From positions 659,001-723,000 of the forward strand of contig CAMXCT020001447.1 of NCBI GenBank assembly GCA_947184155.2: 64,000 nt of DNA, in the 5' to 3' direction. A program made the position numbers and the translations under genes. The notes beneath the pieces were generated by a model that did not search any database, had not been told where the DNA came from, and saw only the letters and a program-made list of their open reading frames with translations. The stretch is from Cladocopium goreaui (Eukaryota; Sar; Dinophyceae; Suessiales; Symbiodiniaceae). Below are positions 1 through 64,000 of this stretch, piece after piece (the stretch's first letter is position 1; every line of letters begins with the position of its first letter).

Positions 1-225
1 CGAAATAAAACCCTTAAGAGATGTAAATCTCCAGAGAATCCCTACATGAAACCCTAATTCTTTTGTTTTATTCTCTCCTGTTTGTATCCTAAATGAAATT
101 TTAAAGACCCTAGGTGAAACCCAAAGAAACCCTACTAAGAAACCCCTACATGAAACACTAAATGAACCCTAAAGAAATCATAAATTGACCTAAAGAAACC
201 ATCCTAAAGAGAGCCTAGGATCGGC
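1..225. repeat. degenerate CCCTAAA-like repeats
   Basis: A-rich sequence in which GAAACCCTA, AACCCTAAAG and similar words recur irregularly (for example near 48-57, 129-134 and 166-173). It resembles decayed complement of the TTTAGGG heptamer that is the telomere repeat reported for dinoflagellates, but no perfect tandem array is present. No gene is visible. The resemblance is an observation; a telomeric origin is inference. Confidence 0.35.
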
Positions 226-367
226 AATGAATCAAACCAAATTGGCAGAAATATGCTTCGTTGCTTCGCACCTTCAGGCGCTCGACCCTTTTCTTATGAA
301 TATGATTCAGGTATCCTGAATTCAGGTATCCTATGCAATGAGCATTGTTGGTGTCCAAAAAGGATAT

Positions 368-411
368 GGGAAAATACGATGGCTGGACATGCTTGGCCAT
401 CGTATTTTCCC
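368..411. repeat. perfect 16-bp hairpin
   Basis: Positions 368-383 are the exact reverse complement of 396-411, with a 12-nt loop. It lies in otherwise unremarkable sequence (226-562) with no supported gene. It could fold in DNA or RNA or be the footprint of a small inverted-repeat element. Confidence 0.7.
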
Positions 412-562
412 ACGTCATTTTTGGTTTCTACTTATCTTTGCAGAATTCCTTTCTTATCAGTTGTTTAGGTGTCCAAGTGTCCAAGTTTGTCCAAAGTCTT
501 GTCCAGATACTGCTTCCGCTTTGTTGCATGAGGCCCGGAAAATACGGTTGAAACAAGTAGTT

Positions 563-932
563 TGGCCCTATTATTATACAGATAGTGTTGCGCAGCACAG
601 GTGCATGATATTTTATCAAAGTATACAGGGCCCTTGTTTTTTAGACCCCCCACCGTGTTTTTTTGATCGCCCCTCGTTTTTTTTTGACTCCCCACCTTGT
701 TTTTTGACCCCCTGTGTTTTTAACCCCCTAACCGTGTTTTTCTGACCTCCCACCTTGTTTTTTTTTGACCCCCTGCCCTTGTTTTTTTTGACCACCCACC
801 TTGTTTTTTTGATCCTCCACCTTGTTTCTTTGACCACCCACCTTGCTTTTTCGAGGCGCTTGCTACAATAGTATGGATATATATATATAGGCCCTATTAT
901 TATACAGATAGTGTTTGCGCCGCACAGGTGCA
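563..932. repeat. direct repeats (~42 bp) flanking a minisatellite
   Basis: A segment reading GGCCCTATTATTATACAGAT and continuing into GCGC(A/C)GCACAGGTGCATG occurs at about 564-606 and again at 890-932. A further GCGCCGCACAGGTGCA follows at about 936-951. The two copies bracket the T-rich minisatellite at 630-850, so the whole block may be one small repeat unit or insertion. Confidence 0.6.
630..850. repeat. ~27-bp T-rich minisatellite
   Basis: About nine degenerate units of the form CCACCTTG-T(6-9)-GACC. Long open frames on the minus strand here (rich in KK, GG, K-N) are by-products of the repeat and not genes. Confidence 0.8.
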
Positions 933-946
933 TGGTTGCGCCGCAC

Positions 947-1467
947 AGGTGCAATGTAATGCAATGAAATGTAATGCAATGCAATGTAATGCTATGTAAT
1001 GCCATGCAATGCAATGTAATGCAATGCTGCAATGCATTGCAATGAAAAGCGATGAAATGTAATGCAATGCAATGCAACGCAATGCAGTGAAATGCAATGC
1101 AATGTAATGCAATGTAATGCAATGTAATGCAATGTAATGCAATGCAATGCATTGCAATGAAAAGCAATGAAATGTAATGCAATGTAAGGCAATGTAATGC
1201 AATGCAGTGAAATGCAATGCAATGTAATGCAATGTAATGCTATGCAATGCAATGTAATGCAATGCAATGCATTGCAATGAAAAGCAATGAAATGTAATGC
1301 AATGTAAGGCAATGTAATGCAATGCAATGCAATGTAATGCCATGCAATGTACTGCAATGCAACGCAATGTAATGCAATGCAATGAAATGCAATGCAATGT
1401 AATGCAATGCAATGTAATACAATGCAATGCGATGCAATGTAATGCAATGCAATGAAATGCAATGCAA
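947..1467. repeat. AATGCAATGT minisatellite
   Basis: More than 500 bp of nested AATGCAATG/TAATGCAATG words with a higher-order pattern: the block GCATTGCAATGAAAAGC recurs near 1,033, 1,147 and 1,267. Minus-strand frames rich in CIALH are artefacts of the repeat. Confidence 0.9.
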
Positions 1468-1518
1468 CGTGCCAAAGACTAGAAACGACAACGAGAAACG
1501 ACAAATATCAATGCTGGT

Positions 1519-4500
1519 TTGCGCCCAAAAACTCCCTAATGTAACTTCTGAAACCCATAGAAAAGAATGATTTCAGCTACTTTTTCTTCCTGTTTCCTCT
1601 TGTTTCCTCCTGTTTCCTCCTGCTGCTGCTCCTGCTCCTGCTATTCCTTCTGTTCAAAAAGGCATCTTCAAAAAGGCAATCGCCTAAAATCGAACCACTC
1701 CCAGCGGCAAATCACCATGGCAGTGAAGGACGGAAAAGCATCAAAATTGCGCCCAAAAACTCCCTAATGTAACTTCTGAAACCTATAGAAAAGGATGATT
1801 TTGGCTACTTTTTCCTCCTGTTTCCTCCTGTTTCCTCCTGCTGCTGCTCCTGCTCCTGCTAGTCCTTCTGTTCAAAAAGGCATCTTCAAAAGGGAGTCGC
1901 CTAAAATCGAACCACTCCCAGCGGCAAATCCCCATGGCAGTGAAGGACGGAAAAGCATCAAAATTGCGCCCAAAAACTCCCTAATGTAACTTCTGGAACC
2001 TAGAGAAAAAGAGCTATTTTGGCTACTTTTTCCTCCTGTTTCCTCCTGCTGCTGCTCCTGCTACCTGCTATTTCTTCTGTTCAAAAAGGCATCTTCAAAA
2101 GGGAGTCGCCTAAAATCGAACCACTCCCAGCGGCAAATCCCCATGGCAGTGAAGGTCGGAAAAGCATCAAAATTGCGCCCAAAAACTCACTAATGTAATT
2201 TCTGAAACCTAGAGAAAATGAGCTATTTTAGCTACTTTTTCCTCCTGTTCCTCCTGTTTCCTGCTGCTGCTGCACCTGCTCCTGCTAGTCCTTCTGTTCA
2301 AAAAGGCATCTTCAAAAGGCAATCGCCTAAAATCGAACCACTCCCAGCGGCAAATCCCCATGGCAGTGAAGGACGGAAAAGCATCAAAATTGCGCCCAAA
2401 GACTCCCTAATGTAACTTCTGAAACCTATAGAAAACTATCTATTTTAGCTACTTTTTCCTCCTGTTACCTCCTGCTGCTGCTCCTGCTCCTGCTAGTCCT
2501 TCTGTTCAAAAAGGCATCTTCAAAAGGCAATCGCCTAAAATCGAACCACTCCCAGCGGCAAATCCCCATGGCAGTGAAGGACGGAAAAGCATCAAAATTG
2601 CGCCCAAAAACTCCCTAATGTAACTTCTGAAACCTATAGAAAGGGATGATTTTAGCTACTTTTACCTCCTCTTTCCTCCTGTTCCTCCTGTTTCCTGCTG
2701 CTGCTGCTGCTCCTGCTCCTGCTAGTCCTTCTGTTCAAAAAGGCATCTTCAAAAGGGAGTCGCCTAAAATCGAACCACTCCCAGCGGCAAATCCCCATGG
2801 CAGTGAAGGACGGAAAAGCATCAAAATTGCGCCCAAAAACTCCCTAATGTAACTTCTGAAACCTAGAGAAAACTAGCTATTTTAGCTACTTTTTCCTCCT
2901 GTTTCCTCCTGTTTCCTCCTGCTGCTGCTTCTGCTCATGCTAGCCATTCTGTTCAAAAAGGCATCTTCAAAAGGCAATCGCCTAAAATCGAACCACTCCC
3001 AGCGGCAAATCCACATGGCAGTGAAGGACGGAAAAGCATCAAAATTGCGCCCAAAAACCCCCTAATGTAACTTCTGAAACCTATAGAAAGGGATGATTTT
3101 AGCTACTTTTTCCTCCTCTTTCCTCCTGTTCCTCCTGTTTCCTCCTGCTGCTGCTCCTGCTCCTGCTACCTGCTATTCCTTCTATTCAAAAAGGCATCTT
3201 CAAAAGGCAGTCGCCTAAAATCGAACCACTCCCAGCGGCAAATCCCCATGGCAGTGAAGGACGGAAAAGCATCAAAATTGCGCCCAAAAACTCCCTAATG
3301 TAACTTCTGAAACCTAGAGAAAATGAGCTATTTTAGCTACTTTTTCCTCCTGTTTCCTCCTGTTTCCTCCTGCTGCTGCTCCTGCTCCTGCTACCTGCTA
3401 TTCCTTCTGTTCAAAAGGGCATCTTCAAAAGGCAGTCGCCTAAAACCGAACCACTCCCAGCGGCAAATCCCCATGGCAGTGAAGGACGGAAAAGCATCAA
3501 AATTGCGCCCAAAAACTCCCTAATGTAACTTCTGAAACCTAGAGAAAATTAGCTATTTTAGCTACTTTTTCCTCCTGTTTTCTCCTGTTTCCTCCTGCTG
3601 CTGCTCCTGCTCCTGCCTGTCCTTCTGTTCAAAAAGGCATCTTCAAAAGGGAGTCTCCTAGAATCGAACCACTCCCAGCGGCAAATCCCCATGGCAGTGA
3701 AGGACGGAAAAGCATCAAAATTGCGCCCAAAAACTCCCTAATGTAACTTCTGAAACCTAGAGAAAACTATCTATTTTAGCTACTTTTTCCTCCTGTTACC
3801 TCCTGTTTCCTCCTGCTGCTGCTTCTGCTCATGCTAGCCATTCTGTTCAAAAAGGCATCTTCAAAAGGCAATCGCCTAAAATCGAACCACTCCCAGCGGC
3901 AAATCCACATGGCAGTGAAGGACGGAAAAGCATCAAAATTGCGCCCAAAAACCCCCTAATGTAACTTCTGAAACCTATAGAAAGGGATGATTTTAGCTAC
4001 TTTTTCCTCCTCTTTCCTCCTGTTCCTCCTGTTTCCTGCTGCTGCTGCTCCTGCTCCTGCTAGTCCTTCTGTTCAAAAAGGCATCTTCAAAAGGCAATCG
4101 CCTAAAATCGAACCACTCCCAGCGGCAAATCCCCATGGCAGTGAAGGACGGAAAAGCATCAAAATTGCGCCCAAAAACTCCCTAATGTAACTTCTGAAAC
4201 CTAGAGAAAATGATCTATTTTAGCTACTTTTTCCTCCTGTTTCCTCCTGCTGTTGCTGCTGCTCCTGCTCCTGCTACCTGCTATTCCTTCTGTTCAAAAG
4301 GGATATTCAAAAGGCAATCGCCTAAAATCGAACCACTCCCAGCGGCAAATCCCCATGGCAGTGAAGGACGGAAAAGCATCAAAATTGCGCCCAAAAACTC
4401 CCTAATGTAACTTCTGAAACCTATAGAAAGGGATGATTTTAGCTACTTTTTCCTTCTGCTTCCTTCTGTTTCCTCCTGTTTCCTCCTGCTGCTGCTCCTG

Positions 4501-5352
4501 CTCCTGCTAGTCCTTCTGTTCAAAAAGGCATCTTCAAAAGGCAATCGCCTCAAATCGAACCACTCCCAGCGGCAAATCCCCATGGCAGTGAAGGACGGAA
4601 AAGCATCAAAATTGCGCCCAAAAACTCCCCAATGTAACTTCTGAAACCTAGAGAAAAATTAGCTATTTTAGCTACTTTTTCCTCCTGTTTCCTCCTGCTG
4701 CTGCTTTTGCTCCTGCTAGTCCTTCTGTTCAAAAAGGCATCTTCAAAAGGCAATCGCCTAAAATCGAACCACTCCCAGCGGCAAATCCCCATGGCAGTGA
4801 AGGACGGAAAAGCATCAAAATTGCGCCCAAAAACTCCCTAATGTAACTTCTGAAACCTAGGAAAAATTAGCTATTTTAGCTTCTTTTTCCTCCTGTTTCC
4901 TCATGTTTCCTCCTGCTACTGCTCCTGCTCCTGCTACCTGCTATTCCTTCTAGTCAAAAGGGCATCTTCAAAAGGCAGTCGCCTAAAACCGAACCACTCC
5001 CAGCGGCAAATCCCCATGGCAGTGAAGGACGGAAAAGCATCAAAATTGCGCCCAAAAACTCCCTAATGTAACTTCTGAAACCTAGAGAAAATTAGCTATT
5101 TTAGCTTCTTTTTCCTCCTGTTTCCTCCTGTTTCCTCCTGCTGCTGCTCCTGCTCCTGCTAGTCCTTCTGTTCAAACAGGCATCTTCAAAAGGCAGTCGC
5201 CTAAAATTGAACCACTCCCAGCGGCAAATCTCCATGGCAGTGAAGGACGGAAAAGCATCAAAATTGCGCCCAAAAACTCCCTTATGTAACTTCTGAAACC
5301 CATAGAAAATGAGCTATTTTAGCTACTTTTTCCTCCTGTTTCCTCCTGCCGA
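1519..5352. repeat. ~220-bp satellite array, about 17 units
   Basis: Each unit contains the block TCAAAATTGCGCCCAAAAAC (first at 1,741, then 1,958, 2,168, 2,384 and onwards), followed by CTAATGTAACTTCTGAAACC, a TTTTAGCTAC/CTCCTG pyrimidine-rich part with variable CTG/CTCCTG slippage, and a conserved TCGCCTAAAATCGAACCACT segment. Unit length varies (about 210-230 bp) mainly in the CTG-rich part. Several units hold an open frame of 64-68 codons ending at the same TAA; this is discussed as a finding. A decayed further unit runs to about 5,410. Confidence 0.95.
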
Positions 5353-5461
5353 AAATGACGCAAAATCGCATCAAAAAAAGTCCCTAACGTGCCTTCTGAA
5401 ATCCTAGAGAATCCTTCCTAGACTACCCTAGGCTATAAATAAATCCTAGCGACTCCTAGAC

Positions 5462-5463
<2 letters not shown>

Positions 5464-5492
<29 letters not shown>

Positions 5493-5766
5493 CGTCGTCG
5501 TCGTCATCGTCGTCGTCGTCGTCATCGTCGTCGTCGTAGTACAAGTAGCAGTAGCAGTAGCAGTAGCAGTAGCAGTAGCAGTAGAAGCAGCAGCAGCAGC
5601 AGCAGTAGCAGTAGCAGTAGCAGTAGCAGTAGCAGCAGCAGCAGCAGCAGGAGGAGGAGGAGGAGGAGGAGGAGTAGTAGTAGTAGTAGTAGTAGTCGTG
5701 TAGTAGTAGCAGTCGTCGTCGTCGTCGTCGTCCTCGTCGTCGTCGTCGTCGTCGTCGTCGTTGTAT

Positions 5767-5800
<34 letters not shown>

Positions 5801-5903
5801 CGTAGTGGTAGTGGTAGTGGTAGTGGTAGTGGTAGTGGTAGTGGTAGTGGTAGTGGTAGCGGTAGCGGTAGCGGTAGCGGTAGCGGTAGCGGTAGCGGTA
5901 GCG

Positions 5904-5954
<51 letters not shown>
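5464..5954. repeat. compound trinucleotide microsatellite
   Basis: Blocks of AGT, CGT, AGC, AGG and GGTAGT/GGTAGC repeats with sharp switches between blocks. Open frames through it encode homopolymers (V, L, D, Y) on both strands and are not genes. Confidence 0.95.
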
Positions 5955-5959
<5 letters not shown>

Positions 5960-6004
5960 CTTCTTCCCTTACGCGCTCCCCCTTGCGTCGGCCGGGGTCG
6001 GCGG

Positions 6005-7583
6005 ATTTTCATCGATTTGATCGGTTTCTATATGTGCTACATGGCTCAAGGCCTTTTTGTTTTTTACCGGTTTGTCAAGCGTAAAACCCTTCCATCAATG
6101 GAGGCCCTACCTGTGGTTGTGCTGACTGACCCTATTTCCACTGGAGCGCTTCTGGTGGACATCGTGTTGTCTCGCGGCTTCGGGGTCCTCGTCTTGTGGA
6201 GTAAAGAACGCGCAGAGTCATTGCCTATCAGCCACAAAGGAGTCTACAAGGCAGCCAAAGAGCAAGTCTCCATTCCTGAAACTGTGAAGGCAATCAAAGG
6301 TGCTCTCAGTCCAGGCTCTGCAATTATAGCTTGCATTCCTGGCAGTGAATCAGGTGTCAACTTGGCGGATCTCATTTCCATTTGGCTTGGCCTTCTTGCG
6401 AACGGCTCTGGGAACCGACCTTTTCCCGCAGGTGACCGCCGAAACAAACATTTGCAGAGCAGTGTGCTCAAAGGAATTGCTGGTTGCCGTGCCATTCGTG
6501 AAGTTTGTGGCTGTGCATGGGAAGAGGTGAGAGATTCTTGCAGGGAATTGGGGCTTCCTATGGTGGTGAAGCCGGTGCAGTCTGCAGGCACGGATGGAGT
6601 CAAACTTTGCCACTCCATGAAGGCAGTAGAGGAGCATTTCAGACACTTGCAAGCCACACAGAGAAAAATTGCGTCCTCTGATCATGCAATTCTGCTCCAG
6701 GAATTTATGGTTGGCCGGGAGTATGTGGTGGACCAAGTATCTCGGGATGGAGTGCACAAGACTATCATGACTTGGGTCTATGAGAAGCAACCGGCAAATG
6801 GTGGTGATTTTGTCTATCTAGCAATGCGTCCAGTGGAGACCAAGGAGTGTCCAAGTGATCTGATCCCATACACTCGTTCAGTGCTTGATGCATTGGACAT
6901 TCAGAACGGCGCGACCCACACAGAAGTCATGATGACTGCTGATGGTCCCTGTCTTATTGAAGTCAACGTGAGGGTCATGGGTGGCAACGGCTCCTTTATC
7001 TCTTTGGCACGTTTGCTCACTGGGACTTCACATGCTGATGCGGTTCTTGATTGCATCGACCAGAAGCGCTTTGATGCCTTGCCTGATGTCCCCAGGGCCT
7101 TTCAAGCTTCAGGTCGGGTGGTGTTTCTCATCTCTTATTCTTCTGGCATTGTGGCAAGCACACCAGGCTACGAGGTGATGAAGAAGATGGATTCATTCCT
7201 CGAATTGCACACATCTATTTCACCCGGATCTGCAGTAGAAGTCACTGTGGACACTTTCACCTTTGCTGGCATTTTGGTGCTGGCTGGCTCCGAAGATCAG
7301 ATTTGGGCAGATATTGTGGAGGTGCGTAGACTAGAAAAGGAAGGCCTTTTTTGCTTCACTGAAACAAATAGGTTTCAGTGCGGCGGGGCTTGAATCATGA
7401 GTGCTGCCTAGTAGCGTTCAAGCTTAGACTTAGTGACTCGCGGGCGTGTGTATAGCTTTGCTTACAGACTTGTCCCATTTTTAACACCAATTTTGCAGCA
7501 GCCTCAGCTGATCCAGGCGAGCTGTTGTGCATCCTCTATTTAATGCCGTGGTTTAGTTTACTCTTTCCTGAACCTCTGACAGA
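6005..7583 (+). repeat. duplicated block containing ATP-grasp copy 1
   Basis: Sequence from ATTTTCATCGATTTGATCGG (6,005) through the gene and its 3' flank matches 46,039 onwards (offset 40,034 up to the stop). In the 3' flank copy 2 carries about 23 extra bases (AGTACATCGCGG... near 47,440) that are missing here. Homology resumes after the 3-kb insertion of copy 2: GCCGTGGTTTAGTTTAC at 7,549 matches 50,665 onwards, ending near CTCTGACAGAAG. Copy 1 therefore represents the uninterrupted state. Confidence 0.85.
6098..7393 (+). CDS. ATP-grasp ligase, copy 1
   Basis: Intact intronless gene for an ATP-grasp enzyme, a family that uses ATP to activate a carboxylate and join it to an amine or thiol. 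The N-terminus (PVVVLTDPISTG) matches the pre-ATP-grasp Rossmann-like start seen in L-amino-acid ligase types. RRNKH, LGLPMVVKPVQSAGTDGV (the ATP-binding lysine loop), ILLQEFMVGREYVVD and GPCLIEVNVRVMGGNG (metal-binding Glu/Asn strand) follow in the expected order. Substrate cannot be told. The frame is open from 6,017, and in-frame ATGs also occur at 6,032 and 6,041. I chose 6,098 because the family-like sequence starts there and because TGGCTCAAG (6,045-6,053), equal to the 3' end of the dinoflagellate spliced leader, lies just upstream. A near-identical copy lies at 46,132-47,427. Confidence 0.85.
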   Translation: MEALPVVVLTDPISTGALLVDIVLSRGFGVLVLWSKERAESLPISHKGVYKAAKEQVSIPETVKAIKGALSPGSAIIACIPGSESGVNLADLISIWLGLLANGSGNRPFPAGDRRNKHLQSSVLKGIAGCRAIREVCGCAWEEVRDSCRELGLPMVVKPVQSAGTDGVKLCHSMKAVEEHFRHLQATQRKIASSDHAILLQEFMVGREYVVDQVSRDGVHKTIMTWVYEKQPANGGDFVYLAMRPVETKECPSDLIPYTRSVLDALDIQNGATHTEVMMTADGPCLIEVNVRVMGGNGSFISLARLLTGTSHADAVLDCIDQKRFDALPDVPRAFQASGRVVFLISYSSGIVASTPGYEVMKKMDSFLELHTSISPGSAVEVTVDTFTFAGILVLAGSEDQIWADIVEVRRLEKEGLFCFTETNRFQCGGA

Positions 7584-8919
7584 AGACACTGGCAGAAATA
7601 AAAAAAAATTGGAAACCTTCGAGACCCGCTGGCTCAATTGCCTGTGTTGCATACCAGGGAGTCTGAAAAGAGGTGAGAAACGATAGAGGTGAGGATAGGT
7701 GAGGTAGATGAATGATAATGAATCTAAATGATACCCATACACAGTGTTGACACTTGGCCCAGGTTGACGAAACTCCTAGAGTTGAAAGCATGGCAAGAGC
7801 ACCTCCAGGGTTCTGAGGTGTGCAAGGGATCCTTTTGACCATGTCAGATGAAGAAGGATGCATCCATTGTGAAGAGATGAATTGCGGATTTCATGTGGTA
7901 GGGGAAACCATCAAACTCTGGCCTGCCAGGGCACAAAACTGCCAGTGCAGAGATTAAGAGACAGACGAAGTGTCCCCAAATATGGTTGACTGGTGTAGAG
8001 CCTTTAGTTGCTGTACTTGGACTTCGGATTTGGATGGGTTCGAAGAAATGGCATGAACCGACCACATCTGGATCACTCTGGATCCACATGCAATGTGTTG
8101 ATTTGTGCTTCAGGTCCAATGGTTCCTTGACGCACAGGTGGGAAGCGGCTGCAGGGTCTTCTGGAATTAATGGGAGTCCATAGAAGGGTGGTACCGGATT
8201 TCGCACAAGACGTGTAAATACCAACATGGCGAGCTGGGCCAATCAGCAAAGATCAGAACCCGCAGAGGATCGGCTTGTGTTACCTTTTCAGACATCATCA
8301 GACATCCGCAAGGTGCCCCAATTCGGCATAAGCCGACATTTACCATCATTTACCATATTTACCCCAAGGCATCACAAGGCAAAGCGTGCAATTGGTGTGA
8401 GATGCAGGAAATCACTATACCACCTAATTATCTCTAATCAATTACTATAGTTTGTTTCTTTGGTTTCATATCATGCATTCCCCAAATACGAAACCTACAC
8501 AAGTACCTCGGATCCAGCCAATCTGTCTTGGGAAAGTCGTTGCAGAAAGGATTTGCTTACAGTACGCTGTAACTGGACTTTGGTTGTTTCAGTTCTTTTT
8601 CTGGGTCATGCTCGCAAAACATGCAAGGACATTTGTAACTGGAATTCGCCAAAGCAAACAATGCACTGCGATGAGCTATAATGCAGTGCGATCTATAAGG
8701 AGCAGAACGAAACATCGAGACAGTGACATGTCATGCATTGTACGCGACTGAACGGGGCAGTTTTTTTCCGAGTTTCTTGACTCTCAATCAATGCGGTGCC
8801 ACCTCAAACACAAGTCTGACCAAGTTGCGCCAGTCAAGTTGCACCTATTTCTCCCTAAGAAAGAAACCAACTATATGATACTACATATAGTTAATTTTTG
8901 TATGCATCTGTATTTCTAC
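7584..8919. other. no gene recognised
   Basis: Unique-looking sequence with only short, unconvincing open frames on both strands. I see no motif, repeat or RNA gene here. Confidence 0.5.
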
Positions 8920-8982
8920 CTATATATATATATATATTCATATAATATGTATATAGAATTATATTATATTATTATACATATA

Positions 8983-9031
<49 letters not shown>

Positions 9032-9145
9032 TACATTATCTTATGTTACAGTATATAATATAATATAATATAATATAATATTATATTAAATTATATCATA
9101 TCATATTATATGATATTATATGTATGCGTATGATATACGTATGAT
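8920..9145. repeat. AT-rich compound microsatellite
   Basis: Runs of TA, TATATG (8,985-9,030) and TATAA/ATATT, ending in a partly palindromic ATATGATATACGTATGATATACGTAT segment. Confidence 0.9.
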
Positions 9146-11787
9146 ATACGTATCAGAAGAATTCTGGCCCGCTGCTTCGCAGTCGCCTGGGCAAAGCCCA
9201 ATCGAAGTGCTGTCCCCCTCTGTGGGGTCACCGCACCATTCGGAGCCGGAGCCGGAGCAGAGCGCTCAACAGCTTCAGGCCGCTGATGACTGGTGGTGGT
9301 CCGGGGATGGGGGTGGCAAGACCACCTGTGCAAAACCGGTGCAACAGAACTGAAATCTGCATGACTGCATGAATGAGAAATGTATAGAAATGTAACTTGT
9401 GGATACTTGTGGATACTTTTGCAACATTCATGAACATTCTGTAACATTCCCGTTGCACCCCGGGTGTGCAAAGCGCGTGTTTGTTGGTCCTATCCGCAGT
9501 GATATCTGCAACAGGTGAAGCCGACTGCCGGGATGGCTGGGCTCTCACCAACACAGGTGGAGGAGTCTGAGTGAAGCCCAATTTCAGAAATTTTGACATT
9601 GGATAAATTGGATACAGCAATTGATGATAATTGTAAGATATTGTGTGTAAGTTGGGATTCACTAAATTCATTTCGTTGGGCGCTGAAATTCAGAAGTTTT
9701 TTTGTCGTCTCTAGATATTTGCTTGTTTTGTATTCTTTTGTGGTAGAGTCGCTGATTCCCCGTCGTTCATGGGATTCCATGGCTGTCGTACATGTTGAGT
9801 CCATCGGAACCCGTCGTTTGAACCCAGGAGGGCGCTGCCGTTTGTTGGCGTGATCTGGCAAGGCAAGATCAGATGTGGACGGTGTGGACGGTGTGGACGG
9901 TGTGGACGGTGTGGACTAGAACAAGGATTCGTTTTCGAAAGTGCTTGCTGCCGTGCCACATGGTGCCACATGGTGCATGCCACGATTCCATTTCGACATG
10001 CAGCGAAAATGGAATACGCAGCTTCGGACTGGTTCCTGGAATTTCTAGACACCTTAGGAATTTATCGACAACCAGGCTGAAAAACTAACTTGCATTGCAA
10101 TGAGTTTTCTTTGCCTTGTACGACAACTTTAGAGCAGAGAAGATGAATAACGATTCATTTCACGTCCTTCATTGAGTCATCTGGTGCTTTTCTGTAAACA
10201 TTTTTTTTGGGGCCCTCGGAGATGCACAATTTAATGAATTTAAGACACAACCTCCCAATATCGAGTTGCTCGTTTTCAGTGAACTTTTGGCGCATCGATC
10301 ACTATCCTGTCTTTTGGCTGGGTGCTGCCCGGTGCTGCAGGCAGAAGGCGCCATGGTATGTGAAAGTGTGCAGGCACTCAGGAGATCTCAGGAGGGTTTG
10401 CATTGAAACTTACTGGATCGACTAAGTTGCAGCTGGTTACTGGACATCCCTTCCAAAACATTCCAAAACCATCAATTTTCTTAACAAGTAGTCCATGACT
10501 GCGCCAGTTACTTGCGTAGATTTCACAATTCCAAGCAGATGGTAATGGCTGTATCTGAGGTGCTTCTCCCTCTTGGGAGTTGACAGAACTCTGAGGTGGG
10601 TGTCGAATGGCGTGGCATGGTGGAGGATGGTGTGTCACATGTGTCTGTTATAAATTGTATTGATGTGTAGCTGGAGCTTAGACTTGGACCCTACAGATCC
10701 CCACAGGCCAACATACAGTATCTACAGTACCTTGGATGCGCAACTTCGTCCACTAAGCTCTGTGAAAGGTTCTGCAAGTGCCTGGTACCAAGAGATATCC
10801 ACCAACTGGCGCCTTGATTGAAGTTCTCGAAGTTGTTCCGGACTGGTGGACTATCCAGATAAATGAAGCACCAAACAGTCTGCAGGCAGCATTTTCTTAA
10901 ACAAAACATTGCCGCAGGATTCATGGATTCAGAGTCGAGCTTGAGGCAAACAACCTTCAACTCTTGCTGACATCACGAACCGTCACCAACCATTCCAATC
11001 ACGCGAACAAATCTTGCCAGGCGGGCCTGTTGTTGACACGCGTAGTACCATGCCCACACTTGGAGTTGGAGCAGCTTGGCTATGAGAGCACTGGCTACTG
11101 AGCTGCACCTGGTAGACATGATTCGTTTCGAAGTCTCAGGTGGAGAATTCAAAACGATATGAAGATTATGAAGGGATCATTTGATCATTTGAAGATATTC
11201 ATACAACCTCGTACATACCTGTGTCATGTGAGGCTTCCGTGGTCAAGGTCTCAGGGGCTCCACCAAAGAAGTTTACCAGGATACCTGGCAAAGTACCCAG
11301 GAAATCCCAGGAAATTGTCGTGAACCTGTGAAACATGGCGAAGGGGATGTGCTGAGTCATGATATGTCATTACCATGTCATGACCATGTCATGACCTTCT
11401 TGCTTTGTGGAGAGCTCTCAAGGTGGCAATTCACAAATTGACAGGGGCCTTTGGCCAGAAGGTTTTAGCTTCGTTCTTGCTAACTCTGGGCGTTTTGATG
11501 CGGAGAACCTTACGTAAGCAGATTTTGTATGTTTTTTTGTTGATCATGCTGATGGACGGCCAAACCATGCCAGTCTAGCTTCGCCAGATACTGACTGGGG
11601 CATTTGGTTCAGCAAATGTCACCGCATCACGTGAGGAGCGAAGCTTCAATTCCAATGGCAGCCTCACACACTGCTATGCTGCTCCAGGTTGGAGTCTGTC
11701 CCTGATGCCCCCGTCCTCATGGATTTCCACAACGGGATAGCTGGTTTCAACATGCATCATGGTGATATTCGGGATTTCTTAATGTTT
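9146..11787. other. no gene recognised; contains a 9-bp minisatellite
   Basis: Apart from five units of TGTGGACGG at 9,874-9,916, I see no supported gene. Frames up to about 147 codons occur but show no family resemblance, and overlapping frames are equally long. Position 11,788 begins the target-site duplication of the copia element. Confidence 0.5.
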
Positions 11788-11792
11788 CTTAC
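11788..11792. other. target-site duplication CTTAC (left)
   Basis: Same five bases as 20,800-20,804. Removing the element and one copy would give ...TTTCTTACGAAATT... as the empty site. Confidence 0.9.
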
Positions 11793-12043
11793 TGTGAGAA
11801 TCCCCTGCAGTGCATTGCAACTGACTGAACTTTGCTGTGTATGCATTCATAGCTGGCCCAGATCACAGCCGACGCATTGCATATGTCAGCTAGTGCATGG
11901 CCCGCACGGCAAGGATGACACGCACCATCAGAGAAAGAGATCAAGCACAAATCGAGAAGTGTACATATCACTATCCAAATACTTTCACCTTGTTTTGCAA
12001 CTGTCGTGAAAAGGGTTGCCGCTGATCCGTTGCCAGTCTCAGA
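11793..12043 (+). repeat. 5' LTR
   Basis: Starts TGTGAGA and ends TCTCAGA, giving imperfect 7-bp terminal inverted repeats (6 of 7). It matches the 3' LTR at every base I compared, except that it lacks a 10-bp duplicated stretch. Confidence 0.95.
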
Positions 12044-12044
12044 C

Positions 12045-12058
12045 TGGTAGCGGAGCGG
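12045..12058 (+). promoter_or_regulatory. primer binding site (initiator tRNA-Met type)
   Basis: TGGTAGCGGAGCGG lies one base after the LTR. It matches 10 of 12 positions of the common eukaryotic TGGTATCAGAGC site complementary to initiator tRNA-Met. Confidence 0.75.
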
Positions 12059-12072
12059 TTCGCTTTGCTGCG

Positions 12073-14274
12073 ATGGCTTCAGAAGGCAGTGGTGGTGGAA
12101 AGCCGTTCTGGAGTGACTATGAGGTCACGGTGGATCGAGACGGCATTCCCCACTACACGGGTGCATCACCAGCTCTGATGAAGGAGTACACCAGGCGAGT
12201 GAAGTTCGCTTTCCATGGCTTGGAGGGCGAAGGAAAAGACGAAGAAGCTGAAGCAGCCGACCTTTTGAAGAAGCAGATGAGGTTCGGCCGCCGCCTGATA
12301 GATGCTCTTCATGGAGAAGCATGGCGTGCTGTGGAGCACCTGGTGATGCAACCGGAGAGGTTGAAGAAGAAGGACGGCTATGAGGAGGTCCTCAACGCCT
12401 TGGGATCAATTGAGAAAGAAGGCGTGATCCGCAAGACAGAGGCCTTCGACAAGTTCTTCGAATCAACTCGCCGAGCTCGCGGTGAAGCAATTGATGCCTA
12501 CTTGCGCCGCAAGAACCAGGCCTGGAGGGATCTATGTGACTTGGATGAGACGTCAGCGATGTCAAAAGACCTGCTGTCCTACTTCGTGCTCAAGGGCTGC
12601 AACCTGAGCCGTGAAGACCGCAGATCGATCTTGCTGGCCAACAAGTCCACCTATGACCAGGCCGGGATCGAGCAGTCGCTTCGGGTGAGCTTCCATGATC
12701 TTCATGAACGTGAGAAGCAGTCTGGATGGCGAGATGATCGCAAGAAGCCCATGAAGAAGCGATACTATGCCAATGAGGTTCACGATGGAGAGTCCCCGGT
12801 TGAGGACGACGTGATGATGGTCTACTACCACAACGACTCTGAGTATGACGAGGAGGACCTGGCGGAAGAGGCCTACTACCATGGTGAAGATGATGATGCC
12901 GAAGCCTATGAACTTGGATCGGATGCTGGAGCTTCGGGTGACGATGACGTCTACCAGGCCTATGTGACCATGGAGAAGGGCCGACAAGCCTACAAAGATG
13001 CCCGGAAGAAGCTTCGGGATGTGCAGAAGAGCCGTGGCTTCTACCAGAATGGCAATTGGAGCAGCCGAGACCAGGCCAAGGAGAAGGAGAAGAGCAGGTC
13101 GCGTTGTGCGGCTTGTGGCCACATTGGCCATTGGGCAGGTGACAGCGTCTGTCCAAAGTCATCTGCAGGAGTTGGTCCGAAGAAGGGCAAGGGCAGAGGC
13201 AAGAGTCAATCGAAAGGCAAGAAGAAGTCCAAAGGTGGAGCCTATGCTGCAGCACCGTGCCCCATGCTGTTTTCCTTGGAGGATCCGGATGATGGATTTC
13301 AAGATGAAGAAGGACACAGCTTCATGGTGCACACTGGTCCCAACGATGACGCCAATGCCAATGACATGCAGCAGGATGAGGGCCACACCTTCACTGATGA
13401 CCGCCGCAAAGTCTCAGCCGGATCCTACTCAGCTGACTGGGAGACCGTGACTGAGCCGCCCATGCCTGGATCTGACCGGCCTGCTGGCTCACGCCCTTTT
13501 GAGGTCTGGGCACCTGATGGTCCATGGGAATCATCGACCAAGGAAGGTCGCTTTGTGGAGGAAACCCAGGAGGTGATCAAGCCGACCATGCTGGCCAAGA
13601 TCGAAGTGAGGGAAGTCAGCTCTTTCGCAGAGGTTCGCCCTAGCAACATGGAGCAGATGAAGGCCTACCAGTTGCAAGGTCTCTGTGAGAAATGGGGCAT
13701 CCAGACAGGTGGTGCCAAGAAGGATTTGCTGATGAGGCTGGAGGATCTGTTTGCAGGTCGCGAAGTGCCGAAGAAGAAGTGCACGGTGCAGTTTGTCAAG
13801 TTGGTGGAGGAAGAGCCATCGACTTATGGATCTATGGCTGGATCTGCACCGGCGACACCACTTCGTCCTGAACCTGGCGGACCACGGCCGTGTCCCCAAC
13901 GAGGCCATCATGGAGTTGCTGAGTCGCCTGGGATGCCACCGATGCCAAAAGGTGGGCAGAATCGATCGCCGTCAATGGGCTCTTCGACTACGGCGCTTGG
14001 GGCGTCGGCAAAAGCATCAGGGCTGCACCCAATTCTGGCGACGGATCTGGAGATTGGCAAGCCTTTGTATGGCCTGCAGTGTTGTAACTGCGGTGCGCCT
14101 ATGGTTGCAAGACAGACTCGAGGAGATGGCAGCCTTTTCTTCTCGTGTGCTCAATGGCCGAACTCGGGATGCAGCTTCACCAGACCGCTGCAAGATGGGC
14201 TGGACATCATCAATGGCAGAATCCCTGATGTCCGCCACCCGAGAAGCCCTGCTCGCAGCTTGGCGGGCTACTGA
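12073..14274 (+). CDS. gag: copia Gag
   Basis: Capsid/nucleocapsid protein of 733 aa from the first in-frame ATG after the LTR and primer site (the frame itself opens inside the LTR). Residues 1-250 resemble a copia-type capsid region (RRIDAL/EAYLRRK helices). A highly acidic central stretch follows. A zinc knuckle CAACGHIGHWAGDSVC (C-x2-C-x4-H-x6-C, spacing longer than the usual x4) sits near residue 350. A SAP-like segment (MKAYQLQGLCEKWGI...LLMRL) lies near 530, and a C-terminal zinc-ribbon resembling topoisomerase C4 fingers (CCNCGAPMVARQ...FFSCAQWPNSGC) near 680. The frame ends in TGA; protease lies in the +1-relative frame, so a shift or an indel around 14,200-14,270 separates them. Confidence 0.85.
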   Translation: MASEGSGGGKPFWSDYEVTVDRDGIPHYTGASPALMKEYTRRVKFAFHGLEGEGKDEEAEAADLLKKQMRFGRRLIDALHGEAWRAVEHLVMQPERLKKKDGYEEVLNALGSIEKEGVIRKTEAFDKFFESTRRARGEAIDAYLRRKNQAWRDLCDLDETSAMSKDLLSYFVLKGCNLSREDRRSILLANKSTYDQAGIEQSLRVSFHDLHEREKQSGWRDDRKKPMKKRYYANEVHDGESPVEDDVMMVYYHNDSEYDEEDLAEEAYYHGEDDDAEAYELGSDAGASGDDDVYQAYVTMEKGRQAYKDARKKLRDVQKSRGFYQNGNWSSRDQAKEKEKSRSRCAACGHIGHWAGDSVCPKSSAGVGPKKGKGRGKSQSKGKKKSKGGAYAAAPCPMLFSLEDPDDGFQDEEGHSFMVHTGPNDDANANDMQQDEGHTFTDDRRKVSAGSYSADWETVTEPPMPGSDRPAGSRPFEVWAPDGPWESSTKEGRFVEETQEVIKPTMLAKIEVREVSSFAEVRPSNMEQMKAYQLQGLCEKWGIQTGGAKKDLLMRLEDLFAGREVPKKKCTVQFVKLVEEEPSTYGSMAGSAPATPLRPEPGGPRPCPQRGHHGVAESPGMPPMPKGGQNRSPSMGSSTTALGASAKASGLHPILATDLEIGKPLYGLQCCNCGAPMVARQTRGDGSLFFSCAQWPNSGCSFTRPLQDGLDIINGRIPDVRHPRSPARSLAGY

Positions 14275-15997
14275 GAAGTCAAGGAAGCTGCTGGCAGTCA
14301 GCGCATTTTGCGCCTACATGACTGCGGAGGAGAATTCAACAGAGCATGAACCTTGCGAACTGTTGCATGCCGACCATGATGGGTCGACCTTTGAAATGGT
14401 GGCGAAGACACACCATGAATTAGAAGATAGCAATGGTGGAGGTGAAGGCCGAATGGCTTTGGTCGACACAGCTTGCACGAGCTGTATGCATTCAAAGGCT
14501 TGGAGGATTGCATACTCCAAGACACTGCCTGAGGGGTACCAGTGCGAGAGAACCGAGCGCACCAAGCTCTTCCACTTTGCAGATGGCTCCAACACTGGGA
14601 GCACCATCCACCTGTGGAGAATTCCATTGTTCATGGGTGATCGTCCAGGTGAAGTTTTCTCAGCTGAGGTTGAAACGGGCACCACTCCTTTGCTTCTCTC
14701 CATTCCTGCCTTGATAGCCCTGGATGCTGTGATTCACATGCGGGAGAAGCGCATCAACCTGAGGTCTCTTGGAGTGGAACTGCCGTTGAGAGAAACTAAA
14801 ACCAAGCACCTGGCCATGATGGTTAGCTACAACCCCCGTTTGGGCATTGCCAAGGATGTGGAAGGGTCCCCCAAAGCGATTTCCATCAATCAAGACCTTT
14901 TTGTTTACTACAGCGAGGAGGCGAGCCTTCCAGTTTTGACTGATGAACCAATGGTAGAAGTCCCTGTGAGCGAGGACTATGCGGCAGACTGCTCACCGCC
15001 TCAGTTCGGGGCAAGGGGCATTCGAAAAGATGACGTCACTGGTTTCCTTGGTGATCGCCGAAGTGCTGAGCTGGCCTATGCCATGAAGTCCATGAGACTG
15101 CAAGATGATAGGACATGGGCAGCCTTGAGCAAGCACTACTCCTTGGCGGAGCAGGCGGCAACTAAGGGCTTTAGCACTACTGTTTTGTTTGAGCCTTTTG
15201 GAGGCCACTTTGGAGTGACGAGGACTGCCTCAAGGGAGTTCAATTGGACGAACTCTCAACCATTGGATCTGCTGGATGGCTATGACCTTCTATCACCTGC
15301 CGGTGAAGAGCTTCTTTTTCGAGTGCTGGACGAGCACGACCCTGTTTGTGTGCTCATTGCGTTTGACTGCAGGCTCTGGTCTTTGCTCAACAATCTATGT
15401 CCTGGAGGTGACTGGGAACATCTTCGCAAGACCATTGGCCTGAAGACTCTGCGTTTGGTGAAACGCATTTGTGAGCATCAATGGAAAAGAGGCCGATACT
15501 TTGTGGTGGAGAACCCCGCAACTAGCGTGGCTTGGAGATACCACAGAATCCTCACTCAGATTTTGGAAAAGTTTGATGGAAAGTATGTGATCTGCGATCA
15601 ATGCAGGTATGGTCAACGAGATTCTGAAAGTGGAAAGCTGATCCGCAAACCAACTGGCTGGCTTTCCAACTCTGAGCCGATTTTGAACCATGTTGGGAAG
15701 AGATGTCAATGTCCTCCCGGAGAGCATCAACAAGTTTTGGGTTCAAATGCCAAGGGCTTGCGCAGTCGTCAGGCTGCATGCTACCCACCAGCTCTATGTC
15801 AAGCTATCTGCAAAGGTCTGTTACAGACCATGGAGCTGGACTATGCCGGTCTTAGTGCTCAGGGCGATTTGGCTTACGCCAACCTTTCAGAATCCGATGC
15901 CGAGGGAGAGAACATGGAGGTTACATGGAGGTTGAAGAGCCCATGGATGGTGACTATTGGATCATCGAAGACAATGAGGTCGTCCGAGTGCATGTGA
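14228..15997 (+). CDS. copia protease plus methyltransferase-like accessory domain
   Basis: The frame is open further upstream (from 13,751) but there it only shadows gag; ATG 14,228 is the first in-frame Met after the gag zinc ribbon. The aspartic protease active site reads ALVDTACTSCM (Asp at 14,464; DTA in place of DTG/DSG), with a later hydrophobic LLLSIPALIALD corresponding to the ILG strand. From about 15,168 to 15,830 a separate domain reads VLFEPFGGHFG, then IAFDCRLWSLLNN, then GRYFVVENPATSVAW, then a Cys-rich RKPTGWLSN tail. The order glycine loop, C-containing loop and ENP resembles motifs I, IV and VI of C5 methyltransferases, but Pro-Cys is replaced by Asp-Cys. That similarity is my inference. 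Translation stops at 15,997 because of an 11-bp duplication. Confidence 0.75.
   Translation: MSATREALLAAWRATEKSRKLLAVSAFCAYMTAEENSTEHEPCELLHADHDGSTFEMVAKTHHELEDSNGGGEGRMALVDTACTSCMHSKAWRIAYSKTLPEGYQCERTERTKLFHFADGSNTGSTIHLWRIPLFMGDRPGEVFSAEVETGTTPLLLSIPALIALDAVIHMREKRINLRSLGVELPLRETKTKHLAMMVSYNPRLGIAKDVEGSPKAISINQDLFVYYSEEASLPVLTDEPMVEVPVSEDYAADCSPPQFGARGIRKDDVTGFLGDRRSAELAYAMKSMRLQDDRTWAALSKHYSLAEQAATKGFSTTVLFEPFGGHFGVTRTASREFNWTNSQPLDLLDGYDLLSPAGEELLFRVLDEHDPVCVLIAFDCRLWSLLNNLCPGGDWEHLRKTIGLKTLRLVKRICEHQWKRGRYFVVENPATSVAWRYHRILTQILEKFDGKYVICDQCRYGQRDSESGKLIRKPTGWLSNSEPILNHVGKRCQCPPGEHQQVLGSNAKGLRSRQAACYPPALCQAICKGLLQTMELDYAGLSAQGDLAYANLSESDAEGENMEVTWRLKSPWMVTIGSSKTMRSSECM
15914..15933 (+). 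other. 11-bp tandem duplication causing the ORF2/ORF3 frameshift
   Basis: ATGGAGGTTAC at 15,914-15,924 is followed at once by ATGGAGGTT at 15,925. Both flanking frames read ENMEV at this point, so subtracting 11 bases puts protease and integrase in one frame. Confidence 0.85.
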
Positions 15998-18900
15998 TCC
16001 CACGGAGGCATTTGTTTGTCCCTTTGGCCACCACCGGGGTTCCTGTTCCTGTTAAATCCCTAGCAGAAGCGAGGTCGACAGAGGCCCACTTTGTCAATGG
16101 TGATCCTCCTGAGTATGTAATGGATGACTGGACGCAGGCCAGTGAGGCCCATGCTGAACTTCCAAGTCTATGGGTTGGCCGCACCAGCTTCATCTTTGCC
16201 TTGCCGACACAGCCTGAAGAGCAACCAGCTCAAGCAGAGATCAAGGTGATGGCATCGCCTTCAAAGAGAGAGAACGTTTTGAGAAGGAGAAGGGCAAGAA
16301 CCAGGCAGCTGCAGAGAGGTCTTTGGGTGAGAACCGAAGACAGTGATGTTGCCGAGATGATGCAACACTGCCTGGACCATTACCAAGATCAACAATGCAA
16401 AGGCTGGTCTGTCCTCAACGACCAGGAGGAGCTGTTTCGAGCTTGGAAAGCCCGAGAAATTGGTCAAACCAAAGTTCGTTTGATTTTATACTCCACTGAT
16501 GCAAGAAGGATGAGAAAGCCGCAGCCTTTCCTGTCTGCTGCGGATGCACCAATGAGAAAGACCGTCGTGACGATGGCAAATGGGGACATTTTGTCCACCG
16601 GATGGGAAGATTGGCAGCAAGCATCACCTTCATCGCAGATACGACCTTTGCCAAACAAACCAAGGTCTTTTGTCCTCACCATGTTTGGCAGCCAGATTGA
16701 CGATGAAGAGATGGAGGTTCAAGAGCTTGCGGGAGAGCAGGATCAAATTGTAGCTCGTGAAACTGAGAGACAGAGAAAATGGGATGCATTGCCAAGAGAA
16801 TTGAAAATGGCTGTCCGACGTATCCACGTCAATTTGGGTCACTGTCCAACAGCCCAAATGATGAAAGCTCTGAGGATCAGTCGAGCCTCAGAAACAGCCT
16901 TGAAAGCTTGCAAACTTTTTCGTTGTCCTGACTGCCCAAGATTGAAAGAGCCAAAGGCACCACGACCTTCGAAGCTTCCAATCGTCGATGAGTTCAATGT
17001 TGCGATTGGCATGGATGTTTTTGAGGAGTCAGACGCTTCAGGTCAAAAGTGGAGTTGGCTCAACATTTTGTGTCAGGGCAGCTCCTTTCAAGTTTGTTGT
17101 TTGCTTGGTGAAACCTCGAAGAATCCAACGTCTCTTCAGGTGTTGGAAGCCTTCGAGCATGGCTGGGGCAATTGGGCTGGAATGCCAGAGCATGGCATCA
17201 TTGTGGACCGTGCCAAGTACTTCCTCAGTTCCTTGGCCGAGCATATGTCCCATGAGGGGTGCCATTTCGATGCTGCAGCTAAAGCATCTCCCTGGCAAAT
17301 TGGTCAAGTTGAACGTGCTGGAGGCCTTTGGAAGGCCATGTTTAGACAGCTATGTTGGTCCCAGCAAGTGAGTGGAAAAGAAGATGTCCTCTTGGCAACT
17401 GCAGCCATAAATTCAGCTCGCAACAACCTGGCGAGAAAGTCAGGCTTTGCGCCCATTCAGTGGGTCCTTGGAAGAACTACCAGACTCCCAGCTGACCTCA
17501 TGGATGAGGGTGAGGTGGCGCGACTTGGAGCTCAAGCAGCCGCTGAGACACCAACCACACGTTTCTTTAGAAAGAACCAACTGAGAATGGCAGCTCGTGA
17601 AGCCTTTGTCAAGACCGCCAACAATGAAGCACTTCGTCGAGCTGAGCTTAGAAGAGTCCGACCTACCAGAGGGCCATTCCATGTGGGCTCCTATGTCTTC
17701 TTCTACGACCAGCAAGGAACCCAAGGAAGTGCTTTGAACTGGCGCGGTGTTGCGCGAGTGGTGGGCCATGAAGGTTCACGAATTGTGTGGTTGTCGCACC
17801 GTGGCATTCTGATTGCAGCCTCCCCTGAACATCTCAGTCATGCCAATGAGGAGGAGATCCAAGGATGGATGGTGACGCAAAACGAGCGGGAGCTCATAGA
17901 TGCCACACCTGCAGCTGGTGGAGCCGGTTTTCTTGACCTCAGACAGAGGCCTACACCACCAGCAGAAGGTTTTCCTGAAGAGCCACTGCCTGCACAGGAA
18001 GCTTTGGAAGCTCCGAAAGACGGCGCTGCAGAAACGCCTGCGCTGAGAGATGCAGAAATGTCAGAAGGCTATGAGCCTACGGAGGCAGTGGAGTCAGCGG
18101 ATGAGAACATGCCGAAGGAAGGTGGTTCAGTGAAGGCCGAGGATTTGTCTGCAAGTTCAACATCGATGGCTCGTATCCAGTTGGAATCAGAGAGAGAGCA
18201 AAAGAGAGAAATCCGTTCAGGCCTTTTCTTTGAGAAGAAGCAGAAGGAGAGAAAAGCCTTGAAGGAGCAACAGAAAGTGCAGCGCCTGAAGGATTTGGAA
18301 AGAGAGGCTGTCACAACTCCCGTCTTTCCAGAGTTTGACCCTGACCTGGATGATTTCCGATCTCCGGCAACAACTCGTCCTGCACCTATTCCAGAAGAAC
18401 CAGAGATGGATGAGGCAGTTGAGAGAGAAACCAAACGGCGAAGACAGGGTGGAACGGAAGATGGAAGTGGTCAAGCTTCTTTAGCTTTTGCTTTCCATGC
18501 CTATGACTCTGACGAGTTCCTCTTGAGCCAGGCAAAGAATGAGTACGGCCTGAAGGTCGAGTACTACCAAAAGCATGGCTTGGAGATGGAGGAATTTTTG
18601 TTTGGTGTTGAAAGAAATGATTTCAATAGCCATTATGGTGAACTTTGCAGAGAAGCACAAGCTCGAGCCTATGCAGCTGCACCCACCGATGCAGCGACTG
18701 GTCCAAAGAAACGTGGTAGGAAAGAGCTGAGATTGAACGAAATCACCGAAGAGCTGGCTGCACAGTTCACTGGTCCAGGTGGTTCTGATGAGAAGGAATG
18801 GACTGCTTGGATGGAAAAAGGGGCTTGTGATGTCCTATCTGTAGCTGAAAGCGATGAGATCTTTCGAACCAAAAGCCAGTGCATCATACCAACGAGATGG

Positions 18901-19518
18901 GTCCGCACCAACAAAAATGATGGCTTGGAAGGGAAACCTTTTCTCCCGAAAAGCCGACTTGTGGTGCAAGGTTTCAAGGACAAGTCCCTGGGTTCTTTCA
19001 GAAGGGACGCGCCTACGGCATCGTCTTTGGCCGAATCCTTGTGTTTGGTGCTGGCAGCTGTTTTTGGTTTCGTTTTGCTTTCCAAGGATGTCAAGAACGC
19101 CTATTTTTCTGGACATGAAATTGGCCGTGAGCTGTATTTGCAACAGCCACGTGGTGGTCTCCCCGGCCTCAAGAAAGGCCAACTGCTGCGAGCCAGCTTC
19201 TCCGAGGCAGCTCGTTTATTCTGGCTAGCTCTTAGAGAGCACCTGCTGTCTGACAATTGGGTTGAGTCTAGACTGGAACCCGCTTTATTTTATTTGCGGG
19301 ATGCCGAAGGCCGACTAGCTGGTGTGTTGGTCACCCATGTGGATGACATCGAAGCTGGAGTCCGAAAGGACATGGTGGAGAAAGCTTTTGAGAACTCAAG
19401 CAAGGCTTTGGAGTTTGCTACCAGCAACCAAGGTAGCTTCATTTTTCGAGGTCGAGAGATTTCTCAAGCTCAAGATGGGCATGTGGATGTCAGCATGACC
19501 AACATGCCAAGGCCATGA
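15925..19518 (+). CDS. copia integrase and N-terminal reverse transcriptase
   Basis: 1,197 codons. Zinc-binding HHCC region at about 298-335 (HVNLGH ... CKLFRCPDC). The DDE catalytic core is complete: Asp in GMDVFE (~362), Asp in VDRAKYF (~427) and Glu in GQVERAGGLWK (~462). A charged linker of about 400 residues follows. The RT begins near 957 (WTAWMEKG ... IIPTRWV), with SRLVVQGFKD, the catalytic Asp in LSKDVKNAYFSG (~1,053) and the HVDD box (~1,138) in place of YVDD. The stretch LLRASFSEAARLFWLAL lacks the YGL that normally precedes this motif, suggesting a small in-frame loss. The frame ends at TGA 19,516 because one base appears missing near 19,505. Confidence 0.9.
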   Translation: MEVEEPMDGDYWIIEDNEVVRVHVIPRRHLFVPLATTGVPVPVKSLAEARSTEAHFVNGDPPEYVMDDWTQASEAHAELPSLWVGRTSFIFALPTQPEEQPAQAEIKVMASPSKRENVLRRRRARTRQLQRGLWVRTEDSDVAEMMQHCLDHYQDQQCKGWSVLNDQEELFRAWKAREIGQTKVRLILYSTDARRMRKPQPFLSAADAPMRKTVVTMANGDILSTGWEDWQQASPSSQIRPLPNKPRSFVLTMFGSQIDDEEMEVQELAGEQDQIVARETERQRKWDALPRELKMAVRRIHVNLGHCPTAQMMKALRISRASETALKACKLFRCPDCPRLKEPKAPRPSKLPIVDEFNVAIGMDVFEESDASGQKWSWLNILCQGSSFQVCCLLGETSKNPTSLQVLEAFEHGWGNWAGMPEHGIIVDRAKYFLSSLAEHMSHEGCHFDAAAKASPWQIGQVERAGGLWKAMFRQLCWSQQVSGKEDVLLATAAINSARNNLARKSGFAPIQWVLGRTTRLPADLMDEGEVARLGAQAAAETPTTRFFRKNQLRMAAREAFVKTANNEALRRAELRRVRPTRGPFHVGSYVFFYDQQGTQGSALNWRGVARVVGHEGSRIVWLSHRGILIAASPEHLSHANEEEIQGWMVTQNERELIDATPAAGGAGFLDLRQRPTPPAEGFPEEPLPAQEALEAPKDGAAETPALRDAEMSEGYEPTEAVESADENMPKEGGSVKAEDLSASSTSMARIQLESEREQKREIRSGLFFEKKQKERKALKEQQKVQRLKDLEREAVTTPVFPEFDPDLDDFRSPATTRPAPIPEEPEMDEAVERETKRRRQGGTEDGSGQASLAFAFHAYDSDEFLLSQAKNEYGLKVEYYQKHGLEMEEFLFGVERNDFNSHYGELCREAQARAYAAAPTDAATGPKKRGRKELRLNEITEELAAQFTGPGGSDEKEWTAWMEKGACDVLSVAESDEIFRTKSQCIIPTRWVRTNKNDGLEGKPFLPKSRLVVQGFKDKSLGSFRRDAPTASSLAESLCLVLAAVFGFVLLSKDVKNAYFSGHEIGRELYLQQPRGGLPGLKKGQLLRASFSEAARLFWLALREHLLSDNWVESRLEPALFYLRDAEGRLAGVLVTHVDDIEAGVRKDMVEKAFENSSKALEFATSNQGSFIFRGREISQAQDGHVDVSMTNMPRP

Positions 19519-20537
19519 AACCAGTCAAGATAGCTCGAGAAAGGCGACAGCAGCTGGGAAGTCGTTTGACCATGGAGGAGAAGAATCAAATGATGAGCGC
19601 AGCGGGTGAGTTGGGTTGGATCACCAGGCAGCTTCGCAGTGACCTTTCCTATGAAAATGGATGCATCCAGAGATGCAAAGGAGATCCTTGTGTGGCGGAT
19701 TTGGTAAGGGTCCGTCAAGCCATTGCAGCTGCAAGGAGAGCTGCCACCTTTAGACAAAGGTATTGGAACGATGTGAACCTGGAGGATGCAGTTTTGGTTC
19801 ACATGGCCGATGTTGGTCACGCCAATGGTGTTCCTGAAGGTGATGACATCAAGCGTTACCAGTCCATTGGTGGTTATTTCCTTTTTCTGGCCAACAAGGA
19901 GATTTTGGAAGGAAAGCCTGCGAGAGCCAACCTTTTAGCATTTCATTCTTCACAGATCAAAAGAGTTTGCAGGTCAACACTGGCGGCAGAAGCTTCGCAT
20001 CTTTCTGAAGCTGTGGAGGCCGGTGACTGGCTAGCAGTGCTGTTGGATGCAGCACTACATGGTCGTCAAGATCTCAAGCATTGGGATCAACTTGTGGAGA
20101 AACGAAAACGGGTCTATGTCACTGATTCTCAGTCAGTTTTCGACTATCTGCATCGAGATAGCACCTCTACCAGCAGCGACAAACGGATGGCGATTGAAGG
20201 AGCACTCTTACGAGAGACCGTTCGTCGTCCTGGTGCTGAAGTCAGATGGATCGATGGGGAACAGAATCTGGCAGATATCCTCACGAAGCCTCGTGTGGAC
20301 AGGGCCCTGCTCATGGAGTACATGAGAACTGGAATGCTGAGTTTGGTTCAAACAGAAGCCAACCGAAAGTCCAAGGAGAAGAAGAGAGCACAAAGATCTG
20401 CTCGCAAAAAGGTGGTGAAGTCAGATGAGAAGAAATTGAAAGAGAAGGACGCTCGTATCGAGCGAGTGGTTGCCGAGATGCGGGAGCGTGCTGAGATTGA
20501 GTCAGAAGCAGAAGTTCAGCCAAAAGAAAAATTATGA
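19515..20537 (+). CDS. copia RT C-terminus and RNase H
   Basis: 340 codons continuing the polyprotein one frame over; the ATG overlaps the preceding TGA (ATGA). RNase H signature: Asp in HMADVGHAN, Glu in STLAAEASHLSE, Asp in YVTDSQSVFD and Asp in NLADILTKP, matching the copia arrangement. The C-terminus is a Lys/Glu-rich helical tail. It probably was not an independent gene before the frameshift. Confidence 0.9.
   Translation: MKPVKIARERRQQLGSRLTMEEKNQMMSAAGELGWITRQLRSDLSYENGCIQRCKGDPCVADLVRVRQAIAAARRAATFRQRYWNDVNLEDAVLVHMADVGHANGVPEGDDIKRYQSIGGYFLFLANKEILEGKPARANLLAFHSSQIKRVCRSTLAAEASHLSEAVEAGDWLAVLLDAALHGRQDLKHWDQLVEKRKRVYVTDSQSVFDYLHRDSTSTSSDKRMAIEGALLRETVRRPGAEVRWIDGEQNLADILTKPRVDRALLMEYMRTGMLSLVQTEANRKSKEKKRAQRSARKKVVKSDEKKLKEKDARIERVVAEMRERAEIESEAEVQPKEKL
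20522..20531 (+). promoter_or_regulatory. polypurine tract candidate
   Basis: AAAAGAAAAA seven bases before the 3' LTR, at the end of the last coding frame. Position and composition fit the plus-strand primer of LTR elements. Confidence 0.5.
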
Positions 20538-20538
20538 G

Positions 20539-20799
20539 TGTGAGAATCCCCTGCAGTGCATTGCAATTGACTGCAACTGACTGAACTTTGCTGTGTATGC
20601 ATTCATAGCTGGCCCAGATCACAGCCGACGCATTGCATATGTCAGCTAGTGCATGGCCCGCACGGCAAGGATGACACGCACCATCAGAGAAAGAGATCAA
20701 GCACAAATCGAGAAGTGTACATATCACTATCCAAATACTTTCACCTTGTTTTGCAACTGTCGTGAAAAGGGTTGCCGCTGATCCGTTGCCAGTCTCAGA
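20539..20799 (+). repeat. 3' LTR
   Basis: Apparently identical to the 5' LTR except for 10 extra bases (TTGACTGCAA, 20,567-20,576), which make a local near-duplication of TTGCAA-(T/C)TGACTG. The right target duplication CTTAC follows at 20,800-20,804. Confidence 0.95.
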
Positions 20800-20804
20800 C
20801 TTAC
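20800..20804. other. target-site duplication CTTAC (right)
   Basis: Exact repeat of 11,788-11,792. Confidence 0.9.
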
Positions 20805-22432
20805 GAAATTGTTGGATCCAAACAGGCCCAGACCCATCTCAGTTTGTGAAACGAGACTTTGAGATGCTCCCGAGGGGCAGAGTGGTGTAGAAGAATAGGG
20901 GCTGTTCCCAGTGAGGTCATCCACCTAAATCATCCTAAATCTATGATTCTACAATTCTACGAAATTCTACATGATTAATCATCATCATGATTCTACATTT
21001 GCAGGGGATGGAACATCAGCTGCATTCCCCACGGAGCGCAAGCACGACATTAGTCCGGCATCCTAGTCTGACCTTCGTATCTTGAGATGTTGGGAGTACG
21101 GAAAGGTTTGCGAGACAGCTTGCGTGTCCACATCTGGCCTTTGAAATGATTCTTGTCTCACTGGCCCTGCCATTTTCACTAATTACTTTTCAAAGGTCGC
21201 CGTTCTATAGGCATCAACGCTCACTGCAATGAAGCATTGCCAAGCCTTGCATCCACTTGCTGAACATCCACAAGAGTACCGGTATGCTGGGAGGATTCTG
21301 AAGCAGTTTTGATTCAGTGTTTGATTCAGTTTTTGATTCCGTGTAGTGTTTAGATCTGTTTGTTTTTTTTGATTCTTTTTGGTTCTCCGTTGACCAGGCT
21401 TTTGGATTTCGCCAGATTTCACTGAAGAGCTGCTGCTCCGATGCTTCAGTTCCACTGCGGGCCGATTGAACGGCTTGCAGCCGGAGGCGGCGCGTTCAAT
21501 GGGTGGTCTTGCTTGGAGTATTTTTTTCATATAATTTTGCAGGCATTCAAAATTATTTAGTATCTATGATAGGTTCCGTTGAAATACTCAGTTCCTTCCC
21601 AGAAGAGACCACTTGATTTTGATGCACACCTTCTCACTGCATCATCTTCTTTCTATGTCTTGTATCATCTGAGTCTACACATCTCAAACTTCGACATGCA
21701 TGACATGCAGCCGAGAGAGCCACAGTTGAAGCTGCTTGACGAGTACTGCAGCCCTTTGGATGGACGGGCGTATATGATCGTAGATGGGCATGGTGCCAAA
21801 GATGCAAACCCATGTGGCAGTACAACTGTTCACGGATATGGATTTCCTCCAAGACCCAAGCTCTAGCGACGTGATATATCAAACTTATTCAAACTTTGAA
21901 TTTGTCTTTCCCGAGGCTAGGTAGCTTAGGTGCCAGTTGTGTGAAATCTTGAGGCACGATATGATACAATTAAACGAGTGCATGGCTATTTCTGGTGTTA
22001 GTGCCTGTGCTTGTGGTCGTAGTGGTGGTCGTGGTGGTAGTGATTTTAGCGGTGGTTGAGGTGGGTGTAGTAGTGGTGGTGCAGGTAGCTGAGGTTGCTG
22101 GACCACCTACCCAGCCTCTACCCAGCCTCTACCCAGCCTCTAGCCGTTTGAGATTTTTGCCAACACTTTGTTGTTGAGGGTGCAGGTGTTTGCTCGGAAA
22201 TAAAAATGAGGACCCCGTGGTTTGTGGTTATGCTCAGTTGCTATTTCCAACTTGTTGCGCTCGTGGTCAAAACTTGAGAATTGTGTAACGAAAATCTGGC
22301 GTAGCCAGGTTTGGCCTCATGACAAGTTAATGTTAAATGTTATATAATATTTATTCATATCTTATCACTTACAATGACTTACAATTTACAATTGGATTTT
22401 TGGATCAGGAGTCAGTCGTGTCTAGAGCCTCA
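20805..22432. other. no gene recognised
   Basis: Unique-looking sequence with short local repeats (GATTCTAC words at 20,940-20,998; GTGGTCGTGGTGGTAG at 22,010-22,060; a triple ACCCAGCCTCT at 22,108-22,140). No convincing open frame. Confidence 0.5.
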
Positions 22433-22984
22433 CACACTAGACAAGAAAGGATCATTATATGATCCGGCAGGAACTGAATCCTGAAACATGCAAACCAGTC
22501 TAGATCGTTAGATTAGTAAAGGAGCCACATGAGGTACGTCTCGAAAACGATGTAGGGCATCCAATATTGTCAAACGTAGTCTTAACCAGATTCCATAGAG
22601 TTTGGACCAGCATGTTGAAATCCAAAAAATTGTTTCGGCGATTGTTTCCCAAAAAGACCCAAAGTTCGTCGGCGACATGATCTCGGCGAAAATATGTCAA
22701 AAAATCATAATACTGTCGGCGATATGGTTTCGGCGAAAATCTGAGGAAGGTTCTGATGCATGCAATACAGATTGTGGCAGCCGTGTAGATTCGAAACAAC
22801 GCGGTGTAACAGCTTGATCAACAGTTGAAACCAAACGTTGCAGGTACACAGAGTTGATCAGACTCTGCTTCCAGCACAAGTGGATAGCTTCATTGGGTGC
22901 AGTCTCCACTGTGCTCTGCACCCCCCTGCAAATTAGTAAAAACCAATAAGAAGTTTTACATCTGTTCAGATGGTACACACACAC
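22433..22984 (-). repeat. terminal direct repeat, downstream (3') copy
   Basis: Matches 34,912-35,463 with only about three visible substitutions (for example GCAGCC/GCAACC, ACGCGG/ACGCAG, TTCATTGG/TTCGTTGG). Contains clustered TCGGCGA words. On the coding strand it starts in TGTGTGTAC and ends in CTAGTGTG, so it is not a standard TG...CA LTR. A 99-codon minus frame (22,500-22,799) recurs in the other copy but resembles no family. Confidence 0.9.
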
Positions 22985-23092
22985 CTCGCATGTAGCGAGG
23001 TTGGATTTTTTGGAAGAACTTCGCTGGCGGAATCGGCAATATACCATTGAAAGTGAACCTGTAATAACCTAATGTACAAACGGGCGATCACT

Positions 23093-23818
23093 TCAGTCAG
23101 AAGAGGAATTCGGGGCTTGTAGAAGGACTTCGATAGCATCGTGGAAGCTCATGCGTTCAACCATCGCCCAAGTCTGATTAAGTTCCCCAGATGCCGTAGC
23201 AGCCTTCAAGGTGTCAGATAGATCTTTGGCTAATTCATGGAGCCGGGTGGTTAGGCTCGGTTCATCTGCAGGAGATGTCGTCTCAATAGGCACATTGTGA
23301 AAAGGATGGTGTCCGTGTACAAGGGGAATCTCGAAATGATGTCGCCAATAGTCCGCTGTACGCAGGGACCACTCCCAGTTGCCCGAAAGACCATAAAAGT
23401 AGTGTTCAGGGTCACGACATCGGGAATGTCCTAACAAGGGGATTTCTTCAATGAATAGCTCCCTGGTGTTGTTGGAGTGGGTAATGACCTTGAATTGGAT
23501 CTGGTGAACCACGCGAGAAGAGAATTGAGCACGATGGAGGTAGTTGTGTGCAGAACTTGACTCCGTCGGAAACGGGACGCCAGGAGGTGCTGGTCCTGAA
23601 TATGTATCAGAATGGGCCATAGTACCCGTGTCAGGAGCCGTACTGTCAGTGACCAAAGGTGCCGACGTAGGGTTGGTAGTAGTGTCAGGAGGGCCTGAGT
23701 GACATAGTGCAGAAGTCTGGGCGTCTGGTACTTGAACTGGGTTGGTAGGAGCGAGTCCACGGGTAGGGTTCGAAGGCCAAGACAAGCCCGCCACGGTCGC
23801 GTCTCGTTTGTGTTCCAT
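23093..23818 (-). CDS. small accessory protein A (paralogue of C)
   Basis: 241 aa from a true ATG. The N-terminal third is Pro/Thr/Ser-rich and probably disordered. A folded-looking core follows (VVHQIQF ... ELFIEEIP ... LRTADYWRHHFEIPL), then a helical C-terminus. The core aligns with protein C (VHSVFIK ... ELWVVERTI ... LRTTANQWRRHYDVPI). I do not recognise the family. It is the last ORF of the element, with a 263-bp spacer to the next one. Confidence 0.7.
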   Translation of the reverse strand: MEHKRDATVAGLSWPSNPTRGLAPTNPVQVPDAQTSALCHSGPPDTTTNPTSAPLVTDSTAPDTGTMAHSDTYSGPAPPGVPFPTESSSAHNYLHRAQFSSRVVHQIQFKVITHSNNTRELFIEEIPLLGHSRCRDPEHYFYGLSGNWEWSLRTADYWRHHFEIPLVHGHHPFHNVPIETTSPADEPSLTTRLHELAKDLSDTLKAATASGELNQTWAMVERMSFHDAIEVLLQAPNSSSD

Positions 23819-24081
23819 GGGTGAAACTGTCAGAAATGCGAGAAAAAGTGCAACAACGGCTGAGGCATCAAGAATTGCAAATATAAGCCAATCCCGAAAA
23901 TAATAACATTCACAATGATGATAAAAGTGAAGTCCAGTCCTAAATCAAGCGGTTCAATTGCAACGGAGAAGCCACAGCTCGAAGTCAAATAAAGTAGAAA
24001 TCAAAGAATCCTTTGTGTTGGTGAGGTGTCAAGGGAGAATTGAAAGCCCTGCAGCATGGTCTTTTTTGGCCGGCTAGCGTA

Positions 24082-24675
24082 TCAGGGCAGGATCACACCG
24101 GAGCTAATTTTGTAGCATTGCAGACGTAGTACAAAAGGCTGTGTGGTACCCGGAATGAGCAAAGAGGATTCGCGGGAATTGTACTGCCGAAGTCGCCATT
24201 CAGGTCGGTATTCCTCCAAAAGCTGCAAGATCGTCATATCATTGGAGACTTGGAATGTATCACCGTCCAGGTCGCAAAAGCGAAACTCCAAATTCGAGGG
24301 ATCAATTTGGATGTCCCATTGGGACCTCAATCTTTTGGAAATACAGAAGCGTAGTTCGGCAATTGGGATGAGGCCGGCTTCAACTGGTTCCATCTGACGC
24401 GACCAGGTAAACAGAGCCTCCAGTTCGTAGCCACTAACATTTCTCAAATTGGAGCTGGCCATAGCCATGTAGTGTTCACGGTCAGGTTCGCTGCGATGAG
24501 TCAATGCCTGTAGGGGAGAGAAGTCAACCAAGATAAGAACAGGTCGGTTTGGAGGAGGGTTTACATCACCAGGGAGGCCTCGATGTCCAGCAAACCATCC
24601 AATGGTTCGTGTACCCAGCGGTGTCTCAATCGTAGATGTAGCGCGATATGGATGGGGCCGAGACGAATGAGCCAT
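24082..24675 (-). CDS. small accessory protein B (paralogue of D)
   Basis: 197 aa if started at the ATG at 24,675 (MAHSSRPHPY); the frame is open further upstream to 24,744 from a non-ATG codon. The core starts RPVLILVDFSPLQAL and ends PEWRLRQYNSRESSLLIPG, which aligns with protein D (RPVIFQLDLKPMQQLA ... YPTWK ... TTRECSSLLLTP). Function unknown. Confidence 0.7.
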   Translation of the reverse strand: MAHSSRPHPYRATSTIETPLGTRTIGWFAGHRGLPGDVNPPPNRPVLILVDFSPLQALTHRSEPDREHYMAMASSNLRNVSGYELEALFTWSRQMEPVEAGLIPIAELRFCISKRLRSQWDIQIDPSNLEFRFCDLDGDTFQVSNDMTILQLLEEYRPEWRLRQYNSRESSLLIPGTTQPFVLRLQCYKISSGVILP

Positions 24676-24855
24676 GGCGTCTAATGTCGAGTGTCGAAGA
24701 TAAAGCGGAAAGCCCAAGCTGCAGAATAGGTTGATAATGACCAAAGAATAAAGCTCAAAGTGTTGAAACGTAAGAGAAACGGTCTACCTAGTAAGTGGTC
24801 ACAAAAAGACGGTAAAGCACTGTTCTTTTCCGGTGCCGACAAATAATGTGGTGTA

Positions 24856-25542
24856 TTACACACTGGAGTCTGACATATCCATCGGGTCCGTATCGGTCGC
24901 ATCCAGTGGACCTTGTACTTGTTGAGGAGGGACGGTAGGCCGAGTGAGATGTAAAGTACGTTGTAATGTTGCCGGTGGTGACGAAGGTGGTGTAGACCGC
25001 CATGGTGGCCAGTATAAGGAGGTGGTAGTTCCTTGAGAGTGATGTTGCGCAGAGCGTCCCCAGCATGACTGCAAAATATAGAGTTGGTCCGGTATTGCTT
25101 CATATGGTTGGGAAACATAGACATTGGAGTGTTCAGGGTGTGGTAGAACAGGAACAGCAGTTGTCGTAGGGGAGGAGGATGATGATTGAATTGGTACGTC
25201 ATAGTGTCGGCGCCACTGATTGGCCGTGGTACGTAGAGTCGCCTGATCAGTGGTGAGGTGCATGTTCTCCAGAAAGGTTTCCACAGGTTTCCACGTTTCA
25301 ATACCATCAATTGTCCTTTCCACGACCCAAAGTTCATCCGGACGATTAGACAACGGGTAGCTCAGCTTCTTGATGAATACGGAATGAACAGTTGTCGAGG
25401 TCGGGATGGTTCGTGCTTCGCGAGGGATATACGATGCCGAAGTAGGATCATCAGGAGGTAGATGTGGAACTGGGCCATGTAGGGATGTAGGTGGGGAACG
25501 GTGTGAAGCCGATCGAGCAGTATCATCCGTATTGGAGGTCAT
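24856..25542 (-). CDS. small accessory protein C (paralogue of A)
   Basis: 228 aa from ATG 25,542 (MTSNTDD). Disordered Ser/Pro-rich N-terminus, core shared with protein A, then a His/Pro/Thr-rich tail. It lies between D and B, so the order D-C-B-A suggests duplication of a two-gene module. No recognised family. Confidence 0.7.
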   Translation of the reverse strand: MTSNTDDTARSASHRSPPTSLHGPVPHLPPDDPTSASYIPREARTIPTSTTVHSVFIKKLSYPLSNRPDELWVVERTIDGIETWKPVETFLENMHLTTDQATLRTTANQWRRHYDVPIQSSSSSPTTTAVPVLPHPEHSNVYVSQPYEAIPDQLYILQSCWGRSAQHHSQGTTTSLYWPPWRSTPPSSPPATLQRTLHLTRPTVPPQQVQGPLDATDTDPMDMSDSSV

Positions 25543-25770
25543 CGTGTACAACAACAATAATATGGTTTCGGAATACGCCGGACTGAAGCCAAAGAGCCAT
25601 GAGAAAGGTCAATGATGACGGGATGAATAACGAACATCAACAAAAGGAAAAGAAAGGAAAGAAGTGAAGGAGACCATGGAAAACCAAAACCAGGATGGCG
25701 GACATCATAACGAATGTTTTCCTTTTTCCGCATAGATGTGAGCATCGCCAAGATCTATCTGGAAGGCTAA

Positions 25771-26442
25771 TCACTCAGCCGCCTTAGTATATCTGGTGGC
25801 CGTGACGAATGGATGCCCACGGGGAATCACTTGGACATGTACAGCGAAGCCTGTGTCTTGTGCATCTGGATGGGGTGTCAGCAGCAAAGATGAACACTCA
25901 CGAGTCGTGAAGGCATCGAGATGTTGGTGAGTTTTCCATGTCGGATAAAACCAGTTCAAAACGTCCAGAAGAGAATGAGGAAGGTCATCAAGCATCTGAG
26001 CTCCTTGATCGGTGTCAATCATCATGTAGAAGTCGGAAGCTGGTAGGTGTATCGACCATCGTTGTAGCAGCGTATCGGTGACCACTGTTTTGAGGTCGGA
26101 AACAAAATGACTGCGAGCATAGTCCGGGTAGATCACCTTGAACGTCTGGAACAGGCTATCATAGGTGGCCGTAGGGAGGTTGCCCGCTACCTTGGGGGTC
26201 AAGATGTTGTAGTAAGGGTTGCGGACGGCCAGTTGCTGCATCGGCTTCAGGTCCAATTGGAAAATAACTGGTCGGTGGGGTGTCGAAGGCGGAGTCCGAT
26301 TGGGTGGATGCTGAAGTGACGAAGAGCCCATAGCGGAGGACGATGCCCGTGTCGGAGAGCGTGAGCGTCGTGTAGGTGAGATCCTCTCGTGGGACATAGC
26401 TCGCAGTTGGCAATAGCGGTCTAGGTGAATGCGGAGAGACAT
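25771..26442 (-). CDS. small accessory protein D (paralogue of B)
   Basis: 223 aa from ATG 26,442 (MSLRIHLDRY); a second in-frame ATG lies at 26,397 (MSHERISPTRRSRSPTR). Short basic SR-rich N-terminus, then a core similar to protein B, including the shared RE-SSLL near the C-terminus. Function unknown. Confidence 0.7.
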   Translation of the reverse strand: MSLRIHLDRYCQLRAMSHERISPTRRSRSPTRASSSAMGSSSLQHPPNRTPPSTPHRPVIFQLDLKPMQQLAVRNPYYNILTPKVAGNLPTATYDSLFQTFKVIYPDYARSHFVSDLKTVVTDTLLQRWSIHLPASDFYMMIDTDQGAQMLDDLPHSLLDVLNWFYPTWKTHQHLDAFTTRECSSLLLTPHPDAQDTGFAVHVQVIPRGHPFVTATRYTKAAE

Positions 26443-26616
26443 AATAAATGGCTGGCGGGTTGTGTGATACGACGTGTCAAAATTCACTGGGGCAACAACG
26501 CCCCTGGTTCTGAAGATTAACGAGAAGAAAATTCTCAGAAGGAAGGTCAAAGGATTGGTAAAGCTGGGATACAGTGCCGCAAGTTCTTTTTTCCATTGGT
26601 TTGCATATGTCGTTGG

Positions 26617-27249
26617 TCAGCCAAGTTTGTCTTTGATCTTATTCCACATAGAGCGAACATCTTCCTCAGACTTGCCCATCTTGGTCGAGATCACCTTCCA
26701 TGAAAATCGAGACTTCTCGTCAGCCTTCAGAGTGCGTAGTTTCTGTTTGTCTTCGGAGGTCCAGAGTGACAGTGGGCTCGAGGAGCGGGATCGGGATTGG
26801 TCACGTCGGCGACGACGCTTGGCAGGCGCCTTTGGAGCGGATTTGGCCTTCTGTTTGCGATTCGGCGGTGATGGTGTTCTGGTAGAAAGCTTCGAAGGTG
26901 CAGGTAAAACATCAGGAGGCGGAGCAGCAACATGTTGGTGTGGCTCAGGGAGATGGGTTTCCATCAGTTCATCCATAAGTGTCTCTTCCTCCGCCATATC
27001 CGGCGATGGGATGGGGGCATTGTCAATGAAGGCGTTGGTCTGGTCCGAATAATGTGGTCGTAGCCCATCAGGTTGATTCCATACGTCTGTACTGGGAAGA
27101 GGAGTAGGTTCGATGTTGGGAATGAGTGTGGGTGGTAGTAGCGCCATTGCTCGATGTAGTAGAAGGTAAGCATGGTGAACATCGTGAAGAAATTGAAGAA
27201 ACACTGGTTCTTGAATCGGAATTGACGTCGTGGGAGACGAGGAAGCCAT
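26617..27249 (-). CDS. SANT/Myb-domain protein
   Basis: 210 aa from ATG 27,249 (MASSSPTTSIPIQEP). The C-terminal ~55 residues form a SANT/Myb-like helix-turn-helix: LWTSEDKQKLRTLKADEK ... FSWKVISTKMGKSEEDVRSMW ... IKDKL, with tryptophans at the usual first and third positions. A basic KRRRRRDQSRSRS segment, likely a nuclear localisation signal, precedes it. A DNA- or chromatin-binding protein encoded by the element is the natural reading; target unknown. The N-terminal part is unrecognised. Confidence 0.75.
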   Translation of the reverse strand: MASSSPTTSIPIQEPVFLQFLHDVHHAYLLLHRAMALLPPTLIPNIEPTPLPSTDVWNQPDGLRPHYSDQTNAFIDNAPIPSPDMAEEETLMDELMETHLPEPHQHVAAPPPDVLPAPSKLSTRTPSPPNRKQKAKSAPKAPAKRRRRRDQSRSRSSSPLSLWTSEDKQKLRTLKADEKSRFSWKVISTKMGKSEEDVRSMWNKIKDKLG

Positions 27250-27422
27250 GACAATGCGTCGAATATGGGCCAACAAGTAAATGAAGCCGAGTTTGGGGGT
27301 AAGCCAGCTGGAAAAGCACTATTCCGAGATCAAATAAATTCAAATAAGGTCAAAATAGGTGAAACTTTCAGCAAGGTGTGAGTAATGAAACGTAAGCGCC
27401 AGCGGCAAGACATTTCAGGATT

Positions 27423-30149
27423 TTACCACAATGAGGAAACGTGCAAATATTGACGAATCGGCTTGGCGGCAGCGAAAAGATCGGACTCGGTAAAACCTGC
27501 AGATCTGTACAAACGGTGCAATGCGGCAAAACCTCGTGTTCGTTCATGTGCAGGGTGCGCGCATTTGGCGACCAGAAATAATCGTGAAACAAAGCCTGAA
27601 AGTTGGACGGCCAAAGGTGATGCGGAGAATGGCGCCATGACCTGGTTGAAGTCGCGTGGAGGGCTGTAGCGAAGGGCAAAGGGCTCGAACTCGATGCAAA
27701 AGCCCAAGAACTCCTGGTCCGGTTCCGTTTCCAAAATGATAGGATGGCCGTAGAACTCCGGGTGGAGGAAATTGGCGAAGCAAATTTCGTAGTCCCAGCT
27801 GGGGTCCGACAAGCAGAGTCTGTTGTCCACATAGCGAAGGAGGCGAGCTGTGAGATCCATGTTGCTAAGGGTGGTGCGGTAGGTTCGGTACCAGATTTCT
27901 TCAGACAGTGCGACAACCATCATGCACAAAGCTGGACTCAGTGGGGAACCCATAGGGGATCCTCGGATTTGTTCAAACACCGTAGTGCCAATGGAGAATT
28001 GAGTCATCTTCAAAGACATGAGGATGATGCGTTCAATGTCCCGAATGAAGATCTTCCTGGTCACATTGAGTGTACGGCATGTGCGGCCTTTTACTACGTC
28101 CCCTGTGTTATTGCCCGGAGTTGCCTTCACGGAGATGATCTCGTCGGGGTCGGTGTTCATGAGGGCCGAGAGGAACTGCAAGGTCAGTCGCCAGCTAGCG
28201 ATGAAGCGGTCAGTGTCAATGCTTGTGAAAAAGCCCGCAAGATCTTGGTTGTGTATTCGTGGAGTGGGGAGCGAATCAAAGTCAGTGTCCTTGAGGAGCT
28301 TGATGAGATCAAATACATCACCCCTTGCCAGGTTGTGGGGAAACGCTTGGGGTAGAAGGTTGTAGATCAGCTTGGCAGTGCAGTTCAACATGGGTCGGAA
28401 AGGTGCCATGAAGAAGCTGACAATGGGTCGTCCGGCCTTGAACTGTTTCTTCCGTTTGGGTAGAACATAGGCATTCGGCAGGTCTCGTCCAGCACCGAGT
28501 GCCCATGGGTATGCTTTGCCAAAATGGCGGTTGATCTCGGCGATGGTCCGCTCGATGATGTCACTCGGGCTTTGCTCCAATTTGCGAAATACCAACGGGT
28601 CGGCGAAGGTGGTGGTGAGGCACTGGAAGTAAAGTACGGGGCAGTAGATTCGTAGGGATGTAGCTCGCTTGTCCTCGTTGTGGAAGACGGCTTCTGGAAA
28701 AAGACGTTTGAAGCGGCCGATGTCTTTGTGAGTGATGTGGTTGTTGAGTGTGTGGTAGTGGGATTGAATAGAACGATGCCAAAGTTCATCAATATGGGAC
28801 TTTGGTAAGGAAGGGAGTGAGTTTCGGGTAGTCCATGTCCGCAGAGCCAGGCGAAGCGATGTCTGGATTTCTTTGGAGGGTGGGAAGATTTTGTTTTGAA
28901 GCGAACCAGTCGCAATGGATGTGTGTGGGCCATCATCGAAATGTAAGTTGTCGCCGTCGAGGACCAGGTGGTGATCGGGTTGAAGACCACGAAGGGCATG
29001 AGGTCGCAAGGCATCACAGGCACACTTTGGGGTTTCGCCGTCAGCCCATTTGGTAGCGGCTTCTTTGTGATTGCACAAGCTATCCATCACCGAGGGGAAC
29101 TTTGTGAAGACAATCGCCGTGGAAGGAGTCTGCAATGTGGTGTTGTAGTGTCGAGTTTGATGAACGTGGGAGGTGAGCAGGCGTCGAAGATCCCGAGTCC
29201 AGTTGGGGCATAGTAGCCAAGGCGCACGAAGAGGAACCGGTTTCCTGACTCGTTTGGCTTTCCAGAAGGTCAAAGCTCGGTCAATGGCATTGACGGCGTA
29301 CGACCTTTGGGGTTCTCCAAGGTTGTTGGCAAGACGTCGGATAAAGTAGCAGCCTTGAACTCCAATTTCGTTGGATCGTAGTTTCTTCTCCATGTGGAAG
29401 CGTCGAACGGAGTTACTGCCCAAATCCTGGATAATCTCCCAAAGTTGTACTCGTCTATGAAAGAGAGGACTATGAAGAGCATGTCGAACATGATGGGGTG
29501 TAGATCGCCAGCGAAGTTTCCGCCACAAGGAAAATGCTCCAAATTGTCGGGAGGCGGAAAATTTGGTACGTGCAATGAGTCCCTTTCGGCAATTGAAAAA
29601 CTGGTAAATGAACGGGGTGTTCAATCGAGGTTGCCACAATTGAATTAAGGCCTGTTCCAAGGCCCAAAAGTTGGATTTATTGGTGTAGATCGGGAACACA
29701 GACCACATCCAGAAATTGTCAAATCTGCACCAAAACCGTAAGGCAACTTCGGCCAGCACGAATTTATGTTGTTGTACTTGCAGAAATTTCCGATAGCGAG
29801 AGTGTTCGCGGTCCAAAACAAATGAAGACGTGGAACCAACATAAAACTTGGGTTGAAAATTAGCAATGTGGCAAAACCGAATATACACCGCCTGAGGGTG
29901 CTTGAAACATTGGAGGGCGACAGACAAGTCATCCCAGGATCTGCAAAAGAAAATACTCTGCATCGGAGTGCCTTTGAGCAAGGCTTGGAGTTTCGGATTG
30001 GCCCGTGGATGTAATAACACATATTGGCCCATCAATACTGTTTGGAGCATCCGAAAAGCAAAGAAGACATCAACAGAAGGGGACAACGTGAAAGGAGTCA
30101 ATAGAGCAAGAACAAGGATACAAGAATGAGCCACGGCCAGAGTGCGCAT
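27423..30149 (-). CDS. GIY-YIG endonuclease plus reverse transcriptase (Penelope-like)
   Basis: 908 aa from the first ATG (30,149); the frame is open without a stop from 30,194, directly after the UGA of the Gag-like ORF. A hydrophobic N-terminal segment (CILVLALLTPFTL) is followed by a GIY-YIG nuclease at about residues 85-180: AVYIRF, KFYVGST, Arg in DREHSRYRK, Glu in ALEQALIQLW and Asn in PRLN. The RT has RPIVSFFMAPFRPMLN, motif A DLAGFFTSIDTDRF (about residue 630), GSPMGSPLSP (~730) and RYVDN (~772, Asn for the second Asp of YxDD), then FLGF. It terminates at TAA. The endonuclease-first order is the permuted arrangement. Expression by readthrough from the preceding ORF is proposed as a finding. 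Confidence 0.85.
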   Translation of the reverse strand: MRTLAVAHSCILVLALLTPFTLSPSVDVFFAFRMLQTVLMGQYVLLHPRANPKLQALLKGTPMQSIFFCRSWDDLSVALQCFKHPQAVYIRFCHIANFQPKFYVGSTSSFVLDREHSRYRKFLQVQQHKFVLAEVALRFWCRFDNFWMWSVFPIYTNKSNFWALEQALIQLWQPRLNTPFIYQFFNCRKGLIARTKFSASRQFGAFSLWRKLRWRSTPHHVRHALHSPLFHRRVQLWEIIQDLGSNSVRRFHMEKKLRSNEIGVQGCYFIRRLANNLGEPQRSYAVNAIDRALTFWKAKRVRKPVPLRAPWLLCPNWTRDLRRLLTSHVHQTRHYNTTLQTPSTAIVFTKFPSVMDSLCNHKEAATKWADGETPKCACDALRPHALRGLQPDHHLVLDGDNLHFDDGPHTSIATGSLQNKIFPPSKEIQTSLRLALRTWTTRNSLPSLPKSHIDELWHRSIQSHYHTLNNHITHKDIGRFKRLFPEAVFHNEDKRATSLRIYCPVLYFQCLTTTFADPLVFRKLEQSPSDIIERTIAEINRHFGKAYPWALGAGRDLPNAYVLPKRKKQFKAGRPIVSFFMAPFRPMLNCTAKLIYNLLPQAFPHNLARGDVFDLIKLLKDTDFDSLPTPRIHNQDLAGFFTSIDTDRFIASWRLTLQFLSALMNTDPDEIISVKATPGNNTGDVVKGRTCRTLNVTRKIFIRDIERIILMSLKMTQFSIGTTVFEQIRGSPMGSPLSPALCMMVVALSEEIWYRTYRTTLSNMDLTARLLRYVDNRLCLSDPSWDYEICFANFLHPEFYGHPIILETEPDQEFLGFCIEFEPFALRYSPPRDFNQVMAPFSASPLAVQLSGFVSRLFLVAKCAHPAHERTRGFAALHRLYRSAGFTESDLFAAAKPIRQYLHVSSLW

Positions 30150-30194
30150 AATGTTGGCTGCTTTTGAGCCAGGTGCTTTCAAATACGCGGCTAG

Positions 30195-31412
30195 TCAGGA
30201 GTGCATCAATAACGCCACCGTCATGACCTTGAGGACGACTTCATCCGTGGAGGCCCCTTTGTGCTTGCATGGGTCAATACCCATAGCCACGCTTGCGCGT
30301 TGGATAGTTTTCGAAGCATCGTCGGGTTGGTTTTGCCACCATTCGTTGACCTTCTCCAAGTTCTTCTCCAAGATGTCCTGCTTGGGCTGTGGTAGCTTCA
30401 GGGATTTCACCCACTTTGTGTATTGGGTGTCCGATAATGATGTGGGTTGATTGTCAACGAGCCAAGTGTTCACGGAGCCAGGGGAGATAAGTAGAGTCGA
30501 GGGGTCGAAGGTCGTAGAGGCGGCAGGTTGTCCTTGAAGTGCACGTCCAATCCGTGTCGTGGCCGGCGTAGAGCCCTGAGGTGCCGTACCCGGTGAAGTA
30601 GTGCCGGCCGATTTGACCTTGGCCAGTTCTGCCTCTAGTTCAAGAATACGTTGTTGGCTCGCCACGTCCGCTGATGGTTGAGTCGGGAGCCAGGATTGGA
30701 GAAGTTGAGCAACGTCTTTGGCCATATTTTGGGTTGCTTCCTTCTGGTTGAGACATTGGCCTGCCGAACGAGCTCGGAAGGTAGCCAGTTTGTCCAAATC
30801 CACATTGCGGGTGCGTAGTTGTGATACCAATTCAGCCACAAATACTGTAGTGCCTATGTTGTCAAAAGGAAGAACGAAGGTTTCTCTTCCGTATGCAACC
30901 CGACGAAGCCAGGTATTGTGCAAGCCCTGGTACAAGAACTTCCAGAGTGGGACTTGTAAAGGATCCATCCCTTCGATGTCCTTGTAGCTTGAAAATCTGC
31001 TCTGTCGGATTCTGGAGGGAAAGTCCAAACCATTGATCTTGTTGGAGTCGTGGAAGTCGACATCAGGTTTCCAGTTCTCCACTGGTGGGATTTCAATTGG
31101 TCTGCATGTATATCCTTCGTTGACAGAGGAACTTGCTCCTGGGGATGATATGGGTCTCGGTGATCTCGGTGTAAAAGGGTGACGTTGAGGTGCAAAGTTG
31201 GCGTTGTTGGGAGGTGTCTGTGAGCTCGGAGGCGGCGTGGGCGGAAAAGGTGCCGTTGGTGAAGTCCATGGTGGGCGTGTTTGGAACGATGGAGACGTAG
31301 GTGGCGGAGGCGGTATTCCGGAGGGGTTCCAAAAGGGTCGATGTGTGGTCATGGCATAGTGCATCGGGCCACGGAATGCCGGTACTGCTTGGTGCCATCC
31401 ATGGGACGCCAT
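30195..31412 (-). CDS. Gag-like protein ending in UGA-CUAG
   Basis: 405 aa from ATG 31,412 (MASHGWHQAV); the frame is open upstream but that part is unconvincing. N-terminal ~100 residues are Pro-rich and disordered. A folded middle region follows (GLDFPSRIRQSRF ... DPLQVPLWKFLYQGLHNTWL), then a coiled coil (QQRILELEAELAKVKS) and a C-terminal helical domain (YTKWVKSLKLPQPKQDILEKNLEKVNEWW). Position before the RT and this make-up suggest a Gag/ORF1-type RNA-binding particle protein, without a zinc knuckle. Its TGA (30,195-30,197) is followed by CTAG and then the RT frame in phase. Confidence 0.75.
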   Translation of the reverse strand: MASHGWHQAVPAFRGPMHYAMTTHRPFWNPSGIPPPPPTSPSFQTRPPWTSPTAPFPPTPPPSSQTPPNNANFAPQRHPFTPRSPRPISSPGASSSVNEGYTCRPIEIPPVENWKPDVDFHDSNKINGLDFPSRIRQSRFSSYKDIEGMDPLQVPLWKFLYQGLHNTWLRRVAYGRETFVLPFDNIGTTVFVAELVSQLRTRNVDLDKLATFRARSAGQCLNQKEATQNMAKDVAQLLQSWLPTQPSADVASQQRILELEAELAKVKSAGTTSPGTAPQGSTPATTRIGRALQGQPAASTTFDPSTLLISPGSVNTWLVDNQPTSLSDTQYTKWVKSLKLPQPKQDILEKNLEKVNEWWQNQPDDASKTIQRASVAMGIDPCKHKGASTDEVVLKVMTVALLMHS

Positions 31413-31757
31413 GATGTAGAGAGGGTCACGAGATGATAGGTCAAAATGCGCTCGAACTGCCGAATGAAAGCTGCGGAAAATGTCGAGGTGAGACAAGGGT
31501 AATGTGTAAATGAAAAAGTGTGAGACAGAATACGTGGTCCCAGTGTGTGAAACGGAAAGTGAAAACGAATCGGGCGAAAGGATCAAAAACATGAGCATGC
31601 AGCGATTCACAAACCTTTTGAGGAAGAAGTGGCGGCAATACCGAATGTCGGGAGAAGCATTGTTACTCCAAAATGATCGGGCAGGGCCACTAGGCTCACT
31701 GTATCGCTGACGTAGAATAGTCGATACTTGTTCCGGTGCTCCTCAAGGGTAAATAGT

Positions 31758-34049
31758 TCACCAACGAGATCTGGAGTGGTGGGTCGAATGTCGAGAACGA
31801 GGTCGGCCGTCATGGTGCTGGTCGCGAGAGTGGTCTTCATGGTATGAGGAGCGGCGATCTCGGCGGCTGTAGGTTGAATTGTCCCAAGAAGCATTGTCGT
31901 GCCAAGATCGGCGAGCATAGTTCCGAGAGCCAGAGGCAGCGGTCTCGCGGTGGCTCGGTGTGTCGCGAGAGTCGTCTGGGGGCGGCTCCGAAGGTTCTGG
32001 GGCGTCGGCAGAAGGGTCAGGTCGTACTGGACGTGCAGAGTCATCAGGAGGTTCCGAAGGTGCATTGGTCTCCGCAGTCTGGTGTGTGATCAAGCCCGGG
32101 AAAACCGTGTGAGTGGAGGCAACGTAGCATATAGATGCGGCGCTCGAGTTCATAGCCGTTGCATTGTCTTTGCCCTTGGCGATGCCCGCAAGGTTGCACA
32201 AGCGTTGGATTTGGTCATTTCCTCCAGCTAGGGCACGGATGCATTTGGGTGAGCGGCATATGGCCAGTAGGCCTGATGGGTTTTGTCCTTTGCCTATTTT
32301 GTAGAGCTGAGAGGTACAGATCTTGACGGCGTAGCCGGGTAGGTTGTCGATGTCTGCGATCTCAGAGGACATTCCGAAGAATCCGTAACATGGGTATTGA
32401 GTCGGTATGCCGGCTTCGTTTTTTGTCCAAGTTGCCGGGCGGATGCAGTCTTCCGCAAGAATTTTGGCAACTGATTCCCAACTCGTTTTGTGGTAGATCA
32501 GGTAGGTGCCCATGTGTTCGCCACGGTAGATTGGTTTCTTCTTCAATCCTGTGGGAACCGTGATGGTCAGCAAGTTCTCTGGCTCGATGTAGAAGGCTTG
32601 TGTTTGCCTTGCGAGTTCGATGTCCAGTAAGTCGGATTGTGCAAAGGCCCTGGCAATATTCCTGACGGTGGCTTGGCTTGCTTTGATGTAAATACGATGG
32701 TTGTTGACAGTGCGGTATGGTTTAGCCAACTGTTCGAACATCGCGTCCACAAATTGGTTGAAGAGCTGCAAGATAGCCGGGGTCAATGATTGGCGTAGGG
32801 GAACAACATGATCGGGGCCAAGCTCAGTCAGGCAACGGACCCTATGGGGGTCATTGGCCGCCGCCACCATTTCATCGAGGTCGATGTCATTCGTGTCAAA
32901 CTTGGTGAGCGAAATTGTATCTGTAACCTCAGAATTTTCACTGTCGCCGTCCGGAACTCGGAATGACACCGCGCCGAGTGGTGCTGAAGTGTGGGCTGGT
33001 GGGTTGGTAGTTGGTTCAGGTGGCGGTGGATCGGCAGGAGAGTTGGGTCGAGCAGTGTGGTGGTGGTAGTTGTCGGTGTAATGGCTGTCGTTCCATGTGC
33101 CCCAGGTGTCATCAGCGTCGGGAGTGGGGATGTAGGCCGGATTGGATGGGTTTGCAGCTGGTCGAAGTATGACTTCACGGCCTCTGGATCGGTGATGTGG
33201 TGTCTCGGAGCGTGGGCGTGGGTGAGATCGATGACGTCGAGGAACCACCGGAGAGCGTCGTCGTGGTGGTGATCTTCGTCTGTATGGGGATGGGGTTCGG
33301 CGGTCCTTGGCGTGTTTTGTGGATGATCGATAACGAGGAAGAGGAGAACGAGGTCGAGCTGCACGTTGAGGAGATTTGCGATGGTGATGGGAATGTCCAG
33401 AAGGTCGATGGGAACGTGATCTTGGAGTCCTGGATCGTGGTCGGCGTGTTGGTGGTGGTGGAACTTGTGGTTGGTGAGGAGGAGCGATGGCTGGAGCTGG
33501 GACAATACGATGGTCCTGAACGTCCGGTTCGGTGGGTCTGGCTTTCGGTGCAGGTGGAGGCGTGGCGATCAGTGGTGGTGTAGTTGTAGGTGGCGGTGTC
33601 GGTGGTGTAGGATTCGGTGGAAGTTCATCTTGTTGAAGAAGGAGTTGACGTTGTTCTTGTGCTCGTTGAGAATCCATGATCAATTGTTGCTGAGCTTGAA
33701 TAAGTCGAACAGATTCAGCCAGTTGTTGTGCAGTGGAACCCAGGGATGCAAGTTCAGGTGACACGGATGAAGTCGGTGCTGTCGTAGGTGCCGGTGGTGT
33801 AGCGTGAGGAGGGGTTTTCGGAGCTGGCCTGCGTGGTCGATCCGGTCTTTTGTCCGAGCGATGCCTGGGAGCTGCCTTGACTGCTGGGGGTCGTGGTGAA
33901 GGCTCATTTGGAGGGACCGTCGATGCGTCCATCTGTAATGGAGGTTGAATGTGGTGAGGTGGGTATGGAGAACTGGGAAAGGTGTCGGTGTCATAGTCGA
34001 TGTAGGTGGTGTAGTCGATGTAGGGGATGGAGCCGGAGGGGAAGGCCAC
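31758..34049 (-). CDS. Pro/SR-rich protein with ADP-ribosyltransferase-like segment
   Basis: 763 codons whose 5' edge has no ATG (GTG at 34,049; first Met about residue 39). Residues 40-300 are Pro-, Arg- and Ser-rich with many SR/RSP dipeptides and a Q-rich helix (QAQQQLIMDSQRAQEQRQ). A globular part (about 380-650) contains MGTYLIYHKTSWESVAKIL, then CYGFFGMSSEI and YAVKICTSQLYKIG, which recalls the H-Y pattern of PARP/ADP-ribosyltransferase folds (HGT-like YHKTS). That identification is weak. A second SR-rich tail ends RSRHSTHHSRSRW. The true start is probably ATG 34,378 in the overlapping frame, reached by a -1 shift. The stop TGA is followed four codons later by a second in-frame TGA. Confidence 0.7.
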   Translation of the reverse strand: MAFPSGSIPYIDYTTYIDYDTDTFPSSPYPPHHIQPPLQMDASTVPPNEPSPRPPAVKAAPRHRSDKRPDRPRRPAPKTPPHATPPAPTTAPTSSVSPELASLGSTAQQLAESVRLIQAQQQLIMDSQRAQEQRQLLLQQDELPPNPTPPTPPPTTTPPLIATPPPAPKARPTEPDVQDHRIVPAPAIAPPHQPQVPPPPTRRPRSRTPRSRSHRPSGHSHHHRKSPQRAARPRSPLPRYRSSTKHAKDRRTPSPYRRRSPPRRRSPVVPRRHRSHPRPRSETPHHRSRGREVILRPAANPSNPAYIPTPDADDTWGTWNDSHYTDNYHHHTARPNSPADPPPPEPTTNPPAHTSAPLGAVSFRVPDGDSENSEVTDTISLTKFDTNDIDLDEMVAAANDPHRVRCLTELGPDHVVPLRQSLTPAILQLFNQFVDAMFEQLAKPYRTVNNHRIYIKASQATVRNIARAFAQSDLLDIELARQTQAFYIEPENLLTITVPTGLKKKPIYRGEHMGTYLIYHKTSWESVAKILAEDCIRPATWTKNEAGIPTQYPCYGFFGMSSEIADIDNLPGYAVKICTSQLYKIGKGQNPSGLLAICRSPKCIRALAGGNDQIQRLCNLAGIAKGKDNATAMNSSAASICYVASTHTVFPGLITHQTAETNAPSEPPDDSARPVRPDPSADAPEPSEPPPDDSRDTPSHRETAASGSRNYARRSWHDNASWDNSTYSRRDRRSSYHEDHSRDQHHDGRPRSRHSTHHSRSRW

Positions 34050-34378
34050 GTGGGTGGAGCGGTGGGTGCCATAGGAGATGGAAAAGTCGACGGAGCGGTG
34101 TGCACCATAGTTGGTTCAGGAGCCAAAGGCGAAGGCATGGTGGGTACGAGCTGTGGCCCTGGTACTGCATGAGGAGCCGAAGTCAATGAGGTGAACGGCA
34201 ACGATGTTGGGGTTGATGTAGACGGCATGAGCGAAGCTGAGGATGACCATGTAGGATGCAAGGCCGAGGGATGTCCAAATAAATGTGCATTCGGCGTTGA
34301 TTGCTGCCACGTCGAAGATGGGTTCGAAGGCTGCGGTGGAGCAGGCCATGACGTTGGCGGAGTGTTCCACGGATGCAT
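33680..34378 (-). CDS. Pro-rich N-terminal ORF overlapping the SR-rich protein
   Basis: First ATG of the element's coding strand (34,378). About 110 residues of Pro/Ser/Thr-rich sequence precede the region where the next frame also becomes open; beyond about 33,974 the composition of this frame turns into a His/Leu-rich shadow. Likely the 5' portion of the same protein as 31,758-34,049, joined by a frameshift or by an indel in this copy. Confidence 0.5.
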   Translation of the reverse strand: MHPWNTPPTSWPAPPQPSNPSSTWQQSTPNAHLFGHPSALHPTWSSSASLMPSTSTPTSLPFTSLTSAPHAVPGPQLVPTMPSPLAPEPTMVHTAPSTFPSPMAPTAPPTWPSPPAPSPTSTTPPTSTMTPTPFPVLHTHLTTFNLHYRWTHRRSLQMSLHHDPQQSRQLPGIARTKDRIDHAGQLRKPLLTLHHRHLRQHRLHPCHLNLHPWVPLHNNWLNLFDLFKLSNN

Positions 34379-34911
34379 CGCTTCAGTAGATCAAAACAAA
34401 AGTGAACAATCACATACAGGATTCAGTCCCTAACTGCCTAAAATGTCGTGCGATTGTTCCCTGCACTGGGACCGTGGTCAAGTCGTGCCGCAATGGCATA
34501 AAACAGCTTCCAAGTTCCATCGAATTAGATGCACAAAATGTTTAACCTCACCAGACAACCATCAAAAGAAAGAATCACCACACCTGAAAGTCGTGTGCCT
34601 GCCTGTAACCCGTCACATGGACATGTTTCACTTCCAAAGCTTGAGCTGTAGTGATCGAAAAAAGAACGTTTCAGGTTGTTCCGCATGGCTTCTCTCAGTG
34701 AAGAAAGCAATTCACGAGGATCTCAAGGGACAGCCGGAACGGCAGGACATCTCAAAAAGCTGGAAAAACAGTATGGCCGGCTGTTGCAATTTACTTAGAT
34801 GAATTACCAACTTAAAATGCGTAAATTCGGCAGTCAGGACAGTCAGCACTCACCCTGAAAAGGGTTGCCTCAAATGGCTCCATGGCACCATGTCGGAGCC
34901 ACCATGGAAAT

Positions 34912-35463
34912 CACACTAGACAAGAAAGGATCATTATATGATCCGGCAGGAACTGAATCCTGAAACATGCAAACCAGTCTAGATCGTTAGATTAGTAAAG
35001 GAGCCACATGAGGTACGTCTCGAAAACGATGTAGGGCATCCAATATTGTCAAACGTAGTCTTAACCAGATTCCATAGAGTTTGGACCAGCATGTTGAAAT
35101 CCAAAAAATTGTTTCGGCGATTGTTTCCCAAAAAGACCCAAAGTTCGTCGGCGACATGATCTCGGCGAAAATATGTCAAAAAATCATAATACTGTCGGCG
35201 ATATGGTTTCGGCGAAAATCTGAGGAAGGTTCTGATGCATGCAATACAGATTGTGGCAACCGTGTAGATTCGAAACAACGCAGTGTAACAGCTTGATCAA
35301 CAGTTGAAACCAAACGTTGCAGGTACACAGAGTTGATCAGACTCTGCTTCCAGCACAAGTGGATAGCTTCGTTGGGTGCAGTCTCCACTGTGCTCTGCAC
35401 CCCCCTGCAAATTAGTAAAAACCAATAAGAAGTTTTACATCTGTTCAGATGGTACACACACAC
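34912..35463 (-). repeat. terminal direct repeat, upstream (5') copy
   Basis: Upstream copy on the coding strand; presumably holds the promoter if it acts as a pseudo-LTR. It ends in (CA)n. Between it and ATG 34,378 lie about 530 bases (34,379-34,911) without a recognised gene, a possible leader. Confidence 0.9.
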
Positions 35464-37205
35464 ACACAGATGCAGGCTTTCCGTCACCAGCAGCACCAAA
35501 TGCATTACTCAGGAGAGGTCGAGGGAAGGGAAAAGCTTGGGCACTTGCGCGCCTTTGCACTTTGGGTGGAGCAAGGCTTTATGACAACATACCTCATCAA
35601 GTTGAGGCTTTGTGACTCTGTGTATTGTTTTCTCATCTCAAGGTGTTTCCTCAGGATGCAGATGTCCCCTTGATTGAATGCTTTTCCCTCTGGAAGGATG
35701 TGTGGAAGCACCTTTGCAGCGACCTGCGAGAACGCCTCATGCAGGCAGGCATCGTAGTGCCCAACAAAGAGGCTTAGAGGCGCCATAATTATCCAGCCAC
35801 ATTTTGACAGAATGCCAAAGCCTTTTCTCTTCCTGACAAGTTCCTCAGGAATCAGGATGCTAACAGAGCCTCAGGATAGTTTTTTCCTTTTTTTAAATGT
35901 TTTTTGTTGATTGGCAGTTGAATCAGTCTTTGGGTTGCCATGAGTCCCAATCAGCTGAATCATCAAATCATAGATGGTTACTGCTTGCCAGATCTTTCAG
36001 CGCCAGGATCCTTCAGTGGAGCCGAGAAGATCGCAGAAGAAAATGTTCGGACCGTGCAGAAACTATCAGAAACTCATTCTCCATCTTCAGGATGATTGTT
36101 GCCATTGTTTGGGTATCCAGGCAATTGACCTAGGAGAGCGCAGTAGATTGTTCAAGGGGTTCAAGGCTCCTTGAGTCCCCTAATGGGGTGTTTCTTCTGA
36201 TATTTATTGGTTGTTCAACTGCATTTGCTGCAACTTTTGAGACAAGTTGATGGAAACTTCCGCCCGTGCCGGGCCCTTGCCGATTTCAAGTGTGCGGGAA
36301 ACCGCTGGTCGTGCCGCAGTGCCCATGACAGCGGCAAAAACTATGGAAACTGTTACCAAGGCCAGTGAGGAAGACATTTATTTGCAGGTACATGCAAACA
36401 TCTGAATTTAGCCACATCCATCAACCAGCATCCGACTTCCGAGCATTCCAACTCCTTCAATTTGGTCTGGGGGTTTCATGATGATCGCCTCAACTTGATA
36501 CAAACATTTGGATGCAGGAATAAGGGAACACCTCCAGACAGCCAGGTGCATAGAGAGCAAACCCAACAGATCACAGATCCAACTTGTCAGCTTTCCTACC
36601 CGAAACAACAGCCGTGGTCGCTGTAGTTTGAGTCGGGTTGAAGTGGTCAGCAACTAGTGGCGGCCACAAGTTATGCCGCTGCCGAGTACGCCTCCATCAG
36701 GACCCACTCGAGCCATTCAGCTGCATTTGGGGATTCTCCCAGATATCCTTCGATGGTTTCATGATGTTCACAACACCGAGGCGCCGCTCTTACCGCGCTT
36801 TTGTGAGCTGGAAGAGACAGATGATTGGCTCCTTGGCGTCACCAAGCTGCTGGAACTCGCTTCAACGGCTATAAGATGTCATAAGGGTTGTGTTTCTGGT
36901 TGATAGGCCATGGGAAAAACATGGAAAAACTATAAACACTTGGGCTCCTGGCATGAGGTTTGCAGATACATGGGCAAAAGATGGCAAAAGGGGAGGGTAC
37001 CTGTCAATATAGAGCGTTTGGTACCGCCCCCCAGGTGCCCACAGTCTCCTGGCTCGTGATGGTTGTCAAACATATATGGGTTAATGGGTCAAGAATCATG
37101 AGCTAGGTTTTTCAATGTTTTTCATGGTTTTTCTGTTTTGCATCATTATCCAATAAGAACGGGGGATTATAAGCATATGTACACAATTATAGCGACGGAC
37201 AATCA
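35464..37205. other. no gene recognised
   Basis: Short open frames only. No repeats or motifs that I can support. Confidence 0.5.
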
Positions 37206-37358
37206 GTTAGAACGTATTTTAGAAAAACATATGAATATTTCACGCTTTTTGGACGTTCTAAGTGATTATTTGTCTACGTTCTAAGCACCCCACTTAGAAC
37301 GTTCAAATATCAAGATTCATCACTTAGAACGTACCGTGGAATTTAACACTTAGAACGT
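37206..37358. repeat. cluster of six TTAGAACGT motifs in both orientations
   Basis: GTTAGAACGT at 37,206; ACGTTCTAAGTG at 37,253; ACGTTCTAAGC at 37,276; CACTTAGAACGT at 37,291, 37,321 and 37,347. Copies at 37,253 and 37,291 form a perfect 12-bp inverted repeat. Looks like binding-site clustering or the end of an unknown element. Confidence 0.8.
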
Positions 37359-37694
37359 GTCTAGGTCAATGATGATAGTGGAAAGGCTTGTGAAATCTTT
37401 TATCTCTTAGTGTTGGATTCAGCAGCTAATTCCGTAGGAAGCATAGACATAATTTCGTACCATTTGGCTCTTCCCTCCCGTATGATTTGCAAATATTGGC
37501 GATCTTTTATCTCTGGAACACTATACCTTTTGGATCCTTTTGGTGCTTTTTGGGGGTTCTGTCGTGAAAAGGCACCACATCATCTTGGCCGAGCCGGGCT
37601 GAGGCATGAATGTCAAGATCAAGATGTGCCTCAAGCCGGGTGCTTCTCCAGGAGCTCATGAGAAATGGGTATCATTTTGCCTGGCTGTGCTCGC

Positions 37695-38030
37695 ACAGTG
37701 ACATAACATATATGATTATATAATATATACGTATATTATATACTCTTATAATATAATACAATATGATACTACATTATTCTATATACTTAATATAATATGT
37801 GTACACACACACATATATATATACATACACATATATATATATACACATACATACATACATACATACATACATACATACATACATACATACATACATACAT
37901 ACATACATACATACATACATACATACATGACATACATACATACATACATACATACATACATACATACATACATACATACATACATACATACATACATACA
38001 TACATACATACATACATAAATACATATGTG
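37695..38030. repeat. TA-rich and ACAT microsatellite
   Basis: AT-rich palindromic sequence (37,705-37,845) followed by about 43 units of ACAT (37,847-38,019) with one interruption at about 37,928. MYVC- and IHTY-repeat frames here are artefacts. Confidence 0.95.
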
Positions 38031-38238
38031 TACATTTGCAGATCCATACACATGAACATACCCGGTGGAGCATTCCTGCTTGTCCAATACCACAACGCTG
38101 TCCATCTGAACTTGGTGCCGCAGGAATATTAGCACTTTTAGCACTGAAAGCACACCGTCCTGGCGCTCAGCGTGGCCGGTCTAGGACTGTCGAGGAGTTT
38201 ACGATATGATAAGATATGATTGTGGCAGCAGATAGGCT

Positions 38239-38281
<43 letters not shown>
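38239..38281. repeat. TAGA microsatellite
   Basis: About eleven tandem TAGA units. Confidence 0.95.
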
Positions 38282-38282
<1 letters not shown>

Positions 38283-38300
38283 TATGCATATGTATATATA

Positions 38301-38760
38301 TCCCCCCCTTTAACCCTGGAATATTTGGGGGGGGGTAAGGCAAGAAATTTCTGAGAAATATTTCACCTGACCACGTGAAATATACCCCCCTCCACGTATT
38401 TTTTTGGGCTTCTAAAAGACGTGGGGGGGGGGGTTCCTCCGGACGCTGTTCCTTTTTGGACCTTTTTAGTCCTCACGCGGGTAGGGCCCATGCGCAAACA
38501 CTGACAACTAGGTAAATGGTAACTGCCGGTTTCCAAGAAAGTAAATAAGAGAGTGAACTTGCCAAACAGCCTTCAGAACATGACGTTCAGCCTTGAATTC
38601 AACCACGCCCAAAGCCATTATAGACCAGATTTTTTTAGCTGAAATATTTCACTTTAGGGAGGTGAAATATTTCTAGGTGTGTGGGGGGGGAGACCCCCCC
38701 CTAAAGTGAAATATTTCAGTTTTTACCCCCCCCCCACCCCCCCCTTAAAGGGGGGGGGAT
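38301..38760. mobile_element. 460-bp inverted-repeat element (MITE-like)
   Basis: Left end TCCCCCCCTTTAA and right end TTAAAGGGGGGGGGA are inverted, with TATATATA sequence on both outer sides as expected for insertion into TA. Inside, the palindromic GTGAAATATTTCAC core recurs about five times (38,353, 38,373, 38,640, 38,660, 38,705) next to long G or C runs. No coding capacity. Confidence 0.6.
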
Positions 38761-38764
38761 GTAT

Positions 38765-38930
38765 ATATATATATTATATTATGTACGTATGTAATGTTAT
38801 GTTATGTAATGTAATGTAATGTAATGGTATGGTATGGTATGGTATGCATGCATGCATGGATGTATGGATGTATGTATGTATGTAAGTAAGTAAATAAATA
38901 AATAAATAAGTAAGTAAGTAAGTATGTAAA
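38765..38930. repeat. compound TATG/TAAG/TAAA microsatellite
   Basis: Successive runs of ATGTA, TATGG, ATGC, TATG, TAAG and AAAT. Confidence 0.9.
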
Positions 38931-39149
38931 TGATATATGGCAGATCTTCTTGCAATCCCATCATGACATGAGCGAATTTTTGAACTATTGACTCCTGAGA
39001 TGCATTGGGCAGTTGCCAACGTCCATCTCAGTTTCTCCACGGACCTCCTGCCACTAAGTTGGTTCTTGCAATGGGGGGAATGAGCTGGAGTTCTTCCGAT
39101 GGAGTGAAGCAGTTGAAGACTCTTCGATCTTTTGAACGCTGTTTGGCTA

Positions 39150-39217
39150 CTTCCTACATCTTTCCTACATCTTTCCTACATCTTTCCTCATCTTTCCTAC
39201 ATCTTTCCTACATCTTC
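39150..39217. repeat. CTACATCTTTC 11-bp minisatellite
   Basis: Six near-perfect units. Confidence 0.9.
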
Positions 39218-39387
39218 CCATTGGATTGGTGCCATGTCATGCCATGCCACACCGGAAATCGGATTTTGCGCTTAGGATGACCACAGGGCGTGCCATGGTC
39301 AGCGGTTCCGCCAGCCCTGTGGGCTCAGGCCATTTTGACCATCCTTTCAGATCTTCGATATCTATAAATTGATTGTAGATATACCCT

Positions 39388-39482
39388 CTGGTTATTTAAC
39401 ATAGCCATGGTATAGATGGCCCATTTATAGATGGTTTACCTATTAAAAACGATGATTTTCCATGGCTATGTTAAATAACCAG
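39388..39482. repeat. perfect 23-bp inverted repeat (hairpin)
   Basis: 39,388-39,410 is the reverse complement of 39,460-39,482 with a 49-bp spacer; flanks (TAGATATACCC / GGTAGATATA) extend the symmetry imperfectly. No ORF. Compatible with a small MITE. Confidence 0.8.
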
Positions 39483-42400
39483 ATGGTAGATATAAATAGG
39501 CCTTTATATATAGGAGATTATCGATATGTCGATATCTTCGATTTTTTGAATCTCTTCCAAAATGAAATGAAGACAGAGCGTTTTTAATGATCATGGCATA
39601 TCATGGCCAATGTGGGAATGAACACCAGACACTTGAGACACTTATGATTTTCCACCAGTTTCTGTAGCCTCCTTCATGTTTGCATTTTCAGCTTGGTGGT
39701 CCTGAAAGTTCAATGCTAGGCACGTGACCATAACGGGGGACATCCCGATATTGATATTCATCAGCATGTGTGATGTTCCTGGAAACGTCACCATGTCCTG
39801 AAAAACACAAAGTCTAGTTTGCGATCAGTTTTGGATGGTCTTGTCTATTGAGTCATTGAGCCATCCACCATAAAAAGGCATGCAAAGAACAGTCGACGTT
39901 GCTTCAAGCTTCCACACTCTGCCACAGGTCCTTCACAGCTGGTCACAAGTGTGGAATCCCAATGAATCCCATATTGTGATGGCAGGGGGAGGCATTCAGT
40001 TTCTTTTTCACTTGAAGCGCTCATTGATGTTGCAAGTGGGATGACGTTATTTGGGAATGATGGAACCGTGGAAACATGGTGTGCACGTTGTGCCGTGCTA
40101 AGGTTGGGATTGCACCTCCGGGTACCGGACACCAGATCGTCCCAGAGGCTTCATCAGGTGAGGGCCAGGGGGTGACGATCCGCGGGCAGCAAAGATCTTG
40201 ATGTCTACCTGGTTCGGTGCAGGTAAGGCCATATCGTCATATATGGTCCACATTTGAGAGAACTCTGTGTGATTGGTTTCATGTTTAGACGATTTTTTGA
40301 AGGCTATACAGATCAAAGTCAATCAGAATGTTGATTTGAAATGCTTTAAAACAGTCTAGAAGCTGGACGATGCTGGCGTGATATGGTGGGACATAGAACA
40401 TGAATGATGCCAGAGGCAGCTCTGTTGACCTTCCATTTCAGAATGTCAGCAAAGACGACTTCATCACCCAAGCAGAGTTCGTGCATGTTTTTGATCACAC
40501 CCAGATTCTTCCAGATTATTGTGTTGGAAACACATGAGTCACCTTCCCATGGAACGCAATTCTGGAAAATATGATAAAATATGAACTTTCAGACGTCAGA
40601 CTTCCATTCTCTCTGACCCAAAGTGGTCGTTGACCCGAAGCGTCTGTTTCAGCCCCTGCAAAGTCCAGCAACTACACCCCAGTGATGCAGGTGCTTTGAG
40701 CGCAAAGAGCCTGAGCAAGTTGTTAAGCGACGGCAAAGCACTTCCAGCATAGACAAGTTGTCTCATGAGGCCAGGGGCATAGCGCCTGGGGATCTTCGAC
40801 CAAGCACCAAGTCCATGCAGAATGTCAAGGATTGATGATGCATATTTTGATGCATATTTTTGCGCTGTTTCCAGTGACCAGGCATTGTTAGCACCTGCGA
40901 GGGAGCTGCGGCGAATGTCACTGGCACCGCCAGTGGATGCAGAGAAGCTGGGGTCTCAATTGCAAGATAGTGCCGTACAGATCCGTACAGGTCGTATGTT
41001 CAATCGAAGTCCCATCCCTCACACCGTGGACTGATCTGAAACTGCTTGTTGGATGCTGGCAGCGACAGGGCTCAAAAGGAGCTTGAAGAGACGAAGAATC
41101 TTCTTGAGAAATGTCTGGGAACTTGGGCGGAGAGTATGGGACTGTGATGCCAAACATTTTGCAGATGGTGAACCTGGTGAACTGGGCATTTTTGGATTTG
41201 CCTTGTTGTCTCAGCTCTGTCCTGTTTCCCGGAACACCAAGCAGCTTTGCAGAAGGTTGCAAGGCTCACGAGTAGCCGTTCCATGGTAGACCATGCTACG
41301 CCCAACTGTGCTCTGCTACACCCTTTCCAGGTATGTCTGACCTAGCAGATCAGAAAATGTATGATCAGATGCTTGAGAAGTTCAGGCCTGACGGAAGGGG
41401 AGAAGCCAGAACAGGACAATCAGGTTCTTATGCTGGACATATGAAAGTCTCGGACTCCAATTTGGTCCTTGTTTGTTCAATAAAAATCTTCACAGCAACG
41501 CGCTCGTTCTGTTCCAGTTGAAATCTAAAGCAATGAGAAGAAGTGCATCGTGCACTGCTGGTAAATAATGCTGCAGTGACCTATGGGAAGGATAAGTATC
41601 CCCAGCACCCACACAAACACACACACAGCGCAAAATCATGCAATGTCGTACTGACCAGTACACAGGTGTTTGGAAAATGTGTTTGGAAAATCAGGAGAAT
41701 CAGTCTACCGGTCTACCGGTCACGCTTTCATCCTGCAGACTTGCTTCTTTGGCCTGCGAGTTGAGGCCCTTTTTGACAGCGCTCTCACGGGCAGAACCAT
41801 GGCTGAAATTGGTGAAAGCGTGGTCACCTTGAGGCCCACAAAATAGATAGCAATTCATAGAAAAAAACATAGATACTGATAGATACTGATATACTTTGGT
41901 AAATTGATGAGTGGGGCCCGTGGACAATCACAGCCTGGCCCCCTGGGTGCGGGAAGATTCTTCCATTGTTGCGAAAACCAACAGAGGTTTCCTGTGACAC
42001 CTGTGTAGCATTGTGTAGCACCATGTAGCAGTGGCACTTGTGGTAGATTGTAGCACCATGTTGCACTCCCTTGCAGGTGGCAACGGTGGCAACCATCCCG
42101 GATGTCACCCCCGTATCCTATTTATCCTCCCAAGGAACAACTCCTCCGCCGTGAGCAGCCTGAAACGCTGCTGGGCTTCTTGGAACCTAAGGTCGAAATG
42201 GATCCGAAAGGATCCGAAAGGATCCGAAAGGATCCGAAAGGATCAGCTGGTCACAGGCGATGAATTCTGTTTTGTACATCAGCATTTTCTGAAGCTGTGA
42301 AAGAAAAAACATCTGTATGATCCTATATGATCCTAAAGTCCAATGCCATCCAAGCTACCTGACCAGGGAAGAATTTTGACGTTCCTGCTGGAGCTTCACC

Positions 42401-45400
42401 AGCAAAAGCGCCAGTGACCTTAAGGGCAGTGATTTCAAGGAGCATCACAAGGTCAGATGTGTTACTTCTGAAACCCATGGCAACTTTTGACAGCTTTCGT
42501 CACTTTCATCTCCAAACGTTGTCAGTTCTAGGATGTTCCAGGGCTCCAAAGAGTTGCTGCGAGGTACCGGCGCCAGACGCACTGCTCACTGAATGTGCTC
42601 TTGCAGCACCCTTCTCAGGAAGTTAGCACGATATGTTGTGCTTGATATTGCCCTGTATTGCACCTAAAGCAGGTCAGATCGCTGAAATTCAGCTCTGCTT
42701 TACAGGTGTGATTCGTGGCTGGACGTGTATCACCGTGAAGGCCTTCTGGCCAGAACGCCTCAGGAGCTAAGCTCGTGCCTAGAAATGGGTTCCCAATGGC
42801 TCAAGTACCGGAAAAGTATCCAAAGATAGGAAAGATACCGTAGGATGCTGTAGGTATCCATAAGACAGGTCATAAGTCATAATAAGTCACTGATGAATTC
42901 GTATCATACTTTCAAGCCAAGTGAATCTCCCACCGGGGAGTCGACCAGTACAGGAGCTGCTGCTGGCGCTGCCCATGTTGCAACGTCGCCGGGTGTCGAA
43001 GATTCCGGAACCTGATTTGCTCAAGGTCGTGGAGGCGGGTCTCACCGTGGGGAGCCTGGTTGGATCATGTTGGATCCTGGATTGGGCGTTGGGCACCAGG
43101 CTCCATCGCCACCGGTGATCTCCCCGACGTGTGGGAGCTGAGTCACAAAGTTCACATGGTGAGACTTGGTGAGTATTGACATGTATTGACATGTATTGAC
43201 AACCATTAGCAACTACAAGGCGATACAAGGCGTTTGATTTGATGGCATCCTGGTGTGGGTTGAAGATGATGCCAGAGTGTAGCAAGTTTGGGCACACTGA
43301 GGCGTCGCGCCGCCGTGGAGGCAGATGCCAAAGTCATGCGGGAGAAGCGTCTGCGAAGGTGTGGCATCAAGTTGATTGGTTTTGCACTGAAGAGACCCGC
43401 TATCTATCCACAAGCATTTGTGTGACAGGGCAACTAGAAGGCCAGAGGAGTCGCTGGAAGATCTACTGATTAAGAGCAGGGATCAAGCAGAGGCCTGGCA
43501 TTTCCACAGGGATGGACTTTTTCCATACCTTTTTAAGCGGATGGCTGGGCAGTACTTTGCCAGATATGACCAAGAAATACCAAGAACATCCAAGGTTCTA
43601 AGAACATCACCGTGAAAGTTGGACAGAAAGGTGTGAAAGCCACACTTTGGATATGCTGGAGGCGTTGGACTATGCCGCCGGTGGAGACTCTGATGAGGCG
43701 CGAGAGACGGGGATATTGAAAGAGACAGAGAGGCCATCAAAAGCACCCACCGACCCCCAACACCGTGTTTGATACTATACTGTACTGATATGTACTGATA
43801 CTATCCAATACTACCCAGCTGAACTAGGCCGAAGCCAGATGAAGCCAGTAGATTTGGGGGTTTGGTGTGCCTGGCTGCCTGGCAGGTTCAGGTGGCTTTT
43901 GAGACTTTCCACCGTGCCGTCGCGGACCCAGTAGAAGCAAGGCCTCGATGTCTCAGTCCATCACTGACGGCCTTGGGATGTAAACGTCAGCAACCACTGG
44001 CTTGTTTGCCGACCCTTGGAGTCAGGGTCACGTGACGACGTTCCAAAAGTGCCTCTAGGGAACGGAGTTCAACATGCAGTCCTAGGGATTCCTAGGGCAC
44101 CTGGTGATTGGAGACATCTCGGGAGGCTGAGGGTGTCCTTAAGCCTTATAAGCCTTTATTAACAAGGATTCTACCAGTAATGACTTAAGACCGAAGTTGC
44201 TCACATTCTGAAGTAAGATCAGGAATCTCATTGAGTGTAACACCACTGCAGGGAACAGCAAGCAACAAGACGAATCTGTCAAGACATGTTAATTCTTCGT
44301 GCTCATCGTCTTCTCATCTCATCCTCCCATCTCACCCCTGAGGTGCGGCAAGCATTTGAAAAGAAGGCAGCTGCAAAGGCACCCTGCACAAAACAAAATG
44401 ACCAAAGTGACCAAAGTTTAGGAAAAAGCTTTGAAAGAACAAGGAAGAAGCAGAGATGATAGAGGAGTCTATCACTCCTTTTTACTCCGAAGGTTCTCAG
44501 GTCATTGTCATGGCATTTGCCAGACTATGATCTTGGACCGTTTGAAACAATGTACTGGGTCAGGGTGGTAACTTGTGCCGCGGTTGTCTTCTTGTGCCGC
44601 AAACGGTGTGCCGTTGGGAAGTCCATGATATACATGTCATTCTTACTGGATGAATCAGTTGTTTGTGGCATTGATTTTTCTAACACTTTGCAGGGGCACG
44701 CATGTTTTTGAGACATATTCTCTTTGAGATAGAAACTCATGGGGATGGTTTCTCAATAGCTTGACTCACACAGAAGAGAGAACAGTAGAAGAGTAGAGTA
44801 GAAGAGTAGAAGAGTAGAGTCGAGAAGAGAATCGAAGATATTGAAGAGTAGAAGTGATTAGAGAGGCGTAGAGCAGAGAAGGGAAGAGTAGAAATCCCTG
44901 CTGCCTTGCCCTGCTGCCTTGCCTTGCAAAATCCCCATCTCTTACAGATCTCGTCAAGACCTCGTACGGATCTCGTAAAAATCACGCTGTCAAGCGGTAC
45001 CTTGAATATCTCAGTGCCATTGTGCTGTACTGTTCAGTGCTGGAATGTTCCTGGTGTGCCACTGGGAAAAGCCTTTTGTGAGTATATTTTCCCAGGGTAG
45101 GAATGAGAGTCCGCCAATGAGAATGACATGTAGAACTCCTGGTCTTCTAGAGGTCAAGTTGATGGTGTGCCATGCGGTTTACAGCGCTTTGTGTCAGGTC
45201 TAAGACAGATAAAAAACGGTCCAAAGCGTTATGTGCACATATATGGATAGGTGTCGGTGTGCCGTGGTGATTTGGCTATGGCACAAGTTCTTTAGGTTGT
45301 GGGGTAAGCTGTGTGCCATGCGGTGGGGTAAGATTATGATTGTGGCGTAAGTTACCACCCGTACTCGTATTATAATATAGCTTGAACAGACAATGCTGGA

Positions 45401-46038
45401 CATTTTGAATTATTTCAAATCAGAATGTGTGCGGGTCGAGTGTTACCACTGTGCTGTAAAAGAATGTAAAAGAGGGACTTTAGCCTCAGCTGTTTTGAAC
45501 ACATTTCAGCACATGTCTTCGAAAAAACCTTGCTGCTCCATGGCAGTGAGCTGGCACGCAGGGCCGTTTGAGTTTGGAAGGTTTCGAACCCAAGCCGCAC
45601 CTTGGCCAAATTCACAAACAGCACTGGTAATTGAGGGAGCGAAGGAATGATTTCCTGCAGGAGTGACCTAAATATGGAAGTCAATCTTTTCATTCCAATT
45701 GTAGAACAGAAGTGGGCGTTGTTTGCACATGTTTGCTTTAATGACCCGATTTCTGACGTTGAGATGGCAGTGGTGAGATGTAGCGAGATAGCTTAGTGGC
45801 TTAGTGCACCTTTCAGCAAGGCAAATGGCTGCCTTCCTAGTCGACGTGGGTGTTTGGTTCTCAGCTGACCCGATCTAGGCAGATCCGATCTAGGCAGATC
45901 CAGGCCGATCCAGTGTCCAGATTTTTTCGAGGTGAAGCGGAAGGCTTGGAGATCACGAGTCTTCTATGTGCAGGGCCCCCAACTGGTCCTGTTGCCCTGG
46001 CGAACATTGGCGAACATTCACCCTAACCCAGTCCAGTC
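39483..46038. other. no gene recognised; scattered short repeats
   Basis: Contains four GATCCGAAAG units (42,201-42,240), tandem ATTGACATGT near 43,175-43,200, GAGTAGAAGAGTAGA-type repeats at 44,785-44,830 and a doubled GATCTAGGCAGATCC at 45,880-45,903. Frames of up to about 136 codons occur on both strands but none shows family features. Confidence 0.5.
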
Positions 46039-46131
46039 ATTTTCATCGATTTGATCGGTTTCTATATGTGCTACATGGCTCAAGGCCTTTTTATCTTTTA
46101 CCGGTTTGTCAAGCGTAAAACCCTTCCATCA

Positions 46132-47427
46132 ATGGAGGCCCTACCTGTGGTTGTGCTGACTGACCCTATTTCCACTGGAGCGTTTCTGGTGGACATCGTG
46201 TTGTCTCGCGGCTTCGGGGTCCTCGTCTTGTGGAGTAAAGAACGCGCAGAGTCATTGCCTATCAGCCACAAAGGAGTCTACAAGGCAGTCAAAGAGCAAG
46301 TCTCCATTCCTGAAACTGTGAAGGCAATCAAAGGTGCTCTCAGTCCAGGCTCTGCAATTATAGCTTGCATTCCTGGCAGTGAATATGGTGTCAACTTGGC
46401 GGATCTCATTTCCATTTGGCTTGGCCTTCTTGCGAACGGCTCTGGGAACCGACCTTTTCCCGCAGGTGACCGCCGAAACAAACATTTGCAGAGCAGTGTG
46501 CTCAAAGGAATTGCTGGTTGCCGTGCCATTCGTGAAGTTTGTGGCTGTGCATGGGAAGAGGTGAGAGATTCTTGCAGGGAATTGGGGCTTCCTATGGTGG
46601 TGAAGCCGGTGCAGTCTGGAGGGACGGATGGAGTCAAACTTTGCCACTCCATGAAGGCAGTAGAGGAGCATTTCAGGCACTTGCAAGCCACACCGAGAAA
46701 AGTTGCGTCCTCTGACCATGCAATTCTGCTCCAGGAATTTATGGTTGGCCAGGAGTATGTGGTGGACCAAGTATCTCGGGATGGAGTGCACAAGACTATC
46801 ATGACTTGGGTCTATGAGAAGCAACCGGCAAATGGTGGTGATTTTGTCTATCTAGCAATGCGTCCAGTGGAGACCAAGGAGTGTCCAAGTGATCTGATCC
46901 CATACACTCGTTCAGTGCTTGATGCATTGGACATTCAGAACGGCGCGACCCACGCAGAAGTCATGATGACTGCTGATGGTCCCTGTCTTATTGAAGTCAA
47001 CGTGAGGGTCATGGGTGGCAACGGCTCCTTTATCTCTTTGGCACGTTTGCTCACTGGGACTTCACATGCTGATGCGGTTCTTGATTGCATCGACCAGAAG
47101 CGCTTTGATGCCTTGCCTGATGTCCCCAGGGCCTTTCAAGCTTCAGGTCTGGTGGTGTTTCTCATCTCTTATTCTTCTGGCATTGTGGCAAGCACACCAG
47201 GCTACGAGGTGATGAAGAAGATGGATTCATTCCTCGAATTGCACACATCTATTTCACCCGGATCTGCAGTAGAAGTCACTGTGGACACTTTCACCTTTGC
47301 TGGCATTTTGGTGCTGGCTGGCTCCGAAGATCAGATTTGGGCAGATATTGTGGAGGTGCGTAGACTAGAAAAGGAAGGCCTTTTTTGCTTCACTGAAACA
47401 AATAGGTTTCAGTGCGGCGGGGCTTGA
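46132..47427 (+). CDS. ATP-grasp ligase, copy 2
   Basis: Second intact copy of the ATP-grasp gene at 6,098-7,393, with about ten amino-acid differences over the 458-codon open frame (for example GALLV to GAFLV, QSAGTDG to QSGGTDG, VGREY to VGQEY, ASGRVV to ASGLVV). All ATP-grasp motifs are kept (MVVKP lysine loop, LIEVNVRVMGGNG). The TGGCTCAAG word lies at the equivalent upstream place (46,079-46,087). The same start choice applies; the frame is open from 46,051. Conservation of frame in both copies suggests both are, or recently were, functional. Confidence 0.85.
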   Translation: MEALPVVVLTDPISTGAFLVDIVLSRGFGVLVLWSKERAESLPISHKGVYKAVKEQVSIPETVKAIKGALSPGSAIIACIPGSEYGVNLADLISIWLGLLANGSGNRPFPAGDRRNKHLQSSVLKGIAGCRAIREVCGCAWEEVRDSCRELGLPMVVKPVQSGGTDGVKLCHSMKAVEEHFRHLQATPRKVASSDHAILLQEFMVGQEYVVDQVSRDGVHKTIMTWVYEKQPANGGDFVYLAMRPVETKECPSDLIPYTRSVLDALDIQNGATHAEVMMTADGPCLIEVNVRVMGGNGSFISLARLLTGTSHADAVLDCIDQKRFDALPDVPRAFQASGLVVFLISYSSGIVASTPGYEVMKKMDSFLELHTSISPGSAVEVTVDTFTFAGILVLAGSEDQIWADIVEVRRLEKEGLFCFTETNRFQCGGA

Positions 47428-47594
47428 ATCATGAGTGCTGAGTACATCGCGGCGATGGCCGATGCCTAGTAGCGTTCAAGCTTAGACTTAGTGACTCGCG
47501 GGCGTGTGTATAGCTTTGCTTACAGACTTGTCACATTTTTAACACCAATTTTGCAGCAGCATCAGCCAATCCAGGCGAGCTGTTGTGCATCCTC

Positions 47595-47602
47595 TATGCA
47601 AT
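47595..47602. other. target-site duplication TATGCAAT (left)
   Basis: Repeated exactly at 50,657-50,664. The paralogous empty site in copy 1 reads TATTTAAT at 7,541-7,548. Confidence 0.85.
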
Positions 47603-50600
47603 ATCCCCATCTGGTGATGCAGATTATTTTCCTGGGAGTCCAGTACCCAAAAATAATTTTGAAATCACCGATTTGATCCGATTTGCACATGCTAAACCCT
47701 GCGTCCCTTCGAACCCAGGAAAACAATTTTGGTTCAAAATATGTCGAAAATATTTCAAGATTATTTTGGAAACGTCCGGCCACAGGAAAGTAATGTTCAT
47801 GGGGGGGGAGTTCACTGGAACATATATGTACGTCAAACCCCAGGAAAAAAATGCCCCATGATTATTTGAGGGGATATGGTTCTTTACATGACTCTAAACG
47901 GTTGGGAACCAGGATTTAAATCTGTGGAAATGGTGTTATAATATGTTATAATGATTATAATGTTGAATGTGCGTAGGTTAGATATCAGGAACAAATTCCA
48001 AAGATACATTTGTCCTTGCAAAGGGATACATTTGTCCTGAAAGCGCGCCCAAAATGCAAAACACATGTTTTTTGCTGAAAATACATTTGTCCTAGCAAAA
48101 GGCTGCAACCACATATGTTCAGCTTCACCAACCAAACAAGGTGACTTGAAGAGGCCGAGGCGCAGGTGTCAAAAATAAATTCCAAGGTGCTAGACCTGTT
48201 TTGGCTGAATACATGCTGATGATCTTCAAAGGTTGGCCCAACAGGAAAAAAAGTCGCATCACCAGGCCAACCATCCATAGATAGGACATGATGGGACAAA
48301 TTCAAGAATTTTGTGTCAATGCGCGCTCAAAATGCAAAACGCATGTTTTTTTTGCTGAAAATAAATTTGTCCTAGCAAAAGGCTACAACCACATATGTTC
48401 AGCTTCACCAACCAAAAAGGTGACTTGAAGAGGCCGAGGCGCAGGTGTCAAAAATAAATTCCAAGGGGCTGGACCTTTTTTGGCTGAATACATGCGGATG
48501 ATCTTCAAAGGTTGGCCCCACAGGAAAAAGTCGCATCACCAGGCCAACCATCCATAGATACGAAATGATGTGACAAATTCAAGCATTTTGTGTCAACGCG
48601 CGCCCAAAATGCAAAACACATGTTTTTTGTTGAAAATACATTTGTCCTAGCAAAAGGCTGCAACCACATATGTTCAGCTTCACCAACCAAAAAAGGTGAC
48701 CTGAAGAGGCCGAGGCGCAGGCGTCAAAAATAAATTCCAAGGGGCTGGACCTTTTTTGGCTGAATACATGCTGATGATCTTCAAAGGTTGGCCCAACAGG
48801 AAAAAAGTCGCATCACCAGGCCAACCATCCATAGATAGGACATGATGGGACAAATTCAATAATTTTGTGTCAACGCGCGCCCAAAATGCAAAACAAATGT
48901 TTTTTGCTGAAAATACATTTGTCCTAGCAAAAGGCTGCAACCACATATATCAGCTTCACCAACCAAACAAGGTGACTTGAAGAGGCCGAGGCGCAGGTGT
49001 CAAAAATAAATTCCAAGGTGCTAGACCTTTTTTGGCTGAATACATGCGGATGATCTCCAAAGGTTGGCCCCACAGGAAAAAGTCGCATCACCAGGCCAAC
49101 CATCCATAGATAGGAAATGATGGGACAAATTCAATAATTTTGTGTCAACATGAGCCCAAAATGCAAAACACTGTTTTTTTGCTGAACATACATTTGTCCT
49201 TGAAAAAGTCTACAACCACATATTATGTTCAGCTTCACCAACCAAAAAGGTGACCTGAAGAGGCCGAGGCGCAGGTGTCAAAAATAAATTCCAAGGGGCT
49301 GGACCTTTTTTGGCTGAATACATGCGGATGATCTTCAAAGGTTGGCCCCACAGGAAAAAAGTTGCACCACCAGGCCAACCATCCATAGATACGAAATGAT
49401 GTGACAAATTCAAGCATTTTGTGTCAACACGCGCCCAAAATGCAAAACACATGTTTTTTGTTGAAAATACATTTGTCCTAGCAAAAGGCTGCAACCACAT
49501 ATGTTCAGCTTCACCAACCAAAAAAGGTGACCTGAAGAGGCCGAGGCGCAGGCGTCAAAAATAAATTCCAAGGGGCTGGACCTTTTTTGGCTGAATACAT
49601 GCTGATGATCTTCAAAGGTTGGCCCAACAGGAAAAAAGTCGCATCACCAGGCCAACCATCCATAGATAGGACATGATGGGACAAATTCAATAATTTTGTG
49701 TCAACGCGCGCCCACAATGCAAAACACATGATTTTTGGCTGAAAATACATTTGTCCTAGCAAAAGGCTACAACCACATATGTTCAGCTTCACCAACCAAA
49801 AAGGTGACTTGAAGAGGCCGAGGCGCAGGTGTCAAAAATAAATTCCAAGGGGCTGGACCTTTTTTGGCTTTATACATGCTGATGATCTCCAAAGGTTGGC
49901 CCCACAGGGAAAAAAAGTCGCATCACCAGGCCAACCATCCATAGATTTGAAATGATGTGACAAATTCAATAATTTTGTGTCAACACGCGCCCAAAATGCA
50001 AAACACATGTTTTTTGCTGAAAATACATTTGTCCATCCGAAAGGGTGCAAACACATATGACATATGTTCAGCTTCGCCATCACATAAAATGAGCTGGAAA
50101 CGTTCGGATCCACGATTTAATATGTTCCAGGCGCGGGTTATTAGCTAAAGTTGTGGTCTGTGCAGCCCAGGAAATTGTTAACACGTGATTTAATTTGGGT
50201 GGTTGTGATTGCGGTAAGCCCCAAAGCATCTGATTCTTAATTTTACATATTCCCAAGTAATTGGGAATGTGGTGATTCATGCGATAAATAATTGAGTTTT
50301 GGGTTCGTCTTCAGATAGCCCCCACTCGAATCTGTCATGGGCTTCGAAACATTCATATGTAAACCTTGGGTCCCAGGAAATAAGTCGGTTAGCAGCATAT
50401 GTTGAGGGGTTGCTTCTTGAGCATTAAATAAGGGTTGGCACCCAGGAATTTAATTAATATTAGAGGGGGAGAAATGCCTTTCTGGAAACCTTAGGCATCA
50501 GGAAATTAGCGCCTGCAAGTTTTATTCGCCTGAGACTATAAATTCCGGCAAGTAAGGTCAAACACCAGGATTTTAATCTTAAAAAGGTCAGGACCCCAAA

Positions 50601-50656
50601 CATTAATCGCGATATTTTCCCAGGACAGGACTCTCCGGAGTGCACCAGATGGGGAT
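47603..50656. mobile_element. 3,054-bp non-autonomous TIR element (8-bp TSD, hAT-like)
   Basis: Perfect 14-bp terminal inverted repeats ATCCCCATCTGGTG (47,603-47,616) and CACCAGATGGGGAT (50,643-50,656), with an 8-bp target duplication. An 8-bp duplication is typical of hAT transposons. No transposase frame; the interior is an array of ~277-bp repeats. Both arms carry many subterminal words of the form CCCAGGAAA-T-rich (for example 47,725, 47,840, 50,166, 50,371, 50,440), in line with transposase-binding subterminal repeats of hAT elements. Superfamily assignment is inference. Confidence 0.8.
48027..50060. repeat. ~277-bp tandem repeat, seven units
   Basis: The word ACCAGGCCAACCATCC starts at 48,261, 48,538, 48,815, 49,090, 49,369, 49,646 and 49,925 (spacing 275-279). 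Each unit also holds ACATTTGTCCTAGCAAAAGG and GAGGCCGAGGCGCAGG. Minus-strand frames of 60-106 codons (MWLQPFARTNVFS...) recur with each unit but change frame between units, so I do not call genes. Confidence 0.95.
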
Positions 50657-50707
50657 TATGCAATGCCGTGGTTTTAGTTTACCTCTTGACTCTGACCTCT
50701 GACAGAA
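50657..50707 (+). repeat. target duplication (right) and resumed duplicated block
   Basis: TATGCAAT (50,657-50,664) followed by GCCGTGGTTTTAGTTTAC and CTCTGACAGAAG, matching 7,549-7,583 downstream of copy 1. Shows that the duplicated segment once continued through the insertion point. Confidence 0.85.
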
Positions 50708-50749
50708 GGAGTTCCGATCCGGAGAGCCACCCAAAAGTCGGATTCGAGT

Positions 50750-51425
50750 CGGTTTCGGGTTTCGGGTTTCGGGTTTCATCGATTGAAACCAACTTTCGCT
50801 GTCGGTTTCGGGTTTCGGGTTTCGTCGCTTGAAACCAACTTTCGCTGTCGGTTTCGGGCTTCGGGTTTCGGGTTTCGTCGATTGAAACCCACTTTCGCTG
50901 TCGGTTTCGGGTTTCGGGTTTCGGGTTTCGTCGATTGAAACCCACTTTCGCTGTCGGTTTCGGGTTTTGGCGTTTTGGGTTTCGGGTTTCGTCGATTGAA
51001 ACCCACTTTTGCTGTCGGTTTCGGGTTTCGGGTTTCGGGTTTCGTCGATTGAAACCCACTTTCGCTGTCGGTTTCGGATTTCGGGTTTCGGGTTTCGGGT
51101 TTCGTCGATTGAAACCCACTTTCGCTGTCGGTTTCGGGTTTCGGGTTTCGGGTTTCGGGTTTCGTCGCTTGAAGAAACCAACTTTCGCTGTCGGTTTCGG
51201 GTTTCGGGTTTCGGGTTCGGGTTTCGTCGATTGAAACCCACTTTTGCTGTCGGTTTCGGGTTTCGGGTTTCGGTTTCGGGTTTCGGGTTTCGTCGCCTGA
51301 AACCAACTTTCGCTGTCCGTTTCGGGATTCGGGTTTCGGGTTTCGGGTTTCGTCGATTGAAGCTAACTTTAGCCGTCCGTTTCGGGTTTCGAGTTTCGGG
51401 TTTCGTAGGTCGAAACCACCTTTAG
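50750..51425. repeat. TTTCGGG heptamer array with higher-order units
   Basis: Runs of two to four GGGTTTC heptamers alternate with a conserved spacer (GATTGAAACC(A/C)ACTTTCGCTGTCGG), giving about eleven higher-order units of 48-66 bp. The heptamer differs from the TTTAGGG telomere repeat at one base. Long RNPKPETRN frames on the minus strand are repeat artefacts. Confidence 0.95.
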
Positions 51426-51548
51426 ATTCACCAGTACGATGCCGATCTCACATCACCCAAGTGTCGTTCTCCATGCAGTCGTCAAAAACAAGAGCGGTGA
51501 GTGACAAGCGCCTGAAAAGGTCAGAGAGGAAAAACGGCAACGGTTTGG

Positions 51549-52452
51549 GGGAAACTAGCTGTCACTGAGTGGATTAGATTAGATTAGATTAGATTAGGTA
51601 GAGTAGATCAGATTAGATTAGGTAGAATAGATTAGATTAGAATTGGATTAGATTAGATTAGATTAGGTAGAGTAGATCAGATTAGATTAGGTAGATTAGA
51701 TTAGATTAGATTAGATTAGGTAGATTAGATTAGATTAGATAGATTAAACTAGATTAGAATTAGAGTAGGTTAGGTAGATTAGATTAGGTTAGACTATATA
51801 GATGAGATGAGATTAGAATTATATTTGATTAGATTAGATTAGTTTAGGTAGATTAAATTAGATTAGGTTATCTAGATAGATTAGATTAGGTTAGATTAGA
51901 TTAGTTGGATAGATATGATATGATATGATATGATATGATATGATATCATTAGATTAGATTAGGTTCGATTAGAAATATAAGATTAGAAGAAGTAGATTAG
52001 GTTAGATTAGATTAGATTAGACTAGGTAGATTAGATTAGATTGGATTGGAATAAGAATTTTTATAGAATAGGTAGATTAGATTAGATTAGATAGATTAGA
52101 TTAGATTGATTAGATTAGATTAGTTTTGGTTAGATTAGAATCTGATTTGATTAGGTAGATAAGATTAGATTAGAATTAGATTACTTAGATAGATAGATTA
52201 GGTTAGATTAGGTAGATTAGATTAGGTTAGGTAGATTAGATTAGATTAAAATTAGATTCGATTAGGTAGAGTAGATAAGATTAGATAGGTTAAACTAGAT
52301 TAGAATTAGATTAGATTAGGTAGATTAAATTAGATTAGATTAGATTAGATTAGATAGATAAGATTAGAAATAGATTAGATTAGGTAGATTAGATTAGATT
52401 AGATTAGAATTGGATTAGATTAGGTAGATTAGATTAGATTAGATTAGGTTAG
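51549..52452. repeat. AGATT pentamer minisatellite
   Basis: About 900 bp of TTAGA/GGTAG words, with a short ATATG run at 51,912-51,945. Confidence 0.95.
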
Positions 52453-52607
52453 CGATCGGTCCTGGGGAAGTTAAGTCTTCAGAGTCGGTTTCGGGCTTCG
52501 GGTTTCGGGTTTCGCAGTTCGAAACCAACTTTAACAGTCGGTTTCGGGTTTCGGGTTTCGGGTTTCGGGTTTCGGGTTTCGGGTTTCGGTCGGTCCTGGG
52601 GAAGTTA
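52453..52607. repeat. second TTTCGGG array with CGGTCCTGGGGAAGTTA flanks
   Basis: The 17-mer CGGTCCTGGGGAAGTTA occurs at 52,456-52,472 and 52,591-52,607, bracketing heptamers. The second copy touches the N gap, so the gap probably hides further units. Confidence 0.85.
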
Positions 52608-52707
52608 NNNNNNNNNNNNNNNNNNNNNNNNNNNNNNNNNNNNNNNNNNNNNNNNNNNNNNNNNNNNNNNNNNNNNNNNNNNNNNNNNNNNNNNNNNNNN
52701 NNNNNNN
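52608..52707. other. assembly gap (100 N)
   Basis: Exactly 100 N, a conventional placeholder of unknown true size. Order of the two sides depends on scaffolding. Confidence 0.99.
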
Positions 52708-54500
52708 AAACACTCTTGGGGTCTGTCTGAAATGGCAATTTTTGGTACAGGATGGTGCCCCACAGTTGATTAGTTAGCTAAGAGTTGGTGCGTTTATAAC
52801 TCCAGTGAAACACTATGCTTTGTGGTAGATATATCTATACTATTCCTACGGTTTATAAACCAACATTCACATCACGTTTAGGGGCCCCATCCTGTAGGGA
52901 ATTCCATGATCATCGATGATCAACTACAGGATGGGGCTGAAAAAAACATGGTTTATGGTAGATAGAACTCTTTGATGGGGGTTATTTCATGTACCCAAAT
53001 AAATTCAATTTTCAGAGAAACTCGTAATTTTTTGGGAATGAACATGAATCCGTCACATTCCGTGGATTAGAGGAACTTGTTTCATGTCGCAAATCCGCAT
53101 CGTTTCATGGTCGTTGATTCAAAGATGCTGCCAAACAGGCGGTCACACTTCATGGCCTTTCCGATGGATAGGTAATTAAGATATGGCAAGATGGAAATGC
53201 ATCACAACATAAACACTTGGAGATGCTGGGCTCAAAACCAAATCACAGCTTGTTTCCAAGTTTGCCCATTTCTCACTCAATGCTGGACGCCATTTTTATC
53301 AGTGGCTGGTTTCAGAAACCATCGCAACTGGCTGAGCCGTTCAATTGGCTGATCCTCTCATATTCTGCTCAAATCCCCTGGTGCCACCATAAATTCTGTT
53401 GGTTAAAGCCTCGTTGGTGAAATCTCCATGAAACGGGTGGTAACATGTACATCAAAGAGCCCATTTTTGTGGCCTCCTAGGTGCAAACATGTGGGCCTTC
53501 AAGCGCTTGAGGTGGTTGGGGGGGGCTCAGGATCGACAGGAGACGAGCACATCTTCAGCTGGTAAGACACCTTCAACAGGCTATCTGGGACCTTGATAAA
53601 TGTTGGAGATGTTGGTAACATCTAGATCTTCTATAATGTTGCTAACGTATATAATGTAACTATATCCCCATTTGTTACCAACATTCATAATCCCCATAAT
53701 GTAACCATTGTTGGTGATGTAAAATGTATTAAAATGTAATCCCCATCTTAAAGCTAAAAACCTCACATTTTGGATGTTAACAAAATCTCCCCCTATGACA
53801 TACCTGACAGGACCTAACATTTTTATTCAGCTAACATCACCCCTTGGAAATCCCCAGCTTGGCCAGGTTCCGCTGTCCCGAGCTGCGACGCGCGCTGCCG
53901 GCCCTGGGCGGCGGCGCGCTCGCCAGCGCATGGTGGGTGAAACCTACTCTGACCGAAGGTGTGGGGATTTGGAGCGGAACTTGGGAAGAAAATGGAACCT
54001 CATCAGCAGATTCTGCTGATTTGTTTGAAGACGGTGGATTCGAAACGCTGATTTTCAGCAGGATCATTTGGCAAGTAGCAAAAAAAGTAGGGACTTGTCT
54101 GAAATAAAATGATTAAAATGGAATTTAAGCCGGAGACATGAGAATACAACCAACACCATCTTGATCCATATCAATGTGGAGAGGGTCTTGAGACTAACAA
54201 GAATGGTGCTTTGACCAGCAGACAGCTTTGACCAGCAGAGATGTTGCTCAAAAACGACAGGGGAAGTTTCCAGCTAACATTGGGATGTGACGGAAAAAAA
54301 TCCAGCTATTGCCCCAAATCTGGTTGGTGGTGACTGGAACATTGGTTTAGTATGGGATAATGATGGTTAATAATGGTTAATGATGGTTAGTAATCACTGG
54401 TTGGTGGTGACTGGAACCATGAAATTTGGATTGACTTTCCATATATTGGGAATGTCATAACCCCATTTGACGAACTCCATGATTTTTCAGAGGGGTAGGG
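52708..54500. other. no gene recognised; one hairpin
   Basis: Contains a perfect 14-bp inverted repeat (52,884-52,897 with 52,924-52,937) and partly symmetrical GTTACCAAC/GTTGGTAAC words at 53,605-53,740. GGTTGGTGGTGACTGGAAC is duplicated at 54,324 and 54,398. No supported ORF. Confidence 0.5.
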
Positions 54501-54790
54501 TTGAAACCACCAACCAGTAAACGGATGCACTTTCGAGTTCTGAAAAAGGACAAGCCGCTTGTGGACTTTGTAGGTCTGTTGGCTCTCCCATGACTTCGCT
54601 CATATCCAGCAGCGGGATTGGATGAAGTGAAATTGGGATTTCACTAGTAGAAATGAGACGACGGCCAGCAAAAAGTGGTGGTGTTACGGGTAATCAATGG
54701 TAATCTGGTTGGTGGTTTGGAACTAGCCCTGGCCCAAAACCGTGACAGACGGGCGGCTTCGCTAGCTGATGTTTGGGAGGTTGTAACCCA

Positions 54791-57700
54791 ATGTCTGGTT
54801 CATCCGAACAAACCTGTTTAGATACGCTGTTCAGACCACAATGGTCATGTCTATGCAATGGGGCTCCGGTGTCTGTGGTCATTGACAATCTCATTTGGGC
54901 GCAGAACTCTGGTGTGGGAAAGGTGGTACCCGGGGAGCAGGTGGTAAGATTGGTTGGACTTATCCCCCCTGAGGTCACTAGCGCATCCAAAGTCACCGTT
55001 TTGTCTGCGTCCTTCTTGTCTGCTGGCCCGGTGGTTGACTTGGTTCTGGACGACACCAGTTTGGTTTTGGCTCACCGATCTCTGTCTGCTGACCATGTCT
55101 TCAACCTTGTTGAGTTGTGCTCAGGTGTTGGGATTTCGTCCATTGGATTTTCCCGTGCCGGTTTTCGACACAGGTGCTCCGTTGAACGACAGCCAAAGCT
55201 CGCTGAACTTCACAGCCAACTGCACCCTGGGGTTCCAATCGTATGTGCAGACGTCACCCATGACACAACTGCCAGCCTGGTTTTTGCACATTGCCCTGAC
55301 CCTTGCACCATCATGTCCGGCATAGCATGTCAACCGTTCTCAAGAGGTGGCTCACAGCGAGGACAACAGGACAGCAGATCTTCATCACTTCCTGGCACTC
55401 TTCGTATGATGTACCTGCTTCAGTCTCCCGCGTTGATCATCGAATGTGTAGTGCCAGCCAGAGACAACATGTACGTCCGTAGCCATTTGCAGGCCTTGGT
55501 GGATCAGCTTGGATACCATGTTGTTGAATGTTCGCTGCGCCTTGAAAATGTTTGGTCAGCTTGCCGATATCGCTGGTGGGTCATTGCCACACACCCTTGC
55601 ATCGGACCTGTGAAGATCCCAGCCTTTCCCACAGGCTCCTCGCTAGTGGCCAGAGACCTTATGCCGTATGTGCATCGATGGCCTTCGAGCGACGAAACTC
55701 AACTTCTGTTGCAAGGACCGGAACTTGAACGTTTCCAATTGGGTGGGCAATCACTCAGGCAACATCAGGTCAGGCCCGACATCAAGCTTCCGACAGCACT
55801 TCACTCATGGGGCAACCAGACACAGCCATGTGAGTGTGAATGCAGGCCGACTGGTTTCAGTGATGAACTTCTGACCACCAAAGGCATCTATGCACAACTT
55901 TTGCAGCTTCCAGCCATTGACGGACAGGCAGGTGCTTGGAGACATTTGCACGTGCTGGAAGTTTCTTTGCTGAATGGGGTCCCTTTGAACCTCCCTTGGG
56001 GAAGCAACCAACGGCTCAATCTGTGTGCGATAGGACAGATGGCATGCCCAATGCACTCAATTTGGCTGGCAGCATCACTGGCACGTCACATGCACATGTT
56101 GTTCACTGATGCCACCCCTGCAGATCCCAATGAACTGCTCCAGGCTTTGAAACATGAAGTCATGACCCAAGGACGTGAGCTCTTCCCGAATGTCCCACGC
56201 CAGCCCATTGCCCCTGACAGATGTGCCATCACCATCCAGGAGCCAGGACTCAGTGCATGGACTTTGGTGTTCCCCCCAACTGCGGTTGTCAAGGACTTGA
56301 TCTTGGCACATGGACGCCTTCATGCAATCCCCCTGGATGAAATTTGGGTCAAAGATGATGAGAATAACCTCACTACTCATGAAGCCAAGCTGTCCCTGTT
56401 TCCCCGTCTCACCATTGGCAAGTATGAGGACTTGTACCCCAATGACCCGTCGTTTGGAGGTGATGAGATGCCGCAGGATGCTCCAGATCTGAATGCTGTC
56501 ACGCAGATGGACTTGTCCTCGGAACAAGATATGTTTGAGAACCGTCCTGAGACCATCGACTCCCGCGGCTCAGACTCCGGCCTTTTGGTTCCGTCTTCTG
56601 CGTGCCCTTTTGACTCCACTGTCAATGGATTGTTGGATTTGCGTGCCCCTCAACTGTTGGCGATGCTACCTCCGTTGGTACCGGATGTTGAACTCTGCAG
56701 CTCCATGCGTCGTCCCACGGTCCCTGTTGGCACGAGAATCTCCCTGTTAGACAATCAGGCACATGCATGGGCTGATGATGAAGTTTGGTGGCATTTGAGT
56801 GCCATTGCCATCCAGAAACCCAAAGAAACTGCCATCCTGGATCCTTTGATTGCACACACATGGCTCACCGCAGGCACACCTGCTGCAGTACAGTATTGGG
56901 CCTCCATGCAGCCAAGATTCAGTCGCATTGCATCCGTTGTTCTGCTTGATGGCCATTGGACTCCCTGCATGTGGATTTTGAGGCCGACGGTTTTGGAAGT
57001 CATCATATGGGAACATGACGATGTGGACATCAATGGCCTGAATTGCCTCCATGGACTTTTGAGCTCAGTTTTGGGGTTGCCACATTTTCATGTGTCCTGC
57101 ACTCGCCGTCAGTTCGGAGATCAAAACTGTGGTGCAGCCGCCATTGCCTTTCTGCAGCATCGCTTGACCGGTTCCAACCTGCCAGAAACAGCCGCTCAGT
57201 TGCAAAATGCAGCAGATGAACTCCGTGAGGCTTTTCGACAGTCATTGGAAGGCTTCAACCAAGTGCCGAGACCGTGGTGCTGGGGTGCAGGAGTGACAGA
57301 TTCCACAGCCGTGCTTAGCGCGCTTTTGCAACAACATGGAGTTCCAAGCCAAGCAGCCCCGACCAGAGCCAAATTGGTGTTGCAAAGCCTCGGCCAAGAT
57401 GCAGTGAGGAATGCGTTGCAAGGAGTTGCACCCTGGAGGACTCTGAAATCATTGGCAAACCAGCAGAAGCCAGTACTGCAACTTGTCATACCAGACGAAT
57501 TGAACGCAGTCATGCAGGAACGCAAGACGAAGAAGGCCACCCCCAAAGCCTCTGGCCCAAAGGTCATGCCGTCCAAGCCAATGGACATTGACCCAGCCAA
57601 ATTGACTTTGGCTGATGCATCTTTTCAAATGGAAGCTGGAGCTCCTGCCCCACAAGTTGCCGCATCCCAGGTAGGACCACTTGCAGTTGGCGTTGCCTTG

Positions 57701-59182
57701 ATGTCCTTTCCTGAAGCCAAGCCATTTTTGCAATCAGGCCAGACACTGACCAACAAATGCCTCGCCATTTTGGTGATTAATGGACCCGATGAGCTGCACA
57801 CCACTTTGCAATGGTCCACAATCCGGTTTGCAGCTTGCTGTGCAGTCAATAACCAACCAGTGTTGCTGTCAGGTCATTTGGTCCAACTTGGTGTACAGCC
57901 AATTGTCCCTGTCTTCACGCATGGTGGTCCCACAGTCCAAGATGTCCCTGTCGCATGTGCCCGCATCACAGTGTTTGCCGACCAGTGGCCCCAAGACTGG
58001 TCCAGTTTGGCAGATCATCCGTTCAAGCAGGTTTTGCAGACCCTTCCGCCATTGCAGACGTGCAGAGATGACAGCTGTCAATGCGGCAAATGGCACCCGA
58101 CAGGTTCTGACTCAGCCCAAGATGCCTTGCTTGATGTGTTTCGCCGGCAGTTTTTCACGGACTCAGGTCGACCAACCAAACATGCGCAGGCAAGCCATTT
58201 CAGCGTCCAGGTCAGATACCTTAAGTCCCAGGAACTGGCACTTTTGCAGCTGTCCGGACTACATGGAGTGTATCTTGAGCCCAGGTTGCCAGATGCTTCC
58301 GCCCCGACAGATGAGTACCAGGTCGTATGGCTCCCACAGGCCGACTTTGCCACCGCCCAGCACCAGTCCAAATGCGAGCCGATGAGCCTTGGCCTTGCGA
58401 GATCCGGCCGGCGATATGGACTTCGAGTCACTGCCAAGAACTTTCAGCAAGTGTTCCAGAAGCTGAAGCCGGAAGGACAGTTTTTGTCTCCAGGTACGAG
58501 GCTTACTTGGCAATGCGGCCCATTCCCATATGGCAGCGACCGTAAGTCCATCGGCCGTGTCTTTGCTGAGTGGGCTTGGCAGGCGAGACCTCTCCAACCT
58601 GCCCGACCAATTTCCGGTGGCGTGATGTGGCTTGTTCAATCGGTGACAGATCCTCCACAGCTGGTGTACAACATGCAACATGGCCAGGTGATGATCTCAC
58701 GTTGCGACTCCGTCCGGGAAGGCATGGCAGAGCATGGCACGGTGATTGGTCCGCAGAGCACCATCGAACTGTGCTCATCCACCAGTGCCCAGGACCCGTG
58801 GACAGTCCACGATCCATGGCAACAGGCCTTGACAAAAATGCCTGCCCCACCTGCGCCTACCATGACCCCACAGCTCCAGGAGCTGGAGGAGCGCCTGGAA
58901 CGCAGCATCATGGAGAAGCTTCCCATGGATCGCATGGAAACAGACGACACTGAAGATCGCCTGCAGACGTTGGAGAAGCAGATGCAGCACCTTGCGTCAC
59001 GCCACCAGGCGTTGGAGGGGACAGTGGCCGAAAACCATCGCCAGCACTCTGCACAGGTTCAGACCTTGCAAGCCCAGATGATGTCCCAAATGGAGGTGCA
59101 ACGTACCCACATGTCCAACATGTTCGAGGACCAAATGAACAAGCTTGAGACCATACTTGCAAAGAAAGGCAGGTTCGAATGA
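54791..59182 (+). CDS. LINE ORF1: C5 cytosine methyltransferase, Ulp1-like protease signature, coiled coil
   Basis: 1,463 aa from the first ATG after an in-frame stop at 54,767. The methyltransferase covers about residues 100-430: motif I FNLVELCSGVGISSIGFSRAGF begins at about 104; motif IV GIACQPFSRGG has the catalytic Cys at 180 (Ala replaces the usual Pro); motif VI has Glu 218 (ECV for ENV); motif VIII RYRWWVIA is at 260-266; motif IX-like RHLHVLEVSLLNGVP is near 385; and motif X-like AIGQMACPMHSIWLA is near 413. It would transfer methyl groups from SAM to cytosine in DNA. A possible ubiquitin-like stretch lies at about 475-545. Near 715-790 a Ulp1/C48-type pattern appears: His 722 (GHW), acidic WEHDD, Gln 774, Cys 780 (NCG). 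The C-terminus (from ~1,355) is a coiled coil, probably for trimerisation as in other LINE ORF1 proteins. Ends in TGA in phase with ORF2. Confidence 0.9.
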   Translation: MSGSSEQTCLDTLFRPQWSCLCNGAPVSVVIDNLIWAQNSGVGKVVPGEQVVRLVGLIPPEVTSASKVTVLSASFLSAGPVVDLVLDDTSLVLAHRSLSADHVFNLVELCSGVGISSIGFSRAGFRHRCSVERQPKLAELHSQLHPGVPIVCADVTHDTTASLVFAHCPDPCTIMSGIACQPFSRGGSQRGQQDSRSSSLPGTLRMMYLLQSPALIIECVVPARDNMYVRSHLQALVDQLGYHVVECSLRLENVWSACRYRWWVIATHPCIGPVKIPAFPTGSSLVARDLMPYVHRWPSSDETQLLLQGPELERFQLGGQSLRQHQVRPDIKLPTALHSWGNQTQPCECECRPTGFSDELLTTKGIYAQLLQLPAIDGQAGAWRHLHVLEVSLLNGVPLNLPWGSNQRLNLCAIGQMACPMHSIWLAASLARHMHMLFTDATPADPNELLQALKHEVMTQGRELFPNVPRQPIAPDRCAITIQEPGLSAWTLVFPPTAVVKDLILAHGRLHAIPLDEIWVKDDENNLTTHEAKLSLFPRLTIGKYEDLYPNDPSFGGDEMPQDAPDLNAVTQMDLSSEQDMFENRPETIDSRGSDSGLLVPSSACPFDSTVNGLLDLRAPQLLAMLPPLVPDVELCSSMRRPTVPVGTRISLLDNQAHAWADDEVWWHLSAIAIQKPKETAILDPLIAHTWLTAGTPAAVQYWASMQPRFSRIASVVLLDGHWTPCMWILRPTVLEVIIWEHDDVDINGLNCLHGLLSSVLGLPHFHVSCTRRQFGDQNCGAAAIAFLQHRLTGSNLPETAAQLQNAADELREAFRQSLEGFNQVPRPWCWGAGVTDSTAVLSALLQQHGVPSQAAPTRAKLVLQSLGQDAVRNALQGVAPWRTLKSLANQQKPVLQLVIPDELNAVMQERKTKKATPKASGPKVMPSKPMDIDPAKLTLADASFQMEAGAPAPQVAASQVGPLAVGVALMSFPEAKPFLQSGQTLTNKCLAILVINGPDELHTTLQWSTIRFAACCAVNNQPVLLSGHLVQLGVQPIVPVFTHGGPTVQDVPVACARITVFADQWPQDWSSLADHPFKQVLQTLPPLQTCRDDSCQCGKWHPTGSDSAQDALLDVFRRQFFTDSGRPTKHAQASHFSVQVRYLKSQELALLQLSGLHGVYLEPRLPDASAPTDEYQVVWLPQADFATAQHQSKCEPMSLGLARSGRRYGLRVTAKNFQQVFQKLKPEGQFLSPGTRLTWQCGPFPYGSDRKSIGRVFAEWAWQARPLQPARPISGGVMWLVQSVTDPPQLVYNMQHGQVMISRCDSVREGMAEHGTVIGPQSTIELCSSTSAQDPWTVHDPWQQALTKMPAPPAPTMTPQLQELEERLERSIMEKLPMDRMETDDTEDRLQTLEKQMQHLASRHQALEGTVAENHRQHSAQVQTLQAQMMSQMEVQRTHMSNMFEDQMNKLETILAKKGRFE

Positions 59183-59275
59183 AGGTCCGGTAGCCACAGT
59201 GCCACAACCCAACCTGTGGTGAACCATCGCTTTCGAGCACCAGGGTTTTTCATATGGATTTTCCTTGTCCTTAGT

Positions 59276-62200
59276 ATGTTTTTGGGTGCTGAGTGCCGCA
59301 TCGGTGAAGCCAAGACACCAGGTCCTGCAGCCGCTGGCGACACATGGTCCCTCGGGGTTTGTAACCCATCCGGGTTACAGGGAAAAAGCGTACTCCTTGC
59401 CGGAGTCGACACAGATGTCATAGCGGTTTGTGAAACCCACCTCACAACCACTGCCCGTTCCGTTTTGCAACACAGCTTGAAGTCGCACAGCCAATATAGT
59501 CATGTGATCACAGGTTCCCCCTTGCCTGCTCGGATCAACACCAATGATGCTGGCCAATACTCTGGAGTTGCGACCATAGCTCGAGTTCCTGCCCGCGCAC
59601 TTTGCGCTTGCTGGCCCCAAGACCTTTTTGAAACCGGCCGAGTTCAAATCACTGGCACGTTCATCAATCAAACCTGGATCACAGGCGCAGTCATGTATGG
59701 CTACCCACAAGGCAAAGTCCACCACAATGCTTTGGCCCGTTCCTCCGAGATGTTGGAATTTTTGATCAGCCATATGACTCAGGTTGCCTCTGGACCAAGG
59801 TATCTGTGCGGTGACCTCAACCATGAAATGGACCAACTCCCAGCTCTCCAGCGCCTGGTCCAGCTAGGCTGGCGTGAAGCCCAAGACCTTGAATGCCTGC
59901 GTACTGGAACCCAACCTCAACCGACGTGCAAGGGATGTACTCGCAAGGACATGCTGTGGATTTCGCCAGAGTTGGTGCCGTTCTTTCGGTGTGCCTTCGT
60001 TGACCATGATCGTTTTGCAGATCACTCCGTGTTGCGAGCATTCTTTGCCTTGGATGGTGCGCTTTCCAAACGATACCTGTGGCCGAAGCCCAAGCCGGTG
60101 CCGTGGAACGTTGTCCCGCCACTTGACCAGCCAGTGGATTTTGCTGAAGGCTCCCCCACGGAAGTGTACAAGCAGCTCTGGCAAGCCAAAGAGGCATTGG
60201 CCAAAGACCACTTGGGTGAACAATGGCAATACCAAATGCAGGGCCGAGGCCAAAGAACTGAGCCCTTAGTGCGCAGAGGCTGGGCAGCACCGCCTCGCAA
60301 AGGCCGCTCCAGTGACTTCCAACCTGCGTTCCATGGTTACAACGTTCAGCACAGCCGATGGCTACGTCAACTGCGGAGACTGCACAATTACCATCGCTGG
60401 GCCATGCATCACTATGGCACTGCTGTTGCCAACCAACAACTTCATGGCACTATGCTTTGGGCCAGTGTCCTGAAGGCAACTGGATTTGGTCCCTCTTTTC
60501 AGGCATGGTGGATTTCCCGGCAATGCATTGGACTTCAAGACCCTGCGTCCGTGCCGACCCTTCCACCTGATGCAAACCATGCGTGCCAATTGTGTGAAGC
60601 CTTTCAAGGTGAGCTGCGAGCCTTTGAACGTACGTTGAACGCCGCCAAGAAAGCAGCCAAGGTTTGTGCCCACAAACGCAATCAAAACTTGATCTACAAG
60701 GACACCAAAAGGCCTACCCCAGAACCTGTGACCAGCCTCTTGGTCACCAAAAAGGCCAAGGTTGCTGAAATCAGACCGGAGGACAGTGCGGTACTCCTTG
60801 ACCAGCCAGTCTTGTTTGATGCCCAAGATCCGGTGGTGGTAGGGAATATGCCAACCACCATCATTCATGCCACCGCCGACACATTGTACCTGTCTGACAT
60901 TGCCGATGCGCAAGTGGGTCATCAAGTCACTCAGACCCAGCCAGTTGGTGCACTTGATGAAGTTTTTGCCGCATTCCATACCCAGTGGAAGCTTAGGTGG
61001 TGCAAACACGATGACATCCCCCACAGCCACTGGGATCAGCTGGTTAGGTTTGCCCGACACCACCTTCCCAGACATGACCTTGTGCCAGTAAACATCACAC
61101 CAGACTTGCTGCGTGCCGAAGTTGCCTCCAAGAAGTCCCAGGCTGCTACCGGCTTAGATGGCGTCAGCAGAGCAGATATCCTCCACCTGGACCGCAACAG
61201 CCTGACCAGTTTGTGCCAGCTATACCACCGAGCTTGTAGTGATGGAAGTTGGCCTTTGCAGACAGTCACCGGCAGTGTGGCGTCACTGGCAAAAAGAGAA
61301 GGTGCAGCCAGCACCCAAGACTACAGGCCCATAACCATCTTCTCGATGGTTTACAGAGCTTTCAGTTCCCTTCATGCCAGATGCATGCTGGATCAGGCCA
61401 ACCAGTGGTGCCATCCAGATATATATGGAAACAGAAAGGGTCATCAGACCAGCCAGCTGTGGCGTGTTTTGGTCTCAAGCAGTCAGCAGGCCTATGACCA
61501 GAATCAGTGCTTGAGCGGCTTGACAGCTGACATAGAGAAATGTTTCAATTGCCTCCCGCGGTATCCCATCATCGCCGCAGCCCTGCAAGTCGGCACACCG
61601 TTGTCTACCATGACAGCCTGGTGTGGGGCCTTGGCCGCCATGACACGTAGGTTCAAGGTGCGTGACTCATACAGCACTGGCTTCACCACCAGCACCGGAC
61701 TTGCAGAAGGCTGTGCCCTCAGCTGCTATGGCATGTTGATCATGGATGACATCATGCACCGCTACATAGCAGCGCAATACCCATTGCTGAGGGTGCTAAG
61801 CTTTGTGGACAATTGGGATTTCATCACCTGGAATGCCCAAGCCGCTACACAGCAGTTGGATGCACTTCTTGAATTTGCCAGCCTGGCCGACCTGACAGTT
61901 GACCGCCAGAAAACGTACGCCTGGTCCACCTCAGCCGAGGTCAGAGCCAACCTGAGGTCGCTTGGAATCCCGGTCAAACATGCGGCCAAAGACCTGGGCG
62001 CTCACGTGGCATTCTCACGCCAGCACACCAACAGCACGGTTACCAGTCGCCTTGATGCTCTGACACCTTTCTGGACTCAGCTTCGCCAAAGCCGTGCCAG
62101 CTACCGGTCCAAGTTGCGGGCGCTGCGAACTGTGGCATGGCCACGAGGCCTTTTTGCTGTTGAGAGTGCCCCGATCAGTGACAACACCTGGTTATGCCAA

Positions 62201-64000
62201 AGACGCCATGCAAATAAGGCTCTCAGTATGGACAAACCTGGTGTCAATCCCATGTTGTTGCTTGGCCTTGTTGAAGCCTATGTGGATCCTGAGTTTGTTG
62301 CCCTGATCCGCACGGTAGGAGAGACCCGTCTTAACTGCCCCCTGGACTTTTGGGCTTCTGATCTTTTTCCACTTGCAGCCGGCATCACCAACAGTCCACC
62401 ATCTTCTCCGGCGGCTGTTTTGCTTGGACGCATCCAGAAAGTTGGCATTGCCATCAAACCCACAGGGCACTGGGAAGATCGAATTGGCCTTTTCCATCCA
62501 GCTCATGTCAACTTTGCTGAACTATGCCACAGGCTGCAATGGCAATGGCACCAGTATGTCTGTGCGGCAGTCTCTCACCGCAAAGATTTTCATGGTCTTG
62601 ACATGGTTGACACCACCACCACACGTCAAGCCATCAATCGCCTGGCAGTTGATGATCAATCAATGCTCCGCCTTAGCCTGGCCGGGGGCCTTTTCACCCA
62701 AGATGCCCACGTGCACTGGAATGAAGGTACAGGCTCCTGCAAGTGGTGTGGTCAGCTGGACTCCCTGCGCCACCGATACTTCGAATGCCCCAACACCTTG
62801 GACTTACGCACCAGCTTGGCTCCTGATGTGCTCCCTCTTTTGCATTTGCTCCCGGAAGCCATGGTCTTGCGCAGCTGGGCTATTTACCCGCCCACTCACC
62901 TTGCGTGGCTCCGTTTGTTGGACTCTGTGCCCTGTGCGGTCCCGTCCCTGGCGTGTGCGTTCAAACCTGGTGTCCTCAATCACGTTTTCACTGACGGTTC
63001 TTGTCTGTGGCAAGCGGACCCTGCCTTCCGTGTTGCGTCGTGGGCTGCCATCCTTGCTGATCCGTGTTCCCCTGAGTGGAATTTCAGTTGTGGTGGCGTT
63101 CTGGGTGCGGGCCATGCCCCTGGACTTTGCCAAACCTCCTACCGTGGTGAGTTGTTTGCGTTGGCCGTCATCCTCCACCATGCAGCGCTAGGGGCTTTCA
63201 GGGTAAAAGTGTACTGTGATTGTTTGGGGGTAGTAAACAAATACCACCGGCTCACCTCGGGAAGAACTGCGCTCAAACCTAACTCTGCCAGCGCTGACCT
63301 TTGGACATGGGTGCTGGCGTCAGTTGCTATGTTGGGTACAGATGGATGCGAGGTTGTGAAGATCCCAGCCCATCGGAAGTTGCACCAGGCGAAGAGCCGC
63401 ACTGAGGTTTGGCAATTCTGGCATAACAACGTTGTGGATGGAGTGGCCAAGCACGCCAACCTTGACAGGTCGCCGCAGTTTTGGGATCAATGGAAGCTCC
63501 ACGTGGACCAGACGATGGCGGCCAGAGTTTTGCACGAACAGGTATGCGCCCTGCACATTGCAGTTGCCCGCCGCAGTGTACAAACAGAGGCACAGGTGAC
63601 GCTGGATGAGGTGCCTATTGCGCAACCTCGACAGTTGCGCATTTTCCCTGTGGAGTTCAACACTGCTGCGTGGAGAGGCGACATCCCTTTGAAGTTTGCA
63701 ACTGAATACGGAGCCGGCTTGGCGCGTCGGATTTGCAGATGGTGGCAGGCTCGGACAACCAGTGATGATGCTGGTGAGACCCGCTGGATCAGCTTCGCGC
63801 ATTTGTACGTTGATTACCAACTTACATTTGGTTGCCCAGGACCGGTGAAGCATGGAGCTCAGTGGTTGGACGCGCAGACCAGGCCCTATTTGGACCCGGA
63901 GCGGCATCCGTTTTTGGTGCGCCTCAAATGGTTCAGGCGTTGCTTGAAAATGTTTTGGAAGCTTACTGGCCAAACTGTTGGAATGAACGCTTGCAAAGTG
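59276..64000 (+). CDS. LINE ORF2: EEP endonuclease, reverse transcriptase, RNase H (partial)
   Basis: At least 1,575 codons with no stop before the window end. The frame is open back to 59,183, straight after the ORF1 TGA, and ATG 59,276 is the first Met. RIGEAKTPGP opens the protein. Endonuclease residues include Glu in VCETHL, GDLNHE (near 59,812) and ADHSVL (near 60,017). RT motif A is LTADIEKCF (Asp 752), motif B GLAEGCALSCYG, and motif C SFVDNWDF (Asp 845, Asn 846). A Cys/His knuckle (CKWCGQLDSLRHRYFEC) precedes RNase H, which has Asp 1,240 in FTDGS, Glu in RGELFAL, Asp in CDCLGVV and Asp in NNVVDGVAK. The protein copies LINE RNA at the nicked target site. Confidence 0.9.
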   Translation, partial: MFLGAECRIGEAKTPGPAAAGDTWSLGVCNPSGLQGKSVLLAGVDTDVIAVCETHLTTTARSVLQHSLKSHSQYSHVITGSPLPARINTNDAGQYSGVATIARVPARALCACWPQDLFETGRVQITGTFINQTWITGAVMYGYPQGKVHHNALARSSEMLEFLISHMTQVASGPRYLCGDLNHEMDQLPALQRLVQLGWREAQDLECLRTGTQPQPTCKGCTRKDMLWISPELVPFFRCAFVDHDRFADHSVLRAFFALDGALSKRYLWPKPKPVPWNVVPPLDQPVDFAEGSPTEVYKQLWQAKEALAKDHLGEQWQYQMQGRGQRTEPLVRRGWAAPPRKGRSSDFQPAFHGYNVQHSRWLRQLRRLHNYHRWAMHHYGTAVANQQLHGTMLWASVLKATGFGPSFQAWWISRQCIGLQDPASVPTLPPDANHACQLCEAFQGELRAFERTLNAAKKAAKVCAHKRNQNLIYKDTKRPTPEPVTSLLVTKKAKVAEIRPEDSAVLLDQPVLFDAQDPVVVGNMPTTIIHATADTLYLSDIADAQVGHQVTQTQPVGALDEVFAAFHTQWKLRWCKHDDIPHSHWDQLVRFARHHLPRHDLVPVNITPDLLRAEVASKKSQAATGLDGVSRADILHLDRNSLTSLCQLYHRACSDGSWPLQTVTGSVASLAKREGAASTQDYRPITIFSMVYRAFSSLHARCMLDQANQWCHPDIYGNRKGHQTSQLWRVLVSSSQQAYDQNQCLSGLTADIEKCFNCLPRYPIIAAALQVGTPLSTMTAWCGALAAMTRRFKVRDSYSTGFTTSTGLAEGCALSCYGMLIMDDIMHRYIAAQYPLLRVLSFVDNWDFITWNAQAATQQLDALLEFASLADLTVDRQKTYAWSTSAEVRANLRSLGIPVKHAAKDLGAHVAFSRQHTNSTVTSRLDALTPFWTQLRQSRASYRSKLRALRTVAWPRGLFAVESAPISDNTWLCQRRHANKALSMDKPGVNPMLLLGLVEAYVDPEFVALIRTVGETRLNCPLDFWASDLFPLAAGITNSPPSSPAAVLLGRIQKVGIAIKPTGHWEDRIGLFHPAHVNFAELCHRLQWQWHQYVCAAVSHRKDFHGLDMVDTTTTRQAINRLAVDDQSMLRLSLAGGLFTQDAHVHWNEGTGSCKWCGQLDSLRHRYFECPNTLDLRTSLAPDVLPLLHLLPEAMVLRSWAIYPPTHLAWLRLLDSVPCAVPSLACAFKPGVLNHVFTDGSCLWQADPAFRVASWAAILADPCSPEWNFSCGGVLGAGHAPGLCQTSYRGELFALAVILHHAALGAFRVKVYCDCLGVVNKYHRLTSGRTALKPNSASADLWTWVLASVAMLGTDGCEVVKIPAHRKLHQAKSRTEVWQFWHNNVVDGVAKHANLDRSPQFWDQWKLHVDQTMAARVLHEQVCALHIAVARRSVQTEAQVTLDEVPIAQPRQLRIFPVEFNTAAWRGDIPLKFATEYGAGLARRICRWWQARTTSDDAGETRWISFAHLYVDYQLTFGCPGPVKHGAQWLDAQTRPYLDPERHPFLVRLKWFRRCLKMFWKLTGQTVGMNACKV

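Follow-up and report, generated by a model that had tools for sequence, protein, structure and literature searches.

Canonical Penelope-like elements (PLEs) of the Penelope, Poseidon and Neptune types encode a GIY-YIG endonuclease together with an RT and carry pseudo-LTRs. In Naiad and Chlamys, which Craig et al. are said to have described in 2021, an N-terminal GIY-YIG domain is reportedly joined via a CxC motif to a TERT-like RT, and these elements reportedly show pseudo-LTRs, tandem insertions, a microsatellite bias and no canonical hammerhead; a CCHH motif is said to separate Naiad from Chlamys. According to PMC6431247, PLEs share ancestry with telomerase and are seen as compact, the telomeric Terminons of bdelloid rotifers (Athena) being the giant exception: these are EN-deficient, carry many accessory ORFs (Rep, GDSL and DEDDy genes) as well as hammerhead ribozymes, have tails of telomeric repeats and form head-to-tail arrays. 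According to PMC12477816, PLEs were unreported in TSAR before its Ectocarpus finding.

The 64,000-nucleotide stretch of Cladocopium goreaui DNA analysed here (the window) very likely carries a giant Penelope-like retroelement with multiple genes, of the N-terminal-endonuclease (Naiad/Chlamys-like) type and from a family that is abundant in this genome. This placement is based on the N-terminal GIY-YIG domain, the CxC linker, the pseudo-LTRs and the GT/CA insertion. Eight genes lie between the terminal repeats, all on the minus strand: ORF1, ORF2, GIY-YIG/RT, Myb/SANT, A, B, A′ and B′ (Table 1). The earlier note had placed a GIY-YIG plus RT polymerase among about seven other same-strand ORFs; the minus-strand ORFs between the repeats were found as described, but two of the nine are parts of one frameshifted ORF1, because both are covered by the homologue P0075 (873 aa, in a cluster with 51 members), and likewise by P0097 and P0103.

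Table 1. Features of the inserted element, in positions of the window
Feature	Position	Strand	Description
Whole inserted element	22433..35463	(-)	13,031 bp; element 5′ end on the right; based on the empty site
5′ pseudo-LTR	34912..35463	(-)	552 bp; 3/552 mismatches to the 3′ copy
Unit start (GT)n-ACCATCTGAACAGATGTAAAACTTCTT	35427..35463	(-)	motif common to divergent lineages
ORF1	31758..34378	(-)	Pro-rich, SR-rich, then conserved ~250-aa domain; frameshifted here (34378-33680 and 33932-31758)
ORF2	30195..31598	(-)	467 aa if counted from the first ATG; translation probably starts at 31412, MASHG...
UGA stop (30195-30197) and CUAG (30191-30194)	30191..30197	(-)	separates ORF2 from RT in frame; candidate site of readthrough
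GIY-YIG / CxC / RT polyprotein	27423..30149	(-)	908 aa; frame without a stop for 923 codons, from the UGA onwards
Predicted N-terminal GIY-YIG endonuclease domain	29610..29891	(-)	residues ~87-180
CxC motif	29016..29024	(-)	C376, C378; invariant 13/13
Myb/SANT-like protein	26617..27249	(-)	210 aa; Pfam PF13921, E 2.8e-4, under cut-off
Gene A	25771..26442	(-)	223 aa; homologous to A′
Gene B	24856..25542	(-)	228 aa
Gene A′	24082..24675	(-)	197 aa
Gene B′	23093..23818	(-)	241 aa; homologous to B
Hairpin ACCTCGC-TACAT-GCGAGGT then GTGT	22983..23001	(-)	probable 3′ end of the transposition unit
3′ pseudo-LTR	22433..22984	(-)	552 bp; terminates ...TCTAGTGTG in target (CA)n

The SANT protein, the SR-rich protein (ORF1) and the two pairs of small proteins named in the earlier note were all recovered. 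The Myb_DNA-bind_6 match of the SANT protein (21.5 bits) lies slightly below the Pfam cut-off of 22.9, and its counterpart in a second, divergent lineage passes (E 5.8e-7). The small genes are arranged as a pair of pairs, (A B)(A′ B′), with 24% identity both between A and A′ (E 5e-10) and between B and B′ (E 6e-5). An A/A′ profile search matched 192 proteins, 120 of them listed, and comparison of A/A′ with Pfam gave chance-level rows only (best PB1, E 0.017, in one of 26 sequences). Comparisons between copies revealed purifying selection on all eight genes, with dN/dS of 0.20-0.31 for ORF1 (six comparisons), 0.07-0.12 for ORF2 against five copies (0.42 against the decayed copy C5284) and 0.11 for B against C3001 (dS 0.55); against C3001, C740 and C341 the values were 0.09-0.11 for Myb/SANT, 0.06-0.07 for A, 0.17-0.19 for A′ and 0.19-0.21 for B′.

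The RT ORF has 72 homologue clusters, and its order, GIY-YIG N-terminal to RT with a CxC linker, is that of N-terminal EN+ PLEs. Y89, Y103, G105, R114, E165 and N177 are invariant among 13 aligned sequences, and the region has a predicted beta-beta-alpha-alpha-beta-alpha order; scores are weak (Pfam E 0.18; UvrC GIY-YIG rows in Foldseek at E 5-9), so that the putative GIY-YIG assignment draws on residues and topology together, each statistically weak alone. The CxC motif is also invariant in a 26-row alignment. The best structural matches of the RT model, whose confidence is middling (pLDDT 73.5, pTM 0.52), were telomerases (Foldseek ranks 1-8, VIA ranks 1-16), ranking above retroviral RTs, with the lowest telomerase rows of the fold search tying with R2 and group II intron RTs; judged by modelled structure, the RT thus appears closest to telomerase RT. 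In complete homologues motif C is YVDN instead of YxDD, and motifs A and B are separated by a long stretch (about residues 640-730), a possible counterpart of the IFD insertion in the RT fingers of N-terminal EN+ PLEs. A search for RT relatives in viral contigs gave eight pattern matches and zero relatives.

ORF2, whose position is gag-like, has a Pro-rich N-terminus followed by a domain that the second lineage conserves at 39% (against ORF2 of C6176, 38.8% over 299 aa with E 8e-63); a Pfam search with the second-lineage ORF2 gave no match. ORF2 and RT share one frame, interrupted by a single UGA-CUAG, a known stop-codon readthrough context. The heptamer TGACTAG is kept in 31/31 copies (11/11 and 20/20) and in 4/4 loci of the second lineage (two of the four near-identical), at an RT identity of 45%, and the RNA just 3′ of the UGA folds in each lineage when the lineages are folded separately. 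The RT is probably made as an ORF2-RT fusion by readthrough of the UGA-CUAG. Less probable is that spliced-leader trans-splicing instead provides a separate mRNA for every ORF, including RT, and that the UGA between ORF2 and RT simply ends translation. Many dinoflagellate mRNAs receive a spliced leader in trans, which would explain the expression of eight ORFs, and the window subfamily has an ATG 45 bases after the stop; this ATG is not universal, however, because the homologue P0012 has ILRTLAV where the window has IMRTLAV. Nor does the invariance of the UGA within the young subfamily discriminate: across the genome the junction pattern matched 238 times with TGA exact, never as TGB or THA and once as VGA, and another base following TGA gave 0 matches, as did a control varying the pattern's last base. 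Since this nearby control base is equally invariant, the variant counts reflect youth rather than constraint, and constraint on the UGA-CUAG rests on the deep lineage, in which frame, UGA and CUAG are all kept; a known readthrough heptamer is not expected to persist at an unconstrained stop. P0012 carries W at the stop position and is attributed to another genome or another translation table, because the search of the source genome turned up no TGB copy.

The terminal direct repeats align over 552 bp, gap-free and with three mismatches, in line with the ~552 bp and about three differences given in the earlier note. They behave as PLE pseudo-LTRs, that is, as a unit plus a partial second unit, most clearly at locus L057, where two 1,283-bp units and a 421-bp partial unit stand in tandem. 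The start motif GTGTGTGNNNCATCTGNANAGATGTAAAACTTC has 2,357 matches in the genome (control 0) and was also found in the second lineage, at three short-unit loci and in short non-coding derivatives. At the other end, the stem of the window hairpin is 5 bp on a stretch cut before the repeat and 7 bp once two bases of the repeat are included; hairpins of 7 bp whose stems differ in sequence occupy the equivalent position in C6176, C14, C10 and C30. The hairpin with GTGT, common to unit ends of both lineages, probably marks the 3′ end of the transposition unit. Reading the 552-bp repeats as true LTRs, which would make this an LTR retrotransposon or an endogenous retrovirus-like element, would account for the LTR-like organisation, repeats homogenised at insertion and the gag-stop-pol look. 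That reading is nevertheless very improbable, as a Pfam scan of ten ORFs (E up to 1), which diverged domains could escape, detected neither an integrase, RNase H or protease nor a zinc knuckle, the RT matches telomerases above retroviral RTs, the tandem array and unit-boundary hairpins fit pseudo-LTRs, and all 11 copies examined sit at GT/TG, the 5′ flank ending in GT and the 3′ flank beginning with TG. The GT-rich flanks are long in some copies (e.g. C740) and a few bases in others (e.g. C341), and the microsatellite insertion bias is judged from these 11 copies' flanks and the empty site.

The pre-insertion state is preserved one host repeat upstream (C1447:640043-640650), where the empty site lacks 22433-35463, within the ambiguity of the CA repeat, and shows an interstitial (CA)5 tract inside a host tandem repeat; the 13,031 bp were therefore inserted as a single unit, in agreement with the earlier note's view that the whole 13 kb had moved. 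A 40-kb direct repeat (6005-7539 / 46039-47597) was considered as the LTRs of a host element and rejected; since an ATP-grasp protein is encoded at both ends and the empty site lies one repeat upstream, it is read as a tandem host repeat. The search for further copies that the earlier note had proposed was run on the 1.17-Gb source genome: all nine full-length copies fetched, chosen for having both repeats, retain gene order and ends. Ten of 12 other repeat pairs were fetched, C71 (18 kb) and C15 (15.7 kb) being left out, and the nine full copies may represent eight independent insertions because C2332 and C2768 share a 5′ flank. Matching contig sizes between protein tables (2 RT/ORF1, 3 RT/A, 4 ORF1/A) had offered a first hint of linkage only. 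Most fetched copies carry some break, as the window copy does in ORF1, and the family may still be active. The second lineage comprises a 12-kb element with the same gene families and one B gene instead of two.

That a standard PLE and unrelated genes or nested elements were trapped between two terminal-repeat copies is highly improbable. Nested unrelated insertions, together with RT units elsewhere bearing other ends, would have overturned the earlier note's view, and this refutation fails. Such a composite could explain why subfamilies are mosaic (C2332 has 99% identity in RT but 90% in ORF1, and C3001 86% in B and 97% in RT) and why A, B, A′ and most of B′ are missing from C5284; against it stand the common order in 9/9 copies, the purifying selection seen for each gene, the empty site and the presence of the same gene families in the deep lineage. 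A domesticated host gene array would fit long-term selection on all ORFs and is almost certainly wrong, given 321 dispersed junction matches in the genome, the empty site and pseudo-LTR pairs without a mismatch in C5793 and C1502.

In the cycle that we propose, a transcript would start near the GTGTGTG...CATCTG motif, carry the eight ORFs and end in the hairpin and GUGU. ORF2 would be translated, and some ribosomes would read through the UGA-CUAG into an ORF2-GIY-YIG-RT fusion, a gag-pol-like control of ratio. After the endonuclease had nicked a (CA)n/(GT)n tract, the RNA could pair through its GUGU end with the CA strand and be copied there by the telomerase-like RT, a second, partial copy from the same event yielding the pseudo-LTR. 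The ORF1, Myb/SANT and A/B products would be element-encoded accessory proteins, which might, as a guess, bind RNA or DNA, aid nuclear delivery or influence the choice of target. More speculatively, and we hold this only tentatively, the element might be a PLE with an independently evolved retrovirus-like strategy, in which ORF2 would be a Gag-like structural protein, readthrough would set the ORF2:ORF2-RT ratio, and ORF2, ORF1 and the A/B proteins would jointly form a particle or RNP carrying a polycistronic 13-kb genome; the clade would then be ancient, comprising two or more deep lineages and non-autonomous satellites of its own.

An eight-gene PLE that bears an endonuclease, sits at an interstitial site and has hundreds of junction matches within a single genome widens the PLE order, in which its known relatives have one or two genes or are confined to chromosome ends. 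The element makes stop-codon readthrough in a PLE open to testing, points to GU:CA priming as a model of how microsatellites are targeted, and supplies dinoflagellate genomics with a repeat family that has a start motif and short derivatives of its own. Murine leukaemia virus makes gag-pol by stop-codon readthrough, and the element resembles it in that an upstream ORF and a polymerase share a frame broken by one stop, an analogy of expression only and not Gag homology. With Penelope, Poseidon and Neptune it shares GIY-YIG, RT and pseudo-LTRs, and it differs from them in its permuted domain order, size, gene content and in that no hammerhead was found: an Rfam scan of the window copy (22300-35600, E up to 5) gave no hammerhead ribozyme and one miRNA row below its cut-off. 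The element is like the Terminons a giant PLE with many accessory ORFs and head-to-tail arrays, and it may also resemble them in an RNA whose 3′ end has a structure and then a target-complementary repeat; it differs in the endonuclease domain of its RT ORF, in its other accessory genes, in the window copy's interstitial (CA)5 rather than telomeric site and in the hammerhead result for that copy. Naiad and Chlamys reportedly agree with it in the N-terminal GIY-YIG, CxC, TERT-like RT, pseudo-LTRs, tandem units, microsatellite insertion and lack of a detected hammerhead. Unlike these compact single-ORF elements, the present one spans 12-13 kb with eight genes, has a separate ORF2 joined by UGA-CUAG and resides in an alveolate host. 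Of the earlier note's candidate new retroelement class, the multi-gene PLE stands, but the element is more fittingly described as a new and very large form of N-terminal-endonuclease PLE.

Within the window, the Penelope-like (PLE) candidate is bounded by terminal direct repeats of 552 bp that align without gaps and with 3 mismatches, bearing out the near-identical ends of about 552 bp, with about three differences, described in the earlier note. From its 5′ end, which is on the right, the gene order is ORF1, ORF2, GIY-YIG/RT, Myb/SANT, A, B, A′ and B′. The several same-strand ORFs claimed between the repeats were found there on the minus strand, except that two of them are a single gene: ORF1 appears as two overlapping ORFs, and homologues such as P0075 span both, indicating that the window copy is frameshifted in ORF1. 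The two proposed pairs of small proteins were recovered as diverged pairs, A with A′ (24% identity, E 5e-10) and B with B′ (24% identity, E 6e-5). In P0109, another ORF1 homologue, the protein carries on into a reverse transcriptase of RVT_1 type (apparently LINE-like), probably owing to an element nested in a different copy. At RT motif C, the window and all 11 other complete sequences of a 13-sequence alignment, which includes lineages at 45% identity, have YVDN in place of YxDD (the thirteenth, P0065, is without that region). Asn at this catalytic position is unusual.

Coordinates of the features (window positions unless a contig is named)
Feature	Position	Strand	Details
PLE candidate	22433-35463	-	13,031 bp
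3′ terminal repeat	22433-22984	-
5′ terminal repeat	34912-35463	-
GIY-YIG/RT	27423-30149	-	motif C at residues 773-776
Element-free site	C1447:640043-640650		41 kb upstream of the element
Ty1/copia-like element	11816-20801		RVT_2 E 3.5e-9; identical 230-bp terminal repeats
ATP-grasp gene copies at the two ends of the 40-kb host repeat	5696-7390 and 46027-47424		97% over 1.5 kb
Tandem satellites adjoining the ATP-grasp copies	1592-5454 and 47960-50059		periods about 218 bp and 277 bp
Open frame	54770-59179		1,470 codons; C-5 cytosine DNA methylase domain (E 2.8e-13)
Second-lineage element	C6176:50036-62093		417-bp terminal repeats, 99.3% identical

A search for further copies with the same ORF order and ends had been proposed. 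The repeat, used as a query against the source genome (1,165,616,438 bases, 6,202 contigs; the window is C1447:659001-723000), produced 40 scored full-length matches from 1,680 first-look candidates, and 26 of these made 13 same-strand pairs, spaced 12.5-12.8 kb in ten cases and 9.3, 15.2 and 17.5 kb in the other three. Besides the window pair there are 12, of which ten were examined (all but C71 and C15), and all nine full-length copies agreed with the proposal, carrying the eight genes in identical order between the same repeats; in the tenth pair, C5284 (9.9 kb), A, B and A′ are missing, as is most of B′. The RT query yielded 50 scored matches from 1,888 candidates, 12 of which had one of the 40 scored repeats on the same contig in the correct orientation. 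Eleven of these 12 show the spacing expected, with the 3′ repeat 4.4 kb away and/or the 5′ repeat 4.8-5.5 kb away, and one, on C806, lies at 12.6 kb; for the remaining 38, none of the 40 scored repeats was at hand to pair with. The C2332 and C2768 copies have their 5′ flank in common and may be one insertion, later duplicated. Identity to the window is mosaic along C2332, C3001 and C5284 (ORF1 90% with RT 99%; B 86% with RT 97%), pointing to template switching, or to recombination, among the subfamilies.

The claim that the whole 13 kb moves as a unit was corroborated by an element-free site. The flanks of the window copy, joined, had one end-to-end match (95% identical, small gaps), which reads TAGAGCCT(CA)5GATGCAGG and lacks the interval 22433-35463, give or take the CA ambiguity, indicating insertion into a short CA repeat. 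Repeats within a copy differ by 0-7 bases in ten of 11 copies (24 in C5284; identical in C5793 and C1502), against 18-27 bases between subfamilies, which fits copying of both repeats from a single template at each insertion. The host region is a 40-kb tandem repeat with an ATP-grasp gene at each end and at least one further, insertion-free unit upstream (C1447:640043); the Ty1/copia-like element between both ATP-grasp copies is another very young insertion.

Between the window and the C3001 copy, dN/dS was 0.24 for ORF1, 0.07 for ORF2, 0.07 for RT (552 codons), 0.09 for SANT, 0.07 for A, 0.11 for B and 0.19 for both A′ and B′, with dS of 0.10-0.55. Over all six comparison copies it was 0.04-0.42, highest for ORF2 against the decayed C5284, and values for the 3′ genes against C2332 and C2768 are based on few changes. 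Such low ratios argue from codon comparison that all eight ORFs are real genes, and many copies carry breaks, e.g. in RT (C6115, C1502, C341), ORF1 (C5793, C740), or A and B′ (C3203). With protein P0045 as genome query, RTs of another lineage were retrieved, whose gene content is known from a single element on C6176: an SR-rich ORF1 that is disrupted here, then ORF2, RT, Myb/SANT, a pair of A-like genes and a single B-like gene, making seven genes that end A-A-B as against A-B-A′-B′ in the window copy. BLASTP against the window gave 44.7% over 889 aa for RT, 38.8% over 299 aa for ORF2 (8e-63), 37.5% over 48 aa for SANT (2e-4), 2.6e-10 and 2.6e-6 for A′, 1.3e-4 for B′ and 1.7e-5 for ORF1 (7.7e-9 against a profile of ORF1 homologues), E-values that refer to small comparisons. 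Judged by these matches, the families of accessory genes have long belonged to the element.

ORF2 and RT share one frame, separated by a single UGA followed by CUAG, the context of efficient readthrough in four mammalian genes, where mutation showed the importance of CUAG (PMC4132726). UGA-CUAG is kept in 11 of 11 element copies, 20 of 20 further RT copies from the 50 best matches, and four of four second-lineage loci (L048 and L049 being near-identical). TGACTAGCNGCNTATTTGAAA had 238 exact genome matches, 321 when as many as two mismatches were allowed (2 for the control), one match with another stop-codon base and none genome-wide with another base directly after the stop. However, a control base near the stop is equally invariant genome-wide, so that constraint is shown by the deep lineage only. 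The main alternative is a plain UGA stop with RT translated from its own trans-spliced mRNA, judged less likely than readthrough.

All 11 copies start with GTGTGTGTGTACCATCTG... after a flank ending GT and end with ...CTAGTGTG before a flank starting TG, the extent of GT-rich flank being variable. The 3′ repeat is immediately preceded by a hairpin (window stem ACCTCGC/GCGAGGT) and then GTGT; at the equivalent place, the second lineage and three loci with short units also carry a hairpin, with other stems (GCCCCGC/GCGGGGC, ACCCTCC/GGAGGGT, GCCTCGC/GCGGGGC, ACCCGGC/GCCGGGT). The likely insertion route would be target-primed reverse transcription, in which the hairpin-GUGU RNA end may pair with the CA strand once it is nicked, and the pseudo-LTR would be left by another, incomplete round of copying. 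The start motif had 2,357 genome matches (control, 0), a count of starts preceded by GTGTGTG. The 100 matches listed include 38 same-strand neighbours separated by less than 20 kb, with spacings of 12.3-12.7 kb in 12 cases, 10.0-11.7 kb in five, 1.0-1.4 kb in 15, near 0.5 kb in two and other values in four. Three 1.0-1.4 kb loci (L057-L059) share the start motif and hairpin and contain no open frame above 186 codons; such short elements, some in tandem, are likely non-autonomous satellites of the giant ones. L057, with two full units of 1,283 bp and a partial one of 421 bp, is the clearest form of the pseudo-LTR layout. In a head-to-tail array on C6176 (L055, L048, L056), the second-lineage element directly adjoins sequence that matches the GTGTG end of a window-type element, the B, A′ and B′ genes of which are found upstream; a start-motif-like sequence follows the C6176 element, and the start motif also follows the C1502 copy.

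Among the matches listed in a literature search that left most subscription papers outside, no such element was reported, either for PLEs in dinoflagellates, Symbiodinium or alveolates or for the retroelements of Symbiodiniaceae. According to a 2025 paper, PLEs were unreported in TSAR before its own finding in Ectocarpus (PMC12477816). A typical PLE, as outlined in a 2019 review, measures 4-6 kb and has one or two ORFs, the exception being the Terminons, which are EN-deficient, telomeric and up to 40 kb long (PMC6431247).
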